Below, one piece after another: positions 1 through 64,000 of a DNA stretch of 64,000 bases. The notes beneath the pieces were generated by a model, which was not told the origin of the DNA, did no database searches, and saw only the letters and a list, made by a program, of their open reading frames with translations. Position 1 is the first letter of the stretch, and every line of letters begins with the position of its first letter. This DNA is from a bacterium (GTDB lineage Bacteria > Zhuqueibacterota > QNDG01 > JAFGCO01). The stretch spans positions 1 to 64,000 of the forward strand of contig JAFGCO010000034.1 of the NCBI GenBank assembly GCA_016932575.1, read 5' to 3'. Both the position numbers and the translations under genes were made by a program.

Positions 1-162
1 CAATGTCCAGACACGAACCTTTTTGATGTGAACCGACCGATCACCAGAAGCCACAAATTCCAGAAGATGTTGGTAATTGATATTGTCTAATGAGTTGATT
101 TGAAGACCGGCGATAAATTCTTTGAACTCTCGAAGTCTTAATGCGAATGCCTCAATTGTAAG
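1..162 (-). pseudogene. Fragment of a probable tyrosine recombinase (N-terminal core-binding region), cut by the window edge
   Basis: The minus strand is open from about 162 to the window edge and encodes 54 residues that read like a real protein. It starts L-T-I-E-A-F-A-L-R-L-R-E-F and continues through N-Y-Q-H-L-L-E-F-V-A and S-V-H-I-K-K-V-R-V-W-T-L. That pattern of short helices resembles the SAM-like core-binding domain of XerC/D-type integrases; this is a by-eye judgement without a search. No ATG, GTG or TTG lies in frame before the upstream stop, so the 5' end seems missing. Kelch coding sequence on the opposite strand begins at about 162, so the two fragments meet head to head. The catalytic domain, if present, lies outside the window. 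Confidence 0.4.
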
Positions 163-1406
163 GAAAACTCTATGTATTCGGAGGCGCGACCTTCAATCAC
201 GGTTTGTCAAAAGGCGACCAGGTCAACCGGTACAATGATTCCTGGTGCTATAATCCCCTTCTGCAGACATGGGAAAAAATAACGCCCGGAAATGAACCGC
301 CTTCGGCCCGTGAAGGTCACACAACCGTGACGATTGGCGGCAAGATTTATCATCTGTTCGGTGAAGACAACGGGGGTGTGAAAAATGATATATGGTAATA
401 TGACCCGGAGTCCCGTAAGTGGTCCGTGATTCAGGTGAACGGGGGCGCAGCCCCGGACTCGTGCAAGTGGGCCGCGGCCGCGGCCCATAATGGCAATATC
501 TATGTGAGCGGCGGGCAGGATGCCTCGGGCGAAAACCGCATGGATGGATGGCGGTACAATTTTGTCGAGAATACCTGGAATCCATGGGTCAATCACGCTC
601 CCTGTGCCGGGCACACCATGATTTTATATTTGAATTATCTGCTGGCCTTCGGGGGTATGCGATGGAACGACCAGGACTTCCGGGATGATTTCCGGTCCTG
701 CGATCCGGCCAAAGAGAATGAATTCAGATATATTTATCCAAAAGGGGATGTGCCGGCAGGGCGCGCGTTCCATGCGGCGGCCACAGACGGAAAAAAATGT
801 TATATTTTCGGCGGCAAGGGAAATCTCGGGGCTTTTCTGGAATCCCACGGCATCAGTATCATGCCGGACAAGGACTTTTCAGGCGGTGTTCTGAAAGCCT
901 GGCCGGGTGTGGGACTCATTCTGCTTCAGGCGGCTTTTTCGGATCTTGATATGATGAACAAGCGGCATATGCAAGGCTCAGGCGCCGAGGAATATGCGGG
1001 CTCGATTTATCTTTTCGGGGGAATGGATCCCGACAACAAGGCGGTCAATTCTTTTTACCGGTACGATATCGCTTCGGATTCATGGGAAGACCTGACAGAT
1101 GCCCAGGATGATGTCGAGTCCGGCCTGCCAGTGGGATTTTCATTGTCGGCTTATCCCAATCCGTTCAATGCATCAGTCACCATTCGGTACATACTTTCCG
1201 GAAGCGCCCCGGTAAAAATCACCATTTACAATAATTTCGGCCGGGTGGTGCGGATTTTTAGTGACAGGCTTCAACCGGCAGGGGATCAGCACGTGACCTG
1301 GGATGGCAGGGATCAGCACGGATACGCGCTTCCCAGCGGGATTTATATTTGTCAAATGAAATCCGCCGGATATCTACAATCGGTTAAGCTGACATTACTG
1401 TGGTGA
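162..1406 (+). pseudogene. Broken Kelch-repeat secreted protein with C-terminal sorting domain
   Basis: Kelch-type repeats run in one frame from about 162 (GKLYVFGG) to a stop at 1404-1406. Repeated F-G-G / Y-x-F-G-G turns and W-spaced strands point to a beta-propeller. The frame is interrupted by TAA at 396-398, exactly between NDIW and YDPESRKW, where Kelch repeats normally read W-x-Y-D. A second in-frame TAA lies at 159-161, just before the recognisable Kelch sequence, and the start codon and signal peptide are missing. The last 90 residues contain YPNPFN and a G-I-Y strand typical of FlgD-like/type IX sorting domains, so the ancestor was secreted. The part after the stop could only restart at GTG 426, with no good ribosome site. 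Sequencing error is an alternative for the internal stop but would not explain the missing 5' end. Confidence 0.7.
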
Positions 1407-1487
1407 GTCGGGACCTGGCATCGGCAATCAATGAAGAAATGTCCGGACGGATTGATTTCAGAGGCTTTTAAATAATTCTGATCATGG

Positions 1488-1516
1488 TTGACAATTTGGT
1501 CAGAATCCTTTATATT
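1488..1516 (+). promoter_or_regulatory. Sigma70-type promoter of the efp-acc-gcv operon
   Basis: TTGACA at 1488-1493 and TATATT at 1511-1516 are separated by exactly 17 bases, close to the ideal housekeeping promoter. It lies 95 bases before efp with no gene between. Transcription would start at about 1522-1524. Confidence 0.75.
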
Positions 1517-1521
1517 TAATG

Positions 1522-1545
1522 CGCCTGTCTGTCAGCCGACAGGCG
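1522..1545 (+). other. Hairpin at the predicted 5' end of the efp operon mRNA
   Basis: CGCCTGTC (1522-1529) and GACAGGCG (1538-1545) form a perfect 8-bp stem with an 8-base loop. It starts at or within two bases of the predicted transcription start. There is no U-tract, so it is not a terminator. A 5'-terminal stem that protects the transcript from degradation is the simplest reading; a protein-binding site is the alternative. Confidence 0.5.
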
Positions 1546-1610
1546 TAAGTATACTGAATGCTTAATAAGTGAATCATCCAGGATAAACAGATTCAAAAAA
1601 AGAGGAATTT

Positions 1611-2171
1611 ATGGCAAGCACGACAGATTTTCGTAATGGTCTGGTTATTCGTTTCGATAATGAGCTCTGGACCATTGTGGAATTTCAACATGTCAAGCCG
1701 GGAAAAGGAGGAGCGTTTGTGCGCACCCGTCTGAAAAATGTGAAAACAGGGCGGGTTTTAGACAAAACATACCGGTCGGGTGAGAAAGTGGAGGATGTGC
1801 GGCTCGAAAAAAAGAAATATCAGTATCTCTATGGAAGCGATAATGAGTATGTATTTATGGATATGCAGACCTATGAACAAATACACCTTAACAATGAGGT
1901 TGTGGGACAAACGTCAAAATTTATTAAAGACGGCATGGAAGTGGAAATCCTGTTTGGTGAAGGAGAGGCATTAGGTGTGGAGGCTCCGATTTTTGTAGAA
2001 TTGCAAATTGTTAAAACAGATCCGGGTGTCAAGGGAGATACGGCATCCGGAGGTAACAAGCCCGCCACACTGGAAACAGGCGCTGTTGTTCAGGTGCCCC
2101 TGTTCATTCAGGAGGGCGAAACCATCAAAGTGGATACGCGCACGGAAACCTATGTGGAGCGGGTTAAATAA
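1611..2171 (+). CDS. efp: Elongation factor P
   Basis: EF-P binds the ribosome between the P and E sites and relieves stalling at consecutive prolines. The 186-residue product has the usual three-domain length. The N-terminal KOW-like domain carries the loop P-G-K-G-G-A-F-V, with the lysine that is post-translationally modified in many EF-Ps at position 32. The C-terminal OB domain ends in the typical G-E-x-I-x-V-D-T-R-T-x-x-Y-x-x-R pattern. ATG 1611 follows AGAGGA with good spacing. It is the first gene of a tight operon (12 bases to accB), and the efp-accB-accC order is common in bacteria. No modification enzyme is encoded in the window. Confidence 0.97.
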   Translation: MASTTDFRNGLVIRFDNELWTIVEFQHVKPGKGGAFVRTRLKNVKTGRVLDKTYRSGEKVEDVRLEKKKYQYLYGSDNEYVFMDMQTYEQIHLNNEVVGQTSKFIKDGMEVEILFGEGEALGVEAPIFVELQIVKTDPGVKGDTASGGNKPATLETGAVVQVPLFIQEGETIKVDTRTETYVERVK

Positions 2172-2183
2172 AGGGGAGCATCA

Positions 2184-2657
2184 ATGGATATTGCGAATAT
2201 CAAGAAACTTATTAAATTGGTGGAATCCAGTCAGATCAATGAATTGGAAGTCCAGGATGAAGGATTGCAGGTGCGCATTGTGAAAAATGCGGCCGGGACA
2301 ATGCCAGCCGCCCCTGCGGTTATTGCTGCTTCCCCTTCTGTGCATGAACCTGCGGATTATTCCACGCATATCCAGGAAGCGAAAGTTGAAAAAACAGATG
2401 TGAAGGGTCAGGATAATGTGGTTGAAATTCTTTCTCCCATGGTGGGAACCTTTTACCGCGCGCCCGCGCCTGATGCCAAATCTTATGTCAACGAGGGCGA
2501 TACGATTCAACCGGGTCAGATTTTATGCATTATTGAAGCCATGAAGCTGATGAATGAAATTGAAGCGGAAATTTCCGGAAAAGTGGTTCAGGTTCTGGTG
2601 GACAATGCTCAACCTGTGGAATACAATCAACCTCTGTTTTTAGTGGAAAAAATCTGA
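2184..2657 (+). CDS. accB: Biotin carboxyl carrier protein of acetyl-CoA carboxylase
   Basis: This protein carries the biotin that shuttles carboxyl groups between biotin carboxylase and carboxyltransferase in malonyl-CoA synthesis. The 157 residues comprise an N-terminal association segment, a flexible Pro/Ala linker at about 38-75, and a C-terminal biotinyl domain with E-A-M-K-L-M-N, where Lys121 is the biotinylation site. The thumb sequence typical of AccB is consistent with acetyl-CoA carboxylase rather than another biotin enzyme, and accC follows 37 bases downstream. ATG 2184 is preceded by AAGGGGAG. The carboxyltransferase genes accA and accD are not in the window. Confidence 0.95.
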
Positions 2658-2694
2658 TATCTTGAAAATGCCAATTTGATAACAGGATGTGCCA

Positions 2695-4050
2695 TTGAGT
2701 CATAAAATTTTAATTGCCAACCGGGGAGAAATAGCGCTTCGGGTCATCCGGGCATGTAAAGAGCTGGGACTCCATACAGTCGCTGTATATTCACAGGCGG
2801 ATGTGGACTGCCTGCATGTCCGGTTTGCAGATGAAGCCGTCTGCATCGGTCCTCCCGCACCTGCAGAAAGCTATTTGAATATTCCGCGCATCATCAGTGC
2901 TGCAGAAATTACCAATGCCGATGCCATGCATCCTGGATATGGTTTTCTGGCCGAAAATGCGAAATTTGCCGAGATCTGTGAAACCTCCGGTATCACATTC
3001 ATCGGTCCCACACCGGAAATGATTTCCAAAATGGGCGATAAGATCTATGCCAAAAGCACCATGAAAAAGGCAGGGGTGCCGGTGATTCCCGGAAGTGAGG
3101 GGGGTGTGAAAAGCGAAGGCGAAGCTGAAGAATTGGCCCGGTCGACAGGCTTCCCGGTTATTATCAAGGCGGCCGCGGGCGGAGGTGGCCGGGGCATGCG
3201 CATTGTCCGGGAGCCTTCGCAAATTTCCAAGGCATTTTCAGCCGCAAAAACCGAAGCTCAGGCCGGCTTCGGCGATTCAACTGTCTATATTGAACGATAC
3301 TTTGAGTCTCCACACCATGTAGAAGTACAGCTTTTGGGGAATGGCAAAGGCAAAGTTATAGCTCTGGGAGAACGGGATTGCAGTATTCAGCGAAAACATC
3401 AGAAACTGATCGAGGAATCGCCCTCACCGGCAGTGACCCCGGAGATACGGAAAAATATGATGGCCGCGGCCATTGCCGGCGCGGAGGCTGTCAATTACCG
3501 GTCCGCAGGAACTGTTGAGTTTTTATTGGACGAGAAAAAACAATTCTATTTTATGGAAATGAATACACGGATTCAAGTGGAACATCCTGTGACTGAAATG
3601 GTGTTTAATGTTGATTTGATCAAAGAACAGATTCGGGTGGCTTTCGGGGATGATTTCAAACATACACATGCGAATATTGAACCGGTCGGGCATGCCATCG
3701 AGTGCCGTATTAATGCTGAAGATCCTTTTGAAGGATTCCGACCCATGCCGGGAGAAATCACAAGCTTTCATACACCAGGAGGCTTGGGAGTTCGTGTCGA
3801 TACCCATGCATACGCCAATTACAAAATACCGCCATTTTATGATTCTTTACTGGCCAAACTGATCGTGCATGGTTACGACCGCAGAGAAGCGCTGGAACGC
3901 ATGAAACGGGCGCTGGAAGAATTCGTGATCGAAGGTGTACCCACGACGATCCCGTTTCACAAGCAGGTAATGAAAGACGATCGATTTGTCCGGGGAGAAT
4001 TCAATACTCACTTTCTTGATCATTTTACTATGGAAGCTGACAGTGATTAA
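2695..4050 (+). CDS. accC: Acetyl-CoA carboxylase, biotin carboxylase subunit
   Basis: The enzyme carries out ATP-dependent carboxylation of AccB-bound biotin. The order is an N-terminal pre-ATP-grasp domain ([10 protein letters not shown]), an ATP-grasp domain with the glycine-rich loop GGGGRGMRI at about 163-171 and [14 protein letters not shown] at about 288-301, and the biotin carboxylase C-terminal domain. Length (451 residues) matches E. coli AccC (449). I chose TTG 2695 because AGGA at 2684-2687 is 7 bases before it, and [12 protein letters not shown] aligns with the usual N-terminus. GTG 2689 is in frame but only one base from that ribosome site. Confidence 0.95.
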
Positions 4051-4080
4051 TCCCATAAATCTAACTGGAAGGGTAACACG

Positions 4081-4464
4081 ATGAACATTCCGTCAAATTT
4101 AAAATATACGAGGGAGCATGAGTGGGTGAAATTGGATGGAGAGGTGGTTACCATAGGCATTACTGATTACGCGCAGGGAGAATTGGGAGACGTTGTATTT
4201 ATAGAATTGCCATCGGAAGGAAGCGCGACAGATAAAATGAAGCCTTGCGGCAGTATTGAAGCTGTTAAGACGGTTTCCGATGTTTTTTCTCCTGTTACAG
4301 GTGAGGTCATTGAAGTGAATTCCAAATTAGAAACCAATCCACAGGCCGTTAATCAGGATCCTTACGGAGAAGGCTGGATGCTGAAGATCAAACTGGTTAA
4401 TGCCGGGGAATTGGAAGATTTGTTATCCGCAAATGCGTATCGGGAAATGATTGAGGCAGAATAG
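4081..4464 (+). CDS. gcvH: Glycine cleavage system H protein
   Basis: This lipoyl carrier shuttles the aminomethyl group between the P, T and L proteins of the glycine cleavage system. The 127 residues fit the family (about 125-130). The lipoylation motif G-S-I-E-A-V-K-T-V-S-D-V puts the lipoyl lysine at position 63, and the C-terminal N-P-Q-A-V-N-Q-D-P-Y-G-E-G-W motif is intact. ATG 4081 follows GGAAGG at good distance. It sits 30 bases after accC and 66 before gcvPA, so it is part of the same operon. In some bacteria GcvH also supplies lipoate for relay, so acting with gcvPA is likely but not its only possible job. Confidence 0.97.
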   Translation: MNIPSNLKYTREHEWVKLDGEVVTIGITDYAQGELGDVVFIELPSEGSATDKMKPCGSIEAVKTVSDVFSPVTGEVIEVNSKLETNPQAVNQDPYGEGWMLKIKLVNAGELEDLLSANAYREMIEAE

Positions 4465-4530
4465 TCACAAATATATATTTTCCGGGTATTATTCGTGTTC
4501 AAATAAAAAGAAGCAGTCGGGGAATTTTTC

Positions 4531-5871
4531 ATGCCGTTTATTCCTACCACAGAGCAAAATCGCAAGGCCATGCTGCAGGCGATTGGTGTCTCCGATTTTG
4601 AAGAATTATTAAACGACATCCCCAAGGCAGTTCGACTCAAAGGAGAATTGAATTTACCCTCCCAGTTATCGGAACTGGAGGTGACGAACCTGATTCAGCA
4701 AATAGCCAATCAAAATGCTCATGCCGGTACCCATGCCTGTTTTCTTGGGGGAGGCGCCTATGATCATTTCATCCCGGCGGCTGTAGATCATCTGATCTCA
4801 CGTTCCGAATTTACAACAGCCTATACGCCTTATCAGCCGGAAGTGGCCCAGGGCAATTTGCAGGCTATCTATGAATATCAGTCCATGATTGCGGAACTCA
4901 CAGGTATGGATGTGGCCAATGCCTCAATGTATGACGGAGGGTCGGCGCTTGCTGAAGCCGCGCTTCTGGCAAACGGGCAGACCGGACGTCCGGATATTTT
5001 AATATCAAAATCCGTACATCCGTATTATCGGAGAATTGTGAATACCTACGGCCATCGAAGCGGCATGACAATCCGGGAAATCGGCCTTAAAAACGGCATT
5101 ACAGACACAGATCACCTGAAAGAGATGCTTGGAGACCAAACAGCCGGGCTCCTTGTTCAGCATCCCAATTTCTTTGGATTACTGGAGCCGGTTGATGCAT
5201 TGAATTCCCTCGTCCATCATGCGGGAGCGTTATATATTGTGTCTTCGGATCCCATTTCTCTGGGAATTTTAAAACCGCCGGGAGCCTTTGGTGCAGATGT
5301 TGTCACCGGAGAAGGCCAGGTCCTGGGTAATCCGCTCAATTTTGGCGGACCTTATGTAGGTATATTCGCTGTAAAAAGAGAACTGGTACGCCGTCTGCCG
5401 GGAAGGCTGGTTGGGGTGACCCAGGATACAAAAGGCAGACGTGGATTTGTGCTCACTTTACAAACCCGGGAGCAGCATATCCGTCGGGATAAAGCCACCT
5501 CTTCCATCTGTACCAACGAACAGCTCTGCGCATTGGCATCCACAGTTTATCTGGCACTTATGGGAAAACAGGGCATTCCGAAAGTCGCTGAATTGTGCAT
5601 TCAGAAAGCGCACTATCTGGCAGAACAAATACAAAAACTTGACGGTTTTTCATTGATGTTCGACCCGCCGTTTTTCAAAGAATTTGCTGTACGATGTCCG
5701 ATGGAGCCGGAAAAAATTATTCACTCCCTGTTAAAAGAGAAAATATTTGCAGGGATCGACCTGAGCCGGTTCGATTATGGCATTCATGATGGATTGCTGA
5801 TTGCTGTGACTGAAAAACGGACCAAAGATGAAATGGACCGGTTTTCGGAGGCGATGAAAAAAGTTATTTGA
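4531..5871 (+). CDS. gcvPA: Glycine dehydrogenase (decarboxylating) subunit 1
   Basis: This is the N-terminal half of the split P protein, which decarboxylates glycine as an alpha2-beta2 enzyme. The 446 residues match the family length. Diagnostic stretches are the N-terminal M-P-F-I-P-T-T, H-A-G-T-H-A-C-F-L-G-G-G, the Y-T-P-Y-Q-P-E motif, and T-K-G-R-R-G-F-V-L-T-L-Q-T-R-E-Q-H-I-R-R-D-K-A (given here in spaced letters). The PLP lysine lies in the partner subunit GcvPB, whose gene normally follows but is absent here; about 200 bases of non-coding DNA follow instead. ATG 4531 follows CGGGGAA. gcvT and lpd are also not in the window. Confidence 0.95.
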   Translation: MPFIPTTEQNRKAMLQAIGVSDFEELLNDIPKAVRLKGELNLPSQLSELEVTNLIQQIANQNAHAGTHACFLGGGAYDHFIPAAVDHLISRSEFTTAYTPYQPEVAQGNLQAIYEYQSMIAELTGMDVANASMYDGGSALAEAALLANGQTGRPDILISKSVHPYYRRIVNTYGHRSGMTIREIGLKNGITDTDHLKEMLGDQTAGLLVQHPNFFGLLEPVDALNSLVHHAGALYIVSSDPISLGILKPPGAFGADVVTGEGQVLGNPLNFGGPYVGIFAVKRELVRRLPGRLVGVTQDTKGRRGFVLTLQTREQHIRRDKATSSICTNEQLCALASTVYLALMGKQGIPKVAELCIQKAHYLAEQIQKLDGFSLMFDPPFFKEFAVRCPMEPEKIIHSLLKEKIFAGIDLSRFDYGIHDGLLIAVTEKRTKDEMDRFSEAMKKVI

Positions 5872-6076
5872 CGGATCCGGCTGCTTCTCCTGATAACATC
5901 CGTTGCCATGGTTCCCCATATTTTTTTTCAGGTTATCTTAACAGACAGACGGCTGTTCCGGTGCACGATATCAGGCATTGATTATTTCAATAACAATCAT
6001 TTTTATGTATTCATTTTTAAGTAAATACAATGCATTTTTTCTATAAAGGTTCACCTTGAATGTCAAGGGAGGTTTT

Positions 6077-7552
6077 ATGAAAACGCTTCAACTGTTCCTG
6101 ATTTTCGGATGGATAGCCGCGACGTTGTTACTGTTCAATTGTCAGAAGAAACAATCCCGGGCGTTTCATGAATCAGAGACCCAAACCATTGAGGTGGATG
6201 TTCCCCGAACGGATTGGCGGGGGACGATGACTGTGGCGTCAGCAGATACCGGTCTGCTGAGCCGCGTGTTAACTGCCTCGCTTGCCCGAAGATTGAAACC
6301 CCAGGGATTTAAAATCGTTACTAATGCCCTATCTGATAAATCCACGGCTGATTATGTGCTTGATACGAAGGCTGTGCAAAATGAGAATCAACTTGAAATC
6401 GCCTATACATTACGGGATGTAAAAACAGACAGTGTCTATGAAAACCGGATTATCTATGAACAGGAAGCCGTGTTCACTGCGCTTGAAGCAGTTTCGTATC
6501 AGGTGTCTCAAAGTCTGGGCGACACCTCAGTTCAGGAAACACAGTCGGGGACAGTCTCAGATTCGATATTTCAGCGGTTTCTCAAGGCAGAATCCGAGCG
6601 TATGCTGGGGACACCGGCGGCCCTGAACCGGGCAGTTCGGCAATACAAGGAAATTCTCCGTCAGGATTCATTATTTATGGAAGCCTGGATCGGACTGGCC
6701 GAAAGTTATCTTATCCTTATTGAGCAAGGCTGGGAACGGCATCATATCTGGTTAAGTTTGGCACAGCAGGCCGGATTCAAACTTCAGAAATGGTTCCCTG
6801 AAAGTGGGGAAGGGGAAAGCATTCTGGGCCGGATCGCCCTCATTCGGGGTGATTTTCGAAGTGCGGAAGATCATTTTCGTCAGGCCCTTGAAATAAATAA
6901 AAACGGGATGAGCGCCTGGCGGGGGCTGGGACAAATATTCGGGCAGTACGGATTGTATGAACCGGCCCTTCAGATGTATGAACGGGCTCTGGAACTGCAA
7001 CCTTCCGATTTGCAGGCAGGCATCAGCAAAGCCTTGATTCTCGGCGGGCAAGGGCGCCATGATGAATCTGTCATTTTATTGAACCGGCTCATTGCCGCGC
7101 ATCCGAGCACCCTTTATTTACATTCTTTTCTGGCTCTGCAGCTGTATTACCTGAACCAGACTGAAGGGGCCAGGGAGTCCGTGCGTCTGGGATTGGCCGA
7201 CGCCAGTTATCAGCCATTTTCTCATGCGGTGTTGGCCATGATTCTGGCGAAACAGGGCGATCTGGATTCAGCATTGAGTGAAGTGGAACTGGAAGTGAAA
7301 CCCCGGGCAGAGGGCAATGGCTCGCTTGCGACGGCTGTGGCGGCGATTTACGCGTTGCTCGGAAGAAACGGACTGGCCATCCAGTGGCTCGACCATGCGG
7401 TCAATTGGGGCTATCAGGAATATTTCTGGCTGGTGAACGATCCAAATTTTTCAGGACTTCAAGGGGACAAGCGGTTTCAGACGATTTGTGATACCCTGAA
7501 AGTTGTGTATGAAAAAAGAAGGGCATCCTACTTGCAGGATCAAGTATTATAA
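6077..7552 (+). CDS. Outer-envelope lipoprotein with TolB/FlgO-like N-domain and TPR repeats
   Basis: ATG 6077 is chosen because GGGAGG precedes it; a TTG at 6056 in frame has no ribosome site. The 491-residue product begins with a lipoprotein signal (MKTLQLFLIF...LLLFNC), the lipidated Cys being about residue 23. Residues about 35-150 look like the small alpha/beta domain that precedes TPRs in many TPR proteins, with A-D-Y-V-L-D and a Y-T-L-R-D-V-K-T strand. From about 165 to the end there are repeated A/G-spaced helix pairs of TPR type, for example A-L-Q-M-Y-E-R-A-L-E-L-Q-P. TPR proteins usually scaffold complexes; the partner here is unknown. It stands alone, between the gcvPA 3' end and a convergent minus-strand gene. 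Confidence 0.8.
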   Translation: MKTLQLFLIFGWIAATLLLFNCQKKQSRAFHESETQTIEVDVPRTDWRGTMTVASADTGLLSRVLTASLARRLKPQGFKIVTNALSDKSTADYVLDTKAVQNENQLEIAYTLRDVKTDSVYENRIIYEQEAVFTALEAVSYQVSQSLGDTSVQETQSGTVSDSIFQRFLKAESERMLGTPAALNRAVRQYKEILRQDSLFMEAWIGLAESYLILIEQGWERHHIWLSLAQQAGFKLQKWFPESGEGESILGRIALIRGDFRSAEDHFRQALEINKNGMSAWRGLGQIFGQYGLYEPALQMYERALELQPSDLQAGISKALILGGQGRHDESVILLNRLIAAHPSTLYLHSFLALQLYYLNQTEGARESVRLGLADASYQPFSHAVLAMILAKQGDLDSALSEVELEVKPRAEGNGSLATAVAAIYALLGRNGLAIQWLDHAVNWGYQEYFWLVNDPNFSGLQGDKRFQTICDTLKVVYEKRRASYLQDQVL

Positions 7553-7660
7553 TATTTATGTCATGGCCATGAGGGTATTCGAAGGCCTGTGTTCAATATC
7601 ACGAAATCTGTCATTCATTGTATACTGATCGAATCTTGTGATGGGATCCTGGTTGCCCGA

Positions 7661-7897
7661 TTATTTGCACGGGACGATTTTCACCGGCGGATCCTGAATT
7701 TGTTTTTCAAGGGAAATCAGTCTGGACTCTAATTCTGCCGTTTTTTTCTCCAATTCAGCCACTCTTGATTGAAGGTCTGGATCAGTTGCGTGACTCTCAT
7801 TCAATCCGCTTTGAGTGAACGCTGTCAAGATCAATAGAATCAGAATTGATAATAATACAGCCACAAGGATTTGTTTTTGATTCAAGGCTCTTCTCAC
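7661..7897 (-). CDS. Small single-pass membrane protein with coiled coil
   Basis: The 78-residue product has one hydrophobic segment (about 9-28, rich in L/I/V) followed by a heptad-patterned stretch with E-K-K-T-A-E-L-E-S-R-L-I-S-L-E-K-Q-I. It ends in V-P-C-K. I do not recognise a family. GTG 7897 touches the ribosome site AAAGGAG; TTG at 7885, eleven bases after it and giving M-N-Q-K-Q-I-L-V, is the better-spaced start. It lies about 80 bases downstream of the GNAT gene on the same strand and may share its transcript. A short ORF like this could be spurious, but the membrane-plus-coiled-coil pattern and the ribosome site argue for a gene. Confidence 0.6.
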   Translation of the reverse strand: MRRALNQKQILVAVLLSILILLILTAFTQSGLNESHATDPDLQSRVAELEKKTAELESRLISLEKQIQDPPVKIVPCK

Positions 7898-7974
7898 TCC
7901 TTTAAGGTTGACATGGTATATTGCTTTAATGACGCCCGCAATGTTGAAAAGGTTTTAACCGGGGGAATTAAAGA

Positions 7975-8454
7975 CTAAAGCCTTAATTCCAGCTCGAGTT
8001 CATCACGGATGGGGATACCGGTTTCACCGATTTCAGGAATGGATTTGAATTGTCTTGCGTAGGCAATTGAGCGATGATCAATCCGGGCAATTCTGAAACC
8101 GCGCTTTTGATAGAAACGCAGGGCATCGAGATTGTCATTGGTCGTCAACCAGACTTTTGTGCGTTGGTTTTCAGCGGCCAATGTTTTTACAGCGTCCATG
8201 AGTGCGGTTCCAATCCCGATCGAGGGAATCAGGCTGTTTAGTGTGATGATTTCACATGAAAGATCCTCAATTTTATAAGTAACCAATCCCGACTTTCCGT
8301 TCTCCATCCACGCGATAATACCGTCCATCTGATCCGGATAAACGATTTTTTTATGCGCCACAATGAAATCTGCATGCCATTCCTGATGAATGAAATATTT
8401 TATCCATGCTCTGTCCTGATCGGTTACCGGTTTTATATGGAATGGCTGGGTCAT
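7975..8454 (-). CDS. GNAT-family N-acetyltransferase
   Basis: The 159-residue protein shows the GNAT fold order. There is an N-terminal strand and helix (I-K-P-V-T-D-Q-D-R-A-W-I), then the acetyl-CoA pyrophosphate loop S-L-I-P-S-I-G-I-G-T-A-L at about 94-105 (the R/Q-x-x-G-x-G/A type signature). It ends with the N-x-x-A-L-R-F-Y-Q-K-R-G-F motif near 128-140, typical of motif B. The acceptor substrate cannot be told from sequence. The start lies 11 bases after the stop of the upstream MBL-fold gene with no ribosome site of its own, which suggests translational coupling. The product has no signal peptide and is cytosolic, unlike the exported MBL protein. Confidence 0.85.
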   Translation of the reverse strand: MTQPFHIKPVTDQDRAWIKYFIHQEWHADFIVAHKKIVYPDQMDGIIAWMENGKSGLVTYKIEDLSCEIITLNSLIPSIGIGTALMDAVKTLAAENQRTKVWLTTNDNLDALRFYQKRGFRIARIDHRSIAYARQFKSIPEIGETGIPIRDELELELRL

Positions 8455-8465
8455 GGATTCGAGGA

Positions 8466-9194
8466 TTACATCTTTCGAATACGTACGTCGATGTCTGGGT
8501 TGTCTTTTAAAAGTTCAACCAACCGGGATGTGTCCGTATTGCCGTAATGATAGGGATAAATCACTTTTGGCATGAAAGCCCTTGCCGCATCGGTGACCAT
8601 TTCGGGTGTCATGGTGTAAGGCACGTTCATGGGCAGAAAGGCGATATCGATATTCTTCAGAGATTTCATCTCCGGTGTGTTTTCCGTATCGCCGGCCACA
8701 TAGATCCGTTTGTCTCCCATTGTCAAAATATAACCGTTCCCTTCCCCTTTGACATGATAGGGCTCGCCATTGTCGCGTTTATGTACAATATTATACATCG
8801 GAACCGCTTCGACAGGGATGCCGTTGATGGTCCTTATATCCCCGTTTTTCATAATGATGCCGCCCTCGATCTGTTCCGAACAGAGTTGCGTACAAATCAG
8901 TTCGGTTGAGTCGGTCCTGATTTCGATTAATGCCTCCGGATCCAGATGGTCCCTGTGGTGATGCGTGATGAGAATCAGATCTGCGTCGGGCAGTTTTGAA
9001 TAATCACCCACACGCGTAAACGGATCGATATGAATCACCTGGCTTTTATAAGTAAACATGAGAGAGCCATGACCGATAAAGGTGATTTCCAGATTTCCCC
9101 CTGATGTGAGTATCACATCTTTTTGCAGACTTTGCTGGGCCGGTAATGCGCAGAAACTGATGAGCATTATGAAAAGGATATATTGAATTTTCAT
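8466..9194 (-). CDS. Exported MBL-fold metal-dependent hydrolase (UlaG/UPF0173-like)
   Basis: The product is 242 residues with a signal peptide (M-K-I-Q-Y-I-L-F-I-M-L-I-S-F-C-A-L-P-A-Q). The metal-binding motif H-x-H-x-D-H is at 78-83, and a G-D-T-E loop near 168 supplies the bridging Asp. A late Y-P-Y-H-Y-G gives another His. Order and length match the UPF0173/UlaG branch of the metallo-beta-lactamase superfamily. That branch hydrolyses varied substrates, so beta-lactamase activity should not be assumed. The ribosome site AGGAGA lies six bases before the ATG. It is the first gene of a minus-strand group with the GNAT gene. Confidence 0.85.
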   Translation of the reverse strand: MKIQYILFIMLISFCALPAQQSLQKDVILTSGGNLEITFIGHGSLMFTYKSQVIHIDPFTRVGDYSKLPDADLILITHHHRDHLDPEALIEIRTDSTELICTQLCSEQIEGGIIMKNGDIRTINGIPVEAVPMYNIVHKRDNGEPYHVKGEGNGYILTMGDKRIYVAGDTENTPEMKSLKNIDIAFLPMNVPYTMTPEMVTDAARAFMPKVIYPYHYGNTDTSRLVELLKDNPDIDVRIRKM

Positions 9195-9520
9195 GTGAAT
9201 CTCCTGTCATTTATTTGAATTGACTCTAGGAAAATAATACAGAAAATGGTCAAATCAAAACGACAAATTCCGGCATGTTGTTTTTAAGATATTCAAAATT
9301 TAATCCGTGCATTTTCTTCAATAGTTTTATATATTCCAGTATATTAAAACATATTACCTGCAGGTCAGGGATTATGGATCATCGAGCCTTTGTTTCAGTA
9401 ACCGGTTTTCCCACTGTATTGAATTCTATGCGCTTATCCAAGGGTGCTTAACATTTAAATCTGAAATCCTGAAGTCATCACTATATTTGAATGCATTACC
9501 GGTCGAATCGGAGGGCAATC
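9195..9520. other. Divergent intergenic region, AT-rich
   Basis: These 326 bases separate the minus-strand MBL gene from the plus-strand GH114-like gene and must hold both promoters. TATATT-like boxes occur on the plus strand near 9327-9347, but I see no convincing -35 partner on either strand. No ORF with a ribosome site and no strong inverted repeat was found. Confidence 0.4.
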
Positions 9521-10741
9521 ATGCATCGATCTGTTTATTACAACTGTGCCTTGCTTTTCATCTTTTTGTCAGGTATTCTGAGCGCGCGGAAGGATATTCC
9601 AGAAATTTCAAATTTCACCTATCAGCTTCAAAATCTCGATCCGGTAACTGTGGGTAAAACCGGATTTGATCTGGTGATTATGGATTATTCGTCTGAAGGG
9701 GATGATGAATCTGCATATACGGCCGATGAGATTGCCTCCTTAAAAAACAGCAGCGGAGGACAAAAAATTATTTTGTCCTATCTGAGTATTGGCGAAGCAG
9801 AGGATTACCGGTTTTACTGGAAGAAAAACTGGAAGCCCGGGAATCCGGACTGGCTGGATGAAGAGAACCCGGATTGGGAGGGCAATTATAAGGTTCGCTA
9901 TTGGAATCCGGTGTGGCAGGCGATCATTTATTCTTATCTGGATCGTATCCTGAGTGCCGGTTTTGACGGTGTGTACCTGGATATAATTGATGCTTATGAA
10001 ACATACCTTCATTTCAGTTCAGTACAGGCCAGTCTTGAAATGGTCCGTTTTGTAAAATCCATTCGTGAGTATGCCCGGTATCAGAATTCCGGCTTTGTCA
10101 TTTTTGTGCAGAATGCAGCCGAGCTGGCGGATATGCATCCCGAATATCTTGATTGTGTGGACGGGATCGGTCAGGAAGATATCTATTACGGATATGAGGG
10201 TGACGGTGAGGCCACCGATCCTGCTGTGAGCCGGGAAATTGAAACCTGTCTTGATAAGTTTCTGAATCAGGGGAAGACCGTGCTTACTGTGGATTATCCA
10301 TTTTCAGAAAGCGAAGATATACCACACTTTGATGAATCAACCCTGAATAAAATTACCGATGCCTATACCAAATCCAGGGACAGGGGCTATATTCCATACT
10401 GCACAGTCCGCGAACTCAGCTATCTGACCATCAATCCCGGATATGAACCGACAAGCGTGAAAGAAATGGTCAGGGCAGATTGTTTTCTATTGTTACATAA
10501 CTATCCCAATCCATTTAACGGACAGACAACGATCCGTTATCAGCTGTCCGCAGGAAGCAGGGTGAAGGTCAGGATTGTCGATATATTAGGAAGAGAGATC
10601 GAAGTGTTGGTGGATGAAGGGCAGCCGGCGGGACGATACCGGATACATTGGGATGCCTCCGGTGTGCCTTCTGGTATTTATTTTTATGAGATCACTGACG
10701 GAGATTATCATGCGGTGAAGAAGATGGAATTGATGAAATAA
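9521..10741 (+). CDS. Secreted GH114/TM1410-like glycoside hydrolase with sorting domain
   Basis: ATG 9521 follows GGAGGG; an ATG at 9491 in frame has no ribosome site. The 406-residue product has a signal peptide ending near L-S-A-R. The body looks like the endo-alpha-1,4-polygalactosaminidase (GH114/TM1410) barrel. It has I-M-D-Y-S after strand 1, I-I-L-S-Y-L-S-I-G-E-A-E-D-Y-R, then W-K-P-G-N-P-D-W-L and G-F-D-G-V-Y-L-D-I-I-D-A-Y-E, with acidic residues where the family has its active site. Residues about 320-406 are a FlgD-like sorting domain starting at N-Y-P-N-P-F-N-G. The family acts on galactosamine-rich polysaccharide; the actual substrate here is an inference. Length of the catalytic part (about 280) is normal. 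Confidence 0.8.
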   Translation: MHRSVYYNCALLFIFLSGILSARKDIPEISNFTYQLQNLDPVTVGKTGFDLVIMDYSSEGDDESAYTADEIASLKNSSGGQKIILSYLSIGEAEDYRFYWKKNWKPGNPDWLDEENPDWEGNYKVRYWNPVWQAIIYSYLDRILSAGFDGVYLDIIDAYETYLHFSSVQASLEMVRFVKSIREYARYQNSGFVIFVQNAAELADMHPEYLDCVDGIGQEDIYYGYEGDGEATDPAVSREIETCLDKFLNQGKTVLTVDYPFSESEDIPHFDESTLNKITDAYTKSRDRGYIPYCTVRELSYLTINPGYEPTSVKEMVRADCFLLLHNYPNPFNGQTTIRYQLSAGSRVKVRIVDILGREIEVLVDEGQPAGRYRIHWDASGVPSGIYFYEITDGDYHAVKKMELMK

Positions 10742-10906
10742 GGAAAATTTGGAAAGCATGATTACACGAAGATTCATGATTTTATGTCTTTTTGTGTGTG
10801 TGATGAGAGATTGGGATTAGAACGACTGCCATTTAGGAATAAGCCACAACAGGTGAAATGTCATCAAAGTCTAATAATCAAATTCAGGATAAATGTGGGC
10901 GGTCAT

Positions 10907-12454
10907 ATGAAGCGGTTTAATTGCTTTGTCTGGATGATTGTAATTTGGCCGTTTTTGTTAACGGGTCAGCGCATCCGGCCCGGCGACTTGGAATACCTTG
11001 GTGCATTTCGTTTGCCGGAGGGGCCTGATGAAATCGGCTGGGGTTACAGCGGTCAGGGATTGACCTATTATCCGAACGGCGATCCGACAGGCCCCGAAGA
11101 TGGATTTGCGGGATCTTTGTTTGGAATCGGTCATGATTGGAACACCTATGTCTCGGAAGTCAGTATTCCGGTGCCGGTGATCTCTTTAAATAAAAACGTC
11201 GATGAGCTCAACACGGCTGTAACACTTCAGCCTTTTCAAAATATTCGTCCCGCCTATTTTGAAGATGTCTATCTGGAGCAAACCCGGACAGGATTGGCCT
11301 ATCTGCCTGCACAAGGGAAACAATCTTCAGGAAAACTCTATTACTGTTTCGCAGCCCATATGGGGGAAACAGAAACCCGTCCAACACATGGCTGGTGCGA
11401 TTTGGATCTCTCAAATCCGCAATCCGCAGGTCCCTGGCGATTGGGTGAATACTGGAATTATGTGACTGCGGATTATGTATTTGAAATTTCTGAATCCTGG
11501 GCAGAACTGTACACGCCGGGATTGCGGCTGGCAGCCGGAAGGTTCCGGGACGGCGGCCAGGGTTCTCAGGGACCCACGATGTTTGCCTATGGTCCCTGGA
11601 ACCACGGCAATCCACCAGAGCAGGGGAGTACAATTTCCTGCACACCTCTGCTTCTGTACGGTGATGTCTATATCGAAGGCAATCCGACCATGAATGGTTA
11701 CCATCATTCTGATGCATGGGACGGCGGGGCCTGGCTGACTGCAGGTGATCGATCCGCTGTGATATTTACCGGCACCAAGGGCCAGGGCCGATGCTGGTAT
11801 GGATTGATCGACGGAACGGTCTGGGAGGAGCCTTACCCTAACGACAAACCGGATTATCTCCTGGAAACCCGCGGCTGGTGGAGCGAGCGTTTTGAGGGTC
11901 AGATGATTTTTTATGATACGGATGATCTTGCCGCCGTAGCCCGGGGAACACTTGAATCCTGGGAACCGCAGCCTTATGATTCACTCAATCTGGATCCCTG
12001 CCTGTATCATATTGAGTCTGAACGGCAAAAATCACATGTCATGGCCTGTGCCTTTGACCGGGAGAGGGGATATTTGTATGTCATGGAGCCGGAAGCGGAT
12101 GATGACAAGAGTCTGATCCATGTCTGGCGGGTGCAAGGCGAAGAAACCAATGTTCATCGAAGTCCATCCACTGTTCAGGGATTTCAGCTGCTTCAGGCCT
12201 ATCCGAATCCATGCAATCGGAGCATGGTTATCCGGTATCGGCTAAACGGGATTGCATCAGTCCAATTAAAGATCCTGGACAATCGGGGACGGCTTTGTAA
12301 CACTCTTTTTAATGGCTGCCAATACCCTGGAGATCACATCTTCTCATGGAATGCGACCGATGCGTATGGAAAATGGCTTCCGTCCGGTCTGTATATCATT
12401 TACCTGAGAGCCGGACATTTTTATCAGGTTAAAAAATTTATTCTGTTAAACTGA
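10907..12454 (+). CDS. Secreted protein of unknown function with C-terminal sorting domain
   Basis: ATG 10907 gives a clean signal peptide (M-K-R-F-N-C-F-V-W-M-I-V-I-W-P-F-L-L-T-G-Q); the frame is open to 10784 but without a ribosome site there. The 515-residue product is rich in W, G, Y and P, with repeated short beta-type segments. I do not recognise a family, though a propeller or lectin-like beta fold would fit. The last 90 residues read A-Y-P-N-P-C-N-R-S and end in G-L-Y-I-I-Y-L-R, a FlgD-like/type IX sorting domain with Cys in place of the usual Phe. It lies 165 bases after the GH114-like gene on the same strand, and both are secreted. Confidence 0.75.
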   Translation: MKRFNCFVWMIVIWPFLLTGQRIRPGDLEYLGAFRLPEGPDEIGWGYSGQGLTYYPNGDPTGPEDGFAGSLFGIGHDWNTYVSEVSIPVPVISLNKNVDELNTAVTLQPFQNIRPAYFEDVYLEQTRTGLAYLPAQGKQSSGKLYYCFAAHMGETETRPTHGWCDLDLSNPQSAGPWRLGEYWNYVTADYVFEISESWAELYTPGLRLAAGRFRDGGQGSQGPTMFAYGPWNHGNPPEQGSTISCTPLLLYGDVYIEGNPTMNGYHHSDAWDGGAWLTAGDRSAVIFTGTKGQGRCWYGLIDGTVWEEPYPNDKPDYLLETRGWWSERFEGQMIFYDTDDLAAVARGTLESWEPQPYDSLNLDPCLYHIESERQKSHVMACAFDRERGYLYVMEPEADDDKSLIHVWRVQGEETNVHRSPSTVQGFQLLQAYPNPCNRSMVIRYRLNGIASVQLKILDNRGRLCNTLFNGCQYPGDHIFSWNATDAYGKWLPSGLYIIYLRAGHFYQVKKFILLN

Positions 12455-12800
12455 TTTGTCAGAATTATTCGGCGGCTTGGTTTTTTAATCCTCTCGATTG
12501 ATTTCAAGGGGTTCTGTACGAGTGCCAAGGATAATTTGGGCTTGGTTTTTGCAAAAATACAAAAATTAACCTATATAACTGAAAAACCTATACTTTTTTC
12601 ACCAAAACCGGTTAAAAAAGTACTGTCTCCTACTTCAGTTTATTAATAAAGAATATTCAGAGAATCCGCATTATGAAATATGGTTCAATTTATAACAATT
12701 GATATTCAGCGTTGTATTTTTAAGGACTCAGTATTGAGAGATATGATGATGCAAAAAGACCGCATTTTTATTGGATTTATCATATGATCCTGAGGTGATA
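12455..12800. other. Intergenic region before the signalling island
   Basis: These 346 AT-rich bases hold no ORF with a ribosome site. An 8-bp palindrome AACCGGTT lies at 12606-12613, and two similar A-A-C-C-T-A-T-A stretches lie at about 12570-12595. No terminator with a clear U-tract follows the upstream gene. The promoter of the corrinoid-protein operon must be here, but I cannot place it with confidence. Confidence 0.4.
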
Positions 12801-13460
12801 ATGAAGGAGACCATTCAGGATCACTTATTTGCACTGATGCTGAAATCGAGAAAAGATGCCGCCGTTCAACTGATTGCGCAGTATGCAGATCAATATGGCA
12901 GTGAAGCGGCTGTCATTCACTTGCTGGAACCGGCCTTGAACCGTTTCGGAGTGATTTGGGCCGGTCAGGAAAATGTAAGTTTGGCGCAGGGGTATATTGT
13001 CGCAAGGATCGCAGAGGAGGTGCTGGCAGGAGCGGCCGCAGCGAAACCGGTGTATATCGGTCAAAAAAAGGGACCAATTGTTATTGGAAATATTGAAGAT
13101 GATTATCATGACCTGGGCCGAAAACTCGTTACCACATTTTTACGGGCTTATGGATGGCAGGTGGTCGATATGGGGAACGATGTTTTAGCGGAAGACCTGT
13201 TTGATCAGGCTCAAAGCGTGAAGTCAAAAGTCATTGCTGTATCTGCGATGATGTATACGACAGCGATGAATATTCAGAAAGTTCGGCAGGTGATCAATCG
13301 TCACGGCCTGAAAGGAAAAATAAAGCTGGCTGTGGGCGGAGCTGTCTTTTTACTGCGCCCTGAATTGGTTGATGAAGTGGGGGGAGACGGCACTTCCCGA
13401 AACGCATTGGGAGCTCCCGAATTGATGAAGTCGCTTTGGGAAGCGGCCGATCGTCTGTAG
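12801..13460 (+). CDS. Cobalamin (corrinoid)-binding protein, MtaC/MtbC type
   Basis: ATG 12801 follows GAGGTGA; a TTG at 12771 in frame has no ribosome site. The 219-residue product has the two-domain build of methyltransferase corrinoid proteins. A helical cap occupies about 1-85, and a Rossmann-like B12 domain follows with D-Y-H-D-L-G at 101-106. This is the D-x-H-x-x-G signature whose His (103) is the lower axial ligand of cobalt. Downstream S-A-M-M-Y and A-V-G-G-A-V-F take the places of the usual S-x-L and G-G motifs. Such proteins carry a methyl group between two methyltransferases. It is 9 bases before a UroD-family gene and heads a group that runs into a sensor kinase, so a sensing role is possible. 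Confidence 0.85.
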   Translation: MKETIQDHLFALMLKSRKDAAVQLIAQYADQYGSEAAVIHLLEPALNRFGVIWAGQENVSLAQGYIVARIAEEVLAGAAAAKPVYIGQKKGPIVIGNIEDDYHDLGRKLVTTFLRAYGWQVVDMGNDVLAEDLFDQAQSVKSKVIAVSAMMYTTAMNIQKVRQVINRHGLKGKIKLAVGGAVFLLRPELVDEVGGDGTSRNALGAPELMKSLWEAADRL

Positions 13461-13469
13461 GAGATCTTA

Positions 13470-14498
13470 ATGAACAGCATGGAAAGAATACAGGCAACGA
13501 TTCGGGGAATGGATAAGGATCGCTGTGCTGTCAGTTTAACCCTGAGTTTATTTGGCGCTCGGTTAATCCAATGTCCTCTGGAAACCTATTACACGGATGC
13601 TGTCTGCTATTCTCGGGGGCAGGAAGAGGTCCTCAGGCACTGTCATCCGGATATTCTTTTCGGTCCTTTTGCTCTGCCACTGGAAGGCAGGGCATTCGGA
13701 AGCGACATCCGGTTTATGGATAAAAATCCGCCCAATCTGAAGCGGCCGGCATGGGCCTCCGTTCGGGAGATGCCGCGGTTGAACTTTCCTGATCTGGATT
13801 CTGATCCGACCATGCTGTATTTTTTCGAAGCGGTGCATCATATGAAAAAAATCCATGGGAATAAAATACCGATCGCTGCGATCACGCTTTCGCCTGTCGA
13901 TCTTCCTGTGATGCTGTTTGGAATTCATGGATGGCTTGAATCCGTTCTGTTTTATAAAGATGAAACCAGAAAACTCATGGATAAACTGGTTCCTTACTGC
14001 ATAAAAAAGATCAATCGATTCATGGAATCGGGTGCAGCTTTTGTTGTCATGCCCTGTGCGTTTGCGAATCCTTCGGTTATTACACGCGAAATTGCAGAAA
14101 CAATCATGCTGCCAGTTTTAAACGATACTTTCCGTGAATCAAAGGGCCCGCTGCTGATTCATTCCGCAGGAGCACCGCTTATTCCCTTTCTGGATTTATA
14201 TTATGATTTGCCCGGGGTGTCCGGATTCGTATTAAACGGAGAGGAAGACATTCGCCTGGCCCGCAGGAGGGTGGGCCCGGAAAAGGTGCTGATCGGCAAT
14301 GTGGAAGGTCCCACCCTGGTCAATCATTCAATCGATAAAATTGAACAGATCTGCAGGCAGACACTGGATGCGTGTGGAGACGATCCCCGATTTATTTTTG
14401 GAACCACCGGTGCAGATATCGCTTATGATACTCCTGTCAGCAATATCCAGGTATTTACGAAGACTTCTGATGCAGCTGGAAGAGGAAAACTGTTATGA
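13470..14498 (+). CDS. Uroporphyrinogen decarboxylase-family (MtaA/CmuA-like) protein lacking zinc cysteines
   Basis: The 342-residue product has the UroD barrel: start M-E-R-I-Q-A-T-I-R-G, a central G-A-A-F-V-V-M-P, and the ending F-G-T-T-G-A-D-I-A-Y-D-T-P-V-S-N-I. In MtaA/MtbA-type corrinoid methyltransferases a H-x-C...C motif binds zinc and activates a thiol. Here the positions read H231-S-A233 and G-A315-D, so both cysteines are replaced by Ala. The N-terminal catalytic arginines of true HemE are not evident, so haem synthesis is unlikely. The neighbouring corrinoid protein supports methyl-corrinoid binding, but thiol methylation seems lost. Its stop overlaps the next start (ATGA at 14495-14498), implying translational coupling to the kinase. 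Confidence 0.8.
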   Translation: MNSMERIQATIRGMDKDRCAVSLTLSLFGARLIQCPLETYYTDAVCYSRGQEEVLRHCHPDILFGPFALPLEGRAFGSDIRFMDKNPPNLKRPAWASVREMPRLNFPDLDSDPTMLYFFEAVHHMKKIHGNKIPIAAITLSPVDLPVMLFGIHGWLESVLFYKDETRKLMDKLVPYCIKKINRFMESGAAFVVMPCAFANPSVITREIAETIMLPVLNDTFRESKGPLLIHSAGAPLIPFLDLYYDLPGVSGFVLNGEEDIRLARRRVGPEKVLIGNVEGPTLVNHSIDKIEQICRQTLDACGDDPRFIFGTTGADIAYDTPVSNIQVFTKTSDAAGRGKLL

Positions 14499-16660
14499 AA
14501 TCGCCGAATTCCATCCGTTGCCTGGCCTGTTCGATATTTAAGGATTTTTTAGATGCCATTTTATCCGAAGGCGAGATGAATCTTGATGTGGAGTATATTT
14601 CCTCTATGCTGCATATGCATCCTTCCAGGCTCGATGAAATACTTGAAGAAAAATTGGCCGAAAACCAGAATATTTCACGAAACACACTGATTCTATTCGG
14701 AGATTGCCATCCGTATATGCAAGACCAGATGAAACGATATCATGCGCACCGGGTGGCCGGCATCAACTGTGCTGAAATCTTATTAGGACGGAAAACATAC
14801 CAGGCCCTGCGAAAGGAGGGTGTTTTTTTCTTAATGCCTGAATGGACGATTCACTGGAAGGAAGTGTTTCAGCAGGAATTGGGTCTGGACAACACATTGG
14901 CGAAAGAAATGATGCAAGACATGCATTCCAGGCTCGTTTATCTGGATTTAGGCACCAGGCGGATTCCCCGAATGATTCTGAATGAAATCTCCGAGTACAC
15001 CGGTCTGCCGGTAAAGATCATGAAAGTCGATCCCAGTTTATTTAAAACGCACCTTGAATCTGCCTTAAAATCCCTTCAGGGGGACTTGTCTGTACAATCC
15101 ACAGAGCAGCAGAATCTAGCATTTCAAAGCATGGCCCTGGATATGATCGAGGCCATGCTGCATCAGGCGGATAATCCAAACCAGCTTCAATCGGATATTG
15201 CCAGTCAGATGCGCGCTTTTACGGGCGCCCGGGTCGTCATTCTGGCCCAGTTTGTAGATGAATTTGACAAACCGGGACATAAAATAATGGTTGTTGATCC
15301 TGAACGGCACAGGGATATTGAAAAGGCGGATTCAGTGCATGCAATGCTCTGGGAAACCCGTCATTTAATGCAATCGAAATTGTGGGAGCCGAATGCTGTC
15401 AATCCGGATATTGGCCGTTTTATGAAAGATGCCAATTTTGAAATGTCGATCGCCGTTCCCCTTCATGTAGGTAAAAAACGGGTGGGAGCATTATTGCTTC
15501 TGGGACTGCCCGATGATAATTCCATCGGGATGGCTCTAAAAATGCTGGATATTATTGCAACGATCCTGGCCCTTATTTTCAGAAATGCTTTGTTATTGAG
15601 TCACCAGGAAAATATCATCGAAAAACAGACGCGAAAGCTTAGGGAAAGCGAGTCCAAATATCGGCTGCTTTTTAATGTTGCCGGTGATTCTATTGTTATC
15701 CATTCATTACATGGAAATTTTATTGAAGTTAATGATATTGCCTGCGAGGCTCTGGGATACTCGCACGATGAACTGCTGCGATTGCATCTAAAGGACATTG
15801 ATGCGTCTCCTTCGGATTACGCCATGAATCTTCATCTCAAAACAATTCAAAAAAAAGGAGCGCTGGTATTTGAATCAGAACTTCGAACAAAGGAAGGACA
15901 ATTGCTTCCTGTTGAAATTAACAGCCGTTTGATCGATTATGAAGGCGGTTCGGCCATTCTCAGTGTTGTCCGGGATATTTCAGAGCGTAAGCAGCAGGAT
16001 AAAAAGCTGGAATCCTTACTGAAGGAAAAGGAGGTGCTTTTAAAGGAAGTTTATCATCGGGTGAAAAATAATTTTATGATTATTTCCAGCCTGCTGCATC
16101 TTCAGTCTTCCAAAATAAAAAATCAGAAAGCGCTTTCATTGTTTCAGGAAAGCCGGGACCGAGTCCAGACAATGGCTTTAATTCACCAACAATTGTATCG
16201 TTCTGCAGATTTGGCCAGTATCAATTTTAAGAGTTTCATTGAACAACTGACAGGCAATCTTTACCGTTCCTATGTTTCCAATCCTTCCAAAATTAAGCTG
16301 CTGCAGCATGTGGATGATGTTTCTATCAGTGTGAACAAGGCCATTCCTTGCGGATTAATTCTCAATGAGTTGATCACAAATGCATTAAAATATGCCTTTC
16401 CTGGCAACCGGGAAGGTCTGCTTAAAGTGGAATTGCTGTCGCCTGATGAGAACCAAATAAAATTACATGTTTGTGATAATGGTGTGGGATTACCGAAAGA
16501 GATTGATGTTGCCAAAAGTGAGTCACTGGGTTTACGCATGGTAAGCATGTTATCACAGCAGATCAGGGGGAAATTAAGGGTAAAATCCAGTAAAGGTTTA
16601 TGTGTTACTATTACTTTTCCAAGGGGGGAAGAGCAGACAGTCGAAGAAGTAAAAGAGTAA
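14495..16660 (+). CDS. DUF1638-GAF-PAS-HisKA_2 sensor histidine kinase
   Basis: A 721-residue cytosolic protein with no membrane segment. Residues about 8-200 resemble DUF1638, a domain I recall from genomes rich in corrinoid methyltransferases. They contain R-C-L-A-C-S, S-M-L-H-M-H-P-S-R-L, L-F-G-D-C-H-P, I-N-C-A-E-I-L-L-G-R, F-F-L-M-P-E-W and R-L-V-Y-L-D-L-G, with conserved Cys/His. A GAF-like domain (about 205-370) and a PAS domain (about 380-505) follow. The HisKA_2 box E-V-Y-H-R-V-K-N-N has the phosphoacceptor His521, with the ATPase N-box L-N-E-L-I-T-N-A-L-K-Y-A-F-P and G-box D-N-G-V-G-L. Its start overlaps the UroD stop. I infer that it reads the state of the corrinoid/UroD pair. A response regulator gene follows 82 bases later. 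Confidence 0.85.
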   Translation: MKSPNSIRCLACSIFKDFLDAILSEGEMNLDVEYISSMLHMHPSRLDEILEEKLAENQNISRNTLILFGDCHPYMQDQMKRYHAHRVAGINCAEILLGRKTYQALRKEGVFFLMPEWTIHWKEVFQQELGLDNTLAKEMMQDMHSRLVYLDLGTRRIPRMILNEISEYTGLPVKIMKVDPSLFKTHLESALKSLQGDLSVQSTEQQNLAFQSMALDMIEAMLHQADNPNQLQSDIASQMRAFTGARVVILAQFVDEFDKPGHKIMVVDPERHRDIEKADSVHAMLWETRHLMQSKLWEPNAVNPDIGRFMKDANFEMSIAVPLHVGKKRVGALLLLGLPDDNSIGMALKMLDIIATILALIFRNALLLSHQENIIEKQTRKLRESESKYRLLFNVAGDSIVIHSLHGNFIEVNDIACEALGYSHDELLRLHLKDIDASPSDYAMNLHLKTIQKKGALVFESELRTKEGQLLPVEINSRLIDYEGGSAILSVVRDISERKQQDKKLESLLKEKEVLLKEVYHRVKNNFMIISSLLHLQSSKIKNQKALSLFQESRDRVQTMALIHQQLYRSADLASINFKSFIEQLTGNLYRSYVSNPSKIKLLQHVDDVSISVNKAIPCGLILNELITNALKYAFPGNREGLLKVELLSPDENQIKLHVCDNGVGLPKEIDVAKSESLGLRMVSMLSQQIRGKLRVKSSKGLCVTITFPRGEEQTVEEVKE

Positions 16661-16742
16661 GGCTGATAAATTCAGTTAAAGATCTGGTAAATCATTCAGC
16701 AAAGATACAGTGAATGATTGATGTAATCAAGAGGATATTATT

Positions 16743-19700
16743 ATGAGTAAGCCCGCGAGAGTATTGATCGTCGAAGACGAGGCCATTATTGCCCAGGATC
16801 TGAAATCCACACTGATTGATTTGAATTATGAAGTGGTGAACATTGTCAGCACAGGGCAGGATGCCCTTGACTTTCTGAAACAGGGTACAGTGGATGTTAT
16901 CTTAATGGATATTCGAATTAAGGGCGATAAAAATGGTATTGAGACAACGGAATTAATCAATGCGAAATATAATTTACCGGTCATTTTTCTTACGGCTTAT
17001 GCAGATACAGAAACAATGAAGCGGATCAGGAACACGGATGCTTATGGATTTATTGTGAAACCAGCCAGTGAACAGACCATTCAGGGATCCATTGATCTGG
17101 CTCTTTACAAACACGGGCTCGATCAGAAATTGCGTGAGCGGGAAGAGCGGCTTGCTCATATGAATCAGGTACTTAAGGCCATTCGGAATGTGAATCAGTT
17201 AATTACCAAGGAGCGGAACATTTCCCGGCTCATTCAGGGTGCCTGTGACAATTTGATTGAAACACTGGGTTACTCACGGGCTTTTATTGCTTTATATGAC
17301 GGACAAGAGACACTCTCGACATTTGCTTATGCCGGTTTCGATAATCCCGTTGACCGGCTGGAAAATTTGTTGCGGGCTGATATCTCGCAATATCCCCCCT
17401 GCATCCAGCAGGCGTATCAAGTAAAAAACAGAATCAATGTTACGGATACAGAGAAAGATTGTGATGACTGCATTTTGCGTAAAGAATATCGCCAGTACAG
17501 CCGGTTCAGTATGTGCCTTGCCTATGGAGGAAAAACATATGGTGTGATGTCTGTGGCGGTTCCATCCGTGTTTGTATATGAAAAAGAAGAGCAGTCACTG
17601 TTTGAAGAATTGGTGGATGATGTGGCCTTTGCGCTTTATCGTCTTGAACTGGAAGAGAAAAGAAAATATGCCGAAGATATGCTGAAAACCCGGGAACGTA
17701 CATTATCCAATTTAATGAACAATATTCCGGGAATTGCTTACCGACGCCTCCATGATGAGACATGGACCATGGAATTCATTAGCAACGGATGTGTCCGGGT
17801 GACAGGTTATCAGCCCATTGAACTGATTAAAAATTACCGATTGTCCTTTGATCAACTCATTTATCCTGAAGATCTGGAGAAAATCCAATTCAAAGTGGAT
17901 CAATCGATTCTGGAAAATCGATCCTATGAAATGATATATCGTATCCATACGATAGAAGGGGACCTGAAATGGGTGTGGGACCGGGGTGCTTTTATCGGAG
18001 AAAAGAAGGATGACCGACCCGTTTTAGAGGGTGTGATTCATGACATCACCGAGCAAAAAAAGGCTGAAGAAGCACTCAATCAGGAACGGGCGTTTACGGA
18101 GATGGCTTTGGATGCCCAGACAGATACATTTTTTGTATTCGATCCAAAAACTGGGAAGGCGGTTCGCTGGAACAAAAGGTTTGAACATGTATCGGGATAC
18201 ACAGCCGAAGAAATTGCGGATTTGCCGATGCCCGTGTCCTATTACAGTAAAAAAGATGTTGACAGGGCCATTTCGTTTATTAAACAGCTGGCCGTTGAAA
18301 AAGAAGGCCTGATTGAATTGTCTCTGATTACCAAAGACAACCGCAGGATTCCGTATGAATACCGCGTTACAAGTATCAACGATCCTGAAACCCAAAATCA
18401 ATATCTGATTTCTGTGGGAAGAGATGTGAGCGAACGTAAAACAGTCGAACAGGCGCTCAGAGAAAGTGAGCAGAAATACCGGGCCCTCGTCGAAAATATG
18501 ACCGATTATGTATTTTTAATCGACCGGAAAAATTGTGTGCTTTCCATCAATCGTGCGGCAGAAAAATTTCTCCAATGTTCACCCGAGGACGTTATCGGAA
18601 AGTCCCTTCTCGAAATATACCCAAAGTCGCTGGCAGAAAAATATATGACGAGCATCCGACATGTTTTTAATACCGGAGAGCCGCTGATTGTCGAGAGAGA
18701 AACCAAAATGCATAATCATGTATTCTGGATTGTTGCCAGCCTGAGTCCGATTAAAGATGAATCGGGCAATGTTACTGAAGTTATTGGTTCGAGCCGGGAT
18801 ATCACCAAGCGCAAACTGGCGGAAAATAAGCTGAAGGGGAGTGAGCAAAAATATCGGGCCCTGGTGGAGAACATCAGCGATTCAGTTTTTATGGTAGATA
18901 AAGACAATCAGGTGATATCTGTCAATCCGGCCGGCGTTCAATTTTTACATCGGGAACATGAAAACATTGTAGGAGAGACGATATACAGGCTGTTTCCCAA
19001 AACATTGGCGGAACAATATGTAAAAAGCATTCAAAGTGTTTTTCGAGACGGCAAACCGATCCTCGTTGAAACAAAAACGATGGTTCAGGGCAGAATGTTA
19101 TGGCTGGCAGTCGGTTTAAGTTCGATCAAGGATGATAGAGGCAAAGTCACTGCTGTGATCGGCGTCAGCCGGGATATTACGGAACGTAAAAATATTGAAG
19201 AGGCGCTTATTCAGAGCGAGTCACGGTATCGTGCAATCGTGGAGGACCAGACCGAACTTATCACACGATGGCTGCCGAATGGTAAGCGGACCTTTGTAAA
19301 CGGGGCTTACTGTCGATATTATGGCAAGACTTATGATGAGTTAATCGGAGTAAGTTTTTTCCCTTTGATTCATAAAGAGGATTTAGGGAGGATTAAAACA
19401 AAAATCCGGACACTGACTCCTGAGAATCCTGCAGCCATTGATGAGCATCGTCGGATCATGCCGGATGGTGAGATACGCTGGCATCAGTGGATCGACCGGG
19501 CGATTTTTAATGAAAAGGGCAAAATTTGCGAAATTCAGTCAGTAGGACGGGATGTGACCCAGCGAAGGCAGGTCGAGCAGAATTTACGTCATGCAAACAT
19601 TCAGATGAAAGCGATTTTGGAAAATACAGATGAAAGTATTATGATCGCGGACAAAGCGGGAATGCCCGTCATGTATAATGAAGCTTATATACAGATTATT

Positions 19701-21221
19701 CGTGAAATCATGGGAATTGAGATGCAGCCGGGTCTGAAACCTCACAGAAAAGTTACGGACGCAAAAACCAGAAAATGCTGGGATGAATGGCATAAACGGG
19801 TGCTTGCCGGTGAGAAGTTCAACGTCGAGTTCGCCTGTCCTGAAAAGCAGGGTGAGATGCGATATTTTGATATTCACTTTTATCCAATCATTGAAGACAA
19901 TGAAGTGCGGGGATTTACAGAGTTCAGCCGGGATGTATCAGACCGTAAAAAAGCCGAGAAAGCAGTCAAAGATAGTGAACAGTTCATGATGTCTGTATTT
20001 GAAAGCATTCAGGATGGCGTCAGTATTTTGAATCCGGATTTGACAATACGTTCGGTCAATCATGTGATGCGTGAATGGTACGCTAAAAACGAACCCCTTG
20101 AGGGGAAATCCTGTTATTACTGTTATCAGGGCCTGCAGCAGCCTTGCGATCCCTGCCCCTCGCTTCGATGCATCAAATCAAAAAAAACAGAATTAAATGT
20201 GGTCCCGGGTCCTTCCGGCTCGCCAGTCAAATGGATTGAACTGTTCAGCTATCCGATTATTGAGCCGGATACCGGTAAAATAACCGGCGTGGTCGAATTT
20301 GTCCGGGACATCACCCAGCGGAAAGAATATGAAGAGGCCCTGCTTCAAAGCGAGTCCCTGATGAAAAAAATTGCTGACAATTACCCCCATTCTTATCTTG
20401 CCATTATCAACAGAGATTTAACTATTGGTTATGCTGCGGGACAGGAATTTAAAAAGCAGGGAATGGATCCGGATGATTACACCGGGCAGTTGATTGAAAA
20501 TGTGTTTGGCAAATACACACCGATTGTGAAAAGTGAATATTTAAAAACATTCCGTGGAAAAGAAACCGCCTTCGAATTGAATATAAACGGTCAATATCTT
20601 CTGACTCATACTGTACCTCTTATCAACGAACAGGGAGATATCGATCGAATTCTGATGGTTGTCGAGAATATCAGTGAACGAAAAAAGGTAGAGGAAGCAC
20701 TCAGAGAGAGTGAAACCAAATTCAAGGCCATTGCTGAGCATTCTCCGGTCGGTATTATAATGATCAAAGATAATTATGTTGTTTATATGAATCAGTACTG
20801 CCGGAAAATCGGCCAGTTTCAAAAAGGAGATATTGAAAACCGGCCTTTCTGGGAGCTGGTGCATCCGGACATGCAGGCATTTATGAAAAACCGTGCCCGA
20901 AAAAGGCTTCATGCCATCAATGAACCCGTCCGATATGAAATAAAAGTATTAACCAAAAAAGGCCAACTGAAATGGGTGGATTGTTCCACGACCGTTATCG
21001 ATTATCAAAGCGAGCCGGTTTTAATCGGGATTTTGATCGATATTACCGAACGCAAGCTGGCGGAAGAAGCGTTGCATGAAAAGATGAAAGAGCTGGAAAA
21101 ATTCAACCGGGTCATGGTTGGTCGTGAAAACCGAATGATCGAACTGAAACGGGAAGTCAATGCCTTAAGCAGCTCATTAGGCAGGTGTAAAAAGTACCGG
21201 GTGCCAAAAGAAACAGAGTAA
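16743..21221 (+). CDS. Giant response-regulator protein REC-GAF-PAS(x9) without kinase or DNA-binding output
   Basis: This 1492-residue soluble protein starts with a receiver domain (acidic pair E11/D12, phosphorylated D56, T84, K106), then a GAF domain (about 145-310), then nine PAS domains. Each PAS ends in a D-I-T-x-R/Q-K type linker. The C-terminus is a coiled coil with R-E-N-R-M-I-E-L-K-R-E-V-N, usual at the ends of PAS kinases, but no HisKA or ATPase domain follows. PAS 7 has a cysteine cluster (C1124, C1127, C1135, C1138, C1143). PAS 3 and 4 (from about 575 and 700) are close copies. ATG 16743 follows GAGGAT. It probably takes phosphate from an adjacent kinase and acts through protein contact; the output is unknown. 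Confidence 0.85.
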   Translation: MSKPARVLIVEDEAIIAQDLKSTLIDLNYEVVNIVSTGQDALDFLKQGTVDVILMDIRIKGDKNGIETTELINAKYNLPVIFLTAYADTETMKRIRNTDAYGFIVKPASEQTIQGSIDLALYKHGLDQKLREREERLAHMNQVLKAIRNVNQLITKERNISRLIQGACDNLIETLGYSRAFIALYDGQETLSTFAYAGFDNPVDRLENLLRADISQYPPCIQQAYQVKNRINVTDTEKDCDDCILRKEYRQYSRFSMCLAYGGKTYGVMSVAVPSVFVYEKEEQSLFEELVDDVAFALYRLELEEKRKYAEDMLKTRERTLSNLMNNIPGIAYRRLHDETWTMEFISNGCVRVTGYQPIELIKNYRLSFDQLIYPEDLEKIQFKVDQSILENRSYEMIYRIHTIEGDLKWVWDRGAFIGEKKDDRPVLEGVIHDITEQKKAEEALNQERAFTEMALDAQTDTFFVFDPKTGKAVRWNKRFEHVSGYTAEEIADLPMPVSYYSKKDVDRAISFIKQLAVEKEGLIELSLITKDNRRIPYEYRVTSINDPETQNQYLISVGRDVSERKTVEQALRESEQKYRALVENMTDYVFLIDRKNCVLSINRAAEKFLQCSPEDVIGKSLLEIYPKSLAEKYMTSIRHVFNTGEPLIVERETKMHNHVFWIVASLSPIKDESGNVTEVIGSSRDITKRKLAENKLKGSEQKYRALVENISDSVFMVDKDNQVISVNPAGVQFLHREHENIVGETIYRLFPKTLAEQYVKSIQSVFRDGKPILVETKTMVQGRMLWLAVGLSSIKDDRGKVTAVIGVSRDITERKNIEEALIQSESRYRAIVEDQTELITRWLPNGKRTFVNGAYCRYYGKTYDELIGVSFFPLIHKEDLGRIKTKIRTLTPENPAAIDEHRRIMPDGEIRWHQWIDRAIFNEKGKICEIQSVGRDVTQRRQVEQNLRHANIQMKAILENTDESIMIADKAGMPVMYNEAYIQIIREIMGIEMQPGLKPHRKVTDAKTRKCWDEWHKRVLAGEKFNVEFACPEKQGEMRYFDIHFYPIIEDNEVRGFTEFSRDVSDRKKAEKAVKDSEQFMMSVFESIQDGVSILNPDLTIRSVNHVMREWYAKNEPLEGKSCYYCYQGLQQPCDPCPSLRCIKSKKTELNVVPGPSGSPVKWIELFSYPIIEPDTGKITGVVEFVRDITQRKEYEEALLQSESLMKKIADNYPHSYLAIINRDLTIGYAAGQEFKKQGMDPDDYTGQLIENVFGKYTPIVKSEYLKTFRGKETAFELNINGQYLLTHTVPLINEQGDIDRILMVVENISERKKVEEALRESETKFKAIAEHSPVGIIMIKDNYVVYMNQYCRKIGQFQKGDIENRPFWELVHPDMQAFMKNRARKRLHAINEPVRYEIKVLTKKGQLKWVDCSTTVIDYQSEPVLIGILIDITERKLAEEALHEKMKELEKFNRVMVGRENRMIELKREVNALSSSLGRCKKYRVPKETE

Positions 21222-21260
21222 GTCGTTGTGCAGTCCGCATAATAGAGGTGGAGTATCAAG

Positions 21261-24062
21261 ATGAATGATCAAGGCAAAACCAAAGCACAGCTCATTCAGG
21301 AGATCCAGAATCTGCGCACGGAATTGAATCGTCTCAAGAAAAAAAAATCTTACCGGGAAATGGAGAAAAGCCGCAATGCGGCCCTGAACCTTCTGGAAGA
21401 TTTAAAGCAGGAAGTGGAAGAACGAAAATACATTGAGCAGAGACTCCGTGAGAGCGAACAAAGACTTTCTCTGGCACTTGAATGCACGGGTGTCGGATTA
21501 TGGGATCAGGATTTTCGTAACAATAAAGTATATCGAAGTGATGGATGGGCAAAGATGCTGGGATACTCACCGGAAGAAATAAAGGATGATTGGATATTCT
21601 GGAAGTCAATTGTGCATCCTGATGATTGGGCGATGGTCAAAGGAGTAACCGAGGCCCATGAAAGCAGTCAGTGTGATACGTTTAATGTCGAGCATCGGAT
21701 GAAAACCAAATCCGGTCACTATAAATGGATACGTAATTGGGGAAAGGTGATTGAGAGGGATGAAAATGGCAAGCCGCTCCGTGCTCTTGGACTTCATGTG
21801 GATATTGATGCAAGAAAACAGACAGAGGAAGAGCTCAGAAGATCTGAACAGGCGGCCCGGGAAAGTGAAAACCGTAACCGGATGCTGCTTGATTATGCCG
21901 GCGTGGGTATCGGGTATTGGGATATCAATGGCAATTTGCTCATGTTTAATCCTCAAGCTGCCAGAAATATGAATGGAAAATCCGAGAATTTGTGCGGAAT
22001 GAATATAAAAGATCTGTTCGAAGAAAAGGAAGCATCGATCTATTTGTCACGGATTAAAAAGGTAGCGAAATCAGACCGGCCGATGATCTATGAAGATCGA
22101 AGTTTGCTGAGTTCCGGGGAGAAGTGGTTTTTATCACAGTACAACCGTGTTTTGGATGATCAGGGTAAAGTGACCGGAATCATGATTATTGCGAGTGACA
22201 TTACAGACAAGAAACGGATGGAAATTGCCCTTGCAGAAAACGAGCAAAAATACAGGCGGCTGTTTAACAGCGCCAATGATATTATCTTTATTCACCAGTA
22301 TACAGATGAAAGGGTACCGGAACATTTTATTGAAGTGAATGACTGCGCTGTCCGGACTTTGGGATATACGCGCAATGAATTATTAAATCGCACACCCATG
22401 GATATTATTTCACAGGATGACAAGAAAAGAGTAGAACGTGAATCCGATATCATTTTCAAGAAAAGCGAATCCCTTTTTGAGCGGATATTTATCACTAATA
22501 AGGGGAACCCCATTCCATTTGAATGCCACACAAGGTTATTCGATTACAAGGGCCGGCCAACTGCCTTGTCCATTTGTCGTAATATCTCCGAGCGCAGGCG
22601 TACAGAGCAGGCACTGCTTGCAGAACAAAATTTGCTTCGGAAAATCATGGATACGAGTCCTGTGGGGATCACTTTGGTCAATGCAAAAGGAAAGATTACT
22701 TTTGCCAATCAATGTGCTGAGAAACTATTCAAATTAAGTAAAAAAGAGCTGACTTCAAGAACGTACAATGATAAGACCTTTAATATTAGAGATCCCGAGG
22801 GGAGGCCTTTCCCGGATGAAAAGTTACCCTTTTGCATTGTAAAAAATACTCAAAAATCGGTTTCTGATGTCCGTCATGCCATCATCGGGCCGAAAGGCGT
22901 CAGACGACTGCTTTCTGTCAATGCCGAACCGCTTATTAATGAGCAGAACCGGTTTGATGGCATGGTAGCTGTGATTGAGGATATTACGGAACGCATGGAA
23001 GCAGATCGAGCCCTTCGCGAAAGTGAGAATAAATTTCGAATGCTTTTTGAAAACACGTCTTCAATGATTATTTTGCATGATATGAACGGGCGTTTCCTGG
23101 ATGCCAATCAGAGGGCGCTTGATGCGTGGGGATACACCAAGCGTGAATTCCTTAAAATGCGTGTTTCAGATATGGATCCCGATTCTGTCAGGAGAGATGA
23201 TCCTGAAAACCTCTGGAAACAGCTTGATCAAAAAGCAAATGTAAGGTTCGAATCAGAAATTCGAGGAAAGAACGGATCACATTGCCCGATTGAAATTATG
23301 TTAAGCAAGTTGTCACTTCATGGTCAGAAGGTGATTATGGCTGTTTGCCGGGACATTACCGAGCAGAAAAAATCAGAAAAAGAGATCCAGGAGCATCGAA
23401 AAACATTGCAATATTTATCCGGACAGCTTATTAAAACCCAGGAAGAAGAACGGAAACGTCTTTCGAGAGAGCTTCATGACGAAATGGGTCAGGCTTTAAC
23501 TGCAATCAAATTGAATATTGCCACACTGCAGAAAAGCCTGGCTGGATCAAAATCGGAACAGTTCACCCGCCTTTTAAATGAGACGGATCATTTGACTCAA
23601 AACCTCATGGATGATATGCATCGTCTTGCCCTCGAGCTGCGGCCCAGTATTCTGGACGATCTGGGTTTGACACCGGCCTTAAAATGGTACACCAAGCAAT
23701 TTGCAAAAAGGTACGATATCAAGGTGAGTCTTCAGATACAGGCGATGGAAAGGCGGCTTCCGGTTGAACACGAGACCATTTTATACCGAATTATTCAGGA
23801 GGCATTGACCAATATTGCCAAATATGCAAACGCCAGTCGCGTGACAATCCGTCTTCAGCATTCCGATAAGGCCGTGTATGCAAGCATCCTGGACAACGGT
23901 CGGGGATTCGATATGAAAGCATTTGAAGCCAGAGGACCGGATCAGCGCGGAATTGGTCTGGTTGGTATGCATGAGCGTGTGGCAGCTGTAAACGGAGTTG
24001 TGAATATACGATCCCGGTTAGAGAAAGGGACAACAGTTAAAATTGTGCTTCCATTACGATGA
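21261..24062 (+). CDS. PAS(x5)-HisKA_3 sensor histidine kinase
   Basis: The 933-residue cytosolic kinase opens with a coiled coil (about 1-60), followed by five PAS domains to about 705. The NarX/DegS-type dimerisation domain has R-E-L-H-D-E-M-G-Q-A-L, His739 being the phosphoacceptor. The ATPase has R-I-I-Q-E-A-L-T-N-I-A-K-Y-A-N-A, D-N-G-R-G-F-D and G-I-G-L-V-G-M-H-E-R. The family normally pairs with NarL-type regulators. The lone receiver 160 bases downstream has a NarL-like receiver, so that pair is the natural guess. ATG 21261 follows GGTGGAG. The gene lies 39 bases after the REC-GAF-PAS gene and is probably in the same transcript. Confidence 0.9.
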   Translation: MNDQGKTKAQLIQEIQNLRTELNRLKKKKSYREMEKSRNAALNLLEDLKQEVEERKYIEQRLRESEQRLSLALECTGVGLWDQDFRNNKVYRSDGWAKMLGYSPEEIKDDWIFWKSIVHPDDWAMVKGVTEAHESSQCDTFNVEHRMKTKSGHYKWIRNWGKVIERDENGKPLRALGLHVDIDARKQTEEELRRSEQAARESENRNRMLLDYAGVGIGYWDINGNLLMFNPQAARNMNGKSENLCGMNIKDLFEEKEASIYLSRIKKVAKSDRPMIYEDRSLLSSGEKWFLSQYNRVLDDQGKVTGIMIIASDITDKKRMEIALAENEQKYRRLFNSANDIIFIHQYTDERVPEHFIEVNDCAVRTLGYTRNELLNRTPMDIISQDDKKRVERESDIIFKKSESLFERIFITNKGNPIPFECHTRLFDYKGRPTALSICRNISERRRTEQALLAEQNLLRKIMDTSPVGITLVNAKGKITFANQCAEKLFKLSKKELTSRTYNDKTFNIRDPEGRPFPDEKLPFCIVKNTQKSVSDVRHAIIGPKGVRRLLSVNAEPLINEQNRFDGMVAVIEDITERMEADRALRESENKFRMLFENTSSMIILHDMNGRFLDANQRALDAWGYTKREFLKMRVSDMDPDSVRRDDPENLWKQLDQKANVRFESEIRGKNGSHCPIEIMLSKLSLHGQKVIMAVCRDITEQKKSEKEIQEHRKTLQYLSGQLIKTQEEERKRLSRELHDEMGQALTAIKLNIATLQKSLAGSKSEQFTRLLNETDHLTQNLMDDMHRLALELRPSILDDLGLTPALKWYTKQFAKRYDIKVSLQIQAMERRLPVEHETILYRIIQEALTNIAKYANASRVTIRLQHSDKAVYASILDNGRGFDMKAFEARGPDQRGIGLVGMHERVAAVNGVVNIRSRLEKGTTVKIVLPLR

Positions 24063-24224
24063 TGTTGATTTTACATGTCCTTCTGGCATTACCGGATTTT
24101 TTTATGGACAGGCATGAGATAATCGATTGAGTTGGATGTGTCTGTTTCAGACGGGCTTTAGAAAGGGGAAGTGCTCCTGTTAAAATTTATGGTCACATAT
24201 AAGGATTTATAAAAAGGCACTGCC

Positions 24225-24602
24225 ATGGAAGAAATCAAGATTTTTATCACTGATGACAACACAGATTTTCGGGACAGGGTCCGAGCGCTCGTTGATAAGG
24301 AGAAAAATCTTGTTGTTGCAGGTGAAGCGCCGGATGCCAATCATATTATCAATGAGGTAATGGCTTCGGGGGCTGATGTTGTGCTGTTGGATGTGAGCAT
24401 GCCCGGTATGAATGGATTGGAGGCTGCCAGGACGCTGAAAGAAAGAATGCCGGGATTAAAAATTATCCTGGTTTCTGTGTATGATATTGAAGAATACAGG
24501 GAAGCAGCTTTGACCAGCGGGGCTTTCGGGTATCTTGTCAAGAAAGATGTAATGAACGAACTCGTTCCGCTTATTTGGAAAGCAGTGGTGGCGACGTCAT
24601 AA
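24225..24602 (+). CDS. Stand-alone receiver (REC) domain protein
   Basis: The 125-residue protein is a single receiver domain: acidic pair D10/D11, phosphorylation site D56 in L-L-D-V-S-M-P-G, S84 and K106. Sequence details (G-E-A-P-D, M-N-G-L-E-A-A-R-T-L-K, G-A-F-G-Y-L-V-K-K) are like NarL/FixJ receivers, but the gene ends where the helix-turn-helix domain would begin. No HTH coding sequence follows in any nearby frame, so it looks complete as a CheY-like shuttle rather than broken. It likely accepts phosphate from the HisKA_3 kinase upstream. A downstream phosphorelay or direct protein target must be elsewhere. Confidence 0.9.
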   Translation: MEEIKIFITDDNTDFRDRVRALVDKEKNLVVAGEAPDANHIINEVMASGADVVLLDVSMPGMNGLEAARTLKERMPGLKIILVSVYDIEEYREAALTSGAFGYLVKKDVMNELVPLIWKAVVATS

Positions 24603-24687
24603 ATAATAAAAAAAATTCAGTGATTGTTATATATTTTATCGTGGATTTTCTGCGTTCAGGCTGTTAAAAATTTGGGTGGAGATGCCT

Positions 24688-25725
24688 ATGACGGTTATCA
24701 AGAATATTCTTTATATAGAAGACAATCCGGGTGATGTTAAGCTGTTCAGGGAAATGGTGTCTGGTTGTTCGGTACCTATGACGCTTCATGTGGTCAGGAC
24801 CATCAAGGAAGGCAAGGATATGATCCGCCGGCATGAATTTGATGCTATTCTTCTGGATGTGGAGCTTCCAGACAGTTATGGATTGGATTCCGTAAAAATG
24901 CTGGTTGAAGCCAGTCCTCATACTCCGGTGATTGTTTTAACTGGCCATCAGAATGATGTCCTTGGTGTTCAGGCCATTCAGTCCGGCGCGCAAGATTATC
25001 TGATAAAGGGGATTGATTATACGCCCATGATTCACCGCATCATTCAAAATGCCATCGAGCGAAAAGATATTGAAGATCAAAGAAAAGCAGCCGAACAGCA
25101 AATTCGGGCCTCTCTTATTGAAAAGGAAACACTGCTGAAAGAAATTCACCACCGTGTCAAGAACAACCTGCAAATTATCATGAGTCTGCTGAATTTACAG
25201 TCAGCCAGCATTCGGGATAAACAGGCACTGAAAATTTTTAAAGAAAGCCGTCAGCGAATCCATTCGATTGCATTGGTCCATGAGAAGTTGTATAAATCAA
25301 AAAATTTTTCTGAAATTGATTTTTCCAGTTATGTTCGTTCAATTGTCCATGAGTTGATGCGTGCCTATTTAATACCTGAAAAAGTTGAAGTGAAAATAGA
25401 TATTCAGGATATTTATTTAAGCATTGATATTGCCATCCCTTTGGGATTGATTGTGAATGAGTTAATGACAAATGCATTGAAGTATGCGTTTCCTGAACAG
25501 AAGGGTGGACATGTAAAAATCAGTCTGCATTCCATTTCAGATCAGCAATATGCGTTAAAATTTTCAGATGATGGCTTGGGATTCAATAAAGATGCGATCC
25601 TCAAAAAAAGAGGTCTGGGTCTGCAGCTGGTGGGTATCTTAACAGAGCAGTTAGAGGGCCATTTAAAGATTGACTGCGAAAAAGGATCCCGATTTCTGAT
25701 TCAATTTCCGAGATTTCAGTCATAA
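24688..25725 (+). CDS. REC-HisKA_2 hybrid: receiver fused to histidine kinase
   Basis: ATG 24688 is chosen because GGTGGAG lies six bases before it; GTG 24676 and ATG 24682 are also in frame. The 345-residue product has a receiver (E11/D12, D57, T/S and K-G region) and then directly a HisKA_2 kinase. The box is E-I-H-H-R-V-K-N-N-L-Q with phosphoacceptor His155, then V-N-E-L-M-T-N-A-L-K-Y-A-F-P, D-D-G-L-G-F and G-L-G-L-Q-L-V. With the receiver in front, kinase activity is probably controlled by phosphorylation from another kinase, making it a relay element. The kinase domain closely resembles that of the DUF1638 kinase upstream. Confidence 0.9.
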   Translation: MTVIKNILYIEDNPGDVKLFREMVSGCSVPMTLHVVRTIKEGKDMIRRHEFDAILLDVELPDSYGLDSVKMLVEASPHTPVIVLTGHQNDVLGVQAIQSGAQDYLIKGIDYTPMIHRIIQNAIERKDIEDQRKAAEQQIRASLIEKETLLKEIHHRVKNNLQIIMSLLNLQSASIRDKQALKIFKESRQRIHSIALVHEKLYKSKNFSEIDFSSYVRSIVHELMRAYLIPEKVEVKIDIQDIYLSIDIAIPLGLIVNELMTNALKYAFPEQKGGHVKISLHSISDQQYALKFSDDGLGFNKDAILKKRGLGLQLVGILTEQLEGHLKIDCEKGSRFLIQFPRFQS

Positions 25726-25765
25726 AACCGATGTGTTTAAAAATATTTATAATATCCGATTTATT

Positions 25766-26629
25766 ATGAATGCAAATTTAAAAAAATTTTGTGCGCCTGG
25801 CTGTGAAATTCACGATGAGCAGATCGCTCTTTCGAATGGTGTCTCTTTAACCATGATGACATTTTTGCCCTCCCGAAGACAAGGATTTCCGGCGGTGGTT
25901 TTTGTTGCCGGATGGGTGTCCCGCATCGAAGGGTGGGAGCATGTACTGCGGGATATGACAAGGGACTTTCCTGTGTATTATATTGAGACACGCGAAAAAA
26001 TTTCATCCAGGGTGCCCAGAGGAGCCAAATTCGATGTCTATGCTATTGGCGATGATATTGTACAGGCTGTCGATCAACTTGATTTGCAGGACAATCAGTA
26101 TTTATTGTTCGGCAGCTCTCTCGGTGCCACTGTCATCATGGATTGCTATGCCCGCCTGAAGACAAAACCCTGCTGCCTGGCTTTGGTGGCACCCAATGCA
26201 GAATTTCGCATTCCATTTCTATGGAAAGTCATCATTGCACTCTTCTATCCTCCTTTTTATTTTTTACTGAAGCCCTGGATCAAGTGGCATTTAAAATATT
26301 TTCGTTTAAACGTTAAAAAAGATTGGGCTCAATATGAAAAATACTGTCGCACTTTAGATTGTGCAGATCCCAAAAAACTGAAATCAGCTGCCCAGGCATT
26401 TTCGAAATATCGGATATGGGAGGCACTGAAAACGATAGATGCTCCGGTTCTTTTGATTGGCGGTTCGCACGACAAGCTCCATGAACCGGAGAATTTAAAG
26501 CGTATGACAGAAAAGCTGGCCATTATTAAATACGTGGATTTGGAAACCAATGCGCGAACACATAGTGCAGAAGTGGTAGAGGCTATTCGGGAATTTATTC
26601 GGGATCATATTCTTAAAAATTTTGAATAA
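25766..26629 (+). CDS. Alpha/beta hydrolase
   Basis: The roughly 287-residue product has the alpha/beta-hydrolase order. V-V-F-V-A-G-W precedes the oxyanion region, the nucleophile elbow G-S-S-L-G lies around 113-117, an acid loop G-G-S-H-D follows near 232, and a late His sits in A-R-T-H-S-A-E-V. A hydrophobic lid-like segment (F-L-W-K-V-I-I-A-L-F-Y-P-P-F-Y-F-L-L) between 150 and 175 may touch membrane. The substrate is unknown. GTG 25733 is an alternative start only 8 bases after the kinase stop; neither has a strong ribosome site. Lying at the end of the signalling island, it may be the only enzymatic output encoded there, but that is speculation. Confidence 0.8.
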   Translation: MNANLKKFCAPGCEIHDEQIALSNGVSLTMMTFLPSRRQGFPAVVFVAGWVSRIEGWEHVLRDMTRDFPVYYIETREKISSRVPRGAKFDVYAIGDDIVQAVDQLDLQDNQYLLFGSSLGATVIMDCYARLKTKPCCLALVAPNAEFRIPFLWKVIIALFYPPFYFLLKPWIKWHLKYFRLNVKKDWAQYEKYCRTLDCADPKKLKSAAQAFSKYRIWEALKTIDAPVLLIGGSHDKLHEPENLKRMTEKLAIIKYVDLETNARTHSAEVVEAIREFIRDHILKNFE

Positions 26630-26673
26630 AGCAGGTTCCTTGTTTTTAACCGTTAATTCACAGTTATTCACTC

Positions 26674-26701
26674 TTGTTTTTATATGGTATATTTATATAT
26701 T
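26674..26701 (+). promoter_or_regulatory. Candidate promoter of the TonB receptor cassette
   Basis: TTGTTT at 26674-26679 and TATATT at 26696-26701 are 16 bases apart. The -10 box equals the one used at the other promoters in this window; the -35 is weak, and the AT-rich context raises the chance of coincidence. Confidence 0.35.
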
Positions 26702-26711
26702 ATCTTAAATA

Positions 26712-26728
26712 ATGATTATTTTAATCAT
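26712..26728. promoter_or_regulatory. Palindromic candidate operator
   Basis: ATGATTA (26712-26718) and TAATCAT (26722-26728) form a perfect 7-bp inverted repeat with a 3-base centre. It starts 11 bases after the candidate -10 box, across the expected transcription start, the same placement as the LacI-type operators at 37183-37212. The regulator is unknown. Confidence 0.35.
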
Positions 26729-26934
26729 ACACTTTCTATATTTTATGCCAATGACGAAAAAAAATATTTGCCCAGTTTATTCAGTTTATTTAGATGGGCA
26801 TGGTGATATCACCGATACCATGCAAAGAATCGGATGATATTGTTATGCACGTATTTGATATCAGCTATAAGATCCAAAGTTTTAATTTTATATCGAATAA
26901 AAAACGGACAATAAATTTAAAGAGGGGAATTGGT

Positions 26935-29900
26935 ATGAAGAAACGATTTCAGTTTGTTCATGCGGCAATGGTCAGTCTGTTGATATGCGGTACCTTGCTG
27001 CATGCCGGCATCACCGGGAAAATTTCCGGTGAAGTGTTCGATCAGGAAACACAGGATGCGCTCATCGGTGCCAATATCGTTGTTGAAGGCACTTCTCTCG
27101 GAGCGGCTTCCGGTGCCGACGGATTCTTTAATATATTAAATATTCCGCCGGGAACCTATACAGTGAAAGCCATGATGATGGGTTACAAAACTGTGGCCGT
27201 AGAGCAGGTACGTGTTTCCATTGACCAGACCAGCCGGGTGGATTTTTCATTGACTCCAACGGTGGTTGAGACAGATGAAACCGTGACCATTGTGGCTGAA
27301 CGCCCTCTGGTCAAACCGGACATGACCAGCTCGCTGGCTTCGGTATCTTCTGAAGAAATTGAAGCCCTGCCGGTGAGCGACATGAGTGATGTACTGGCCA
27401 TTCAGGCCGGTGTGGTCCGAGGTCAATACGGACAAATGTATATCCGAGGCGGCCGTTCCGGTGAAGTCGCTTACTGGGTTGACGGTGTGGCCACCACCGA
27501 TAAGTATTCGGGGGGAATGGGTGTTACCGTGGAAAATGCCGCCATTCAGGAGTTACAGGTGGTGAGCGGTACGTATAACGCCGAGTACGGCCAGGCCATG
27601 TCGGGGATTGTCAATGTGATTACAAAAGAGGGCGGAAAAAAGTACACCGGCGATTTTATGGCTTATGTCGGAGATTATGTCAGCAATGGAGATGAGTGGC
27701 ATGTACTGACCGGTTTGAAAGTGGTTGAAGATCCTGATAAAGCCAGCGGATTGAGAGCAGTCGGAATTAAAAAGAATCCGCTCGCCGATTTCAATCCGGT
27801 TTATAATACGGAGTTTAATCTCAGCGGTCCTGTGCCCCTGTTCGGTGACAGGCTGACGTTTTTTACCAACGCCCGCTATCAATCCACGGAAAACTGGGTT
27901 TACGGCAGCCGGTGGTTTATTCCTCAGGGATATCCTTCCGATTCCACCATTGTTCCCATGAATCCTTACTGGCGGATATCCGGCCAGGGTAAATTAACCT
28001 GGCGGATCAATCCCAGTATCAAATTGAGTTATAATGTGTTCTACAATCAATGGGAAAATGAAAGGGCCAATCCGGGCCTGGAACTGCGCAGTTTTCGGTA
28101 TAATCCGGACGGTCTGCCCAAGCAAAAGGGCAGCGGACTGACACATATTGTTGCCTGGAATCATGTGCTCTCCCAGAATACTTTTTACGAACTTCGATTT
28201 ACCCGTTTCGATAATGAGTATGAGCATCATGTTCTGGAGGATCCCCTGGCTTCCTGCGATTATCTGGTGAGTGTGTACGAAGATACATCCAAAAATATCA
28301 ATGCCTTTATTTTTGATGAGGATGACGAAGATGCACAGGCGCAATGGGATAAAATCAAGGATAACGGGCTGAGCTATCATTATATTGTTGATCCGGACGG
28401 TTCGATGGGATATGTGCATCAGGATTCCCTCGGGGCACCCGCAGCGAACAGTTATCTGAATTCGGGCATGAGCTCAACCAACGGAGCAGAACATTTCAAA
28501 CGGACTTCCGGCTACTGGATCGCCAAACTGGATTTAACCAGCCAGATGCATAAGGCCCATCAGTTGAAGGCCGGTGTGGAAGCCCGTCTCCATGAGATGA
28601 CCCTTAATCAGTTCAATCTTAAGGAAAAACTCGACACCAGCGGTAAACCCATTGATCCTTATGAACCGATGATTCCGGAAACCAGCACCATATTTCATCA
28701 CAAGTATAATCGAAAACCCATTGAGTTTTCTGCCTATATCCAGGATAAAATCGAGCTTAAGGAAATCAATCTCAATATCGGTGTCCGGTTCGATTATTTC
28801 GATGCCAACACGCTGGTGCCGGTGGATCCCCACGATCCCAATATTTATATGCCATTTAATGAAGAAAATATTTACAAGGACTGGGTGGATCCGCCAGAAG
28901 ATGCGACCGAAGCCCAGCGGCAGGCTCATTATAAGAGTTACGAGGGCAAGGAATACACGCCGGAAGAACGGAAAGCATTTATGCTCGAAGAAACCGAGGT
29001 GAGTTATGCGATCAGCCCGCGTCTGGGCATTGCCTACCCCATTACGGATCGGGGCGTGATTCATTTTTCATACGGACATTTTTTCCAGATTCCCGATTTT
29101 CAGAGGCTGTATTCCAATCCGTATTTCAAGCTCTCCGAATCAGGAGCGGATGTCATTTTCGGCAATCCGGCGCTGAGACCGGAACGGACTGTGCAGTATG
29201 AAATCGGTCTGCAGCAGCAGCTTACCACAGATATCGGGGTGGATGTGACCTTGTTTTATAAAGACATCCGGGACTGGGTAGGCACAAGTCCGCTGATCAT
29301 CACGGACTATGGTCCTTCCGTGAAATATTCCCAGTATGAAAACAAAGAATACGCCAATGTCCGGGGTGTCACAATCAAACTCGAAAAACGCTATTCCTAT
29401 CATTTTTCAGCGGGTCTGGATTATTCATTCCAGATAGCAGAAGGAACATATTCCAATCCCGACGATGCTTTCACTGCGATTCAGGCCAATCAGGAGCCCA
29501 TTAAAAACATCGTTCCGTTAGACTGGGACCAGAATCATACATTGAACGGCCGGATTGTCACACACTTCGGCACCTGGACCGCTTCACTGATCGGACGATA
29601 CTGGACCGGCCGGCCCTTTACACCCCAGTTTGCGCAGGGTGAAAGAACGGGGCCCGCCTCAAATATCGGTTTAAAAGAAAACAGCGCCCGGCTGCCGAAT
29701 CAGAAGAGTGTTGATTTGTACCTGAAAAAGCGCATCAAACTTTCCGGTATTCATATAAATCTATTCATGAATATCTATAATCTGTTTGATAGCCGGGATG
29801 AAACCACTGTTTACGCTGATACCGGCACAGCCGAATATACAACAACTGTACGGCCCGATGAAATTCCCTATGATCCAAACCGGGTCGGTTCTCTCAACAG

Positions 29901-29970
29901 CTATGTTGTGCGGCCGGAGTGGTATACAGCCCCGCGCCAGATTCAGGTCGGATTTTCCCTGGGATTTTAA
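26935..29970 (+). CDS. TonB-dependent outer-membrane receptor with carboxypeptidase-regulatory-like domain
   Basis: ATG 26935 follows AGAGGGGAA and gives a signal peptide ending near L-L-H-A. The 1011-residue protein has a CarboxypepD_reg-like domain (about 27-115: G-K-I-S-G-E-V-F-D ... G-F-F-N-I-L-N-I-P-P-G-T-Y). A plug domain follows to about 240 (I-R-G-G-R-S-G-E-V-A-Y-W-V-D-G-V, Y-N-A-E-Y-G-Q-A-M-S-G-I-V-N-V), then a long beta-barrel ending in aromatic F-S-L-G-F. This is the build of SusC-like receptors; the ligand is not predictable. No SusD homologue is adjacent. It is followed 21 bases later by a large secreted protein and then a PorV-like gene, an order repeated at 38273-44720. Confidence 0.93.
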   Translation: MKKRFQFVHAAMVSLLICGTLLHAGITGKISGEVFDQETQDALIGANIVVEGTSLGAASGADGFFNILNIPPGTYTVKAMMMGYKTVAVEQVRVSIDQTSRVDFSLTPTVVETDETVTIVAERPLVKPDMTSSLASVSSEEIEALPVSDMSDVLAIQAGVVRGQYGQMYIRGGRSGEVAYWVDGVATTDKYSGGMGVTVENAAIQELQVVSGTYNAEYGQAMSGIVNVITKEGGKKYTGDFMAYVGDYVSNGDEWHVLTGLKVVEDPDKASGLRAVGIKKNPLADFNPVYNTEFNLSGPVPLFGDRLTFFTNARYQSTENWVYGSRWFIPQGYPSDSTIVPMNPYWRISGQGKLTWRINPSIKLSYNVFYNQWENERANPGLELRSFRYNPDGLPKQKGSGLTHIVAWNHVLSQNTFYELRFTRFDNEYEHHVLEDPLASCDYLVSVYEDTSKNINAFIFDEDDEDAQAQWDKIKDNGLSYHYIVDPDGSMGYVHQDSLGAPAANSYLNSGMSSTNGAEHFKRTSGYWIAKLDLTSQMHKAHQLKAGVEARLHEMTLNQFNLKEKLDTSGKPIDPYEPMIPETSTIFHHKYNRKPIEFSAYIQDKIELKEINLNIGVRFDYFDANTLVPVDPHDPNIYMPFNEENIYKDWVDPPEDATEAQRQAHYKSYEGKEYTPEERKAFMLEETEVSYAISPRLGIAYPITDRGVIHFSYGHFFQIPDFQRLYSNPYFKLSESGADVIFGNPALRPERTVQYEIGLQQQLTTDIGVDVTLFYKDIRDWVGTSPLIITDYGPSVKYSQYENKEYANVRGVTIKLEKRYSYHFSAGLDYSFQIAEGTYSNPDDAFTAIQANQEPIKNIVPLDWDQNHTLNGRIVTHFGTWTASLIGRYWTGRPFTPQFAQGERTGPASNIGLKENSARLPNQKSVDLYLKKRIKLSGIHINLFMNIYNLFDSRDETTVYADTGTAEYTTTVRPDEIPYDPNRVGSLNSYVVRPEWYTAPRQIQVGFSLGF

Positions 29971-29991
29971 GGAAGAGCGAAGGAGATAAAT

Positions 29992-32900
29992 ATGAAGCGT
30001 ATTTTAATTATTTTAATTGTCACAGGATTGCTGGGCACGGGTGTGCTTCTGGCACAATCCGAGATGAAAATACTGCACGGCGACGCTTCGGAGCACAAAA
30101 GCGGTTTGCATGCAGGCAATCAATTCCGAACCACCTTTTATAATGACGGTACATTCGGTCAAATTGATTATCCTCCGGATATCGGCGGAGAATGGCCCAT
30201 CAACAGCGGTCATTTGTATCTGGTGGACGGAAATGTGTTTGTGGGCAGTGAGGTGATCGATTTGAAGGGCAACAAGGTGCATATCGTCAGCACGGTACAG
30301 AGCGCCAATATCCAGTATTCTACCGGAGACACAGGCCCCCATGGTGAATGGTGGACCTTTCTGCCCCTGAGGGGGTTTTCAAGCCCCATGTATGACAAGG
30401 TGGCCATGTCCAAGTGGCCCTGGTCCTGGCCGGCATCCTGGCCGGATAAATCGGATGAGCCGGATGATCCGGGCTGGCGCATCGACGATGAACAGAACCT
30501 TGCGGATAAAAATCCCAATCAGGCAGGCTGGAACGGTTATTTCGGCAGAAACCAGTTCAATGCGGATGAAGAGAGCTTTTTTTATGCGGATGATTATGCC
30601 AATCAGGAGTTTAGTTTTCATCCGGATTCCACAGATACGCTGCGGGGGGGGCTGGGGATCCGCATGAAAGTCCGGGGATTTCAATGGTCGAATGCCCTGG
30701 TGGAAGATGTGCTGTTCTGCCTGTTCGATCTGGAGAACATCGGCACCCACGATTATGATAAAGTGGTCTTCGGATACAAGATCGGTAATGACCTGGGCAA
30801 TACATTTACAGGTAATGATACAGGTGATGACAGCGGTGCTTATGTGAAAGAGAAGGATGTCGCCTACATGTATGATGACAACGGTGTCGGATACGGAGGA
30901 TGGGAACCGGTGGGCTATTTCGGCGCGGCATTTCTGGAGAGCCCTGGGAATCATTATGACGGCATCGACAATGACGGTGACGGCCAGGATGGCCCGGGAG
31001 TTGTGATCACCACGGACATGTTTGCGGAAACTATTCTTGAATCCGGGCAGCGTGTGGTCAAGATCGATTATATAACATTTGAGCGAACGTTTGCCACCAT
31101 ATCAGACGAACCCCTGATCGTTCAATACCAGGATCGAACTCTGGAATTTGCGGCTGGCGATACGGTCCGTGAGATTCCTCACAACCTGATCGATGACAAT
31201 CTTAACGGCCTGATCGACGAAAGCAACGGAGAAGCGATCGGAACAGGAGACGATCAGACAATGACCTATCTGTATACCGGCCTCAAGAGCATTGATTACC
31301 TTAACGATATCGGAAAAGACAACCTGCTCATCGATGAACGCCGGGACGACGGGATCGACAATGACGGCGACTGGAATCTGATTACAGATGATGATGTGGG
31401 CCAGGACGGATCCAAAGCTCCCACACCGGATAAAGCCGACACCGGTGAAGGAGATATGAAAGAAACGCCGGGCGAACCCCATTTCGATGCTACGGATATC
31501 GATGAAACCGATATGCTGGGGCTGACGAGTTTCACCTTGTATAACTGGCCGACGATTCCCCAATATGATGACGATATCGTCTGGGAAAACATCAAACCCG
31601 GATTTTTTGATAATCTCCTGCAGCATACAAACGTTGAGCTTCTTTACGGCTCCGGATATTTTCCCATGAAAACGGGACAGATCCAGCGCTTTTCCATGGC
31701 ATTTATCTGTGGAGAGAACCTTGATGATTTCGATGAAAATACGGACTGGGTTGCTACCGCCTACGGTGAAAATTACAAGTTTTCTCAGGCGCCCAAAACA
31801 CCGACAGTTACAGCTGTGGCCGGTGACGGGTATGTTAAACTGATGTGGGATGACGCAGCGGAGGATACCACTGATTTGACCAACAAAGACCCGGTCACGG
31901 GATGGGACTTTGAAGGGTATCGGATCTACCGTTCCACGGATCCTTCGTTCAGCGACATGCGATCCATCACGGACGGAAAAGGCATCGAGTCCACGTCGCC
32001 TTATTTCCAATGGCCGATGGTTCAATTCGATATCGAAAACGACTATGAAGGATACGCCAAGGTGCCCCTGAAAGGTGTTCATTTCTGGCTGGGTGAAAAT
32101 CTGGGGCTGGTGCACTCTTACATAGATACAACCGTAACAAACGGATTTACCTATTATTACGCGGTGGTTTCTTATGATCATGGTTCGGATTCTCTGCTGA
32201 TTGCGCCCACCACATGCGCCCGGTTTGTATCGGTCAACCAGGATGGAAGCATCGATGCCGGGCCCAATGTGGTCTGGGTGCGGCCGGAGGCGCCGGTGGC
32301 CGGGTATCGGCCTGCCAATCCGGGCAACATCGAAAAGTTGGAAGGGTCTAAAACAGAGGGCTACATATCCATTGAAATTATGTACCCGGATTCAATTCAA
32401 GCAGGCGACAAATATCGTGTCACATTCCAGGAAGCATTTGAGGATTCAGGGGCTGTTCTGCGTTATGCCACCACCGGTTTTACTCTGGAGAATACTTCCA
32501 CGGGTGATACGCTTTTCGATAACAGCCCGGATTTCCATGAAGATGTGGAACTTGACATCACCGAAGGTTTTCGGCTCCATTTCCATAACGTTTACGATCT
32601 GGCGGCTGAAAATGAAAACAAGATTGGTTGGAGCCGTGCAGGTATCTGGCCGCTGGATGTGGATGCCGGAGATTCTGCTGTCGTGGCTGATTTTGATATT
32701 ATTTTCTTCGATACATTGGGTGTCGACAGCTCTGTGGCTCTCCCTGAGGAGAGAAATTTTGATGAAGTGGTTAAAGTGAATTTCAAGGTATGGAACAAAA
32801 CTGATGAATGCTACATGAAGTTCGCCTATCGTGAGCGGGATTCGGCGGCCGATTCACTGGCAGGGTATTTTACCTTTGCGACAAATCCGAAAGGCAGACT

Positions 32901-33417
32901 GTACAGCGATGAGATCTGGATTTTAAGCGAAGATACTCTAACCCAATACGAGATCAAGATGGTCTCGCAAGCGGTTGACACACTGCAGCCTCAAGGCGGA
33001 GATACAGCATTCATTCGGGTGAACAAGCCGTTTCTTGCCAATGATGTATTTGTATTCACGATGCAAAACCCTTCCGTCGATCAGGAAGAGGCCAAGAACG
33101 ATCTCAATGATATCCGTGTTGTTCCAAATCCCTATATTGTCAGCAACAGCTGGGAACCACCGAATACTTATGCGAATGGACGGGGACCGCGGGAATTACA
33201 CTTTATCAATCTGCCGGACCAGTGTACGCTTCGAATATTCAATATTCGTGGTCAGTTGATTCGAACCCTGGAACATGATTCAGGAACTGCCAGCGGTACG
33301 GTGATCTGGGATATGAAATCAGAGGAAGGTCTCGACATTGCCTACGGGATATATATCTATCATGTAGATGCCGGCAAGGTCGGAAATAAAATAAGTAAAT
33401 TTGCGGTGATCAAATAG
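29992..33417 (+). CDS. Large secreted FN3/sorting-domain protein of the TonB receptor cassette
   Basis: ATG 29992 follows AAGGAGA. The 1141-residue product has a signal peptide ending at L-L-A-Q. No catalytic family is recognised in the N-terminal half. It carries Asp-rich segments of calcium-binding type (Y-D-G-I-D-N-D-G-D-G near 320, D-D-N-L-N-G-L-I-D-E near 400 and D-D-G-I-D-N-D-G-D near 450). A fibronectin type III-like domain lies at about 600-720 (V-T-A-V-A-G-D-G-Y-V-K-L-M-W ... G-Y-R-I-Y-R-S-T-D). The C-terminal 105 residues contain V-V-P-N-P-Y and G-I-Y-I-Y, a FlgD-like sorting domain. It probably sits on the cell surface next to the receptor. A shorter relative occupies the same place in the second cassette (41510-43657). 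Confidence 0.85.
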   Translation: MKRILIILIVTGLLGTGVLLAQSEMKILHGDASEHKSGLHAGNQFRTTFYNDGTFGQIDYPPDIGGEWPINSGHLYLVDGNVFVGSEVIDLKGNKVHIVSTVQSANIQYSTGDTGPHGEWWTFLPLRGFSSPMYDKVAMSKWPWSWPASWPDKSDEPDDPGWRIDDEQNLADKNPNQAGWNGYFGRNQFNADEESFFYADDYANQEFSFHPDSTDTLRGGLGIRMKVRGFQWSNALVEDVLFCLFDLENIGTHDYDKVVFGYKIGNDLGNTFTGNDTGDDSGAYVKEKDVAYMYDDNGVGYGGWEPVGYFGAAFLESPGNHYDGIDNDGDGQDGPGVVITTDMFAETILESGQRVVKIDYITFERTFATISDEPLIVQYQDRTLEFAAGDTVREIPHNLIDDNLNGLIDESNGEAIGTGDDQTMTYLYTGLKSIDYLNDIGKDNLLIDERRDDGIDNDGDWNLITDDDVGQDGSKAPTPDKADTGEGDMKETPGEPHFDATDIDETDMLGLTSFTLYNWPTIPQYDDDIVWENIKPGFFDNLLQHTNVELLYGSGYFPMKTGQIQRFSMAFICGENLDDFDENTDWVATAYGENYKFSQAPKTPTVTAVAGDGYVKLMWDDAAEDTTDLTNKDPVTGWDFEGYRIYRSTDPSFSDMRSITDGKGIESTSPYFQWPMVQFDIENDYEGYAKVPLKGVHFWLGENLGLVHSYIDTTVTNGFTYYYAVVSYDHGSDSLLIAPTTCARFVSVNQDGSIDAGPNVVWVRPEAPVAGYRPANPGNIEKLEGSKTEGYISIEIMYPDSIQAGDKYRVTFQEAFEDSGAVLRYATTGFTLENTSTGDTLFDNSPDFHEDVELDITEGFRLHFHNVYDLAAENENKIGWSRAGIWPLDVDAGDSAVVADFDIIFFDTLGVDSSVALPEERNFDEVVKVNFKVWNKTDECYMKFAYRERDSAADSLAGYFTFATNPKGRLYSDEIWILSEDTLTQYEIKMVSQAVDTLQPQGGDTAFIRVNKPFLANDVFVFTMQNPSVDQEEAKNDLNDIRVVPNPYIVSNSWEPPNTYANGRGPRELHFINLPDQCTLRIFNIRGQLIRTLEHDSGTASGTVIWDMKSEEGLDIAYGIYIYHVDAGKVGNKISKFAVIK

Positions 33418-33423
33418 TGAGCG

Positions 33424-33454
33424 TGGCAGCAATGATTGATCATCATTGCTGCCA
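33424..33454 (+). other. Strong intercistronic hairpin without U-tract
   Basis: A perfect 13-bp stem with a 5-base loop (arms 33424-33436 and 33442-33454, core GGCAGCAATGAT) lies between the secreted-protein gene and the PorV-like gene. Only a mixed sequence follows, so it is not an ordinary terminator. It more likely stabilises or processes the mRNA and sets the ratio of the two products. Confidence 0.6.
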
Positions 33455-33485
33455 GGTTATCACTTCAAGATAAAGGAGACAAGGA

Positions 33486-34505
33486 ATGAAAAAGACGATT
33501 ATCATCGGGCTCATTCTGATGCTGGCCGTATTTTCGGTATATTCCCAGAATATTACCAAAAAGGGAACAACTGCGGCTGGTTTTTTAAATATTGATGTGG
33601 GGGCACGAGCCGTGTCCATGGGATCCGCTTTTGTCACTGTGAGCGATGATCCCACGGCGGTTTATTGGAATCCTGCCGGACTCACGCAGTTGCATTCAAC
33701 CCAGGCCATGTTCAGTCATACGAAATGGCTGGCGGATATCACATTTAATTATGCGGCGCTTGCGCTTCCCCTCCCGGGGATTGGCACGGTGGGCGCATCG
33801 GCCACCTTTTTAACCATGGATGAGATGGAGAAAACAACGATTGAAAATCCCATGGGAACAGGTGAAATGTTCAGTGCCGGCAGTTACGCGTTTGCACTCT
33901 CCTATGCGAGAAAGCTGACCGACCGGTTCGCTATCGGCGGGAATATAAAATATGTCAGTGAAAGAATTTACCATTCTTCAGCCAATGGTGTGGCCCTGGA
34001 TGTGGGGACTTTATTTCAAACACAGTTCAATGGTTTGATGATCGGTATGAGCATCTCCAATTACGGCACGAAGATGCGGATGAGCGGCCGTGACATGTTG
34101 ATTCAGACAGATCCGGATCCTTCTATTGGCGGGAATAATCCCAATATTCCGTCCAATATGGAAACCAATGCATTTGATATGCCCCTGATGTTCCGGGTGG
34201 GGATGAGTATGGATGTGCTGAAATGGAGCGATGAGTCAAGTCTTAAATTGGCCATGGATGCGATGCATCCCAACGATGATGTCGAGTACGTGAATATCGG
34301 AATGGAATGTATCTTATACAGGATGATCGCATTGCGGACAGGGTATAAAACCCTGTTTGCTGGTGAAAGCGAAGAGGGGCTGGCAATGGGATGTGGATTG
34401 AACACCAAAATCGCAAGCTATGGTGAAATAAAACTTGATTATGCTTATCAGCAATTTGGCATTCTGAAGAATATTCAAAAATTTACAGTCACCATGGCAT
34501 TTTAA
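33486..34505 (+). CDS. PorV/PorQ-family outer-membrane protein
   Basis: The 339-residue product has a signal peptide (cleavage after V-Y-S-Q). The N-terminal signature of the PorV/PorQ (UPF0164) family is G-A-R-A-V-S-M-G-S-A-F-V-T-V-S-D-D-P-T-A-V-Y-W-N-P-A-G-L (spaced here). The rest is FadL-like beta-barrel strands ending in T-V-T-M-A-F. In type IX secretion PorV works as a shuttle for sorting-domain cargo, but many family members in FCB phyla have no tested role. Its place after a sorting-domain protein supports an export or surface-retention role. ATG 33486 follows AGGAGACAAGG. It is the third gene of the cassette. Confidence 0.85.
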   Translation: MKKTIIIGLILMLAVFSVYSQNITKKGTTAAGFLNIDVGARAVSMGSAFVTVSDDPTAVYWNPAGLTQLHSTQAMFSHTKWLADITFNYAALALPLPGIGTVGASATFLTMDEMEKTTIENPMGTGEMFSAGSYAFALSYARKLTDRFAIGGNIKYVSERIYHSSANGVALDVGTLFQTQFNGLMIGMSISNYGTKMRMSGRDMLIQTDPDPSIGGNNPNIPSNMETNAFDMPLMFRVGMSMDVLKWSDESSLKLAMDAMHPNDDVEYVNIGMECILYRMIALRTGYKTLFAGESEEGLAMGCGLNTKIASYGEIKLDYAYQQFGILKNIQKFTVTMAF

Positions 34506-34533
34506 TGTGCCGGTTCCAATGATTTTTTACATG

Positions 34534-34562
34534 TTGCACATATGTGATGAATGGTGTATATT
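34534..34562 (+). promoter_or_regulatory. Promoter with overlapping palindrome, before the coiled-coil gene
   Basis: TTGCAC (34534-34539) and TATATT (34557-34562) are 17 bases apart, 49 bases before the next start codon. A 10-bp palindrome CACATATGTG (34537-34546) overlaps the -35 box and could be a repressor site. Confidence 0.6.
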
Positions 34563-34610
34563 AAAATGATTGCATAAAAAGAAGCAAGTTCACTAAAACG
34601 GAGGTCAACA

Positions 34611-35453
34611 ATGAATGCAAATCAGGTCAATAGCGATAAAAAGCGATCGCTCGTTTCAGCCTTGATGACAGGTGCCATCGTTGCAGTTTTATGTGTGGCC
34701 GGCTGGTTGCTGTTGATAAAGCCCAACTATGTCAAGAAACAAAATGAAATGCTTACTGAGAATACAAAACTTCAATCGGAACTTGAGCAGCAAAAACTGG
34801 AGAATGAGAAACAATATAAAAAAGTGAAAGAACAATATGAATTGGAAAAAAATCGTAATGAAAAACTAATGGTAGCGAATCAGTCCGTTCAGAAGGAGTT
34901 AAAGAAATGCCAGGGGAATATCAATATCTGTGATAAAAAACTGAAAAGCAAAACGAAAGAATTGACGGAATGTTCAGAAAAACTTGGTGATTTGGATAAG
35001 GAAAAAGATCAGCTTTTAAGTCAAATCGATGAGATTTCAAAAGAAAATGCCTCGTTGAAAGAGGAAGCTCAGATTGTGCGGAGCGAGGAATCGTCACCTG
35101 TGATAGTCAAACGGCCACAGATATCCAAAAAGAAACCGGCAGCGGGTACCCAAAATATCTCCGGATCAGAAATAATCATCCATTATACAAAGGATTGCGA
35201 GCAAAATGTCAACAGCATCCAGGAAAAGCTGAAAGAATATAACGCGAATATCACACTGAAACAAATAACAAAAGGCAAATATGATAAAAAGAATAAATGT
35301 ATTTATCATTTTCCGGGGAGTTCTTCTGTAAAAGCCGCTGAACAAATTAAAACAGTATTGGATCCGATCGTTGAGATCTGTGTTGAAAAATCAAAATTCT
35401 GGTTTATATTTCAGAATAAAGACCGACTCGATTTATGGCTTACAGAAATTTAA
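34611..35453 (+). CDS. Membrane-anchored coiled-coil protein
   Basis: The 280-residue product has a short cytosolic N-terminus, one membrane segment (about 15-36) and then a long, Lys/Glu-rich coiled coil (about 40-155). After a Pro/Lys linker comes a small alpha/beta domain (about 180-280: E-I-I-I-H-Y-T-K-D, C-I-Y-H-F-P-G) that faintly resembles LytR-C-like domains. I do not recognise the family. The layout suits a periplasmic spacer or scaffold. ATG 34611 follows GGAGGT. It is cotranscribed with the SurA-like lipoprotein 52 bases downstream, bounded by its own promoter and a terminator at 37059. Confidence 0.8.
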   Translation: MNANQVNSDKKRSLVSALMTGAIVAVLCVAGWLLLIKPNYVKKQNEMLTENTKLQSELEQQKLENEKQYKKVKEQYELEKNRNEKLMVANQSVQKELKKCQGNINICDKKLKSKTKELTECSEKLGDLDKEKDQLLSQIDEISKENASLKEEAQIVRSEESSPVIVKRPQISKKKPAAGTQNISGSEIIIHYTKDCEQNVNSIQEKLKEYNANITLKQITKGKYDKKNKCIYHFPGSSSVKAAEQIKTVLDPIVEICVEKSKFWFIFQNKDRLDLWLTEI

Positions 35454-35505
35454 TCCGGGAATGATATTTTTGATGGGCAAGGTATGATATATTGGTATAC
35501 AATTG

Positions 35506-37014
35506 ATGTTTCGAATGGTTATAAGAAAACGATTCAATATTAAAGCCAGAATCTTCATGTTTTGTTTGCTTCTGCTGCAATTATATTGTATAAGGAAAGA
35601 AGATAAACCGAAACAGCCATCCGTTATTGCCAAAATTGGTTCCAAAAAAATAACAGCGGAAGAATTCAGATATCGTACAAAATTGACGCCCCGTCCTGGC
35701 AGTATCAAAACCGTCAATGCGGCTTTAAACAATCTGATTGCCGAACAATTACTGGCACTCGAAGCCGGCGATACATGTGAACTGGCAAAAAGTCCTGTGT
35801 TTCAGGCGCATATCCAGGGGATTCGCGAACAGGCCATGCGTGAACAGCTTTACCGGGAAACCGCGGTGAAACAGGTTCGCCTGAAAGATGAGGAGATAAA
35901 AAAGACATACACCCTGTCGCAGAGGGTTTATGATCTCGAATTTTTTACGATTAATCGTCCTGAAATTGTCGAGCAGGTGGAATTGCAACTGAGCACCGGT
36001 CAAACCACTTTATCGGATATGTTCGAGTATTTAAAGACGCAGGGTGAATCAGGTCGGCAAACGGTCAAATGGCGGGATCCGGAAAATGACGAGATCCATA
36101 AGTCTTTATACAATCGGGAGCATCGTGCCGGTGAGATTATGGGGCCGCTGCGTATCGGTACAGAACAATGGATTATGATGCGGGTGCTGGATTTTAGGAC
36201 AGAGCCGGTTATCGGTCCGGAAGATACACAAATGCGGATGCATGAAATCCGCGAAAAGCTGACAGACCTCAAAGCCAAGGACATCTGGCATAATTATAAG
36301 AACACGCTGATGCAGGGGAAAGAAATGCGGTTCGAGAAAGAGGTGTTCGGTCAAATTGTCGAATGGTATATGGAAGAGCAGCGTGATTCACGGAACGGAG
36401 ATATCCCACCGCCCCAAGAAATTGAACCCGATACACAACTGATATCAGATACGCCTGAAAAACTTGATTCAATGCTTGACCGACCTTTTTTCCGTCTGAA
36501 CGGTGAAACCTGGACTGTGGGCGATTTCAAGCAGGCGATTATGTCTCATCCGCTCGTTTATAGGAAAAGGAAATTCCTTCCCAGCCAATTTCCCCATTAT
36601 TTCAAGCAGGCCATTGCGGATCTGATCGCAGACCATTATTTAAACAAGGAGGCGTATCGACGCGGGTTGGACAAGCATCCAGAAGTAAAGTTGTGCAGTC
36701 AATGGTGGGAGACCAGCTATCTGGCACAGCACCGGATTAATCAATATCTGAAGGAAATCAATGTCAGTGAACTTCAAAAAAAGGATTATACTTATTACGG
36801 TCCGCGCGCGATTAATGAATATCTGGTTCAACTCAATCAGAAATATGCCAGTAAAATTGAAATTTACGAAGAAAATCTCACACAATTTGATTTAAATGAA
36901 GTGCCTCTTTTTGTCTTGCGTCCGGGCATGCCCTATCCGGTGGCCGTTCCCGGTTTTCCACATTTTACTGATGCGGATACGTTGTTGTTCGGGAGTAAAG
37001 ATAATATGAAATGA
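35506..37014 (+). CDS. SurA/PrsA-like periplasmic chaperone lipoprotein with divergent parvulin domain
   Basis: The roughly 502-residue product has a lipoprotein signal ending L-L-Q-L-Y-C. Residues about 35-140 have the SurA N-terminal helical pattern (I-A-K-I-G-S-K-K-I-T-A-E-E-F). A divergent PpiC/parvulin-like segment follows (about 140-235: Y-D-L-E-F-F-T-I ... M-G-P-L-R-I-G-T-E-Q-W-I-M-M-R-V), and a second SurA-N-like stretch starts near 325. Isomerase activity is doubtful, because the usual G-G-D-L-G loop and its surroundings are not recognisable. Helping outer-membrane proteins fold is the expected job and would suit a region full of beta-barrels. The start is uncertain among ATG 35506, ATG 35515 and TTG 35503; none has a clear ribosome site. 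Confidence 0.75.
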   Translation: MFRMVIRKRFNIKARIFMFCLLLLQLYCIRKEDKPKQPSVIAKIGSKKITAEEFRYRTKLTPRPGSIKTVNAALNNLIAEQLLALEAGDTCELAKSPVFQAHIQGIREQAMREQLYRETAVKQVRLKDEEIKKTYTLSQRVYDLEFFTINRPEIVEQVELQLSTGQTTLSDMFEYLKTQGESGRQTVKWRDPENDEIHKSLYNREHRAGEIMGPLRIGTEQWIMMRVLDFRTEPVIGPEDTQMRMHEIREKLTDLKAKDIWHNYKNTLMQGKEMRFEKEVFGQIVEWYMEEQRDSRNGDIPPPQEIEPDTQLISDTPEKLDSMLDRPFFRLNGETWTVGDFKQAIMSHPLVYRKRKFLPSQFPHYFKQAIADLIADHYLNKEAYRRGLDKHPEVKLCSQWWETSYLAQHRINQYLKEINVSELQKKDYTYYGPRAINEYLVQLNQKYASKIEIYEENLTQFDLNEVPLFVLRPGMPYPVAVPGFPHFTDADTLLFGSKDNMK

Positions 37015-37058
37015 TCAATAGATTTTATTATTGAATATGATGGTCAGTTCATTTTGAT

Positions 37059-37097
37059 AATCCTGATAGAATATTTTGTTCTGTCAGGATTTTTTTA
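37059..37097 (+). terminator. Rho-independent terminator
   Basis: A 15-bp stem (37059-37073 with 37077-37091, two G-U pairs) and a 3-base loop are followed by a run of T to 37096. It lies 45 bases after the SurA-like gene and separates it from the lacI promoter. Confidence 0.85.
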
Positions 37098-37151
37098 TGG
37101 GATTAATGAGTATACAGTGTTCAATAAAAACCTGAATCTGTTATTTTTTTC

Positions 37152-37179
37152 TTGACATTCAAATTTTATTTTTTATATT
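37152..37179 (+). promoter_or_regulatory. Promoter of the LacI-regulated receptor operon
   Basis: TTGACA (37152-37157) and TATATT (37174-37179) are 16 bases apart. The predicted start, near 37186, falls inside the first operator site, so a bound repressor would block initiation. Confidence 0.8.
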
Positions 37180-37182
37180 ACA

Positions 37183-37212
37183 AACGTTTTCGGTAACGTT
37201 TTCGGTAACGTT
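37183..37212. promoter_or_regulatory. Triple AACGTT operator array
   Basis: The palindrome AACGTT occurs at 37183-37188, 37195-37200 and 37207-37212, always 12 bases apart, with TTCGGT in both spacers. CG-centred palindromes are typical half-sites or cores of LacI-family operators, and the lacI-family gene begins 26 bases later. Autoregulation of the operon is the natural inference. I saw no second such array in the window. Confidence 0.75.
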
Positions 37213-37237
37213 TGCAACACCATATTCACTTTCACCT

Positions 37238-38260
37238 ATGATCACGATAAAAGATATTGCATTACGCCTGAATATTTCGGTGTCCACAGTTTCCAGGGCT
37301 TTACGCAACCATCCGGATATCAGCGCGGAAACCAAGCGTAAAGTGATGGACATTGCCAATGAGCTCGATTATCAGCCCAATGCCATTGCTCAAAGTCTGA
37401 AAAGAAATCGGTCCAATCTGATTGGTGTAATTGTTCCCCAGGTAAAACATGATTTTTTTGCAACCGTGATGAGTGGTATTGCCGATGTGGCTTATAATGC
37501 CGGATATGCGGTTATGATTTTCCAGTCCAATGAAAATTATGAACGTGAAGTATTGAATGTGAAAGCGGTTATGGCCCAGCGGGCTGCGGGAATTCTGGTA
37601 TCCATATCAAAAACAACAGAAAATTATGATCATTTTTTTCAATTGATTGACAAGGATATTCCTATTGTTTTTTTTGACCGGGGATGCGATAAAATTCCTG
37701 TGAGCCAGGTGGTTGTGGATGACCGGGACGGGGCTTTTAAATTGGTAACCCACCTTATTGAAAGCGGATATCGTCGAATCGCGCATGTGGCCGGTCCGCA
37801 ATTTTTAAGTATTGCCTCCGAGCGGATGAAGGGATATCAGGACGCACTGCAGCAAGGAGGGATTCCTTATGATGATTCACTGGTTGTTTTTGGCGGAGTG
37901 AACGAAGAGGATGGCTTGACGGGATATGATTCGCTGGTCAATCAATGTAACCGGTTTGATGCAATTTTTGCTGTAACGGATCCTGTGGCCTATGGTGTTT
38001 TTCAGCGCTTAAAAGAACATCGGCTTCGAATTCCATGTGATGTGGCATTGGCTGGTTTCAGTGACAGTAAAATGGCCTCCCTGTTAGATCCGCCATTAAC
38101 CTCGGTAAGACAGCCAACATACGAGATCGGACAGGAAGCAATGCGGGTACTGCATAATCTCATTCAGGAAAAAGAGAGACACTATCAGTTAAAAAAATAT
38201 ATTCTTAAGACAGAACTTATTGTCAGAGAATCAACAATTCAAAAAGAAACAAAGGGTTAG
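37238..38260 (+). CDS. LacI-family transcriptional regulator
   Basis: The 340-residue product has the standard N-terminal HTH and hinge (I-T-I-K-D-I-A-L-R-L-N-I-S-V-S-T-V-S-R-A-L, then Y-Q-P-N-A-I-A-Q-S-L-K). A periplasmic-binding-protein-like ligand domain follows from about 60, including I-G-V-I-V-P-Q, F-F-D-R-G and F-S-D-S-K-M-A-S-L-L-D-P-P-L-T-S-V-R-Q-P (spaced). Ligands of the family are usually sugars or nucleosides; which one is unknown. ATG 37238 has no ribosome site, which would keep the repressor level low. It sits 12 bases before a TonB receptor gene and behind its own operators, so it probably controls uptake of its inducer. Confidence 0.95.
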   Translation: MITIKDIALRLNISVSTVSRALRNHPDISAETKRKVMDIANELDYQPNAIAQSLKRNRSNLIGVIVPQVKHDFFATVMSGIADVAYNAGYAVMIFQSNENYEREVLNVKAVMAQRAAGILVSISKTTENYDHFFQLIDKDIPIVFFDRGCDKIPVSQVVVDDRDGAFKLVTHLIESGYRRIAHVAGPQFLSIASERMKGYQDALQQGGIPYDDSLVVFGGVNEEDGLTGYDSLVNQCNRFDAIFAVTDPVAYGVFQRLKEHRLRIPCDVALAGFSDSKMASLLDPPLTSVRQPTYEIGQEAMRVLHNLIQEKERHYQLKKYILKTELIVRESTIQKETKG

Positions 38261-38272
38261 GAGGGCAACCGT

Positions 38273-41200
38273 ATGAACCAAAAACACATGAGTATTGTGT
38301 TGTTTTCGCTGATTCTATTGATATTATCAATGAATATATATGCGGGAACAACAGGGAAAATTACCGGACGTGTGGTTGATCAAACCACGGGGGATCCTTT
38401 GCCCGGTGCGAATGTCATGGTTGCAGGCTCGGGTTTAGGAGCTGCTTCGGACATCGATGGTTTTTATACCATTCTGCAGGTGCCTCCCGGAATTCATACA
38501 GTATCAGCGTCTGTTATCGGTTACTCACAGGCAACAGTGACTGAAGCGCGCGTTCGCATCGATCAGACGACCAATATCAATTTTGAACTGAGTATGGAGA
38601 CCCTGCAGGGAGAAACCGTCACTATTTATGGAAATAAAAATATTGTGAAAAAGGACGTGGCAACGAGCGTGGCCGCATTTTCCACTCAGGAAGTGGCTGA
38701 AATGTCGATCGATAATGTTGATGAAATGGTCGAACTGCAGGCAGGTGTGGAAGACGGATTGATCATTCGTGGTGGCGATGCGAATCAGGCACTTTTTCGA
38801 ATCGACGGGTTCACTATGCGTGATCCGAGAAACAACCAGCCCATTACCGGTATTGCGATCAATGCCATCCAGGAAATTTCTGTGGAAAGGGGTGGATTTA
38901 ACGCAGAGTATGGTCAGGTCCGCACCGGGATTATTAATGTGGTGACCAAAGAGGGGAGTAAAAGTGCCTATCATGGAGCCATCAGCACCAAATACAGTCC
39001 GCCCGCGGCCAAGCATTTCGGCATCTCGCCGTTCGATCCGAATTCCATGTGGAACAGGCCCTATTTGGATGATGACGTCTGCTGGACAGGAACGCAGAAC
39101 GGGGACTGGGATGAATACACGCGCCGGCAGTATCCCACATTCGTCGGATGGAATAAGATTTCGGAGGGGTTAATCACAGATAATAATCCTGATAATGACC
39201 TGTCTCCTGTCGGAGCTCAAAAGGTATATACCTGGGAACATCGCCGAATCCCGGTCAATGATCAGCCTGATTACAATATTGATGTCGGAATCGGCGGCCC
39301 GATACCCATTATCGGAAAGCCTCTGGGCAACCTGCGTTTTTTTGCCAGTTATCAGCGGGAGCGTGAAATGCTGCTGATTCCTCTTACGCGGGACGACTAT
39401 TTAAGCGTCAATCACAGTCTGCAGCTGGTTTCGGATATCAGTTCATCCATGAAACTGACAGTGACGGGCCTTATGGGAGAGAATTACAATGTGGCCATTA
39501 ATGATGGTGATGAAGTCTTTATCACAAACGAATTCGGCCCCAATGACAACCGGCCCTATATTCTCTGGACGCCTACGAGTTTTATCAGGACTCCCGAAGA
39601 GATCGCCAAGGCCACTGCCGAAAGACGCGAAGGCCGTGTCTTCTCGGATGGATGGTACAATAACGCCAAAGTGAGTCACCAATCGATTGGCGCCAAGTTG
39701 ACACATACGCTGAATCCAAATACGTATTACGACCTGACTCTCGAACATATTTCGAGAAAATATAAAACCGGCCCTATTGATGAAAGAGATTATACCAAGA
39801 ACAATGAGATTGTATCCGGTTATTTCGTCGATGAATCACCCTTTGGCTGGAGCCCGGAATCTAAAAATGCGCTTGGCGGGTCAGAACCCTTTTCCGGAGG
39901 TCATACCGGTGAGGCCCGGGATTCAAGCGAGATATCTTCCCTTAAGTTGAATTTTGATCTGACCAGCCAGATCAACCGCAGTAATATGATCAAGGCGGGA
40001 TTTGAAATGGCCTATCATGATTTGAAACTGGACTGGGGCCAGGTCAATAACTTTACAAGCAAGGTTATATTCAACCGGGAGCACAATTTTCCCTTTCAGG
40101 GCGCTTTTTATCTGCAGGACAAAATGGAAGCACAGGGATTTGTCCTGAATCTGGGGCTGCGTCTTGATTTCAGCAATGCCAATGCGGAATGGGTGGATGT
40201 GAGTGATAATCCATTTGACAAAGACTATTTATCCAACCGGTATGAACCTTCCAATGACTATAAAGCAGTCAAGTCGGAAACAAAATGGTCCTTAAGTCCC
40301 AGGTTGGGTATTTCTCACCCCATCACGGACAATTCGAAGCTGTTTTTTAATTACGGACACTTCAAACAGCTGCCAACGTATGAAGAATTGCTGCGAATCA
40401 GCCGGACAGTGACCGGCGGTATGCAAAACTACGGCAATCCCAATCTGGAGATGGCAAAGACTGTCGCCTATGAACTGGGGTATGATCACATCCTTTTCAA
40501 TACCCTGCTGGTTCAGGCTGCTGCTTTTTATCATGATGTCAGTAATCAGCAGGCGTTTACAAATTATACCAGTGCAGACGGTTCGGTTATTTATGCGGCC
40601 AACAACAACAACAGTTACGAAGATATCCGCGGATTCGAGCTGACTCTGAGAAAACAGAGCGGTCGCTGGTTCACTGGATTTGCCAATTACACGTACCAGG
40701 TGAACACCTATGGATTTTTCGGTACCCGAAATGTTTTCGAAAACCCATCCGAGCAGCGTATTTATAATGAACAGACACGAAATCTTTATCAGGGGAAACC
40801 TCTGCCCCAGCCCTATGCCCGGGTCAGCCTTGTTTTCCGTACGCCTCCTGATTTCGGAAAGCAATTACTAGGATCCCTTGTGAATAACTGGACATTGAAC
40901 ACGATTTATAACTGGAAAGCCGGAGACTGGATCACCTGGAATCCTTACAACCAGCTGGATATCTATGACAATGTTCAGGTCAGGAGCAAGCATGACTTTA
41001 CACTTCGTATCAACAAGACCATTCCTTTGAAAAAACTGACACTCACATTATTTATGGATGTTGAAAATCTTTTCAATTCAAAAACGCTTTCCGGATGCGG
41101 TTTCTACGACTTTTTTGATTACCAGCGTTATATGGAATCCCTGCATTTACCCGATAACGAAGACTGGGACAATATTGTCGGGGATGATAGACCCGGTGAT

Positions 41201-41473
41201 TATCGTAAAAAAGGCGTCGAATTCACGCCTATTGAAATCAGGGCCAATGCTATGGAAGAACCCAATCCGCAGGAAGACCTGATTTATTACGGACAGGAAT
41301 GCGGCCAGTATCTTGAGTATAGGGATGATGCCTGGGTGGTTGTTCATCAGGAACGGATAGATAAAATTCTTGAGGATAAATCGTATATTGATATGCCAAA
41401 TCAGACTTCTTTTAATTTCTTGAATCCACGGCAGTTATTCTTCGGCGTGAAGTTGAGCTTTAACCTGGATTAA
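38273..41473 (+). CDS. TonB-dependent receptor of the LacI-controlled operon
   Basis: The 1066-residue product has a signal peptide (cleavage near I-Y-A), then a CarboxypepD_reg-like domain (about 26-110: G-K-I-T-G-R-V-V-D-Q-T-T-G-D-P-L-P-G-A). The plug follows (I-I-R-G-G-D-A-N-Q-A-L-F-R-I-D-G, F-N-A-E-Y-G-Q-V-R-T-G-I-I-N-V), then a barrel ending L-S-F-N-L-D. The N-terminal 250 residues run parallel to the receptor at 26935-29970, so the two are paralogues. ATG 38273 follows GGAGGG and is 12 bases after lacI. Since sugar-sensing repressors often govern such receptors, a glycan or similar ligand is plausible but not shown. Confidence 0.93.
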   Translation: MNQKHMSIVLFSLILLILSMNIYAGTTGKITGRVVDQTTGDPLPGANVMVAGSGLGAASDIDGFYTILQVPPGIHTVSASVIGYSQATVTEARVRIDQTTNINFELSMETLQGETVTIYGNKNIVKKDVATSVAAFSTQEVAEMSIDNVDEMVELQAGVEDGLIIRGGDANQALFRIDGFTMRDPRNNQPITGIAINAIQEISVERGGFNAEYGQVRTGIINVVTKEGSKSAYHGAISTKYSPPAAKHFGISPFDPNSMWNRPYLDDDVCWTGTQNGDWDEYTRRQYPTFVGWNKISEGLITDNNPDNDLSPVGAQKVYTWEHRRIPVNDQPDYNIDVGIGGPIPIIGKPLGNLRFFASYQREREMLLIPLTRDDYLSVNHSLQLVSDISSSMKLTVTGLMGENYNVAINDGDEVFITNEFGPNDNRPYILWTPTSFIRTPEEIAKATAERREGRVFSDGWYNNAKVSHQSIGAKLTHTLNPNTYYDLTLEHISRKYKTGPIDERDYTKNNEIVSGYFVDESPFGWSPESKNALGGSEPFSGGHTGEARDSSEISSLKLNFDLTSQINRSNMIKAGFEMAYHDLKLDWGQVNNFTSKVIFNREHNFPFQGAFYLQDKMEAQGFVLNLGLRLDFSNANAEWVDVSDNPFDKDYLSNRYEPSNDYKAVKSETKWSLSPRLGISHPITDNSKLFFNYGHFKQLPTYEELLRISRTVTGGMQNYGNPNLEMAKTVAYELGYDHILFNTLLVQAAAFYHDVSNQQAFTNYTSADGSVIYAANNNNSYEDIRGFELTLRKQSGRWFTGFANYTYQVNTYGFFGTRNVFENPSEQRIYNEQTRNLYQGKPLPQPYARVSLVFRTPPDFGKQLLGSLVNNWTLNTIYNWKAGDWITWNPYNQLDIYDNVQVRSKHDFTLRINKTIPLKKLTLTLFMDVENLFNSKTLSGCGFYDFFDYQRYMESLHLPDNEDWDNIVGDDRPGDYRKKGVEFTPIEIRANAMEEPNPQEDLIYYGQECGQYLEYRDDAWVVVHQERIDKILEDKSYIDMPNQTSFNFLNPRQLFFGVKLSFNLD

Positions 41474-41483
41474 TCCCCATCAT

Positions 41484-41500
41484 TATTATGAATCATAATA
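41484..41500 (+). other. Small hairpin next to a ribosome binding site
   Basis: TATTATG (41484-41490) and CATAATA (41494-41500) form a 7-bp stem directly before GGAG at 41501. It is weak because of its A/T content. It could tune translation of the following gene or be chance. Confidence 0.3.
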
Positions 41501-41509
41501 GGAGCTACT

Positions 41510-43657
41510 ATGAACATATATAAGAAAATAAAATCGATGGCGGATCGAATGATGATTCCGTGCCTTTTTCTTTTAATGGCCGGAAGTCATTCGATGTTTG
41601 CCCAGGAGGTGATCGGTGCGCAGGAATTACGATGGCTGAGAGTGGGCGAACTGCATACATGGTTCAGCAGCTGCGGTGCTGAGGTCGAATACGGGCGAAG
41701 GGGCCGGGCTTGCTGTCAGGCCGAGGATCAGACAGACAACATGTATTGGCAGGCCCTCTACCAGAATTCGGACAGGAATATTTCCAAAGGCATGTGGCTG
41801 GGAACCACGGATTTTAAAGATCCGGTTTCAGGAAAAACCTATGCTTACAAAGTTGTACAGACAGGTCCCCGGTTTGCGAATATGCTGACCAATTTTATGC
41901 CGGAACCGGGTACTTTCAAGATGGCCGGACGGTTTCTTTCACCGATTGTGGTGGTTGACGGGGAGGTGGCTACAGAAAATTATCTCAATGATGTGGTTGA
42001 TACTGTGGATACGAATTTACCCGCAGACAGAATGATCGTAAGCGTACTTCACACGAATATCGGTATCACTGTGACACGAAAGATAATGGCGTTCAGCCAG
42101 CAGTATCATGATAATTATTTCATCGTTGAATATCTGCTGGAAAACACAGGCGTCATCGATGCGGAGGGTACCGAGGCACCTCAGGATTTAACCGGGGTGT
42201 ATATGAATCTGTTGTGGCGCCATGCCCCCGGTTGGGAGGCGACCCGGTTTACCGGGTGGCGCGCCGGTAACATCGGCTGGGGCCGGAATACTGTCAATGA
42301 TGTGTTTGGACAGGATCCTCATGCGAGTGATTTTGAGATGCGGGGATACAATGCGTATTACGGCCCGCATTCGGCGTCAGGCCTGACTTATGAAGAAGAC
42401 TGGGGCTGTCCCAGAGCTGATCGAAGTTCAGCATTGGGAGCACCGGCATTTATAGGCGCAGTGACTATCCATGCTGATAAAAGTCCCCAAGATCACACAG
42501 ACGATCCCTATCAGCCTAATTCAACCCCGTATCTGGGATCGGATGCCAACATTACCTCACAGATCGATTCGTACAATGAAACCATCATGGCCGATCAATA
42601 CAATGCCATGTCAGCCGGCCATCCGGCTGATGGCGATCACCGGATACAGGTCGGAGATGATTTTGCGGATCAGTATGGAGACGATGCAGGCGGATACATA
42701 CAGAGCATCGGATACGGACCCTATGATCTGGCCGTGGGTGACAGTGTGCGTATTGTGTTTGCTGAAGCCGTGGATGGCCTGGACCGCGAAAAAAGTCTTG
42801 AAGTCGGCAGCCAGTGGTACAAAGATGTGGATCAGTATGAATTACCGGACGGCAGCATGACAACGGACCGGAATGCGTACAAAAAAGCGTGGGTATGGAC
42901 TGCTGAGGATTCAATTTTGGAATCCTACAGAAGGGCGATTAACAATTACAAAAGTGATTATAACATTCCGTTACCGCCCCCCCCGCCAGCCAAGTTTGAA
43001 GTTCAGTCGGGAGGTGACCGGATTATTCTTACCTGGGAAGACAATGCCACCACATGGCCCAATTTCGATGGTTATCAGATTTTCCGGGCCATCGGACGGG
43101 TGGATACCTTTTATACGGAAATATTTTCATGTGACGCTTCAGATGTGGAGCACAGATTCGAAGATCTGACCGCGCAAAGGGCTGTTGATTATTATTATTA
43201 TATTCAAACCAAGGACGACGGCTCCACCAATGATATTGAATCCGGTGTTCCCCTGGTCAGCAGTAAATATTATACACTGACGAATGCACCTGCTTATCTG
43301 CGCCGACAGGCGAAAAATAGGCTGGATTCTATCCGTGTGGTTCCCAATCCGTTTCATATTCGAGCGCGGGCCATCCAGTTTGAAAATGCAGACGATCGTA
43401 TCGCCTTTTTCGGATTACCGCCCAAATGTAAAATTTTAATTTATACCGAACGCGGGGATCTGGTCAATACCATTGACCATGTGGATGGCAGCGGCGATGA
43501 ACTCTGGAATTGCACGACTTCTTCGAATCAGATTATTGTCAGCGGATTATATATTGCCTATATTGAAGTGACCGAAAATGTGATTGATGAGGAAACAAAA
43601 CAGGTCAAGCTTCGAAAAGGCGACGCGGTCACCAAGAAGTTTATTGTGATTCGATAA
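41510..43657 (+). CDS. Secreted FN3/sorting-domain protein of the LacI-controlled operon
   Basis: The 715-residue product has an N-terminal signal region ending S-M-F-A-Q. The N-terminal 480 residues have no family I recognise; they include a Cys group (S-S-C-G, A-C-C-Q) near 50-70 and W-rich strands. A proline run (P-L-P-P-P-P-P-P) leads into an FN3-like domain at about 490-600 (F-E-V-Q-S-G-G-D-R-I-I-L-T-W-E-D). The C-terminus contains V-V-P-N-P-F-H and G-L-Y-I-A-Y-I-E, a sorting-type domain. It matches the 1141-residue protein of the first cassette in position and domain order. ATG 41510 follows AGGAG. It is probably a surface partner of the receptor encoded just before. Confidence 0.82.
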   Translation: MNIYKKIKSMADRMMIPCLFLLMAGSHSMFAQEVIGAQELRWLRVGELHTWFSSCGAEVEYGRRGRACCQAEDQTDNMYWQALYQNSDRNISKGMWLGTTDFKDPVSGKTYAYKVVQTGPRFANMLTNFMPEPGTFKMAGRFLSPIVVVDGEVATENYLNDVVDTVDTNLPADRMIVSVLHTNIGITVTRKIMAFSQQYHDNYFIVEYLLENTGVIDAEGTEAPQDLTGVYMNLLWRHAPGWEATRFTGWRAGNIGWGRNTVNDVFGQDPHASDFEMRGYNAYYGPHSASGLTYEEDWGCPRADRSSALGAPAFIGAVTIHADKSPQDHTDDPYQPNSTPYLGSDANITSQIDSYNETIMADQYNAMSAGHPADGDHRIQVGDDFADQYGDDAGGYIQSIGYGPYDLAVGDSVRIVFAEAVDGLDREKSLEVGSQWYKDVDQYELPDGSMTTDRNAYKKAWVWTAEDSILESYRRAINNYKSDYNIPLPPPPPAKFEVQSGGDRIILTWEDNATTWPNFDGYQIFRAIGRVDTFYTEIFSCDASDVEHRFEDLTAQRAVDYYYYIQTKDDGSTNDIESGVPLVSSKYYTLTNAPAYLRRQAKNRLDSIRVVPNPFHIRARAIQFENADDRIAFFGLPPKCKILIYTERGDLVNTIDHVDGSGDELWNCTTSSNQIIVSGLYIAYIEVTENVIDEETKQVKLRKGDAVTKKFIVIR

Positions 43658-43691
43658 ATAAGACAAATCAATTAAAGACGGGAAAATAGAT

Positions 43692-44720
43692 ATGAAGAAG
43701 ATATTAATTCTCTATTTCGTCGCGACCATGATTACAGGGGTTGCTGTCCAGACAATGGCCGCGGAAAATAATAAAATTGCCCAGACCGGATTTCAGTTTT
43801 TGAGTGTGATTTCGGATGCCCGCGCAGCCGCTATGGCTGGTGCTGTCAATAGCCTTGAAATGGGATCCAGCTCTCTGTTTTTTAATCCCGCGAACATGGC
43901 TTATATGAAAGGCCATATTCATATGTCAGCAAGCGACAATGAATGGATTGCGGGGATTCATCATAACGCGTATAGTCTGGCGCTGAATCCCGCGCCCGGT
44001 AAAGGGAACACCTGGGGCGTCATCGGAGTTTCTGTACAGCAGGTGGATTACGGGGATGTGGAATGGACCATTGTGGATCCCCGTGAGAGTAACAAAGACG
44101 GGTATCTGGATCTAGGCATTATCAAGCCAAGCGCCCTGGCCGTGGGTGTGGGGTATGCCAAGGCATTGTCCACACAATTCAGCGTCGGTGGACAGGTTCG
44201 CTGGCTGAAACAGGACATGGGTGAAAGCTATATCGCTTCTCCAACCTACATCGAGGATGGCGATACCCTCAAAATTAAAAATGAGCTGACACCCGTTTCT
44301 TTCGATTTTGGCACCCTGTTTAAAACCGGATTCAAAAGTCTGGTGTTCGGCATGTCGGTCAAACATTTTTCCAAAGAAATTTCCTATGCCGAAGAAGGAT
44401 TCCAGCTGCCCCTGGTTTTTACTATCGGTGCGTCTATGGACTTAATGGATCTTATCCAGTGGGATGCCATTGACCAGAGCCTCCTGCTTTCCGTGGATGC
44501 CACGCATTACCGCTCTCACCCTGAACAGGTGATCCTCGGACTGGATTATACATTAATGAAACTCTTATCTGTTCGGTGCGGATATGTCAGCAGCAATGAT
44601 GAAGACGGTGTCAGTTTTGGTATGGGAATCTCACAATTCGGATTACAGCTGGATTATGCATATACACCATTCGGAGTATTTGATAAAGTGCAGCGTATGA
44701 CCGCACGATTTTCATTATAA
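43692..44720 (+). CDS. PorV/PorQ-family outer-membrane protein of the LacI-controlled operon
   Basis: The 342-residue product has a signal peptide (cleavage near T-M-A-A) and the family start D-A-R-A-A-A-M-A-G-A-V-N-S-L-E-M-G-S-S-S-L-F-F-N-P-A-N-M (spaced). Barrel strands follow and the end reads R-M-T-A-R-F-S-L. It shares layout and several strands with the protein at 33486-34505 (F-G-T-L-F-K-T, R-C-G-Y, L-D-Y-A-Y-T). It is the fourth gene of the operon, 34 bases after the secreted protein. A role in exporting or displaying that partner is inferred from family knowledge of PorV. Confidence 0.83.
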   Translation: MKKILILYFVATMITGVAVQTMAAENNKIAQTGFQFLSVISDARAAAMAGAVNSLEMGSSSLFFNPANMAYMKGHIHMSASDNEWIAGIHHNAYSLALNPAPGKGNTWGVIGVSVQQVDYGDVEWTIVDPRESNKDGYLDLGIIKPSALAVGVGYAKALSTQFSVGGQVRWLKQDMGESYIASPTYIEDGDTLKIKNELTPVSFDFGTLFKTGFKSLVFGMSVKHFSKEISYAEEGFQLPLVFTIGASMDLMDLIQWDAIDQSLLLSVDATHYRSHPEQVILGLDYTLMKLLSVRCGYVSSNDEDGVSFGMGISQFGLQLDYAYTPFGVFDKVQRMTARFSL

Positions 44721-44755
44721 ACCGTGTGAATTTACTAAGTGAAGGAGAACACTTA

Positions 44756-45964
44756 ATGAAATACAAAATATTGATTTTGATGAGTCTCCTGGGAATCGGA
44801 ATCCTTTGGATTGGCGCGGGATGCGAGTACGATGCCCCTACCTCACTTTACGATGCCGATGCAGAGGGAACAGCACCGGCAGCAGTTATCAGCCAGGTTG
44901 TTCCTTCAGAGACAGCAGGGGGCGGCGTGAATGAAATCGAGATTCAGGGAGAAAATTTTGCCGCACAAGCAGGTGACAATGCGGTTTATTTCAACAATGT
45001 TCAGGCGGAACTGATTTCCGGGGATTCGACAAAATTGGTTGTTTTTAGGCCAGATATCACCGGAGACGATATTAAAATTAAGGTGGTGGTTCCAGGAGCG
45101 CTGCGAGTTACTGAACATTCTCCGTATGAAATTACTTCTGTCCTGGAGAATTTCACAGAGGATTTTGACGATACCGGAGATCAGCGCGGTTTTGCGCTCG
45201 ACAGTGAAGGCAATTTCTATACATTGATGCGTGACAGAACCCTTCATAAGCAAGCATCAGGCAGCAATGAGAAAGAAATTATCGCCGATATGAGCGAGCG
45301 ATCTATCGGACGGTTACGAATCGGTCCTGGAGGCAATCTGTATTATACGCGAAGAAGCAGTTTTTATGTTTTTTCATTTGAAGAGAATAGGGACTCAGTC
45401 TATGCAACTCTTCCGGGAAACGCGGAAATGTTCGATTTTGATGAGAATGGGTATGCCTATTTTGTCGGAGATGGAGAGGGCATGTATATATTAAAAGCTC
45501 CCGACGATATTCAGAACGGGGATGATTATTCGGCATTTGAATGCCTGGCGGCACGGGTTTACAATGGTGCCGTTTACGTACTGGCCGAATATTCGGGCAA
45601 TGATGAATCCGTTCCCGCCATGGCTGTCTGGAAAAATACAATTACCGGTGACGGCACAGTATCGGAAAAAGAATTGGTGCTGAACTGGAGTGAAACTGCC
45701 TATGCAGATGCCACTCCGGTTGATATTGAATTCAGTTCAGATGGGGCCATGTATATTTCAAGTGATCATGAATATCCGATTGTGAAAGTTAAGGGCGATA
45801 TAGTTTTACCGCTGTACAAAGGCATGATCGCCGGTCCTGTGACCCAGTTAAGCTGGGGTGCCGGGAACGATCTCTATTTTTATGTCGATGCCCAGGATGC
45901 AGCGGACAGGAACATTTTTAAAGCGGATATGGGTCAGCCGGGTGCTTCGCAATACGGCAAATAA
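44756..45964 (+). CDS. IPT/TIG-domain lipoprotein with beta-propeller-like body
   Basis: ATG 44756 follows GAAGGAGA; an earlier in-frame ATG at 44726 has no ribosome site. The 402-residue product has a lipoprotein signal with W-I-G-A-G-C. Residues about 40-120 look like an IPT/TIG immunoglobulin-like domain (I-S-Q-V-V-P-S-E-T-A-G-G, I-E-I-Q-G-E-N-F). The rest has repeated short strands (F-A-L-D-S-E-G-N-F-Y-T, I-G-P-G-G-N-L-Y-Y-T, I-E-F-S-S-D-G-A-M-Y-I) like an NHL or similar propeller. TIG lipoproteins often bind glycans beside SusC-like receptors, so a ligand-capture role for the receptor of this operon is plausible. It is the last gene before the terminator. Confidence 0.82.
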   Translation: MKYKILILMSLLGIGILWIGAGCEYDAPTSLYDADAEGTAPAAVISQVVPSETAGGGVNEIEIQGENFAAQAGDNAVYFNNVQAELISGDSTKLVVFRPDITGDDIKIKVVVPGALRVTEHSPYEITSVLENFTEDFDDTGDQRGFALDSEGNFYTLMRDRTLHKQASGSNEKEIIADMSERSIGRLRIGPGGNLYYTRRSSFYVFSFEENRDSVYATLPGNAEMFDFDENGYAYFVGDGEGMYILKAPDDIQNGDDYSAFECLAARVYNGAVYVLAEYSGNDESVPAMAVWKNTITGDGTVSEKELVLNWSETAYADATPVDIEFSSDGAMYISSDHEYPIVKVKGDIVLPLYKGMIAGPVTQLSWGAGNDLYFYVDAQDAADRNIFKADMGQPGASQYGK

Positions 45965-45980
45965 TAAGCGTAAGCCGGTA

Positions 45981-46017
45981 AAAAATGGAGGCAGATGTAT
46001 CGCCTCCATTTTTTTTA
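45981..46017 (+). terminator. Rho-independent terminator of the LacI-controlled operon
   Basis: A 12-bp stem (45981-45992 with 46002-46013, core ATGGAGGC/GCCTCCAT) is followed by a T run. The A run on the left means it could also work on the other strand. Confidence 0.9.
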
Positions 46018-46053
46018 TATGGGTGGTCTCTGTCTGTTCAAGAGACATTATGC

Positions 46054-46082
46054 TTGACAAAAAGACATTACTTTGTTAAATT
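46054..46082 (+). promoter_or_regulatory. Promoter of tRNA-Thr
   Basis: TTGACA (46054-46059) and TAAATT (46077-46082) are 17 bases apart, with the tRNA beginning 20 bases after the -10 box. Confidence 0.75.
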
Positions 46083-46101
46083 ATTTTTCCATAAAAGCGC
46101 G

Positions 46102-46174
46102 GCCACCCTAGCTCAGCTGGTAGAGCAGCTCACTCGTAATGAGCAGGTCGTCGGTTCGAGTCCGACGGGTGGCT
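46102..46174 (+). tRNA. tRNA-Thr (anticodon CGU)
   Basis: A full cloverleaf is present. The acceptor stem GCCACCC (46102-46108) pairs with GGGTGGC (46167-46173), and the D-arm starts GCTC. The anticodon stem GCTCA/TGAGC holds the loop CTCGTAA (anticodon CGT). The T-arm is GTCGG-TTCGAGT-CCGAC and the discriminator base is T. CCA is not encoded. The PorV/PorQ-like gene begins 50 bases later and may share the transcript. Confidence 0.96.
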
Positions 46175-46223
46175 CAAGGACAATGCTTCATCAAGGTCCT
46201 TTTTTATTTTGGGAGTTATACCC

Positions 46224-47159
46224 ATGAAAGCAACGATTTATTCCACGATGATATTCGCTTTCTGCGCATCGATTTTATTCGCATCAGAGAATTCAAGCTT
46301 TGAATTTTTAAAAACCAGTTTTGGCGCCCGGGCGGCAGCAATGGGTGGTGCTTTTGCAGGCGCCCAGCAGGATCTGATTTCCATCGGGTACAATCCTGCC
46401 GGTTTATTGGGGATTAAATCAAAAAAAGCCGCTTTCAGTTACCTGGATTACTTTGCGGATTTCAAAGGTGGTTTTACGGCCTATGGGCAGCAATTATCCA
46501 ACGATCGCTCTGTGGCGTTTTCTATTTCTTATATGAGCTACGGAACCATCGAAAGAACCGATGTGACCGGCAGGAGTTCGGGTTCATTTACTCCGGGTGA
46601 TTTTCTTGTCAGTGCTGCCTATGCGGCGAAGTCCGACATGGGCATTCGTTATGGCATCACAGCCAAATTTATTCAATCTCAGATCGACCGATATAAAGCC
46701 AATGCTCTTGCAGTTGATGCAGGGCTGCTTTATCGGATTGAGACCCAGCAGATGAATGTCGGGATAAGTATCAATAATCTGGGTCAGGCGATGTCAGCTT
46801 ATCATCAAACAAAAGAAAATTTGCCTCTGGCTTATCGCGCCGGATTATCAAAAACCCTTGCCCATTTACCGTTAACTCTGCAATTTCAATTCATGCGTTA
46901 TCAATTTCAGGAAAGTGATATATTCGGAGGTTTATACTGGGCGCTGGGCGGTGAATTCCAATTAAGTCAGGTAACATTTCTCCGATGGGGGTATAATTCA
47001 GTGGGTAACGAACAAAAAGCCGATTCTGATATTGACCGCTTTTCAGGAATCTCTTTTGGATTCGGAACCCAGTTTCAACGTTTTGTTATTGATTATGCAT
47101 TTTCATATCATGGCATTCTGGGCGGCACCAATCAGTTTACCATTCAAATGATCCTTTAA
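46224..47159 (+). CDS. PorV/PorQ-family outer-membrane protein
   Basis: ATG 46224 follows GGGAG. The 311-residue product has a signal peptide (cleavage near L-F-A-S) and the family signature F-G-A-R-A-A-A-M-G-G-A-F-A-G-A-Q-Q-D-L-I-S-I-G-Y-N-P-A-G-L (spaced). Barrel strands follow, ending Q-F-T-I-Q-M-I-L. Unlike the two cassette members it is not next to a receptor; it leads into a membrane protease gene 5 bases away. It resembles PorQ-like proteins in length. Role unknown; outer-membrane location is confident. Confidence 0.85.
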   Translation: MKATIYSTMIFAFCASILFASENSSFEFLKTSFGARAAAMGGAFAGAQQDLISIGYNPAGLLGIKSKKAAFSYLDYFADFKGGFTAYGQQLSNDRSVAFSISYMSYGTIERTDVTGRSSGSFTPGDFLVSAAYAAKSDMGIRYGITAKFIQSQIDRYKANALAVDAGLLYRIETQQMNVGISINNLGQAMSAYHQTKENLPLAYRAGLSKTLAHLPLTLQFQFMRYQFQESDIFGGLYWALGGEFQLSQVTFLRWGYNSVGNEQKADSDIDRFSGISFGFGTQFQRFVIDYAFSYHGILGGTNQFTIQMIL

Positions 47160-47164
47160 TTTTC

Positions 47165-48118
47165 ATGTCTGCTTATAACGCTTTTTCCATCTCTTCCGGG
47201 TCCTTTTTAATAAGAAGTGTAATTATCGTTCTGTCATTTTTCACACCGGTATTTGCCGTTCTTTCCACTGCTCAATATGGATCTATCCGATTGAGCGCTC
47301 ATGAGCGCGACTGGAAATATGGTAAAGAGGTTGTGGAAATTGCACAATCCTCTTTACCCGAAATCAACGCGAATCTGGGACTTTTAAATGAGATATCCGT
47401 GCATATTGTTATTGCTCCCACCAGGGTTGATTTTCAGCAGTTGACCGGAAATCAGATGCCGGACTGGGGTGTTGCCGCGGCTGATCCCCGAGAGGGAGTC
47501 ATATTTTTAAAATCCCCGCGATTCGAGCGCCCGGCTATCGGACTCCATACAATTATTGTTCATGAGTTATGTCATATAGCCATGGGGTATGCTGTTGGAA
47601 AACATTCTATTCCAAGATGGTTTGATGAAGGATTTGCGCTATATCAGTCAGGCGAACTGGGATTGGAGAGCAACATTGTCCTTGCCAGAAGTTTAATCAG
47701 CGGCCAGATTATTCCATTGGAAGCCATCGATCATGTGCTGACATTTCGCCAGCAAAAAGCCATGTTGGCTTATCGTGAATCTTTAGCTGCAGTTCAATAT
47801 CTGGTTGAACAGTATGGCATCGAAGCTTTGCCCCGGCTCGTTTTTGCACTTTCTGAGGGAAAGACCATGGATAATGCCATCTTTTTGGTCACAGGTGTTT
47901 CCATGACGGTCTTTGAAGATCATTGGATTGCATATTTACAGCAAAAATACCTTTGGTATGCTATTCTGGATACGCGAATCATTCTGAGTTTTGTATTTGT
48001 CGTTTTATTTTTATGGGCCTGGGCATATAAAAAGCTTCGATCCCGGCATCAGCGCATTCTGTGGGAACGCGGGGATTGCGAACATGTATTACAGCATGAT
48101 ATTTCAACAGGGGATTGA
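47165..48118 (+). CDS. Peptidase MA-like membrane metalloprotease
   Basis: The 317-residue product has an N-terminal signal or anchor (about 12-32) and one C-terminal membrane segment (about 277-297: I-I-L-S-F-V-F-V-V-L-F-L-W-A-W-A). The zinc motif H133-E-L-C-H137 is followed by W-F-D-E-G-F-A, the third-ligand and glutamate-zincin pattern of peptidase MA-like domains. The protease domain faces the periplasm if both segments span the inner membrane. Substrate unknown. The start lies 5 bases after the PorV/PorQ-like stop without its own ribosome site, so translation is probably coupled. Confidence 0.85.
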   Translation: MSAYNAFSISSGSFLIRSVIIVLSFFTPVFAVLSTAQYGSIRLSAHERDWKYGKEVVEIAQSSLPEINANLGLLNEISVHIVIAPTRVDFQQLTGNQMPDWGVAAADPREGVIFLKSPRFERPAIGLHTIIVHELCHIAMGYAVGKHSIPRWFDEGFALYQSGELGLESNIVLARSLISGQIIPLEAIDHVLTFRQQKAMLAYRESLAAVQYLVEQYGIEALPRLVFALSEGKTMDNAIFLVTGVSMTVFEDHWIAYLQQKYLWYAILDTRIILSFVFVVLFLWAWAYKKLRSRHQRILWERGDCEHVLQHDISTGD

Positions 48119-48173
48119 TTTTTTCTCTTTGAATTGCATGATGTTTGCAATATGACTTTTATTGAAAAAATAA

Positions 48174-48202
48174 TTGAAAATCAAAAATAAAACTGTTATA
48201 TT
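48174..48202 (+). promoter_or_regulatory. Promoter giving a nearly leaderless mRNA
   Basis: TTGAAA (48174-48179) and TATATT (48197-48202) are 17 bases apart. The start codon lies at 48212, only 9 bases beyond the -10 box, so the transcript would have at most a few untranslated bases. Confidence 0.6.
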
Positions 48203-48211
48203 GCTAGCCAG

Positions 48212-49078
48212 ATGCAAAGAGCTCAGTTGAAAGCCCATGATTCAGATGCCATTATTTATTCAAGGTATTTTGAGGATCATGTCCTGATCAAACTCAGGGA
48301 TTCTGTTAATCCCAATAGTGTTCTTGATCGTTTGCATACGTTCTTTGATAATTTATCCAAAGAAGGCATAGAGCATATTGTATTTGATATGGGTAATGTT
48401 CCTTTTCCCAGCGGCAGTTTTATCGCGTTATTGATTGCCAAAACAATCGAAATACGACATCGGGGAGGAGATCTGCAGATTATTAATTTATTGGATACGG
48501 CAAGGAATAATTTTTCTTTTTTTACTCCTCTAACTTTTTTATCTATTGTAACAGATGCCGATCATTTTGAACCGAGTGCTCCGGGAGTACCACAGAAGTC
48601 TAAAACAGCAGAGGTTCCTTTTGATGAAGCAGACAGTATGCCTCGCAGGATACGCGTTAATGCGACTGTGGATGCCGTACAGGATATCACTGATTTTGTG
48701 AATGCATGGGCTGAACGCGAACATATCGAACCGATTACACTCAGTAAATTCAGGATTGCTGTTCACGAAGCGTGTATGAATGTGATTGAACACGGCTATC
48801 AGTTTGCGGAAGGGAAAGAGCTTGAGATCGAAGTGAACACGGACGACCGGTGTTTTATGACCATTATTTCGGACTGGGGAATCCCGTTTGAAGATTTCGG
48901 AAAGCGGGATTACAATGTACAGGAAGCATTTGAAAAACAGCAGCGTGGCGGCTATGGTTTTTATATTATGCAGCAGTCCGTCGATGAAATTCGTTATGAA
49001 TTCGGAGAAGGCGGAAACCGGTTGACCCTCGTGCTGGAATATCCCGTTCCGGAGGAAGGTAACAATAAGGACGATTAG
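48212..49078 (+). CDS. STAS domain-RsbW-like ATPase fusion (anti-sigma/anti-anti-sigma type)
   Basis: The 288-residue cytosolic protein joins two regulators that are usually separate. Residues about 20-115 form a STAS domain (I-E-H-I-V-F-D-M-G-N-V-P-F-P-S-G-S-F), where the serine-containing loop corresponds to the anti-anti-sigma phosphosite. Residues about 145-285 form a GHKL ATPase with the N-box A-V-H-E-A-C-M-N-V-I-E-H-G-Y, the G1 box S-D-W-G-I-P-F and the G2 box G-G-Y-G-F-Y-I-M. The partner sigma factor is not nearby. No ribosome site precedes the ATG, in keeping with the leaderless promoter. The last 10 bases, including the stop TAG at 49076-49078, lie inside the tRNA-Val gene. Confidence 0.88.
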   Translation: MQRAQLKAHDSDAIIYSRYFEDHVLIKLRDSVNPNSVLDRLHTFFDNLSKEGIEHIVFDMGNVPFPSGSFIALLIAKTIEIRHRGGDLQIINLLDTARNNFSFFTPLTFLSIVTDADHFEPSAPGVPQKSKTAEVPFDEADSMPRRIRVNATVDAVQDITDFVNAWAEREHIEPITLSKFRIAVHEACMNVIEHGYQFAEGKELEIEVNTDDRCFMTIISDWGIPFEDFGKRDYNVQEAFEKQQRGGYGFYIMQQSVDEIRYEFGEGGNRLTLVLEYPVPEEGNNKDD

Positions 49079-49142
49079 CTCAGTTGGTTAGAGCGCTGGT
49101 CTCACATACCAGAGGTCACTGGTTCGAATCCAGTATCGTCCA
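49069..49142 (+). tRNA. tRNA-Val (anticodon CAC)
   Basis: The acceptor stem GGACGAT (49069-49075) pairs with ATCGTCC (49135-49141), and the discriminator is A. The D-arm is GCTC...GAGC. The anticodon stem CTGGT/ACCAG holds the loop CTCACAT (anticodon CAC). The T-arm is ACTGG-TTCGAAT-CCAGT. CCA is not encoded. The first 10 bases overlap the end of the STAS-ATPase gene on the same strand, so RNase P cutting would trim that mRNA. Confidence 0.96.
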
Positions 49143-49196
49143 CACTTAAGTCATTAAAAATTAGTTAATTGTAGTTAAGTTCTTTTCAGTTGCATT

Positions 49197-49225
49197 TGTG
49201 CCAATTTTTATGGAAAAATGGCACA
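49197..49225. repeat. Long inverted repeat downstream of tRNA-Val
   Basis: Arms 49197-49209 and 49214-49225 (TGTGCCA...TGGCACA) pair over 12 bp with one bulged A and a 4-base loop. No U-tract follows and a better terminator lies just after, so its role is open. A recombinase site next to a tRNA is one possibility. Confidence 0.4.
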
Positions 49226-49231
49226 CTTACT

Positions 49232-49271
49232 AAACCTCCTTATAATGTATATTATCCGAGGGGGTTTTTTA
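49232..49271 (+). terminator. Rho-independent terminator after tRNA-Val
   Basis: AAACCTCC (49232-49239) pairs with GGGGGTTT (49260-49267, one G-U pair), with an inner ATAAT/ATTAT helix, followed by a T run. It would end the STAS-ATPase/tRNA-Val transcript. Confidence 0.65.
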
Positions 49272-49353
49272 TTTAAATATCGAGATGATATCAATAGAAA
49301 AAAGTGATTAAAGATTTTACTTTTATATGTATGAGATTGATGGGCAACAGGAT

Positions 49354-50019
49354 ATGAAGATAAAATTAATTGTTTTAATGATCATTATGATTCTGCCTGA
49401 TTTTTTAAAAGCAAAATCTGTCACTTATGTAAGACTTGGTTTGAACATTTCTGCTCTGCGGAACGAAACCGAGACGAGTGATCCGGGTATTTCTTTTGGC
49501 TTAGGGCAGGAACACTGTCTTTTTCATTCTCCAAAAAAATTTATTGGAATTTCACTTAATTATAGTAAGAAGAAAATCAAACTGAAGGATAGAACATGGA
49601 GGTGGAATCCAAATCTACCATCATCTAAAGTAGGTACGGGTGATATTAATATTAATATATCCTACCTTGAATTACCGTTAATGGCCGGTTATTCAATTAT
49701 CGTTGATGATAGATATAGGATAAATATTAGTATGGGACTCGAGATTTCAATCCCTATTAAAAATCATACAAAAATTACTAATCAGAAAGTGACATACAAA
49801 CTTGATGAATTTGAGGAAAATGATATCGATTATACTGTGCTTGATGAAAATTATATAATCCCGTCAATAGGATTACCCATGGGAATCTCGATTTCTGTTA
49901 AAAACGTGGCGATAATCATTCATTATTCCTGGGGGCTCACAGTGACTGAAGGCTTTACAGACTTAAGTATGAAAGATAAAATTGATACTGTCAGAATGAG
50001 TTTAGCATATTTTTTTTAG
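49354..50019 (+). CDS. Small outer-membrane beta-barrel protein, AT-rich gene
   Basis: ATG 49354 gives a signal peptide (M-K-I-K-L-I-V-L-M-I-I-M-I-L-P-D-F-L-K-A) directly; ATG 49327 in frame adds nine polar residues. The roughly 221-residue product has alternating strands and an aromatic C-terminus (M-S-L-A-Y-F-F), like PorT/OmpA-type small barrels. No close family is recognised. Codons are visibly richer in A/T than those of its neighbours, and the gene stands alone between long non-coding stretches just after a tRNA, so lateral acquisition is possible. The ribosome site is weak. Confidence 0.65.
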   Translation: MKIKLIVLMIIMILPDFLKAKSVTYVRLGLNISALRNETETSDPGISFGLGQEHCLFHSPKKFIGISLNYSKKKIKLKDRTWRWNPNLPSSKVGTGDININISYLELPLMAGYSIIVDDRYRINISMGLEISIPIKNHTKITNQKVTYKLDEFEENDIDYTVLDENYIIPSIGLPMGISISVKNVAIIIHYSWGLTVTEGFTDLSMKDKIDTVRMSLAYFF

Positions 50020-50375
50020 TATTAAAGTCTCATGCGACAAGATATCGGGAACACCCATATACGATTCTTCGGTGAATAAATAATATTTTGATAAATATGG
50101 GATGTTATCGTATATTTGACTATGATTGTTAATCTCAATTTTCATCAGCAGAATTTTAAATAAATTTCACAAATGGAAATCAATCACAACCATTCTTGTT
50201 TGCACTCGGAACCTCTCCTGGAAGTTTTTGAAGTGACAATGGATATTAAGTGGCTGGCCTGTTAATTTTTGATAACAGGGTTTGTAAAATCATGTTTTGT
50301 TCTCATGATTATCTTCAATTTAGACACACCTGCTGTCAATGCCGGTTCCCCAAATTTAAAAAGCGGGTCATTTGA
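50020..50375. other. AT-rich intergenic region with inverted repeats
   Basis: These 356 bases hold no convincing gene. CCCATAT (50054-50060) pairs with ATATGGG (50095-50101), and ATCGTATAT near 50108 complements ATATACGAT near 50057. Just before the kinase gene, AATCATG (50288-50294) and CATGATT (50304-50310) form a 7-bp inverted repeat spaced by 9 bases, a possible operator. No clear promoter boxes. Confidence 0.4.
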
Positions 50376-53300
50376 ATGAAAAAGCAATGGGCCATTGTTA
50401 TTTTTATTTTAACCTGTTTCTGTCATGCAGCACAGTCGGGGAAAATGGTATTCAGAAATCTGACTCCCGAAATGGGCCTGTCGCATGGTGATGTGCTGTG
50501 TATTTTTAAGGATCATGAGGATTATCTCTGGATCGGTACTGTGGATGGATTGAACAGATATGATGGCATTGGATTTACAAAATATCAGTATAACAGAAAT
50601 GACACCTGTTCACTTTCCAGTAATTATGTTATTTCTATTAAAGAGGACTGCCGCAATAATCTCTGGATCGGCACTGCAAGGGGGCTCTGCAGATATGACC
50701 GGGATTACGACCATTTTGAAAGAATTCCTTTTTATGATTCACAAAACCGCCGGATTGAAAATTCCGTGGTTGAAATTTTTGAAGACAGAAACAACCAATT
50801 ATGGATGGGCTGCGGCCGGGGTATTTATCTGTTCGATCCCGTTCAAAAGACATTTAAAGTCTGTTTTGAGGAGACGTATACGCCTGATGAACTGGCCTAC
50901 TGTTCCGGAATATGCCAGGATATCCATGACAACATATGGATTTCATTTCGAAGCGCGGCAGACCTCGGGCTCATCAAATATCAGCCAAAAACAAAAACTC
51001 TTTCGGCTTTCAGTGCAGATCAACCCGGTTATCAATTAAAAGAGAATGCAATTTACGCTTTGCTCATCGATGATCGAAACATGATCTGGATTGGTTATGT
51101 CACGAAGGGCCTGGATGTGATTGATATGCAGTCCGGTAAGATTATGAACTATAAGCGGGAATCAGGAGACAGCCATTCATTAAATAACAACAGTATTTTT
51201 TCTCTTGCAGAACACACAGATGGAAAAATACTCATTGGTACAAATGGCGGCGGTTTGAACGTGTTTGATCCAACGACTGGCTGGTTCAGCCATTATACTA
51301 CATCCCAGTCTGAACAATCCCTGCTCAGCAACAGCATTCAGGAACTGTATGTCGGCGATGACGGCATTGTCTGGATTGGGTGCTGGGCCGGGGGAGTAAG
51401 CATGTCGGATAAACGATTTGGGCGGTTCCTGCTTTACAGACATGATAAACAGGATGTCCATTCATTGTATGGAAATTCCGTAACCAGTTTTTCACAGGAT
51501 TCGAAAGGAAATATCTGGATCGGAACTGACGGCGGCGGGATTAATCTGTTCGATACGGACAACCTTCGATTTGTTAATTTTAAAAGTCAAAAAGGAAATC
51601 CTCGAGCTCTGACGAATGATAAGGTCCTGGCTGTTCAGGCAGACAACCGCGGCGGATTATGGGTTGGCATGTGGCGCGGCGGATTAAATTATTTTCAGAT
51701 TCAGGGTAATCAATTGATTCTGAAACAGAAATATCTGCCCGTTGATGCGGACAATCCAAACAGCCATTCGGTTTTTAACTTGTACCAGGATGGTCACGGC
51801 AACCTGTGGGTTGGTGCTTTTCAAACGGGAGCGTATTTATTTAATCCGGTTTCCCGAAAATTTGAAATCGTTCACTTGAACTACCCTGAGGGAGAAAACA
51901 TCTATCTGAATGGAATTCATGATATCTTTTGTGATCATGAAGAAACCGTGTGGTTTGCCACTGAGGGCAGCGGCCTGATCAACCTGGATCGGGAAACCGG
52001 CAAGAGCGAATTTTTTATTCATGATACAGAGGACAGTTCCAGTCTGATCAGCAATTCAATTAATGTCATCCATGAGGACAGCCGGCACCGTCTGTGGATC
52101 GGTTCCTTTGAAGGCGGATTGAGCATTTTCAACCGAAAAACAAGGTCGTTTAACAATTATACCATGGATCATGGTCTGCCAAGTGCGACTGTTGTTGGCA
52201 TACTGGAAGACAATCATGAAAATTTATGGATCAGCAGCACGGCCGGTCTGTCAAAAGTTACTTTGGATACATCCCATGGCACAATTAACATTTCGATCAG
52301 AAATTACACGGTGGAAGACGGACTGCAGAGCAAGGTTTTTAACCGCTGGTCATATTTTAAAAGCCGTTCAGGAGAAATGTATTTTGGCGGTCTGCATGGT
52401 TTTAATGTTTTTCATCCCGACAGCATCAGGGACAATGATCATATACCCCATATTCATATCACAGATTTTCTGCTTTTCAATCAACCAGTGATTATCGGTG
52501 CAGAGGATTGTCCGCTGAAAAAACATATTTCACAAACCAAGGAACTGGTTCTGAGCCATAAACAGAATTTTTTCACATTCAGGTTTATTGCATTAAACTA
52601 TATTTTCAGTGAAAACAATCAGTATGCCTATAAAATGGAGGGATTTGATAAAGCGTGGAATTATGTAGGCAACAAACGGGAAGCGAACTATACCAATCTG
52701 AATCCCGGCCATTACACGTTTCATGTCAAAGGATCCAATAATGACGGACTTTGGAACGAAAAAGGAAAATCTCTGAGTGTTATCATTACTCCGCCTTTCT
52801 GGCAAATCTGGTGGTTCAGAATTCTGCTGTTGTTTCTGCTGGTTGCAGCTGTGCTGGGATTTATTGAATTCCGGATATACGATCTTGATAAGCAGAGGAG
52901 AGTGCTTGAATTACTTGTGAAAGAACGCACAAAAGATCTGCAAGAAACAAATGCTGAGCTGGAGGCCAGAGAGGCCTCCATAAAAGAGTACGCCGGGGCA
53001 TTGGAACAATCCAACAGAGACCTGGAAGCTTTCAGTTATTCAGTATCCCATGACCTGCGGGCACCCCTGCGCAGTATGAGCGGATTCAGTCAAATATTAC
53101 TTGAAGAACATTCCAGTAACCTGAATAATAAAGGGAAGGATTATCTGAAGCGTATCTCTCTTCGCTGCCGGGAGATGGGGAATCTGATTGATAATCTTTT
53201 AAATCTGTCACGGTTAAAGCGGGATCATTTATACTTTGAAGAGGTGGATTTGGGATTGGAGATTCAATCGATTGCCCGTGAATATCAGCAAATGGATCCG

Positions 53301-53693
53301 GACAGAAAAGTTCAATGGGTGATTGCGGAACATCAGATTGTGAAAGGGGACAGGGAGCTTCTGCAGATCATGATGAGAAACCTGATCGATAATGCGTGGA
53401 AATTTACTTCCAAAACATCCAGGGCCAGGATCGAGTCCGGTTCGATTCAGATGAAGAATAAAACAGTCTATTTTATCCGGGACAACGGTATTGGGTTTGA
53501 TTTGAAATATTCGGAGAAGTTGTTTGAAACATTTCATCGTCATCAGGCTGATTTTGAAGGAACGGGGATAGGGCTGGCTACGGTCAAGCGTATTGTCTCC
53601 CGGCACGGGGGAGAGATATGGGCGGAAGGCAAGGAAGGTCAGGGAGCCACGTTTTATTTTACCTTTGTGGGAGATGTTTCGACAACAGTTTAA
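50376..53693 (+). CDS. Two-component propeller (Reg_prop)-Y_Y_Y-HisKA membrane sensor kinase
   Basis: The 1105-residue product has a signal or anchor peptide, then about a dozen propeller repeats of the L-W-I-G-T-x-x-G-L-x-x-Y-D type (about 25-690). A Y_Y_Y domain follows (Y-K-M-E-G-F-D-K-A-W, Y-T-N-L-N-P-G-H-Y-T-F), then a membrane helix near 808-830, a coiled coil, and a HisKA box S-Y-S-V-S-H-D-L-R-A-P-L with His892. The ATPase has R-N-L-I-D-N-A-W-K-F, D-N-G-I-G-F and G-T-G-I-G-L-A. In Bacteroidetes such periplasmic propellers sense glycan fragments, but there they usually end in a receiver and AraC-type HTH, both absent here. A TonB receptor gene follows 128 bases later, suggesting linked control. 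Confidence 0.92.
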   Translation: MKKQWAIVIFILTCFCHAAQSGKMVFRNLTPEMGLSHGDVLCIFKDHEDYLWIGTVDGLNRYDGIGFTKYQYNRNDTCSLSSNYVISIKEDCRNNLWIGTARGLCRYDRDYDHFERIPFYDSQNRRIENSVVEIFEDRNNQLWMGCGRGIYLFDPVQKTFKVCFEETYTPDELAYCSGICQDIHDNIWISFRSAADLGLIKYQPKTKTLSAFSADQPGYQLKENAIYALLIDDRNMIWIGYVTKGLDVIDMQSGKIMNYKRESGDSHSLNNNSIFSLAEHTDGKILIGTNGGGLNVFDPTTGWFSHYTTSQSEQSLLSNSIQELYVGDDGIVWIGCWAGGVSMSDKRFGRFLLYRHDKQDVHSLYGNSVTSFSQDSKGNIWIGTDGGGINLFDTDNLRFVNFKSQKGNPRALTNDKVLAVQADNRGGLWVGMWRGGLNYFQIQGNQLILKQKYLPVDADNPNSHSVFNLYQDGHGNLWVGAFQTGAYLFNPVSRKFEIVHLNYPEGENIYLNGIHDIFCDHEETVWFATEGSGLINLDRETGKSEFFIHDTEDSSSLISNSINVIHEDSRHRLWIGSFEGGLSIFNRKTRSFNNYTMDHGLPSATVVGILEDNHENLWISSTAGLSKVTLDTSHGTINISIRNYTVEDGLQSKVFNRWSYFKSRSGEMYFGGLHGFNVFHPDSIRDNDHIPHIHITDFLLFNQPVIIGAEDCPLKKHISQTKELVLSHKQNFFTFRFIALNYIFSENNQYAYKMEGFDKAWNYVGNKREANYTNLNPGHYTFHVKGSNNDGLWNEKGKSLSVIITPPFWQIWWFRILLLFLLVAAVLGFIEFRIYDLDKQRRVLELLVKERTKDLQETNAELEAREASIKEYAGALEQSNRDLEAFSYSVSHDLRAPLRSMSGFSQILLEEHSSNLNNKGKDYLKRISLRCREMGNLIDNLLNLSRLKRDHLYFEEVDLGLEIQSIAREYQQMDPDRKVQWVIAEHQIVKGDRELLQIMMRNLIDNAWKFTSKTSRARIESGSIQMKNKTVYFIRDNGIGFDLKYSEKLFETFHRHQADFEGTGIGLATVKRIVSRHGGEIWAEGKEGQGATFYFTFVGDVSTTV

Positions 53694-53720
53694 AACGGGA
53701 TTCATTTTATTATTATTGAA

Positions 53721-53763
53721 GAGAGAAACCTTTGTTTTTTCAGGAACAATTTCTCTTCTTTTA
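53721..53763 (+). terminator. Possible terminator between kinase and receptor genes
   Basis: GAGAGAAA (53721-53728) pairs with TTTCTCTT (53750-53757, one G-U pair) across a 21-base loop, followed by CTTTTAAAG. Imperfect and with a short U-tract, so it may only attenuate. Confidence 0.35.
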
Positions 53764-53821
53764 AAGTATTATTTTGAAGTCTGAATTGAGGAATGCCTGA
53801 TGATACCGGGAGGAAGAAACC

Positions 53822-56152
53822 ATGAAAAAGCATATTTATTTGAAAAGCATTATCTTTTTTATAGCATCCTTTTCCTTGTCCGCCCGTGAGACCGGATTGA
53901 TCCGCGGTCGGGTAATCGATGCGGAAACCAAACAGCCTCTGTTCGGCACGAATGTACTCGTTCTGGACACCCAGCGGGGCGCGGCAACTGATGATCAGGG
54001 TGAGTACCGTATTGAAAATGTGCCTGTAGGTACATACCGGCTCCGCTTCACCTACATCGGATATGAGCCTATTGTCGAGACGGATGTGGTGGTGAAATCA
54101 GCGGCTCCTGCCTTTGTCAACGTTGAACTTTCACCAGAAATTGTGGAGGGAGAGGGCGTGACTGTCACGGCAGGGTATTTTCAATCCCAGACGGAAATTC
54201 AGCCCAGCACGATCGCCTTGTCCCGGGAGGAAATCCGGCGGTTTCCCGGCGGTTTTGAAGATGTGGTTCGTACCGTATCTACGCTGCCCGGGGTTGCCAT
54301 CAATATGGCGGGAGGTCGAAACGATCTTCTGGTCCGGGGAGGCGGGCCGTCTGAGAACTTGTATCTGATCAATAACATCGAAGTGCCGAATATCAATCAT
54401 TTCGGCACGCCCGGCAACACCGGCGGGAGCCTGAGTTTTGTCAATCTGGATTTTGTGGACGATGTGACCTTCTCAACAGGTGGTTTCGGTGCGCGATATG
54501 GAGACAAGATGTCTTCGGTGATCTCGCTGACCATGACCGACCGCATACCGGATCAGTTTGAGACCAAAGGCACGATCTCGGCTACGCAGTACGGGTTTGA
54601 TTTCGAAACGCCCCTGAAAAAGCGGGGCAATCTCATTTTTTCTGCCCGGAAGAGCTATCTTGACCTGATTTTCAAGGCAGCCGGACTGCCTTTTGTCCCG
54701 GTTTATACGGACTTTAACATATTAATGAATGTCGATCTTTCTTCCAGGGACCGGTTATTCCTGATCGGGCTGTCTGCAATCAATAATGTGGACCGGAATC
54801 AGAGTACCCAGGAGAACCGTGTATTCAATGCAGGGTTGCTGGACAATACACAATACAGAGGTATCAGCGGACTGAACTACCGGCGGCTGCTGCCTCAGGG
54901 GTATATGGATGTTACATTGAGTGTGAACCTGTCCCGGTTCCGCTTGAGCCAGATCGATCAATATAAAAACGAATACTTTTCCAGCGATGCGGACGAATGG
55001 GAATATGCCGCCAAGGTGCAGGTTTTCCGTTCGCTGGGTAGGCGTCTCAATTTACTCACAGGGCTTTCGGTCAAAGAAATAAGTAACGAGAATACAACCG
55101 TTTTTGCTGATACCATTTATAACCGGTCCGGCAACCGGGTGCCCATCTCTCTACTCGGATTGCATCCTGAGAATCAGGTCAATGCATCCGCGCGAAAAAC
55201 TGCCGGATTTCTGGAACTGGAATGGTCACCCTTGTCAAGTCTCACCATCGGTCCGGGGATACGGGCTGACTATTACAATTTTATCAATTCACCTCTTTAC
55301 ATTGCTCCGAGGTTGTCTGTCCGATATCAGCCAAATTCTCTCATTACTTTGAGAGTCAGTGGAGGCATTTATTATCAGTCTCCTTCCTATGTGTGGGTAG
55401 TGAATCCGGATAATCAGGATTTACGGGCACTAAAGAACCGTATGATTGTGGTCGGCGGAGACTATCTGCTGCGGAAGGATACCCGAATTTCTGTGGAAGG
55501 CTATTTGAAAAAATACACGGATCTGCCTGCGGGAAATATCCCCAATATCAATGATTATATTGTCCTGACCAATACAGGTGCTTCGTTTGGAGGGCGTGAG
55601 GATGATTTCCAATCCTTTGGATTTTTTCCATTGGTCTCAGAAGGTATGGGCAAATCCCGGGGCGCAGAATTATCCGTACAGAAAAAATTCTCGGACAGTC
55701 CGCTTTACGGACTGGTCAGTCTTGCATACAATCAGACGGAATTCACCGCTCTTAACAGCAAGGTATATCCGGGGCAGTATGATCAAAGGGCAATTATCAA
55801 TGTATCCGGTGGATATATTTTAAATGACAAGTGGGTATTTTCCGCAAAATTCAGATATTTTACAGGTGTGCCCTATACACCCGTGTACCGGCCTTCTGAA
55901 AACAAGGGAACCATTCAGAATTTACCGGGAGATTACCTGTCTGCACGTTTGAAACCCGGGCATCATCTCGATGTGCGCGTAGACAGGTATTTCAATTTTC
56001 CGAAGATCACGCTGATCATTTACATAGATATCCAAAATATTTATAATTACAAAATTCCCATGAAACCCAGCTATGATTTCTGGAATGATAAAATTGAAAA
56101 TTCAAGCGAGATTGGTATCCTGCCATCTATCGGAATCAGCCTGGAGATTTGA
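53822..56152 (+). CDS. TonB-dependent receptor
   Basis: ATG 53822 follows GGGAGG. The 776-residue product has a signal peptide (cleavage near L-S-A-R) and a CarboxypepD_reg-like domain (about 24-105: I-R-G-R-V-I-D-A-E-T-K-Q-P-L-F-G-T). The plug carries L-V-R-G-G-G-P-S-E-N-L-Y-L-I-N-N-I-E-V-P and G-G-F-G-A-R-Y-G-D-K-M-S-S-V-I-S-L, and a barrel follows. It belongs to a shorter subgroup than the two cassette receptors (776 against over 1000 residues) and has no PorV-like partner. It follows the propeller kinase and is followed by a broken small gene that begins with a good ribosome site. Confidence 0.92.
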   Translation: MKKHIYLKSIIFFIASFSLSARETGLIRGRVIDAETKQPLFGTNVLVLDTQRGAATDDQGEYRIENVPVGTYRLRFTYIGYEPIVETDVVVKSAAPAFVNVELSPEIVEGEGVTVTAGYFQSQTEIQPSTIALSREEIRRFPGGFEDVVRTVSTLPGVAINMAGGRNDLLVRGGGPSENLYLINNIEVPNINHFGTPGNTGGSLSFVNLDFVDDVTFSTGGFGARYGDKMSSVISLTMTDRIPDQFETKGTISATQYGFDFETPLKKRGNLIFSARKSYLDLIFKAAGLPFVPVYTDFNILMNVDLSSRDRLFLIGLSAINNVDRNQSTQENRVFNAGLLDNTQYRGISGLNYRRLLPQGYMDVTLSVNLSRFRLSQIDQYKNEYFSSDADEWEYAAKVQVFRSLGRRLNLLTGLSVKEISNENTTVFADTIYNRSGNRVPISLLGLHPENQVNASARKTAGFLELEWSPLSSLTIGPGIRADYYNFINSPLYIAPRLSVRYQPNSLITLRVSGGIYYQSPSYVWVVNPDNQDLRALKNRMIVVGGDYLLRKDTRISVEGYLKKYTDLPAGNIPNINDYIVLTNTGASFGGREDDFQSFGFFPLVSEGMGKSRGAELSVQKKFSDSPLYGLVSLAYNQTEFTALNSKVYPGQYDQRAIINVSGGYILNDKWVFSAKFRYFTGVPYTPVYRPSENKGTIQNLPGDYLSARLKPGHHLDVRVDRYFNFPKITLIIYIDIQNIYNYKIPMKPSYDFWNDKIENSSEIGILPSIGISLEI

Positions 56153-56161
56153 GGGGAAAGG

Positions 56162-56351
56162 ATGAAAGTAAAAATTCTCTGCCTTGGTTTCACCGGCAAT
56201 CGTTATTTCCCCGGAGGAGGCCGAGTATATTCTTCAGGCTGAACGCATGCCGGGGCCGGGACTTGTCACGGCGATAACATCTCATCTTCCTCGATCTCAA
56301 AAGCATCTAAAATCAAGGGAAAACAGAGGCTTTATCGTATGGGAATTTTAA
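56162..56351 (+). pseudogene. Possible remnant of a frameshifted exported-protein gene
   Basis: ATG 56162, 9 bases after the receptor stop, has an excellent ribosome site (GAGGGGAAAGG) and starts M-K-V-K-I, but its frame ends after 26 codons. One frame over, the DNA reads F-S-A-L-V-S-P-A-I-V-I-S-P-E-E-A-E-Y-I-L-Q-A-E-R-M-P (spaced), which looks like a signal peptide plus mature start. It continues to a stop at 56349-56351, inside the convergent kinase gene. A single-base change near 56175 would join the two. The rest of the gene appears lost. I cannot name the protein. Confidence 0.35.
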
Positions 56352-58776
56352 ACAAAAATGTGCTCCCTTTTTCCTCGCCATCCGATTCGGCCCAAATTTC
56401 ACCACCGTGCTGTTCAACAATTTTCTTACAAATAGACAAACCGATACCGGTTCCCTTGAATTCATCTTTTGAATGAAGCCGTTTGAAGATACCAAATATT
56501 TCATTGATATATTCCTGATTAATACCGATTCCATTATCTTCAATAGAGAATTCCCATTCTGCCTCTTTTTGTTTGGCTGAGATAACCACTTCAGGCTTTT
56601 TATTACAGTATTTAAGTGCATTATTGATGAGATTTTGAAAGAGGCGTTCCATTTTTACGGGATCACACTTGATTTCGGGCAGTGTATTGATCCGGATGCT
56701 GGCGTTTTTTTCTTTGATTGTAAATGAAAGATTTTTAATGACTTTATCTATCAGGCTGTTTAAATTCGCATTTATCTGAAAGGTGGTCCGGCGGCTTACT
56801 CGTGAATATAGCAGAAGGTCCTGAATCATGGTCTGCATGCGCTGTGCGCCTTCCATTAAATAATATAAAAAGGTGTTTATATCATTATTCCTGTTATTTT
56901 TTAATTTTTTCTCCAGAAGCTGTGCATAGGAGGATATCGCCCGCAGCGGTTCCTGCAGATCATGAGAAGCGATGTAAGCGAATTGTTCCAGTTCTTTGTT
57001 GGAACGTGCAAGTTCTTTTGCTGTTCGCTGACGCTCTTGAAGAAACAAAGCCCCTTTCAGGGCACTGCTGATTTGGTAACGTATTGTCTCATAAATCCTT
57101 CGTACTTCTCTTTCGATTTCAAACAGGATATATCCCAGTTGTGTTTCTTGTACGAAGAGGGGAAAAACAGCGAGGGCGTAATGTGTGTTGCGAGGCAGTA
57201 TATTATCCGGTAATAATTGTTTTGATGTGAATCGAAGCCCATTTATTCCCAGATCCTTTCTCTCATATTCATCATAAGCCAGTATCAGCCTGGACCAGTC
57301 AGAGGGAACTTTATTTTCTGTCTCATCATACAGCACAAGATAGCATGATTTAATATTCAATCGAAGCAGTTCTTCGGTGATAATTTCTACTATATCCGGG
57401 ATTTTGTAAGTCGTAACAAGAGAAGCATTGAACTGGCTTAATGCAATTGAACGTCTTTCTGTTAAAAATACCTGATTGCTTATGATCTGCTGACCGATTT
57501 CTCCAATAAGAACACGCGCCTGCTGCAACAATCCTGAAGCGATTGACAGCGCATGCGGATCGTTCGCAAGTAACGGAATTGTTTGATGATAGAGGACAGA
57601 TATTATCTCATGCCAGGCATCAATGTTGATGTCATTTAATGGGATGTTTCGTAATAAACGGTCTAGCACTATGATGAAATCAGGATGATTTATTCCTCTG
57701 ACTTCAGCCGCATATTTGTCCAGTAATGCTTCAGCCCATTCAGAAGACAATTCTTGCGGACGGATTCCCAGTGCCTTGTTCATCTCTTCAAGAATAATTT
57801 TTCTGGGAAATGTCGTGGACTTTGTGTGGGTATTCTTTGGTGATTTCAGCTTTGACGGCCCAATTTGCTGAACATTATATGAGAGACAGCCACAGGAACG
57901 GCGGACCGTCAATTTTGTGGGAAGGACAATTTCTTTTTGAGCATCCCGGCCGTTTAATAAGGTCAGCATGATTTCAGCAGCGTGCTTTCCCATTTGATAC
58001 AGCGGCTGTCGTACAGTTGTTAAAGGGGGCATGACCAAAGTCGTTTCCTCGATATTGTCAAAACCGATAACAGCAACTTCTTCCGGCACTTTTATCCCCT
58101 GCGCCGTCAACGTCTCCAAAGCGCTGAGCGCCATAAAATCATTGGATGCAACAATGGCTTCAAAATCGGTTTTGGGATGAAGTTTCCGAATGTTAAGCAG
58201 CTCATAAATTGCTTTAGCACCTGACGTCCAGTTAAAATCACCATCCATTACCAGGCGGGGGTCAAGGGGAATTTTATACTCAGAGAGTACTTCTTTATAG
58301 GATTGATACCGATCTTCAGCCTCCTGATGACCCGATGGTCCTCGAATGAAAGCAATACGATGAAAGTGATGCACTTCTATCAGGTGGATCAGCGCTTCCC
58401 TCATCCCTTTTTTATTATCAATAAGTACACTTGGAAAATCCGTTATTGGCAGCCCAATGCTGGTCATGGGTAAAGGTTGATATTTGTCAATAAATGAAAT
58501 CAAGTCTTGATAGTCAACATAATTGCTAAGAGCCCCAGACATGACAATCAGACCATCCAATTTCTCTGGATTGATCAGGTCAGCAATAACATTACGCTGA
58601 GCAATAAATTCATAAGGTTCATTAAGTGAACCAATGACGAATGAGATTAAATTTGCATTATTAAGCCTGGCGATATCTGCAATTCCTTTATATATGGTGG
58701 CCTGATATCTTTGCTCAATCCAATCTGTCAGGAAACCGATGGTTAAGTCATTTTGATTTTGTTTTTTTTGTATCAT
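56332..58776 (-). CDS. Cytosolic histidine kinase with LacI-type ligand-binding sensor domain
   Basis: The 814-residue protein starts directly with a LacI/PBP1-like ligand domain (about 10-300: L-T-I-G-F-L-T-D-W, F-I-R-G-P-S-G-H, V-A-V-I-G-F-D-N-I-E-E-T-T, P-P-L-T-T-V-R-Q-P). It has neither an HTH nor a signal peptide or membrane helix. R-R-S-C-G-C-L near 305 closes that domain, as in some LacI-like signalling proteins. A helical and GAF-like middle (about 330-580) leads to HisKA with A-S-H-D-L-Q-E-P-L-R, His605, and an ATPase with N-L-I-N-N-A-L-K-Y, D-N-G-I-G-I and G-T-G-I-G-L-S. It should therefore sense an intracellular ligand. It is third in a minus-strand row of kinase genes, 66 bases after the previous one. 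Confidence 0.9.
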   Translation of the reverse strand: MIQKKQNQNDLTIGFLTDWIEQRYQATIYKGIADIARLNNANLISFVIGSLNEPYEFIAQRNVIADLINPEKLDGLIVMSGALSNYVDYQDLISFIDKYQPLPMTSIGLPITDFPSVLIDNKKGMREALIHLIEVHHFHRIAFIRGPSGHQEAEDRYQSYKEVLSEYKIPLDPRLVMDGDFNWTSGAKAIYELLNIRKLHPKTDFEAIVASNDFMALSALETLTAQGIKVPEEVAVIGFDNIEETTLVMPPLTTVRQPLYQMGKHAAEIMLTLLNGRDAQKEIVLPTKLTVRRSCGCLSYNVQQIGPSKLKSPKNTHTKSTTFPRKIILEEMNKALGIRPQELSSEWAEALLDKYAAEVRGINHPDFIIVLDRLLRNIPLNDINIDAWHEIISVLYHQTIPLLANDPHALSIASGLLQQARVLIGEIGQQIISNQVFLTERRSIALSQFNASLVTTYKIPDIVEIITEELLRLNIKSCYLVLYDETENKVPSDWSRLILAYDEYERKDLGINGLRFTSKQLLPDNILPRNTHYALAVFPLFVQETQLGYILFEIEREVRRIYETIRYQISSALKGALFLQERQRTAKELARSNKELEQFAYIASHDLQEPLRAISSYAQLLEKKLKNNRNNDINTFLYYLMEGAQRMQTMIQDLLLYSRVSRRTTFQINANLNSLIDKVIKNLSFTIKEKNASIRINTLPEIKCDPVKMERLFQNLINNALKYCNKKPEVVISAKQKEAEWEFSIEDNGIGINQEYINEIFGIFKRLHSKDEFKGTGIGLSICKKIVEQHGGEIWAESDGEEKGSTFLFKIPIR

Positions 58777-58842
58777 ATTTGTTTTACCTGCGATTTTTCC
58801 AGCGTGATCATTGGGTTAGAAAATGAAACCGAATTTTTATTT

Positions 58843-61800
58843 CTACGATCCCAGAGTAAAATAGAATGTCGCGCCTTTATTCACTTCACCTTCGGCCCAT
58901 AGTTCACCATGATGTCGTTTGACGACACGTTTGGCTGTTGCCAGTCCGATGCCGTTCCCCTCAAATTCGGAATTATGGCGCTGAAAAGCCTCAAATATTT
59001 TATCGGAATATTTCATGTCAAATCCAATGCCATTGTCCTGAATATAAAACACCTTTTTGTCCTGATCAGAGGTCATTCCAAATTTTATTTTTCCTTTATG
59101 TTTTGTTGATGTAAATTTCCATGCATTGTCGATAAGGTTTCTTAACATGACATGCAATAAAGACTTGTCTCCTTTTACAAACAAATTTTTCGATATGGTG
59201 AATTCAACATTTCGGGTGGGATTTATGCGTTGGAAATCCTTAACGATGGATTCTACCAACGAACTCAGATTAAATCGTTTAAACTGGATGTCTTTCCGTG
59301 ATAGCCGGGACAGGATCAAAAGATCGTCAATCAGATTCCCCATTTGTTGGCTGGCATTATGAATTCGCTGAAGAAAATGTTTTCCCTGCTCATCCAGTTT
59401 TTCTGCATAGCTTTCTAACAGTGTCTGACTGAACCCATTCATGCTTCTGAGAGGCGCCCTCAGATCATGTGAGACAGAATAACTGAAAGCTTCAAGCTCT
59501 TCATTGGATTGTATTAAGGCCTGGGCGTATTTTTGAATGGATGTCTTTTGATTCTCAAGTTCCTGATTTGCCAATAGCAAATCTTTTGTTCTTTCCTGAA
59601 CCAGAAATTCAAATTGTGTTTTTTGTTTTTTTATTCTGTTTATCCTGGATTCGACAACAACAACCAAACCTAAAACAAGAATTAACATAATAGAGGTTTT
59701 GAACCACCAGGTCATCCAGAATGGCGGTGTTATGATTATCTTAACCGCGGTTCCGGTTTCATTCCAGATCCCATCATTATTTGAAGCTTTAACTTTAAAT
59801 ATATATTCACCCGGATTAATATTTGTATATGTGGCCTTTCTTAAATTTCCATCAGAATATAACCATTCAGAATTAAATCCTTCAAGAATGTATGCATATT
59901 TATTTTTTTCAGGGTGGAAATAGCTGAGAGCGGCAAATTCGAAAGAAAACATATTCTCATCATGGTTGAGCACAATTTCATTGGTTTCATGAATTGACTT
60001 GTTAATGATCACTCTGCCATTGAGTGTATCATGGACGTCAATATATCTTCCTGATACTTGAAAGTTAGTCAGAATGACATCAGGGATCCTCAAATTCGTT
60101 TTAATTTCATCGGGTGAGAACAGATTAAATCCTTCGGCTCCCCCGAATATGAGCTCCCCATTTCTCGTTTTATATGCAGAAAATTGATTGAATTCCCTGC
60201 TTTGCAAGCCATCATCTTCGTTATAATTTTTAAAGTGAAAATTTAAGCTGTCTGATCCTTGTTTTGGTGTGATAATTAAATGATACAGTCCGTTGGGCGT
60301 TCCCATCCATAAATTTCCCTGATTGTCTTCAATGAGTGTTAAAATTAATTTTTCAGTCAATCCTTCGTCTTCATTAAATAATCGAAATGTTTGTTTTTCT
60401 TTATCAAATAAGTTCAGGCCTTTCCTCGTAGCTACCCAAATAAGGCCCCTTTTATCTTCAATAATTTGATAAACGCCATTACTTACAATACTGTTGGGAT
60501 TACTGTCATTGCGTGTGTAATAAATTAAATTCCCTGTTTTTTTATTTAACACATTTATTCCGGCTGTTGTGCCGAACCAAAGGTTCCCCTCTTTATCCTC
60601 CATAATGGAATTGATTTGGTTTGAATTGATCGAATTTCCTTTTTTATCGGTGAAATGAGTAAATGTATTTTTATCTCTGTTATAAATGAAAAGCCCTTGA
60701 TCCAGGGTTCCAATCCAAAGGACTCTTTCAGAATCTTCAAAAATACTCCAGATATTTCCACTCGGAAGGCCTTTTGAATCTGAAGGATCGGATAAATAAC
60801 GAGTAAATTTTCTGCCGTCGTAACAGTTAAGCCCGCCAAAAAATGTTCCGATCCAAAGTCTTTTTTTATGATCAATATGTAAACAGATAATTGTATTGGT
60901 ACTTATACTATTTGAATATTTCTGATCATGAACGAAATTTGCAAATTTCTCCTTGACTCTGTCAAAATAAACAAGTCCGCCTCCGTTTGTCCCGATCCAT
61001 ATATTCCCTTTATCATCTTCTGTGAAACCATTGATATCATTATAGGGCAGACTGTGCGTATCTGAAAGTAAGTGATGATAAAGTTTGAATTTGAAAATAT
61101 CCGGATGATAATAGTTCACTCCTTTTTTATATGTTCCTGCCCAGAGAATTCCTGTATTATCTTTGTAAAGGCAGGTAATTGAATTGTGGCTGATACTATT
61201 GTCATCTTCCAAATAATGTGTGATATATTGAACAGAAAAATCATTTTTATTGAGGATATTGATTCCCCCATGGTCGGTTGCAATCCATATTGCCCCATTG
61301 TCATCCAGCACAATATCCGTGATAATATTTGTGTTCAGCTTTATATCTCTGGAATTGGTATGAAAATGGCGAAATTTATTTGTTTTCGTATTAAAATAAA
61401 AAACACCCAAACCAGCATTGATATTGGCAATCCAAAGATCATCATCGTTATCAATACACATTTGAAACAGCAGATGATCAGTTTTATATTTTTGATAAAG
61501 AAAATCATTTCTATAGGTGATTTCGCAGGTATGTGTGTCCATTTTTTCTATGATTCCGTTTTGGCAGACCAGCCAAAAATCGCCCTGTGAATTTTCGGCT
61601 GCTGCACTGAGGCTGCCGGCGGATTGTAATGCCGCTGAAGAATCACAGGCCACAGCCACGATCCGGCTGTTTTTGGAAACATATTGATAAATCGTTGTTG
61701 AACTGAAGTACCAAAAGTTCCCTTGATGATCCCGGATAATGTCTCTTATATCTGCGGTATCAGGAATTGATAATGCTTTTTGTGCTTTTTGCGTATTTTG

Positions 61801-62238
61801 AGAAAAGGTATCGGTAATCGGGTCGTAAACATTCATTACATTCATGGCTTCGATCCACAATTTTCCCCTGTGGTCCTCGGTAATGTTCATAATAAAATTA
61901 TCACTTATTGATCTGGGATTGTTATTATCATGTCGGTACGTTCTGATCGAATGGCCATTGAAGCGGTTTAATCCGGATACTGTGCCGAACCATAAAAATC
62001 CACGACTGTCTTTATAAATGCATTTTATTTGATTATTAGTCAATCCATGTCTTTTATCTATATGTTTAAACCTGTACTGATGCATCATTGCCTGAATCGG
62101 CGTCATGGATATCCAAATTGACAGGATAAGAATTTTCAGTAATACATTACAATACATTCTGTTTCTCTTGAACTTAGTTTGTCTGAATTGAACAGGAGCC
62201 ATGGATATAGTGGGAAGAATTTTCAATTGAATCATCAT
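58843..62238 (-). CDS. Two-component propeller (Reg_prop)-Y_Y_Y-HisKA membrane sensor kinase
   Basis: The product is up to 1131 residues. ATG 62238 overlaps the stop of the upstream kinase (ATGA), suggesting coupling, but the signal-like segment begins at M28 (62157: M-Y-C-N-V-L-L-K-I-L-I-L-S-I-W-I-S-M), so that ATG is an alternative start. Propeller repeats (I-K-C-I-Y-K-D-S-R-G-F-L-W-F-G-T and others) are followed by Y_Y_Y (A-Y-I-L-E-G-F-N-S-E-W, Y-T-N-I-N-P-G-E-Y-I-F), a membrane helix near 855, and HisKA with S-Y-S-V-S-H-D-L-R-A-P-L (His924 from ATG 62238). The ATPase has R-N-L-I-D-N-A-W-K-F. The kinase half closely matches that of 50376-53693. No receiver or HTH is attached. Confidence 0.9.
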   Translation of the reverse strand: MMIQLKILPTISMAPVQFRQTKFKRNRMYCNVLLKILILSIWISMTPIQAMMHQYRFKHIDKRHGLTNNQIKCIYKDSRGFLWFGTVSGLNRFNGHSIRTYRHDNNNPRSISDNFIMNITEDHRGKLWIEAMNVMNVYDPITDTFSQNTQKAQKALSIPDTADIRDIIRDHQGNFWYFSSTTIYQYVSKNSRIVAVACDSSAALQSAGSLSAAAENSQGDFWLVCQNGIIEKMDTHTCEITYRNDFLYQKYKTDHLLFQMCIDNDDDLWIANINAGLGVFYFNTKTNKFRHFHTNSRDIKLNTNIITDIVLDDNGAIWIATDHGGINILNKNDFSVQYITHYLEDDNSISHNSITCLYKDNTGILWAGTYKKGVNYYHPDIFKFKLYHHLLSDTHSLPYNDINGFTEDDKGNIWIGTNGGGLVYFDRVKEKFANFVHDQKYSNSISTNTIICLHIDHKKRLWIGTFFGGLNCYDGRKFTRYLSDPSDSKGLPSGNIWSIFEDSERVLWIGTLDQGLFIYNRDKNTFTHFTDKKGNSINSNQINSIMEDKEGNLWFGTTAGINVLNKKTGNLIYYTRNDSNPNSIVSNGVYQIIEDKRGLIWVATRKGLNLFDKEKQTFRLFNEDEGLTEKLILTLIEDNQGNLWMGTPNGLYHLIITPKQGSDSLNFHFKNYNEDDGLQSREFNQFSAYKTRNGELIFGGAEGFNLFSPDEIKTNLRIPDVILTNFQVSGRYIDVHDTLNGRVIINKSIHETNEIVLNHDENMFSFEFAALSYFHPEKNKYAYILEGFNSEWLYSDGNLRKATYTNINPGEYIFKVKASNNDGIWNETGTAVKIIITPPFWMTWWFKTSIMLILVLGLVVVVESRINRIKKQKTQFEFLVQERTKDLLLANQELENQKTSIQKYAQALIQSNEELEAFSYSVSHDLRAPLRSMNGFSQTLLESYAEKLDEQGKHFLQRIHNASQQMGNLIDDLLILSRLSRKDIQFKRFNLSSLVESIVKDFQRINPTRNVEFTISKNLFVKGDKSLLHVMLRNLIDNAWKFTSTKHKGKIKFGMTSDQDKKVFYIQDNGIGFDMKYSDKIFEAFQRHNSEFEGNGIGLATAKRVVKRHHGELWAEGEVNKGATFYFTLGS

Positions 62239-64000
62239 GATTTTATTGTGAAATAAAACGTACTCCCATGGCCTTCTCCTTCCGACTCCATCCAGATTTC
62301 ACCGCCATGGCGCTCGACAATTTTTTTGCAGACAGCAAGCCCGATTCCCGTACCCGAATATTCATTCAGGTGATGAAGGCGTTGAAAAACGCCAAATATT
62401 TTTTTCTTGAATTTTGGATCAATACCAATGCCATTGTCTTTAATGGATATAATCCAAGTGTCGTTTTTAAGCTTGGCAGAGATGTGTATCTCTGGCTTTT
62501 TGTTACAGTACTTGATTGAATTGCCTATAAGATTTTGAAACAGCCGTTCATATTGGACCGTGTCACACATGACTGAGGGCAAGGAATCATGGGTAACGCT
62601 GGCTTCGCATTCATGGATGACCATTTTTAAATTGATAAGCACATGATCCAAAATTTCATTTAAATCTGTTTTTTCAAAAGGTTTGGTTTGTGAGGTTACG
62701 CGGGAATAGAAGAGCAAATCATGGATCAATATTTGCATTCGTTTGGCGCCGTCGATCATATAAAAGAAGAATTCTTTTCCTTCTTTATCCATCTGTTCAT
62801 GAAGCTTTCGTTCCAACAGACCTGCATAAGCACTGATCATCCGTAAAGGCTCCTGAAGATCATGTGAAGCCGCATAGGCGAATTGCTCCAAGTCTTCATT
62901 CGATCTTTTCAGGGCATTGGCGTGGGTTTCAATTTGCCGTTTTTGAGCCTCCAGTTCGTTATTGGCCACTTCGAGATCATGGGTTCTTTCCTGGACTTGC
63001 CTCTCCAGGATTTTCCGCTGTTTTTTCATGCCGTATGTTCGGTATTCAACCATACCATAAACCGATAATCCGAGCAGAAAAATCATCAGCAAACGGAACC
63101 ACCATGTTAGCCAGAAGGGAGGACGGATATAAATATTGAGTGCTGCCCCATTTTCATTCCAGAATCCGTCATTGTTTGAGGCTTTTACCAGGAATGTGTA
63201 TTGACCTGGATTCAGATTGGTATAAGTGGCCATGTGCTGAGTATTACGGCCATCATTCCATGCTTTTTCGAATCCTTCCATTTTAAAGGCATATTGATTA
63301 TTTTCGGGAGAATTGTAATGAAGTGCGGCAAATTCGAATGTCAATACATTATCCTTATATGATAAAATAAGTTTACGGGTCTCTGTGATAGAATTCTCCA
63401 GAATGATTCGGCCGTTCAATGTCTGCCCTGGTGAGACCGGATTATTGAAAATTTTAAAATTTGTAATGACAACATTGGGAATCGTTATGTTCTGATGGAT
63501 ACTGTCCGGATGGTAACTATTGAATCCATTCACACTGCCAACATACATCGTTCCTGTATCGGAATCCTTGGATATTGCATTTATGCTGAATTCACCCGCC
63601 TGAAGACGATCCTCTGTATGATATCCTCTTATGACCTTTGTTTCAGGATTGAACACAACCAAATGCTCTCCGTTGCAAATCCACAAATTGCCCTGATTGT
63701 CCTCATTAATCCCATGAATCGTATTACTGTATAAACCCTCATTAACTGTGTAGTGGTCGAAGACCAGAGGGGCATTCGGGTTTTCATTATACGCAATCCG
63801 ATTCAGACCGGTTGTTGTGCCAATCCATAAATCGCCATTGGCACTGCAGAACAAAGATAAAATTTTATTGTCACACACACTGTTGGTATTTTTTTTGTCA
63901 TGTGTATAATGGATAAAATGTGTGTCATTGGGGTTCAGTCTGTATAATCCATGCTGATCAGTACCGACCCACAAACGGCGATGTTTGTCTTCGGTAACAC
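62235..64000 (-). CDS. Propeller-Y_Y_Y-HisKA membrane sensor kinase, 5' part beyond the window
   Basis: The frame is open to the window edge, so the N-terminus and most propeller repeats are missing. The visible part of about 588 residues has propeller repeats (R-R-L-W-V-G-T-D-Q-H-G-L-Y-R-L, D-L-W-I-G-T-T-T-G-L-N-R). Y_Y_Y follows (A-F-K-M-E-G-F-E-K-A-W, Y-T-N-L-N-P-G-Q-Y-T-F), then a membrane helix, a coiled coil and HisKA with A-A-S-H-D-L-Q-E-P-L-R. The ATPase has N-L-I-G-N-S-I-K-Y and G-T-G-I-G-L-A-V. Its kinase half resembles the LacI-domain kinase (56332-58776) more than the neighbouring propeller kinase. Its stop TGA overlaps the start of that neighbour. Confidence 0.9.
   Translation of the reverse strand, partial: VTEDKHRRLWVGTDQHGLYRLNPNDTHFIHYTHDKKNTNSVCDNKILSLFCSANGDLWIGTTTGLNRIAYNENPNAPLVFDHYTVNEGLYSNTIHGINEDNQGNLWICNGEHLVVFNPETKVIRGYHTEDRLQAGEFSINAISKDSDTGTMYVGSVNGFNSYHPDSIHQNITIPNVVITNFKIFNNPVSPGQTLNGRIILENSITETRKLILSYKDNVLTFEFAALHYNSPENNQYAFKMEGFEKAWNDGRNTQHMATYTNLNPGQYTFLVKASNNDGFWNENGAALNIYIRPPFWLTWWFRLLMIFLLGLSVYGMVEYRTYGMKKQRKILERQVQERTHDLEVANNELEAQKRQIETHANALKRSNEDLEQFAYAASHDLQEPLRMISAYAGLLERKLHEQMDKEGKEFFFYMIDGAKRMQILIHDLLFYSRVTSQTKPFEKTDLNEILDHVLINLKMVIHECEASVTHDSLPSVMCDTVQYERLFQNLIGNSIKYCNKKPEIHISAKLKNDTWIISIKDNGIGIDPKFKKKIFGVFQRLHHLNEYSGTGIGLAVCKKIVERHGGEIWMESEGEGHGSTFYFTIKS

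Follow-up and report, generated by a model that had tools for sequence, protein, structure and literature searches.

A candidate sensory module made of corrinoid methyltransferase parts and a DUF1638 histidine kinase

Three coupled genes and the signaling genes downstream

Why should a histidine kinase be encoded immediately behind a corrinoid protein and a homolog of the UroD-family methyltransferases? This question is raised by three genes on the forward strand of a 64,000-nucleotide stretch of bacterial DNA, called the window here. They encode a corrinoid (B12-binding) protein of 219 aa (12801..13460; PF02310, 1.2e-17), a UroD/MtaA-fold protein of 342 aa without the MtaA zinc cysteines (13470..14498; PF01208, 1.6e-40) and a histidine kinase of 721 aa (14495..16660), whose Pfam-based architecture is DUF1638-(GAF-like?)-PAS-HisKA_2-HATPase_c. 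A GAGGTG-like ribosome site precedes the start codon of the corrinoid gene (ATG 12801), and 9 bases separate this gene from the UroD gene, whose stop overlaps the kinase ATG (14495) in a shared ATGA. The positions, gap and overlap reported in a sequence-only reading of this DNA were confirmed from the sequence, as were its domain calls (B12-binding, URO-D, and DUF1638 plus kinase) by Pfam matches. A search near the three genes returned no Rfam match, cobalamin riboswitches included. The arrangement is more than chance, since other genera and phyla share the gene order.

A gene for a receiver-GAF-PAS(x8) protein (16743..21221, forward strand; Response_reg 4.7e-22, GAF_2 1.3e-9, PAS_4 in eight stretches) begins 82 bases downstream of the kinase, and its product is the probable phosphorelay partner of the kinase. 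A multi-PAS HisKA_3 kinase (21261..24062, forward strand) is possibly encoded in the same transcript as the three genes. The unit would be closed by a terminator-like hairpin with a T run (24082..24096, forward strand), found only by a pattern scan that returned 19 such hairpins against 12.8 expected. A receiver-HisKA_2-HATPase protein is encoded nearby (24676..25725, forward strand); the relation of this signaling gene to the others is unproven.

Features of the corrinoid protein

The cobalamin motif DxHxxG appears in the corrinoid protein as D101-Y-H103-D-L-G106 (13101..13118, forward strand) and is invariant in four aligned corrinoid proteins; DYHDLG fits the intact motif noted in the sequence-only reading. 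Together with the PF02310 B12-binding domain, this motif is an MtaC-type feature. In the alignment, the protein was 31-33% identical to the partner proteins in two other genomes (G028 and G045). Its helical (four-helix) cap, PF02607, reached 13.5 bits against a cut-off of 23, and because the cap scores under the Pfam cut-off, full cobalamin binding by the window protein is not certain.

Across the cap and B12 domain, the protein also matched CarH and photocobilin sequences (39.8 bits; 7e-8), as would be expected of a CarH-like light sensor that uses adenosylcobalamin and has the UroD homolog as an accessory. However, the published photoreceptor signature consists of GxxW, EH, GxxH and GxxxP (PMC11796333), and the aligned EH position in the cap is QG in the window protein and QI in its relatives. 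CarH-like light sensing was ruled out by the missing EH element, and we regard this explanation as very improbable.

The UroD homolog has an MtaA fold and no zinc cysteines

The predicted model of the UroD homolog (pLDDT 87.5) matched MtaA (4ay7; Z 38.3, rmsd 2.3, 328 aligned residues). By contrast, where MtaA has its HxC zinc motif the window protein has H231-S-A233-G (14160..14171, forward strand; aligned to 4ay7 and 30 control UroDs), and where MtaA has its second zinc cysteine it has A315 (14412..14414, forward strand; aligned to 4ay7 and control UroDs). The HxC cysteine was kept in 0/23 sensor-linked UroDs versus 24/31 controls (Fisher 2.7e-9, which overstates independence, since loss of the zinc cysteine is a group trait), and it was also absent from the UroDs of the additional sensor loci whose output was scored. 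One corrinoid-UroD-DUF1638 locus (L192) has a YCG motif near the place of the zinc motif; its contig ends before any output is seen, and it was left unclassified.

Scores against NCBIfam models fell below the cut-offs for MtaA/CmuA (TIGR01463, 42.3 versus 235.4 bits; MtaA_Meth, 72.6 versus 400 bits) and for HemE (TIGR01464, 21.7 versus 302.95 bits). Active HemE identity was ruled out by these scores, and active MtaA identity by the scores together with the zinc residues (HSA, A315). Judged by its sequence, the protein is an MtaA fold without zinc cysteines and not of the MtaA type. The sequence-only reading's MtaA-type, methyl-transferring UroD is not supported: the fold is that of MtaA, but the HxC cysteine of the thiol-activating zinc site is gone.

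The kinase begins with a DUF1638 domain

The DUF1638 domain spans kinase residues 35-185 (14597..15049, forward strand), with C12 in the flanking first residues. It scored 93.7 bits against a curated cut-off of 27 (PF07796, Pfam; 1.5e-26), and what had been read as a DUF1638-like region is thus a significant match. Also on the forward strand follow a PAS domain (15686..15985; PF13426 (PAS_9), 4.6e-11), a HisKA_2 dimerization/phosphoacceptor domain (16046..16273; PF07568, 1.7e-26) and HATPase_c (16352..16624; PF02518, 1e-10), the last two above their cut-offs (92.6 versus 22.3 and 42.5 versus 26.4 bits, respectively). Residues 206-380 were labeled 'GAF-like?' because Pfam gave no match there and a profile comparison with the GAF-type regions of the other kinases gave nothing significant. 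No MEDS or PocR match was found in the kinase by Pfam. The PAS domain could be the real sensor.

This kinase carries the sole DUF1638 of its genome. Residues C12, C71 and C92 align with cysteines in 16/17, 17/17 and 17/17 copies, respectively. The predicted model of kinase residues 1-216 (pLDDT 82.7) gave weak matches in the PDB, of which the best was 3lfh (Z 8.6, rmsd 3.0, 85 residues); the PrpR sensor domain 2pju reached Z 7.7 (rmsd 5.3, 141 residues), and Foldseek with the DUF1638 model returned no match below 0.001. The weak matches are compatible with a two-lobed alpha/beta fold, and no kinship is claimed.

The corrinoid-UroD pair recurs with swapped outputs

In genome searches, this UroD subfamily adjoined a corrinoid gene and a signaling output in other phyla; most of these loci come from draft genomes, and they are not independent. 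DUF1638 is fused to a histidine kinase in the window, the only such case seen within its phylum, and in Azoarcus KH32C. At other corrinoid-UroD pairs, DUF1638 is fused to the cyclic-di-GMP synthase domain GGDEF (6 genomes), stands alone before a histidine kinase (3) or stands alone with Roadblock (3); in one case the corrinoid protein is itself fused to the chemoreceptor domain MCPsignal. In about 20 loci, the activase RACo takes the place of DUF1638 and is followed by a histidine kinase or GGDEF. Signaling neighbors were present at 0/20 control UroD loci of the window's phylum. The conserved neighborhood on which the sequence-only reading had made its proposal depend was thus found as a pair coupled to varied signaling outputs in several phyla. 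A contig scan with two narrow patterns yielded only two KSB1-type relatives, and the cross-phylum evidence is that of the genome searches. A viral contig scan found nothing, and tblastn of the window DUF1638 region against plasmids gave one weak standalone DUF1638. We found no description of this gene combination in the open-access literature.

The window genome (94.5% complete) had no match to PF06253 (MTTB) or PF14574 (RACo), and neither was found in the four genomes of the window's phylum that carry the triad; an MttB-type gene, which in the sequence-only reading would have marked the pair as ordinary catabolism, is thus not found in the window genome. THF-linked C1 genes occur elsewhere in that genome. 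These genes, the homology of the parts to the MtaA and MtaC families and the tie of DUF1638 to B12 reactivation in metabolism would suit an ordinary metabolic corrinoid methyltransferase that the kinase merely regulates, with DUF1638 as a tethered reactivation factor. Against it stand the loss of the zinc cysteine throughout the sensor-linked UroDs, the lack of MTTB and RACo matches in the genome, the fusions of corrinoid protein to MCP domain and of DUF1638 to GGDEF, and the control UroD loci without signaling neighbors, and we consider it improbable.

Protoglobin is encoded near KSB1 copies (E 3.3e-16, 1.2e-16), and one locus has a Tll0287-like domain. The same module might instead respond to redox or to a gas (O2, NO, CO, N2O) at the reduced corrinoid, with the UroD homolog as a structural clamp and no methyl donor. 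These neighbors of the KSB1 relatives, the PAS and GAF-type domains that the outputs carry and the lost zinc site speak for such a signal, as does the high reactivity of Co(I) corrinoids. However, protoglobin was seen at KSB1 loci only, an MtaA-fold barrel with an altered pocket suggests a specific ligand, and the Azoarcus copy sits amid methanol-oxidation genes (PQQ methanol dehydrogenase, fae and formylmethanofuran genes). We therefore judge a redox or gas signal unlikely, if less so than a metabolic role. Apart from Azoarcus, the neighborhoods point to no one substrate.

Discussion

We favor, with moderate confidence, a methyltransferase-derived sensor module in which DUF1638 reads the corrinoid state and signals through the kinase to the adjacent receiver protein. 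Such a sensory system would be built out of corrinoid methyltransferase parts. In the corrinoid protein, the signal would lie in whether the cobalt is alkylated, Co(I) or Co(II). An MtaA-fold protein without a thiol-transfer zinc site would not drain methyl groups into metabolism; it may be the ligand-specific part, binding a methyl donor or another ligand and altering or gating the corrinoid. DUF1638 would dock on the corrinoid-UroD pair and relay its state to the kinase, which would phosphorylate the receiver protein. We infer the physical complex, the cobalt state as signal, the nature of the ligand and the partner receiver. A reading of the corrinoid by DUF1638 is more plausible in view of the loci where RACo, a corrinoid activase, takes its slot. 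The sensing system first proposed from sequence thus gains from the DUF1638-kinase fusion and the conserved neighborhood and appears broader than thought, and its MtaA-type UroD has been given up. Chances are about even that the module represents a widespread bacterial sensor class. In that class, the input would come from a corrinoid protein together with an MtaA-like barrel lacking the zinc site, the signal would be the alkylation or redox state of the cobalt, and either DUF1638 or RACo would pass it on to kinases, GGDEF enzymes and chemoreceptors.

If true, this would be a new bacterial route for the sensing of one-carbon compounds or of redox state, and a repurposed methyltransferase whose reaction, or its block, is the signal. 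DUF1638 would gain a molecular role as a corrinoid-state-sensitive partner. The family is needed for B12-dependent methionine synthesis, and Price et al. gave no specific proposal for it (PMC5764234). Its position between corrinoid protein and kinase or GGDEF, alternating with RACo, makes its role testable. Located among methanol-oxidation genes in a strain that has been sequenced, the Azoarcus copy is a candidate methanol dehydrogenase regulator and a laboratory system.

Among known systems, the MtaA/CmuA methylcobamide:CoM methyltransferases share with the UroD homolog the whole-protein fold and a corrinoid protein partner, whereas they have HxC and a second cysteine where the window protein has HSA and A and falls below the TIGR01463 cut-off. 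In Phaeobacter, DUF1638 and a RamA-like protein are required for B12-dependent methionine synthesis (PMC5764234). Phaeobacter PGA1_c13340, which serves the aerobic form of this synthesis, and the DUF1638 proteins of methylamine-type clusters belong to the same Pfam family, with the conserved cysteines, and are encoded beside corrinoid genes (Paracoccus); they are standalone, metabolic and accompanied by RACo/RamA, whereas the window DUF1638 forms part of a kinase, and no RACo was detected in its genome. The RACo/RamA activases (ASKHA) resemble DUF1638 in occupying the slot after UroD in the sensor loci, but are ATP-driven and belong to another protein family. MEDS/PocR proteins, such as MecA of the dichloromethane mec cassette, are linked to kinases and sense C1 compounds or small hydrocarbons beside corrinoid methyltransferase genes (PMC9768040); theirs is a single ligand-binding domain, whereas the window system is a corrinoid-UroD pair in a predicted complex. 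CarH and the photocobilins likewise use a B12-binding domain as sensor input, but they have a light-sensing adenosylcobalamin signature, which the window protein fails, and no UroD partner.

A corrinoid–UroD–DUF1638 kinase triad opens a signalling cluster

On the forward strand of the window, a corrinoid (B12-binding) protein gene starting at the ATG at 12801 (12801–13460; Pfam B12-binding, 1.2e-17) is followed, after a gap of 9 bases, by a UroD homologue (13470–14498; URO-D, 1.6e-40), which shares an ATGA overlap with a kinase gene (14495–16660). These positions, the gap and the overlap are all as the sequence-only reading had stated. Its assignment of a DUF1638 domain to the N-terminal region of the kinase was borne out by a Pfam match (residues 35–185; E 1.5e-26), followed by PAS_9 (4.6e-11), HisKA_2 (1.7e-26) and HATPase_c (1e-10) domains. 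This is the only DUF1638 copy detected in a whole-genome search. Genes on the same strand 3' of the triad encode a receiver-GAF-multi-PAS protein, a multi-PAS HisKA_3 kinase and a receiver-HisKA_2 protein; thus, the triad opens a signalling cluster. No output domain was recognised in the receiver-GAF-PAS(x8) protein (16743–21221, 1492 aa), and a terminator-like hairpin lies 3' of the HisKA_3 kinase, as judged by pattern scan only. Elsewhere in the window, two proteins encoded at 9491–12454 terminate in sorting regions of the YPNPFN/YPNPCN type, resembling those of type IX secretion, and a PorV match was found at 33486–34505.

UroD homologues linked to signalling genes lack the MtaA zinc Cys

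The UroD homologue had been read as an MtaA-type methyltransferase. Its AlphaFold model (pLDDT 87.5) does match the fold of M. mazei MtaA (328 residues, Z 38.3, rmsd 2.3), but the zinc motif HIC is aligned with HSA, and the distal Cys with Ala. The zinc of MtaA activates the methyl-accepting thiol, so a UroD that lacks it cannot catalyse the MtaA reaction by the usual route; the missing ligands (HSA, Ala) rule out the window protein as a working MtaA. The HxC Cys was retained in 24 of 31 control UroDs (other non-HemE members) versus 0 of 23 UroDs encoded with a corrinoid gene beside signalling output (Fisher 2.7e-9, a description and not a probability, as the sequences are related), and was also absent from every further sensor locus with an output that was scored. 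At this place, sensor UroDs have HSA, HTA, YSVAG, YEGVG or HxAS.

The triad and its controls within the phylum

DUF1638 was present in 14 of 82 species searched in the window's phylum, and the window copy is the only one within a long open reading frame (729 aa versus 174–280). In three other genomes of the phylum (G028, G045 and G079), a standalone DUF1638 gene directly follows the corrinoid and UroD genes. A Roadblock gene is located 5' of the corrinoid gene in G028 and G045 (70% identity between the two), as is a Roadblock-like frame in G079, and a protoglobin gene lies near the triad in G028 and G045. In the KSB1 relatives, both of these genes are close upstream of the triad (L020:10910–12417 and L019:11150–16695), and L019 also contains a Tll0287-like gene. 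At a second locus in G045, a corrinoid domain (B12-binding 5.1e-24) and an MCP signalling domain (MCPsignal 2.6e-24) are joined in one protein, and the gene immediately 3' encodes a zinc-less member of the same UroD subfamily. This soluble chemoreceptor with a B12 domain (L115:7177–9722, G045:C469) has cytochrome b and GCV_T-like genes in its surroundings.

An alternative reading of these loci is ordinary metabolism with an attached regulator. However, no match to the corrinoid activase RACo (PF14574) or to MTTB (PF06253) was obtained in the four triad genomes, a provisional result given incomplete assemblies (94.5% for the window's genome), whereas RACo was found in all ten remaining DUF1638 genomes of the phylum, indicating that metabolic DUF1638 accompanies RACo and triad DUF1638 does not. 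In 20 control loci containing 30 other non-HemE UroD frames from this phylum, the home-made profiles that we used for sensor loci gave no match to a kinase, receiver, GGDEF or MCP protein up to five genes away from UroD; these profiles are small and a distant signalling protein could escape them in controls, but they detected a signalling partner in nearly all sensor loci. We consider the metabolic explanation quite improbable. At sites separate from the triad, the window's genome also encodes another corrinoid protein, of ordinary appearance, together with MTHFR and a pterin-binding methyltransferase (L087:6492–9426, contig C71), a MetH-like protein apparently without a fused activation domain (C56), and a separate 223-aa frame matching that domain (C53).

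The same input genes accompany various outputs in other phyla

A search beyond the window's phylum with a profile built from triad UroDs found close members. In genome G140, corrinoid and UroD genes precede a single protein combining DUF1638 (3.4e-13), GAF and GGDEF. In G284, G395 and G400, they are followed by a standalone DUF1638 (6.2e-9 and 9.7e-8 in those scanned) and a histidine kinase. A profile of DUF1638 regions from other phyla matched the window subfamily with 98.3% probability (E 1.5e-14). A Thiodictyon plasmid carries corrinoid and UroD genes followed by RACo and then GAF-GGDEF.

In Azoarcus sp. KH32C, plasmid pAZKH carries corrinoid and UroD genes followed by a DUF1638::HisKA::HATPase kinase (DUF1638 match 1.1e-4, under the Pfam cut-off) and a kinase-receiver hybrid. 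This set of genes (L126:11363–16512) sits in a methanol-oxidation region, with formaldehyde/formylmethanofuran genes on one side and a dehydrogenase cluster of the PQQ methanol/ethanol family on the other; the system is a candidate regulator of methanol dehydrogenase.

In the phylum of G284 (24 species), UroD is fused to Fer2-RACo in most genomes; genes for a corrinoid protein and a PAS kinase lie alongside, often with one for a sigma-54 receiver regulator. These fusions are about 900–970 aa long (L158:5961–12061, L159:4883–10902 and L180–L193). L194, the only RACo-phylum UroD without a kinase neighbour, retains HICG. At L192:2945–5266 (G401:C42), corrinoid-UroD-DUF1638 genes have a receiver protein upstream and the contig ends before any output gene; the zinc place reads YYCG, unlike other loci.

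In the phylum of G140, this UroD type occurs in 13 of 400 genomes. Sixteen further loci comprise five with DUF1638::GGDEF, five with RACo-GGDEF, one with RACo-kinase, four with a kinase after UroD (one with a second corrinoid gene in between), and L227, the sole locus without signalling, which is the weakest match, retains HICG and looks metabolic. In total, about 40 loci combine a corrinoid gene and this UroD type with signalling output or, in three cases, with Roadblock and DUF1638. The neighbourhood seen in the window is conserved in related genomes and across several phyla.

DUF1638 and a possible sensing mechanism

Three Cys residues (C12, C71 and C92 in the window kinase) are conserved in 16, 17 and 17, respectively, of 17 DUF1638 copies, which include the window and Azoarcus kinases, GGDEF fusions and metabolic copies; the lone exception is a Paracoccus gene whose start is annotated later. 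In the window DUF1638 model (pLDDT 82.7), C12 is placed at a strand end, C71 after a strand and C92 at the opening of a helix, positions that could accommodate a metal or a cluster. Methionine synthesis in Phaeobacter requires DUF1638 alongside a RamA-like protein, with no specific role proposed (PMC5764234). In some sensor loci RACo takes the position that DUF1638 has in others, and no such locus was seen with both, suggesting that they do related jobs on the corrinoid.

The constant parts are the corrinoid protein and the zinc-less UroD; DUF1638 or RACo comes next (missing in a few loci), and the output is variable. In the simplest account, the corrinoid–UroD pair would be the sensor and DUF1638 (or RACo) would couple it to the output, which in the window would be the HisKA_2 kinase with the adjoining receiver protein. 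The system probably reads the state of the corrinoid, with UroD as the ligand part; UroD may load a methyl group or may bind a ligand that alters the corrinoid. The system might instead sense redox or gas, with UroD merely holding the corrinoid for redox sensing, which we regard as unlikely.

Two-component systems, GGDEF proteins, B12-based sensors (CarH) and enzymes doubling as sensors are known. In the open-access papers searched, we found no description of a corrinoid module that derives from a methyltransferase and serves several types of output.
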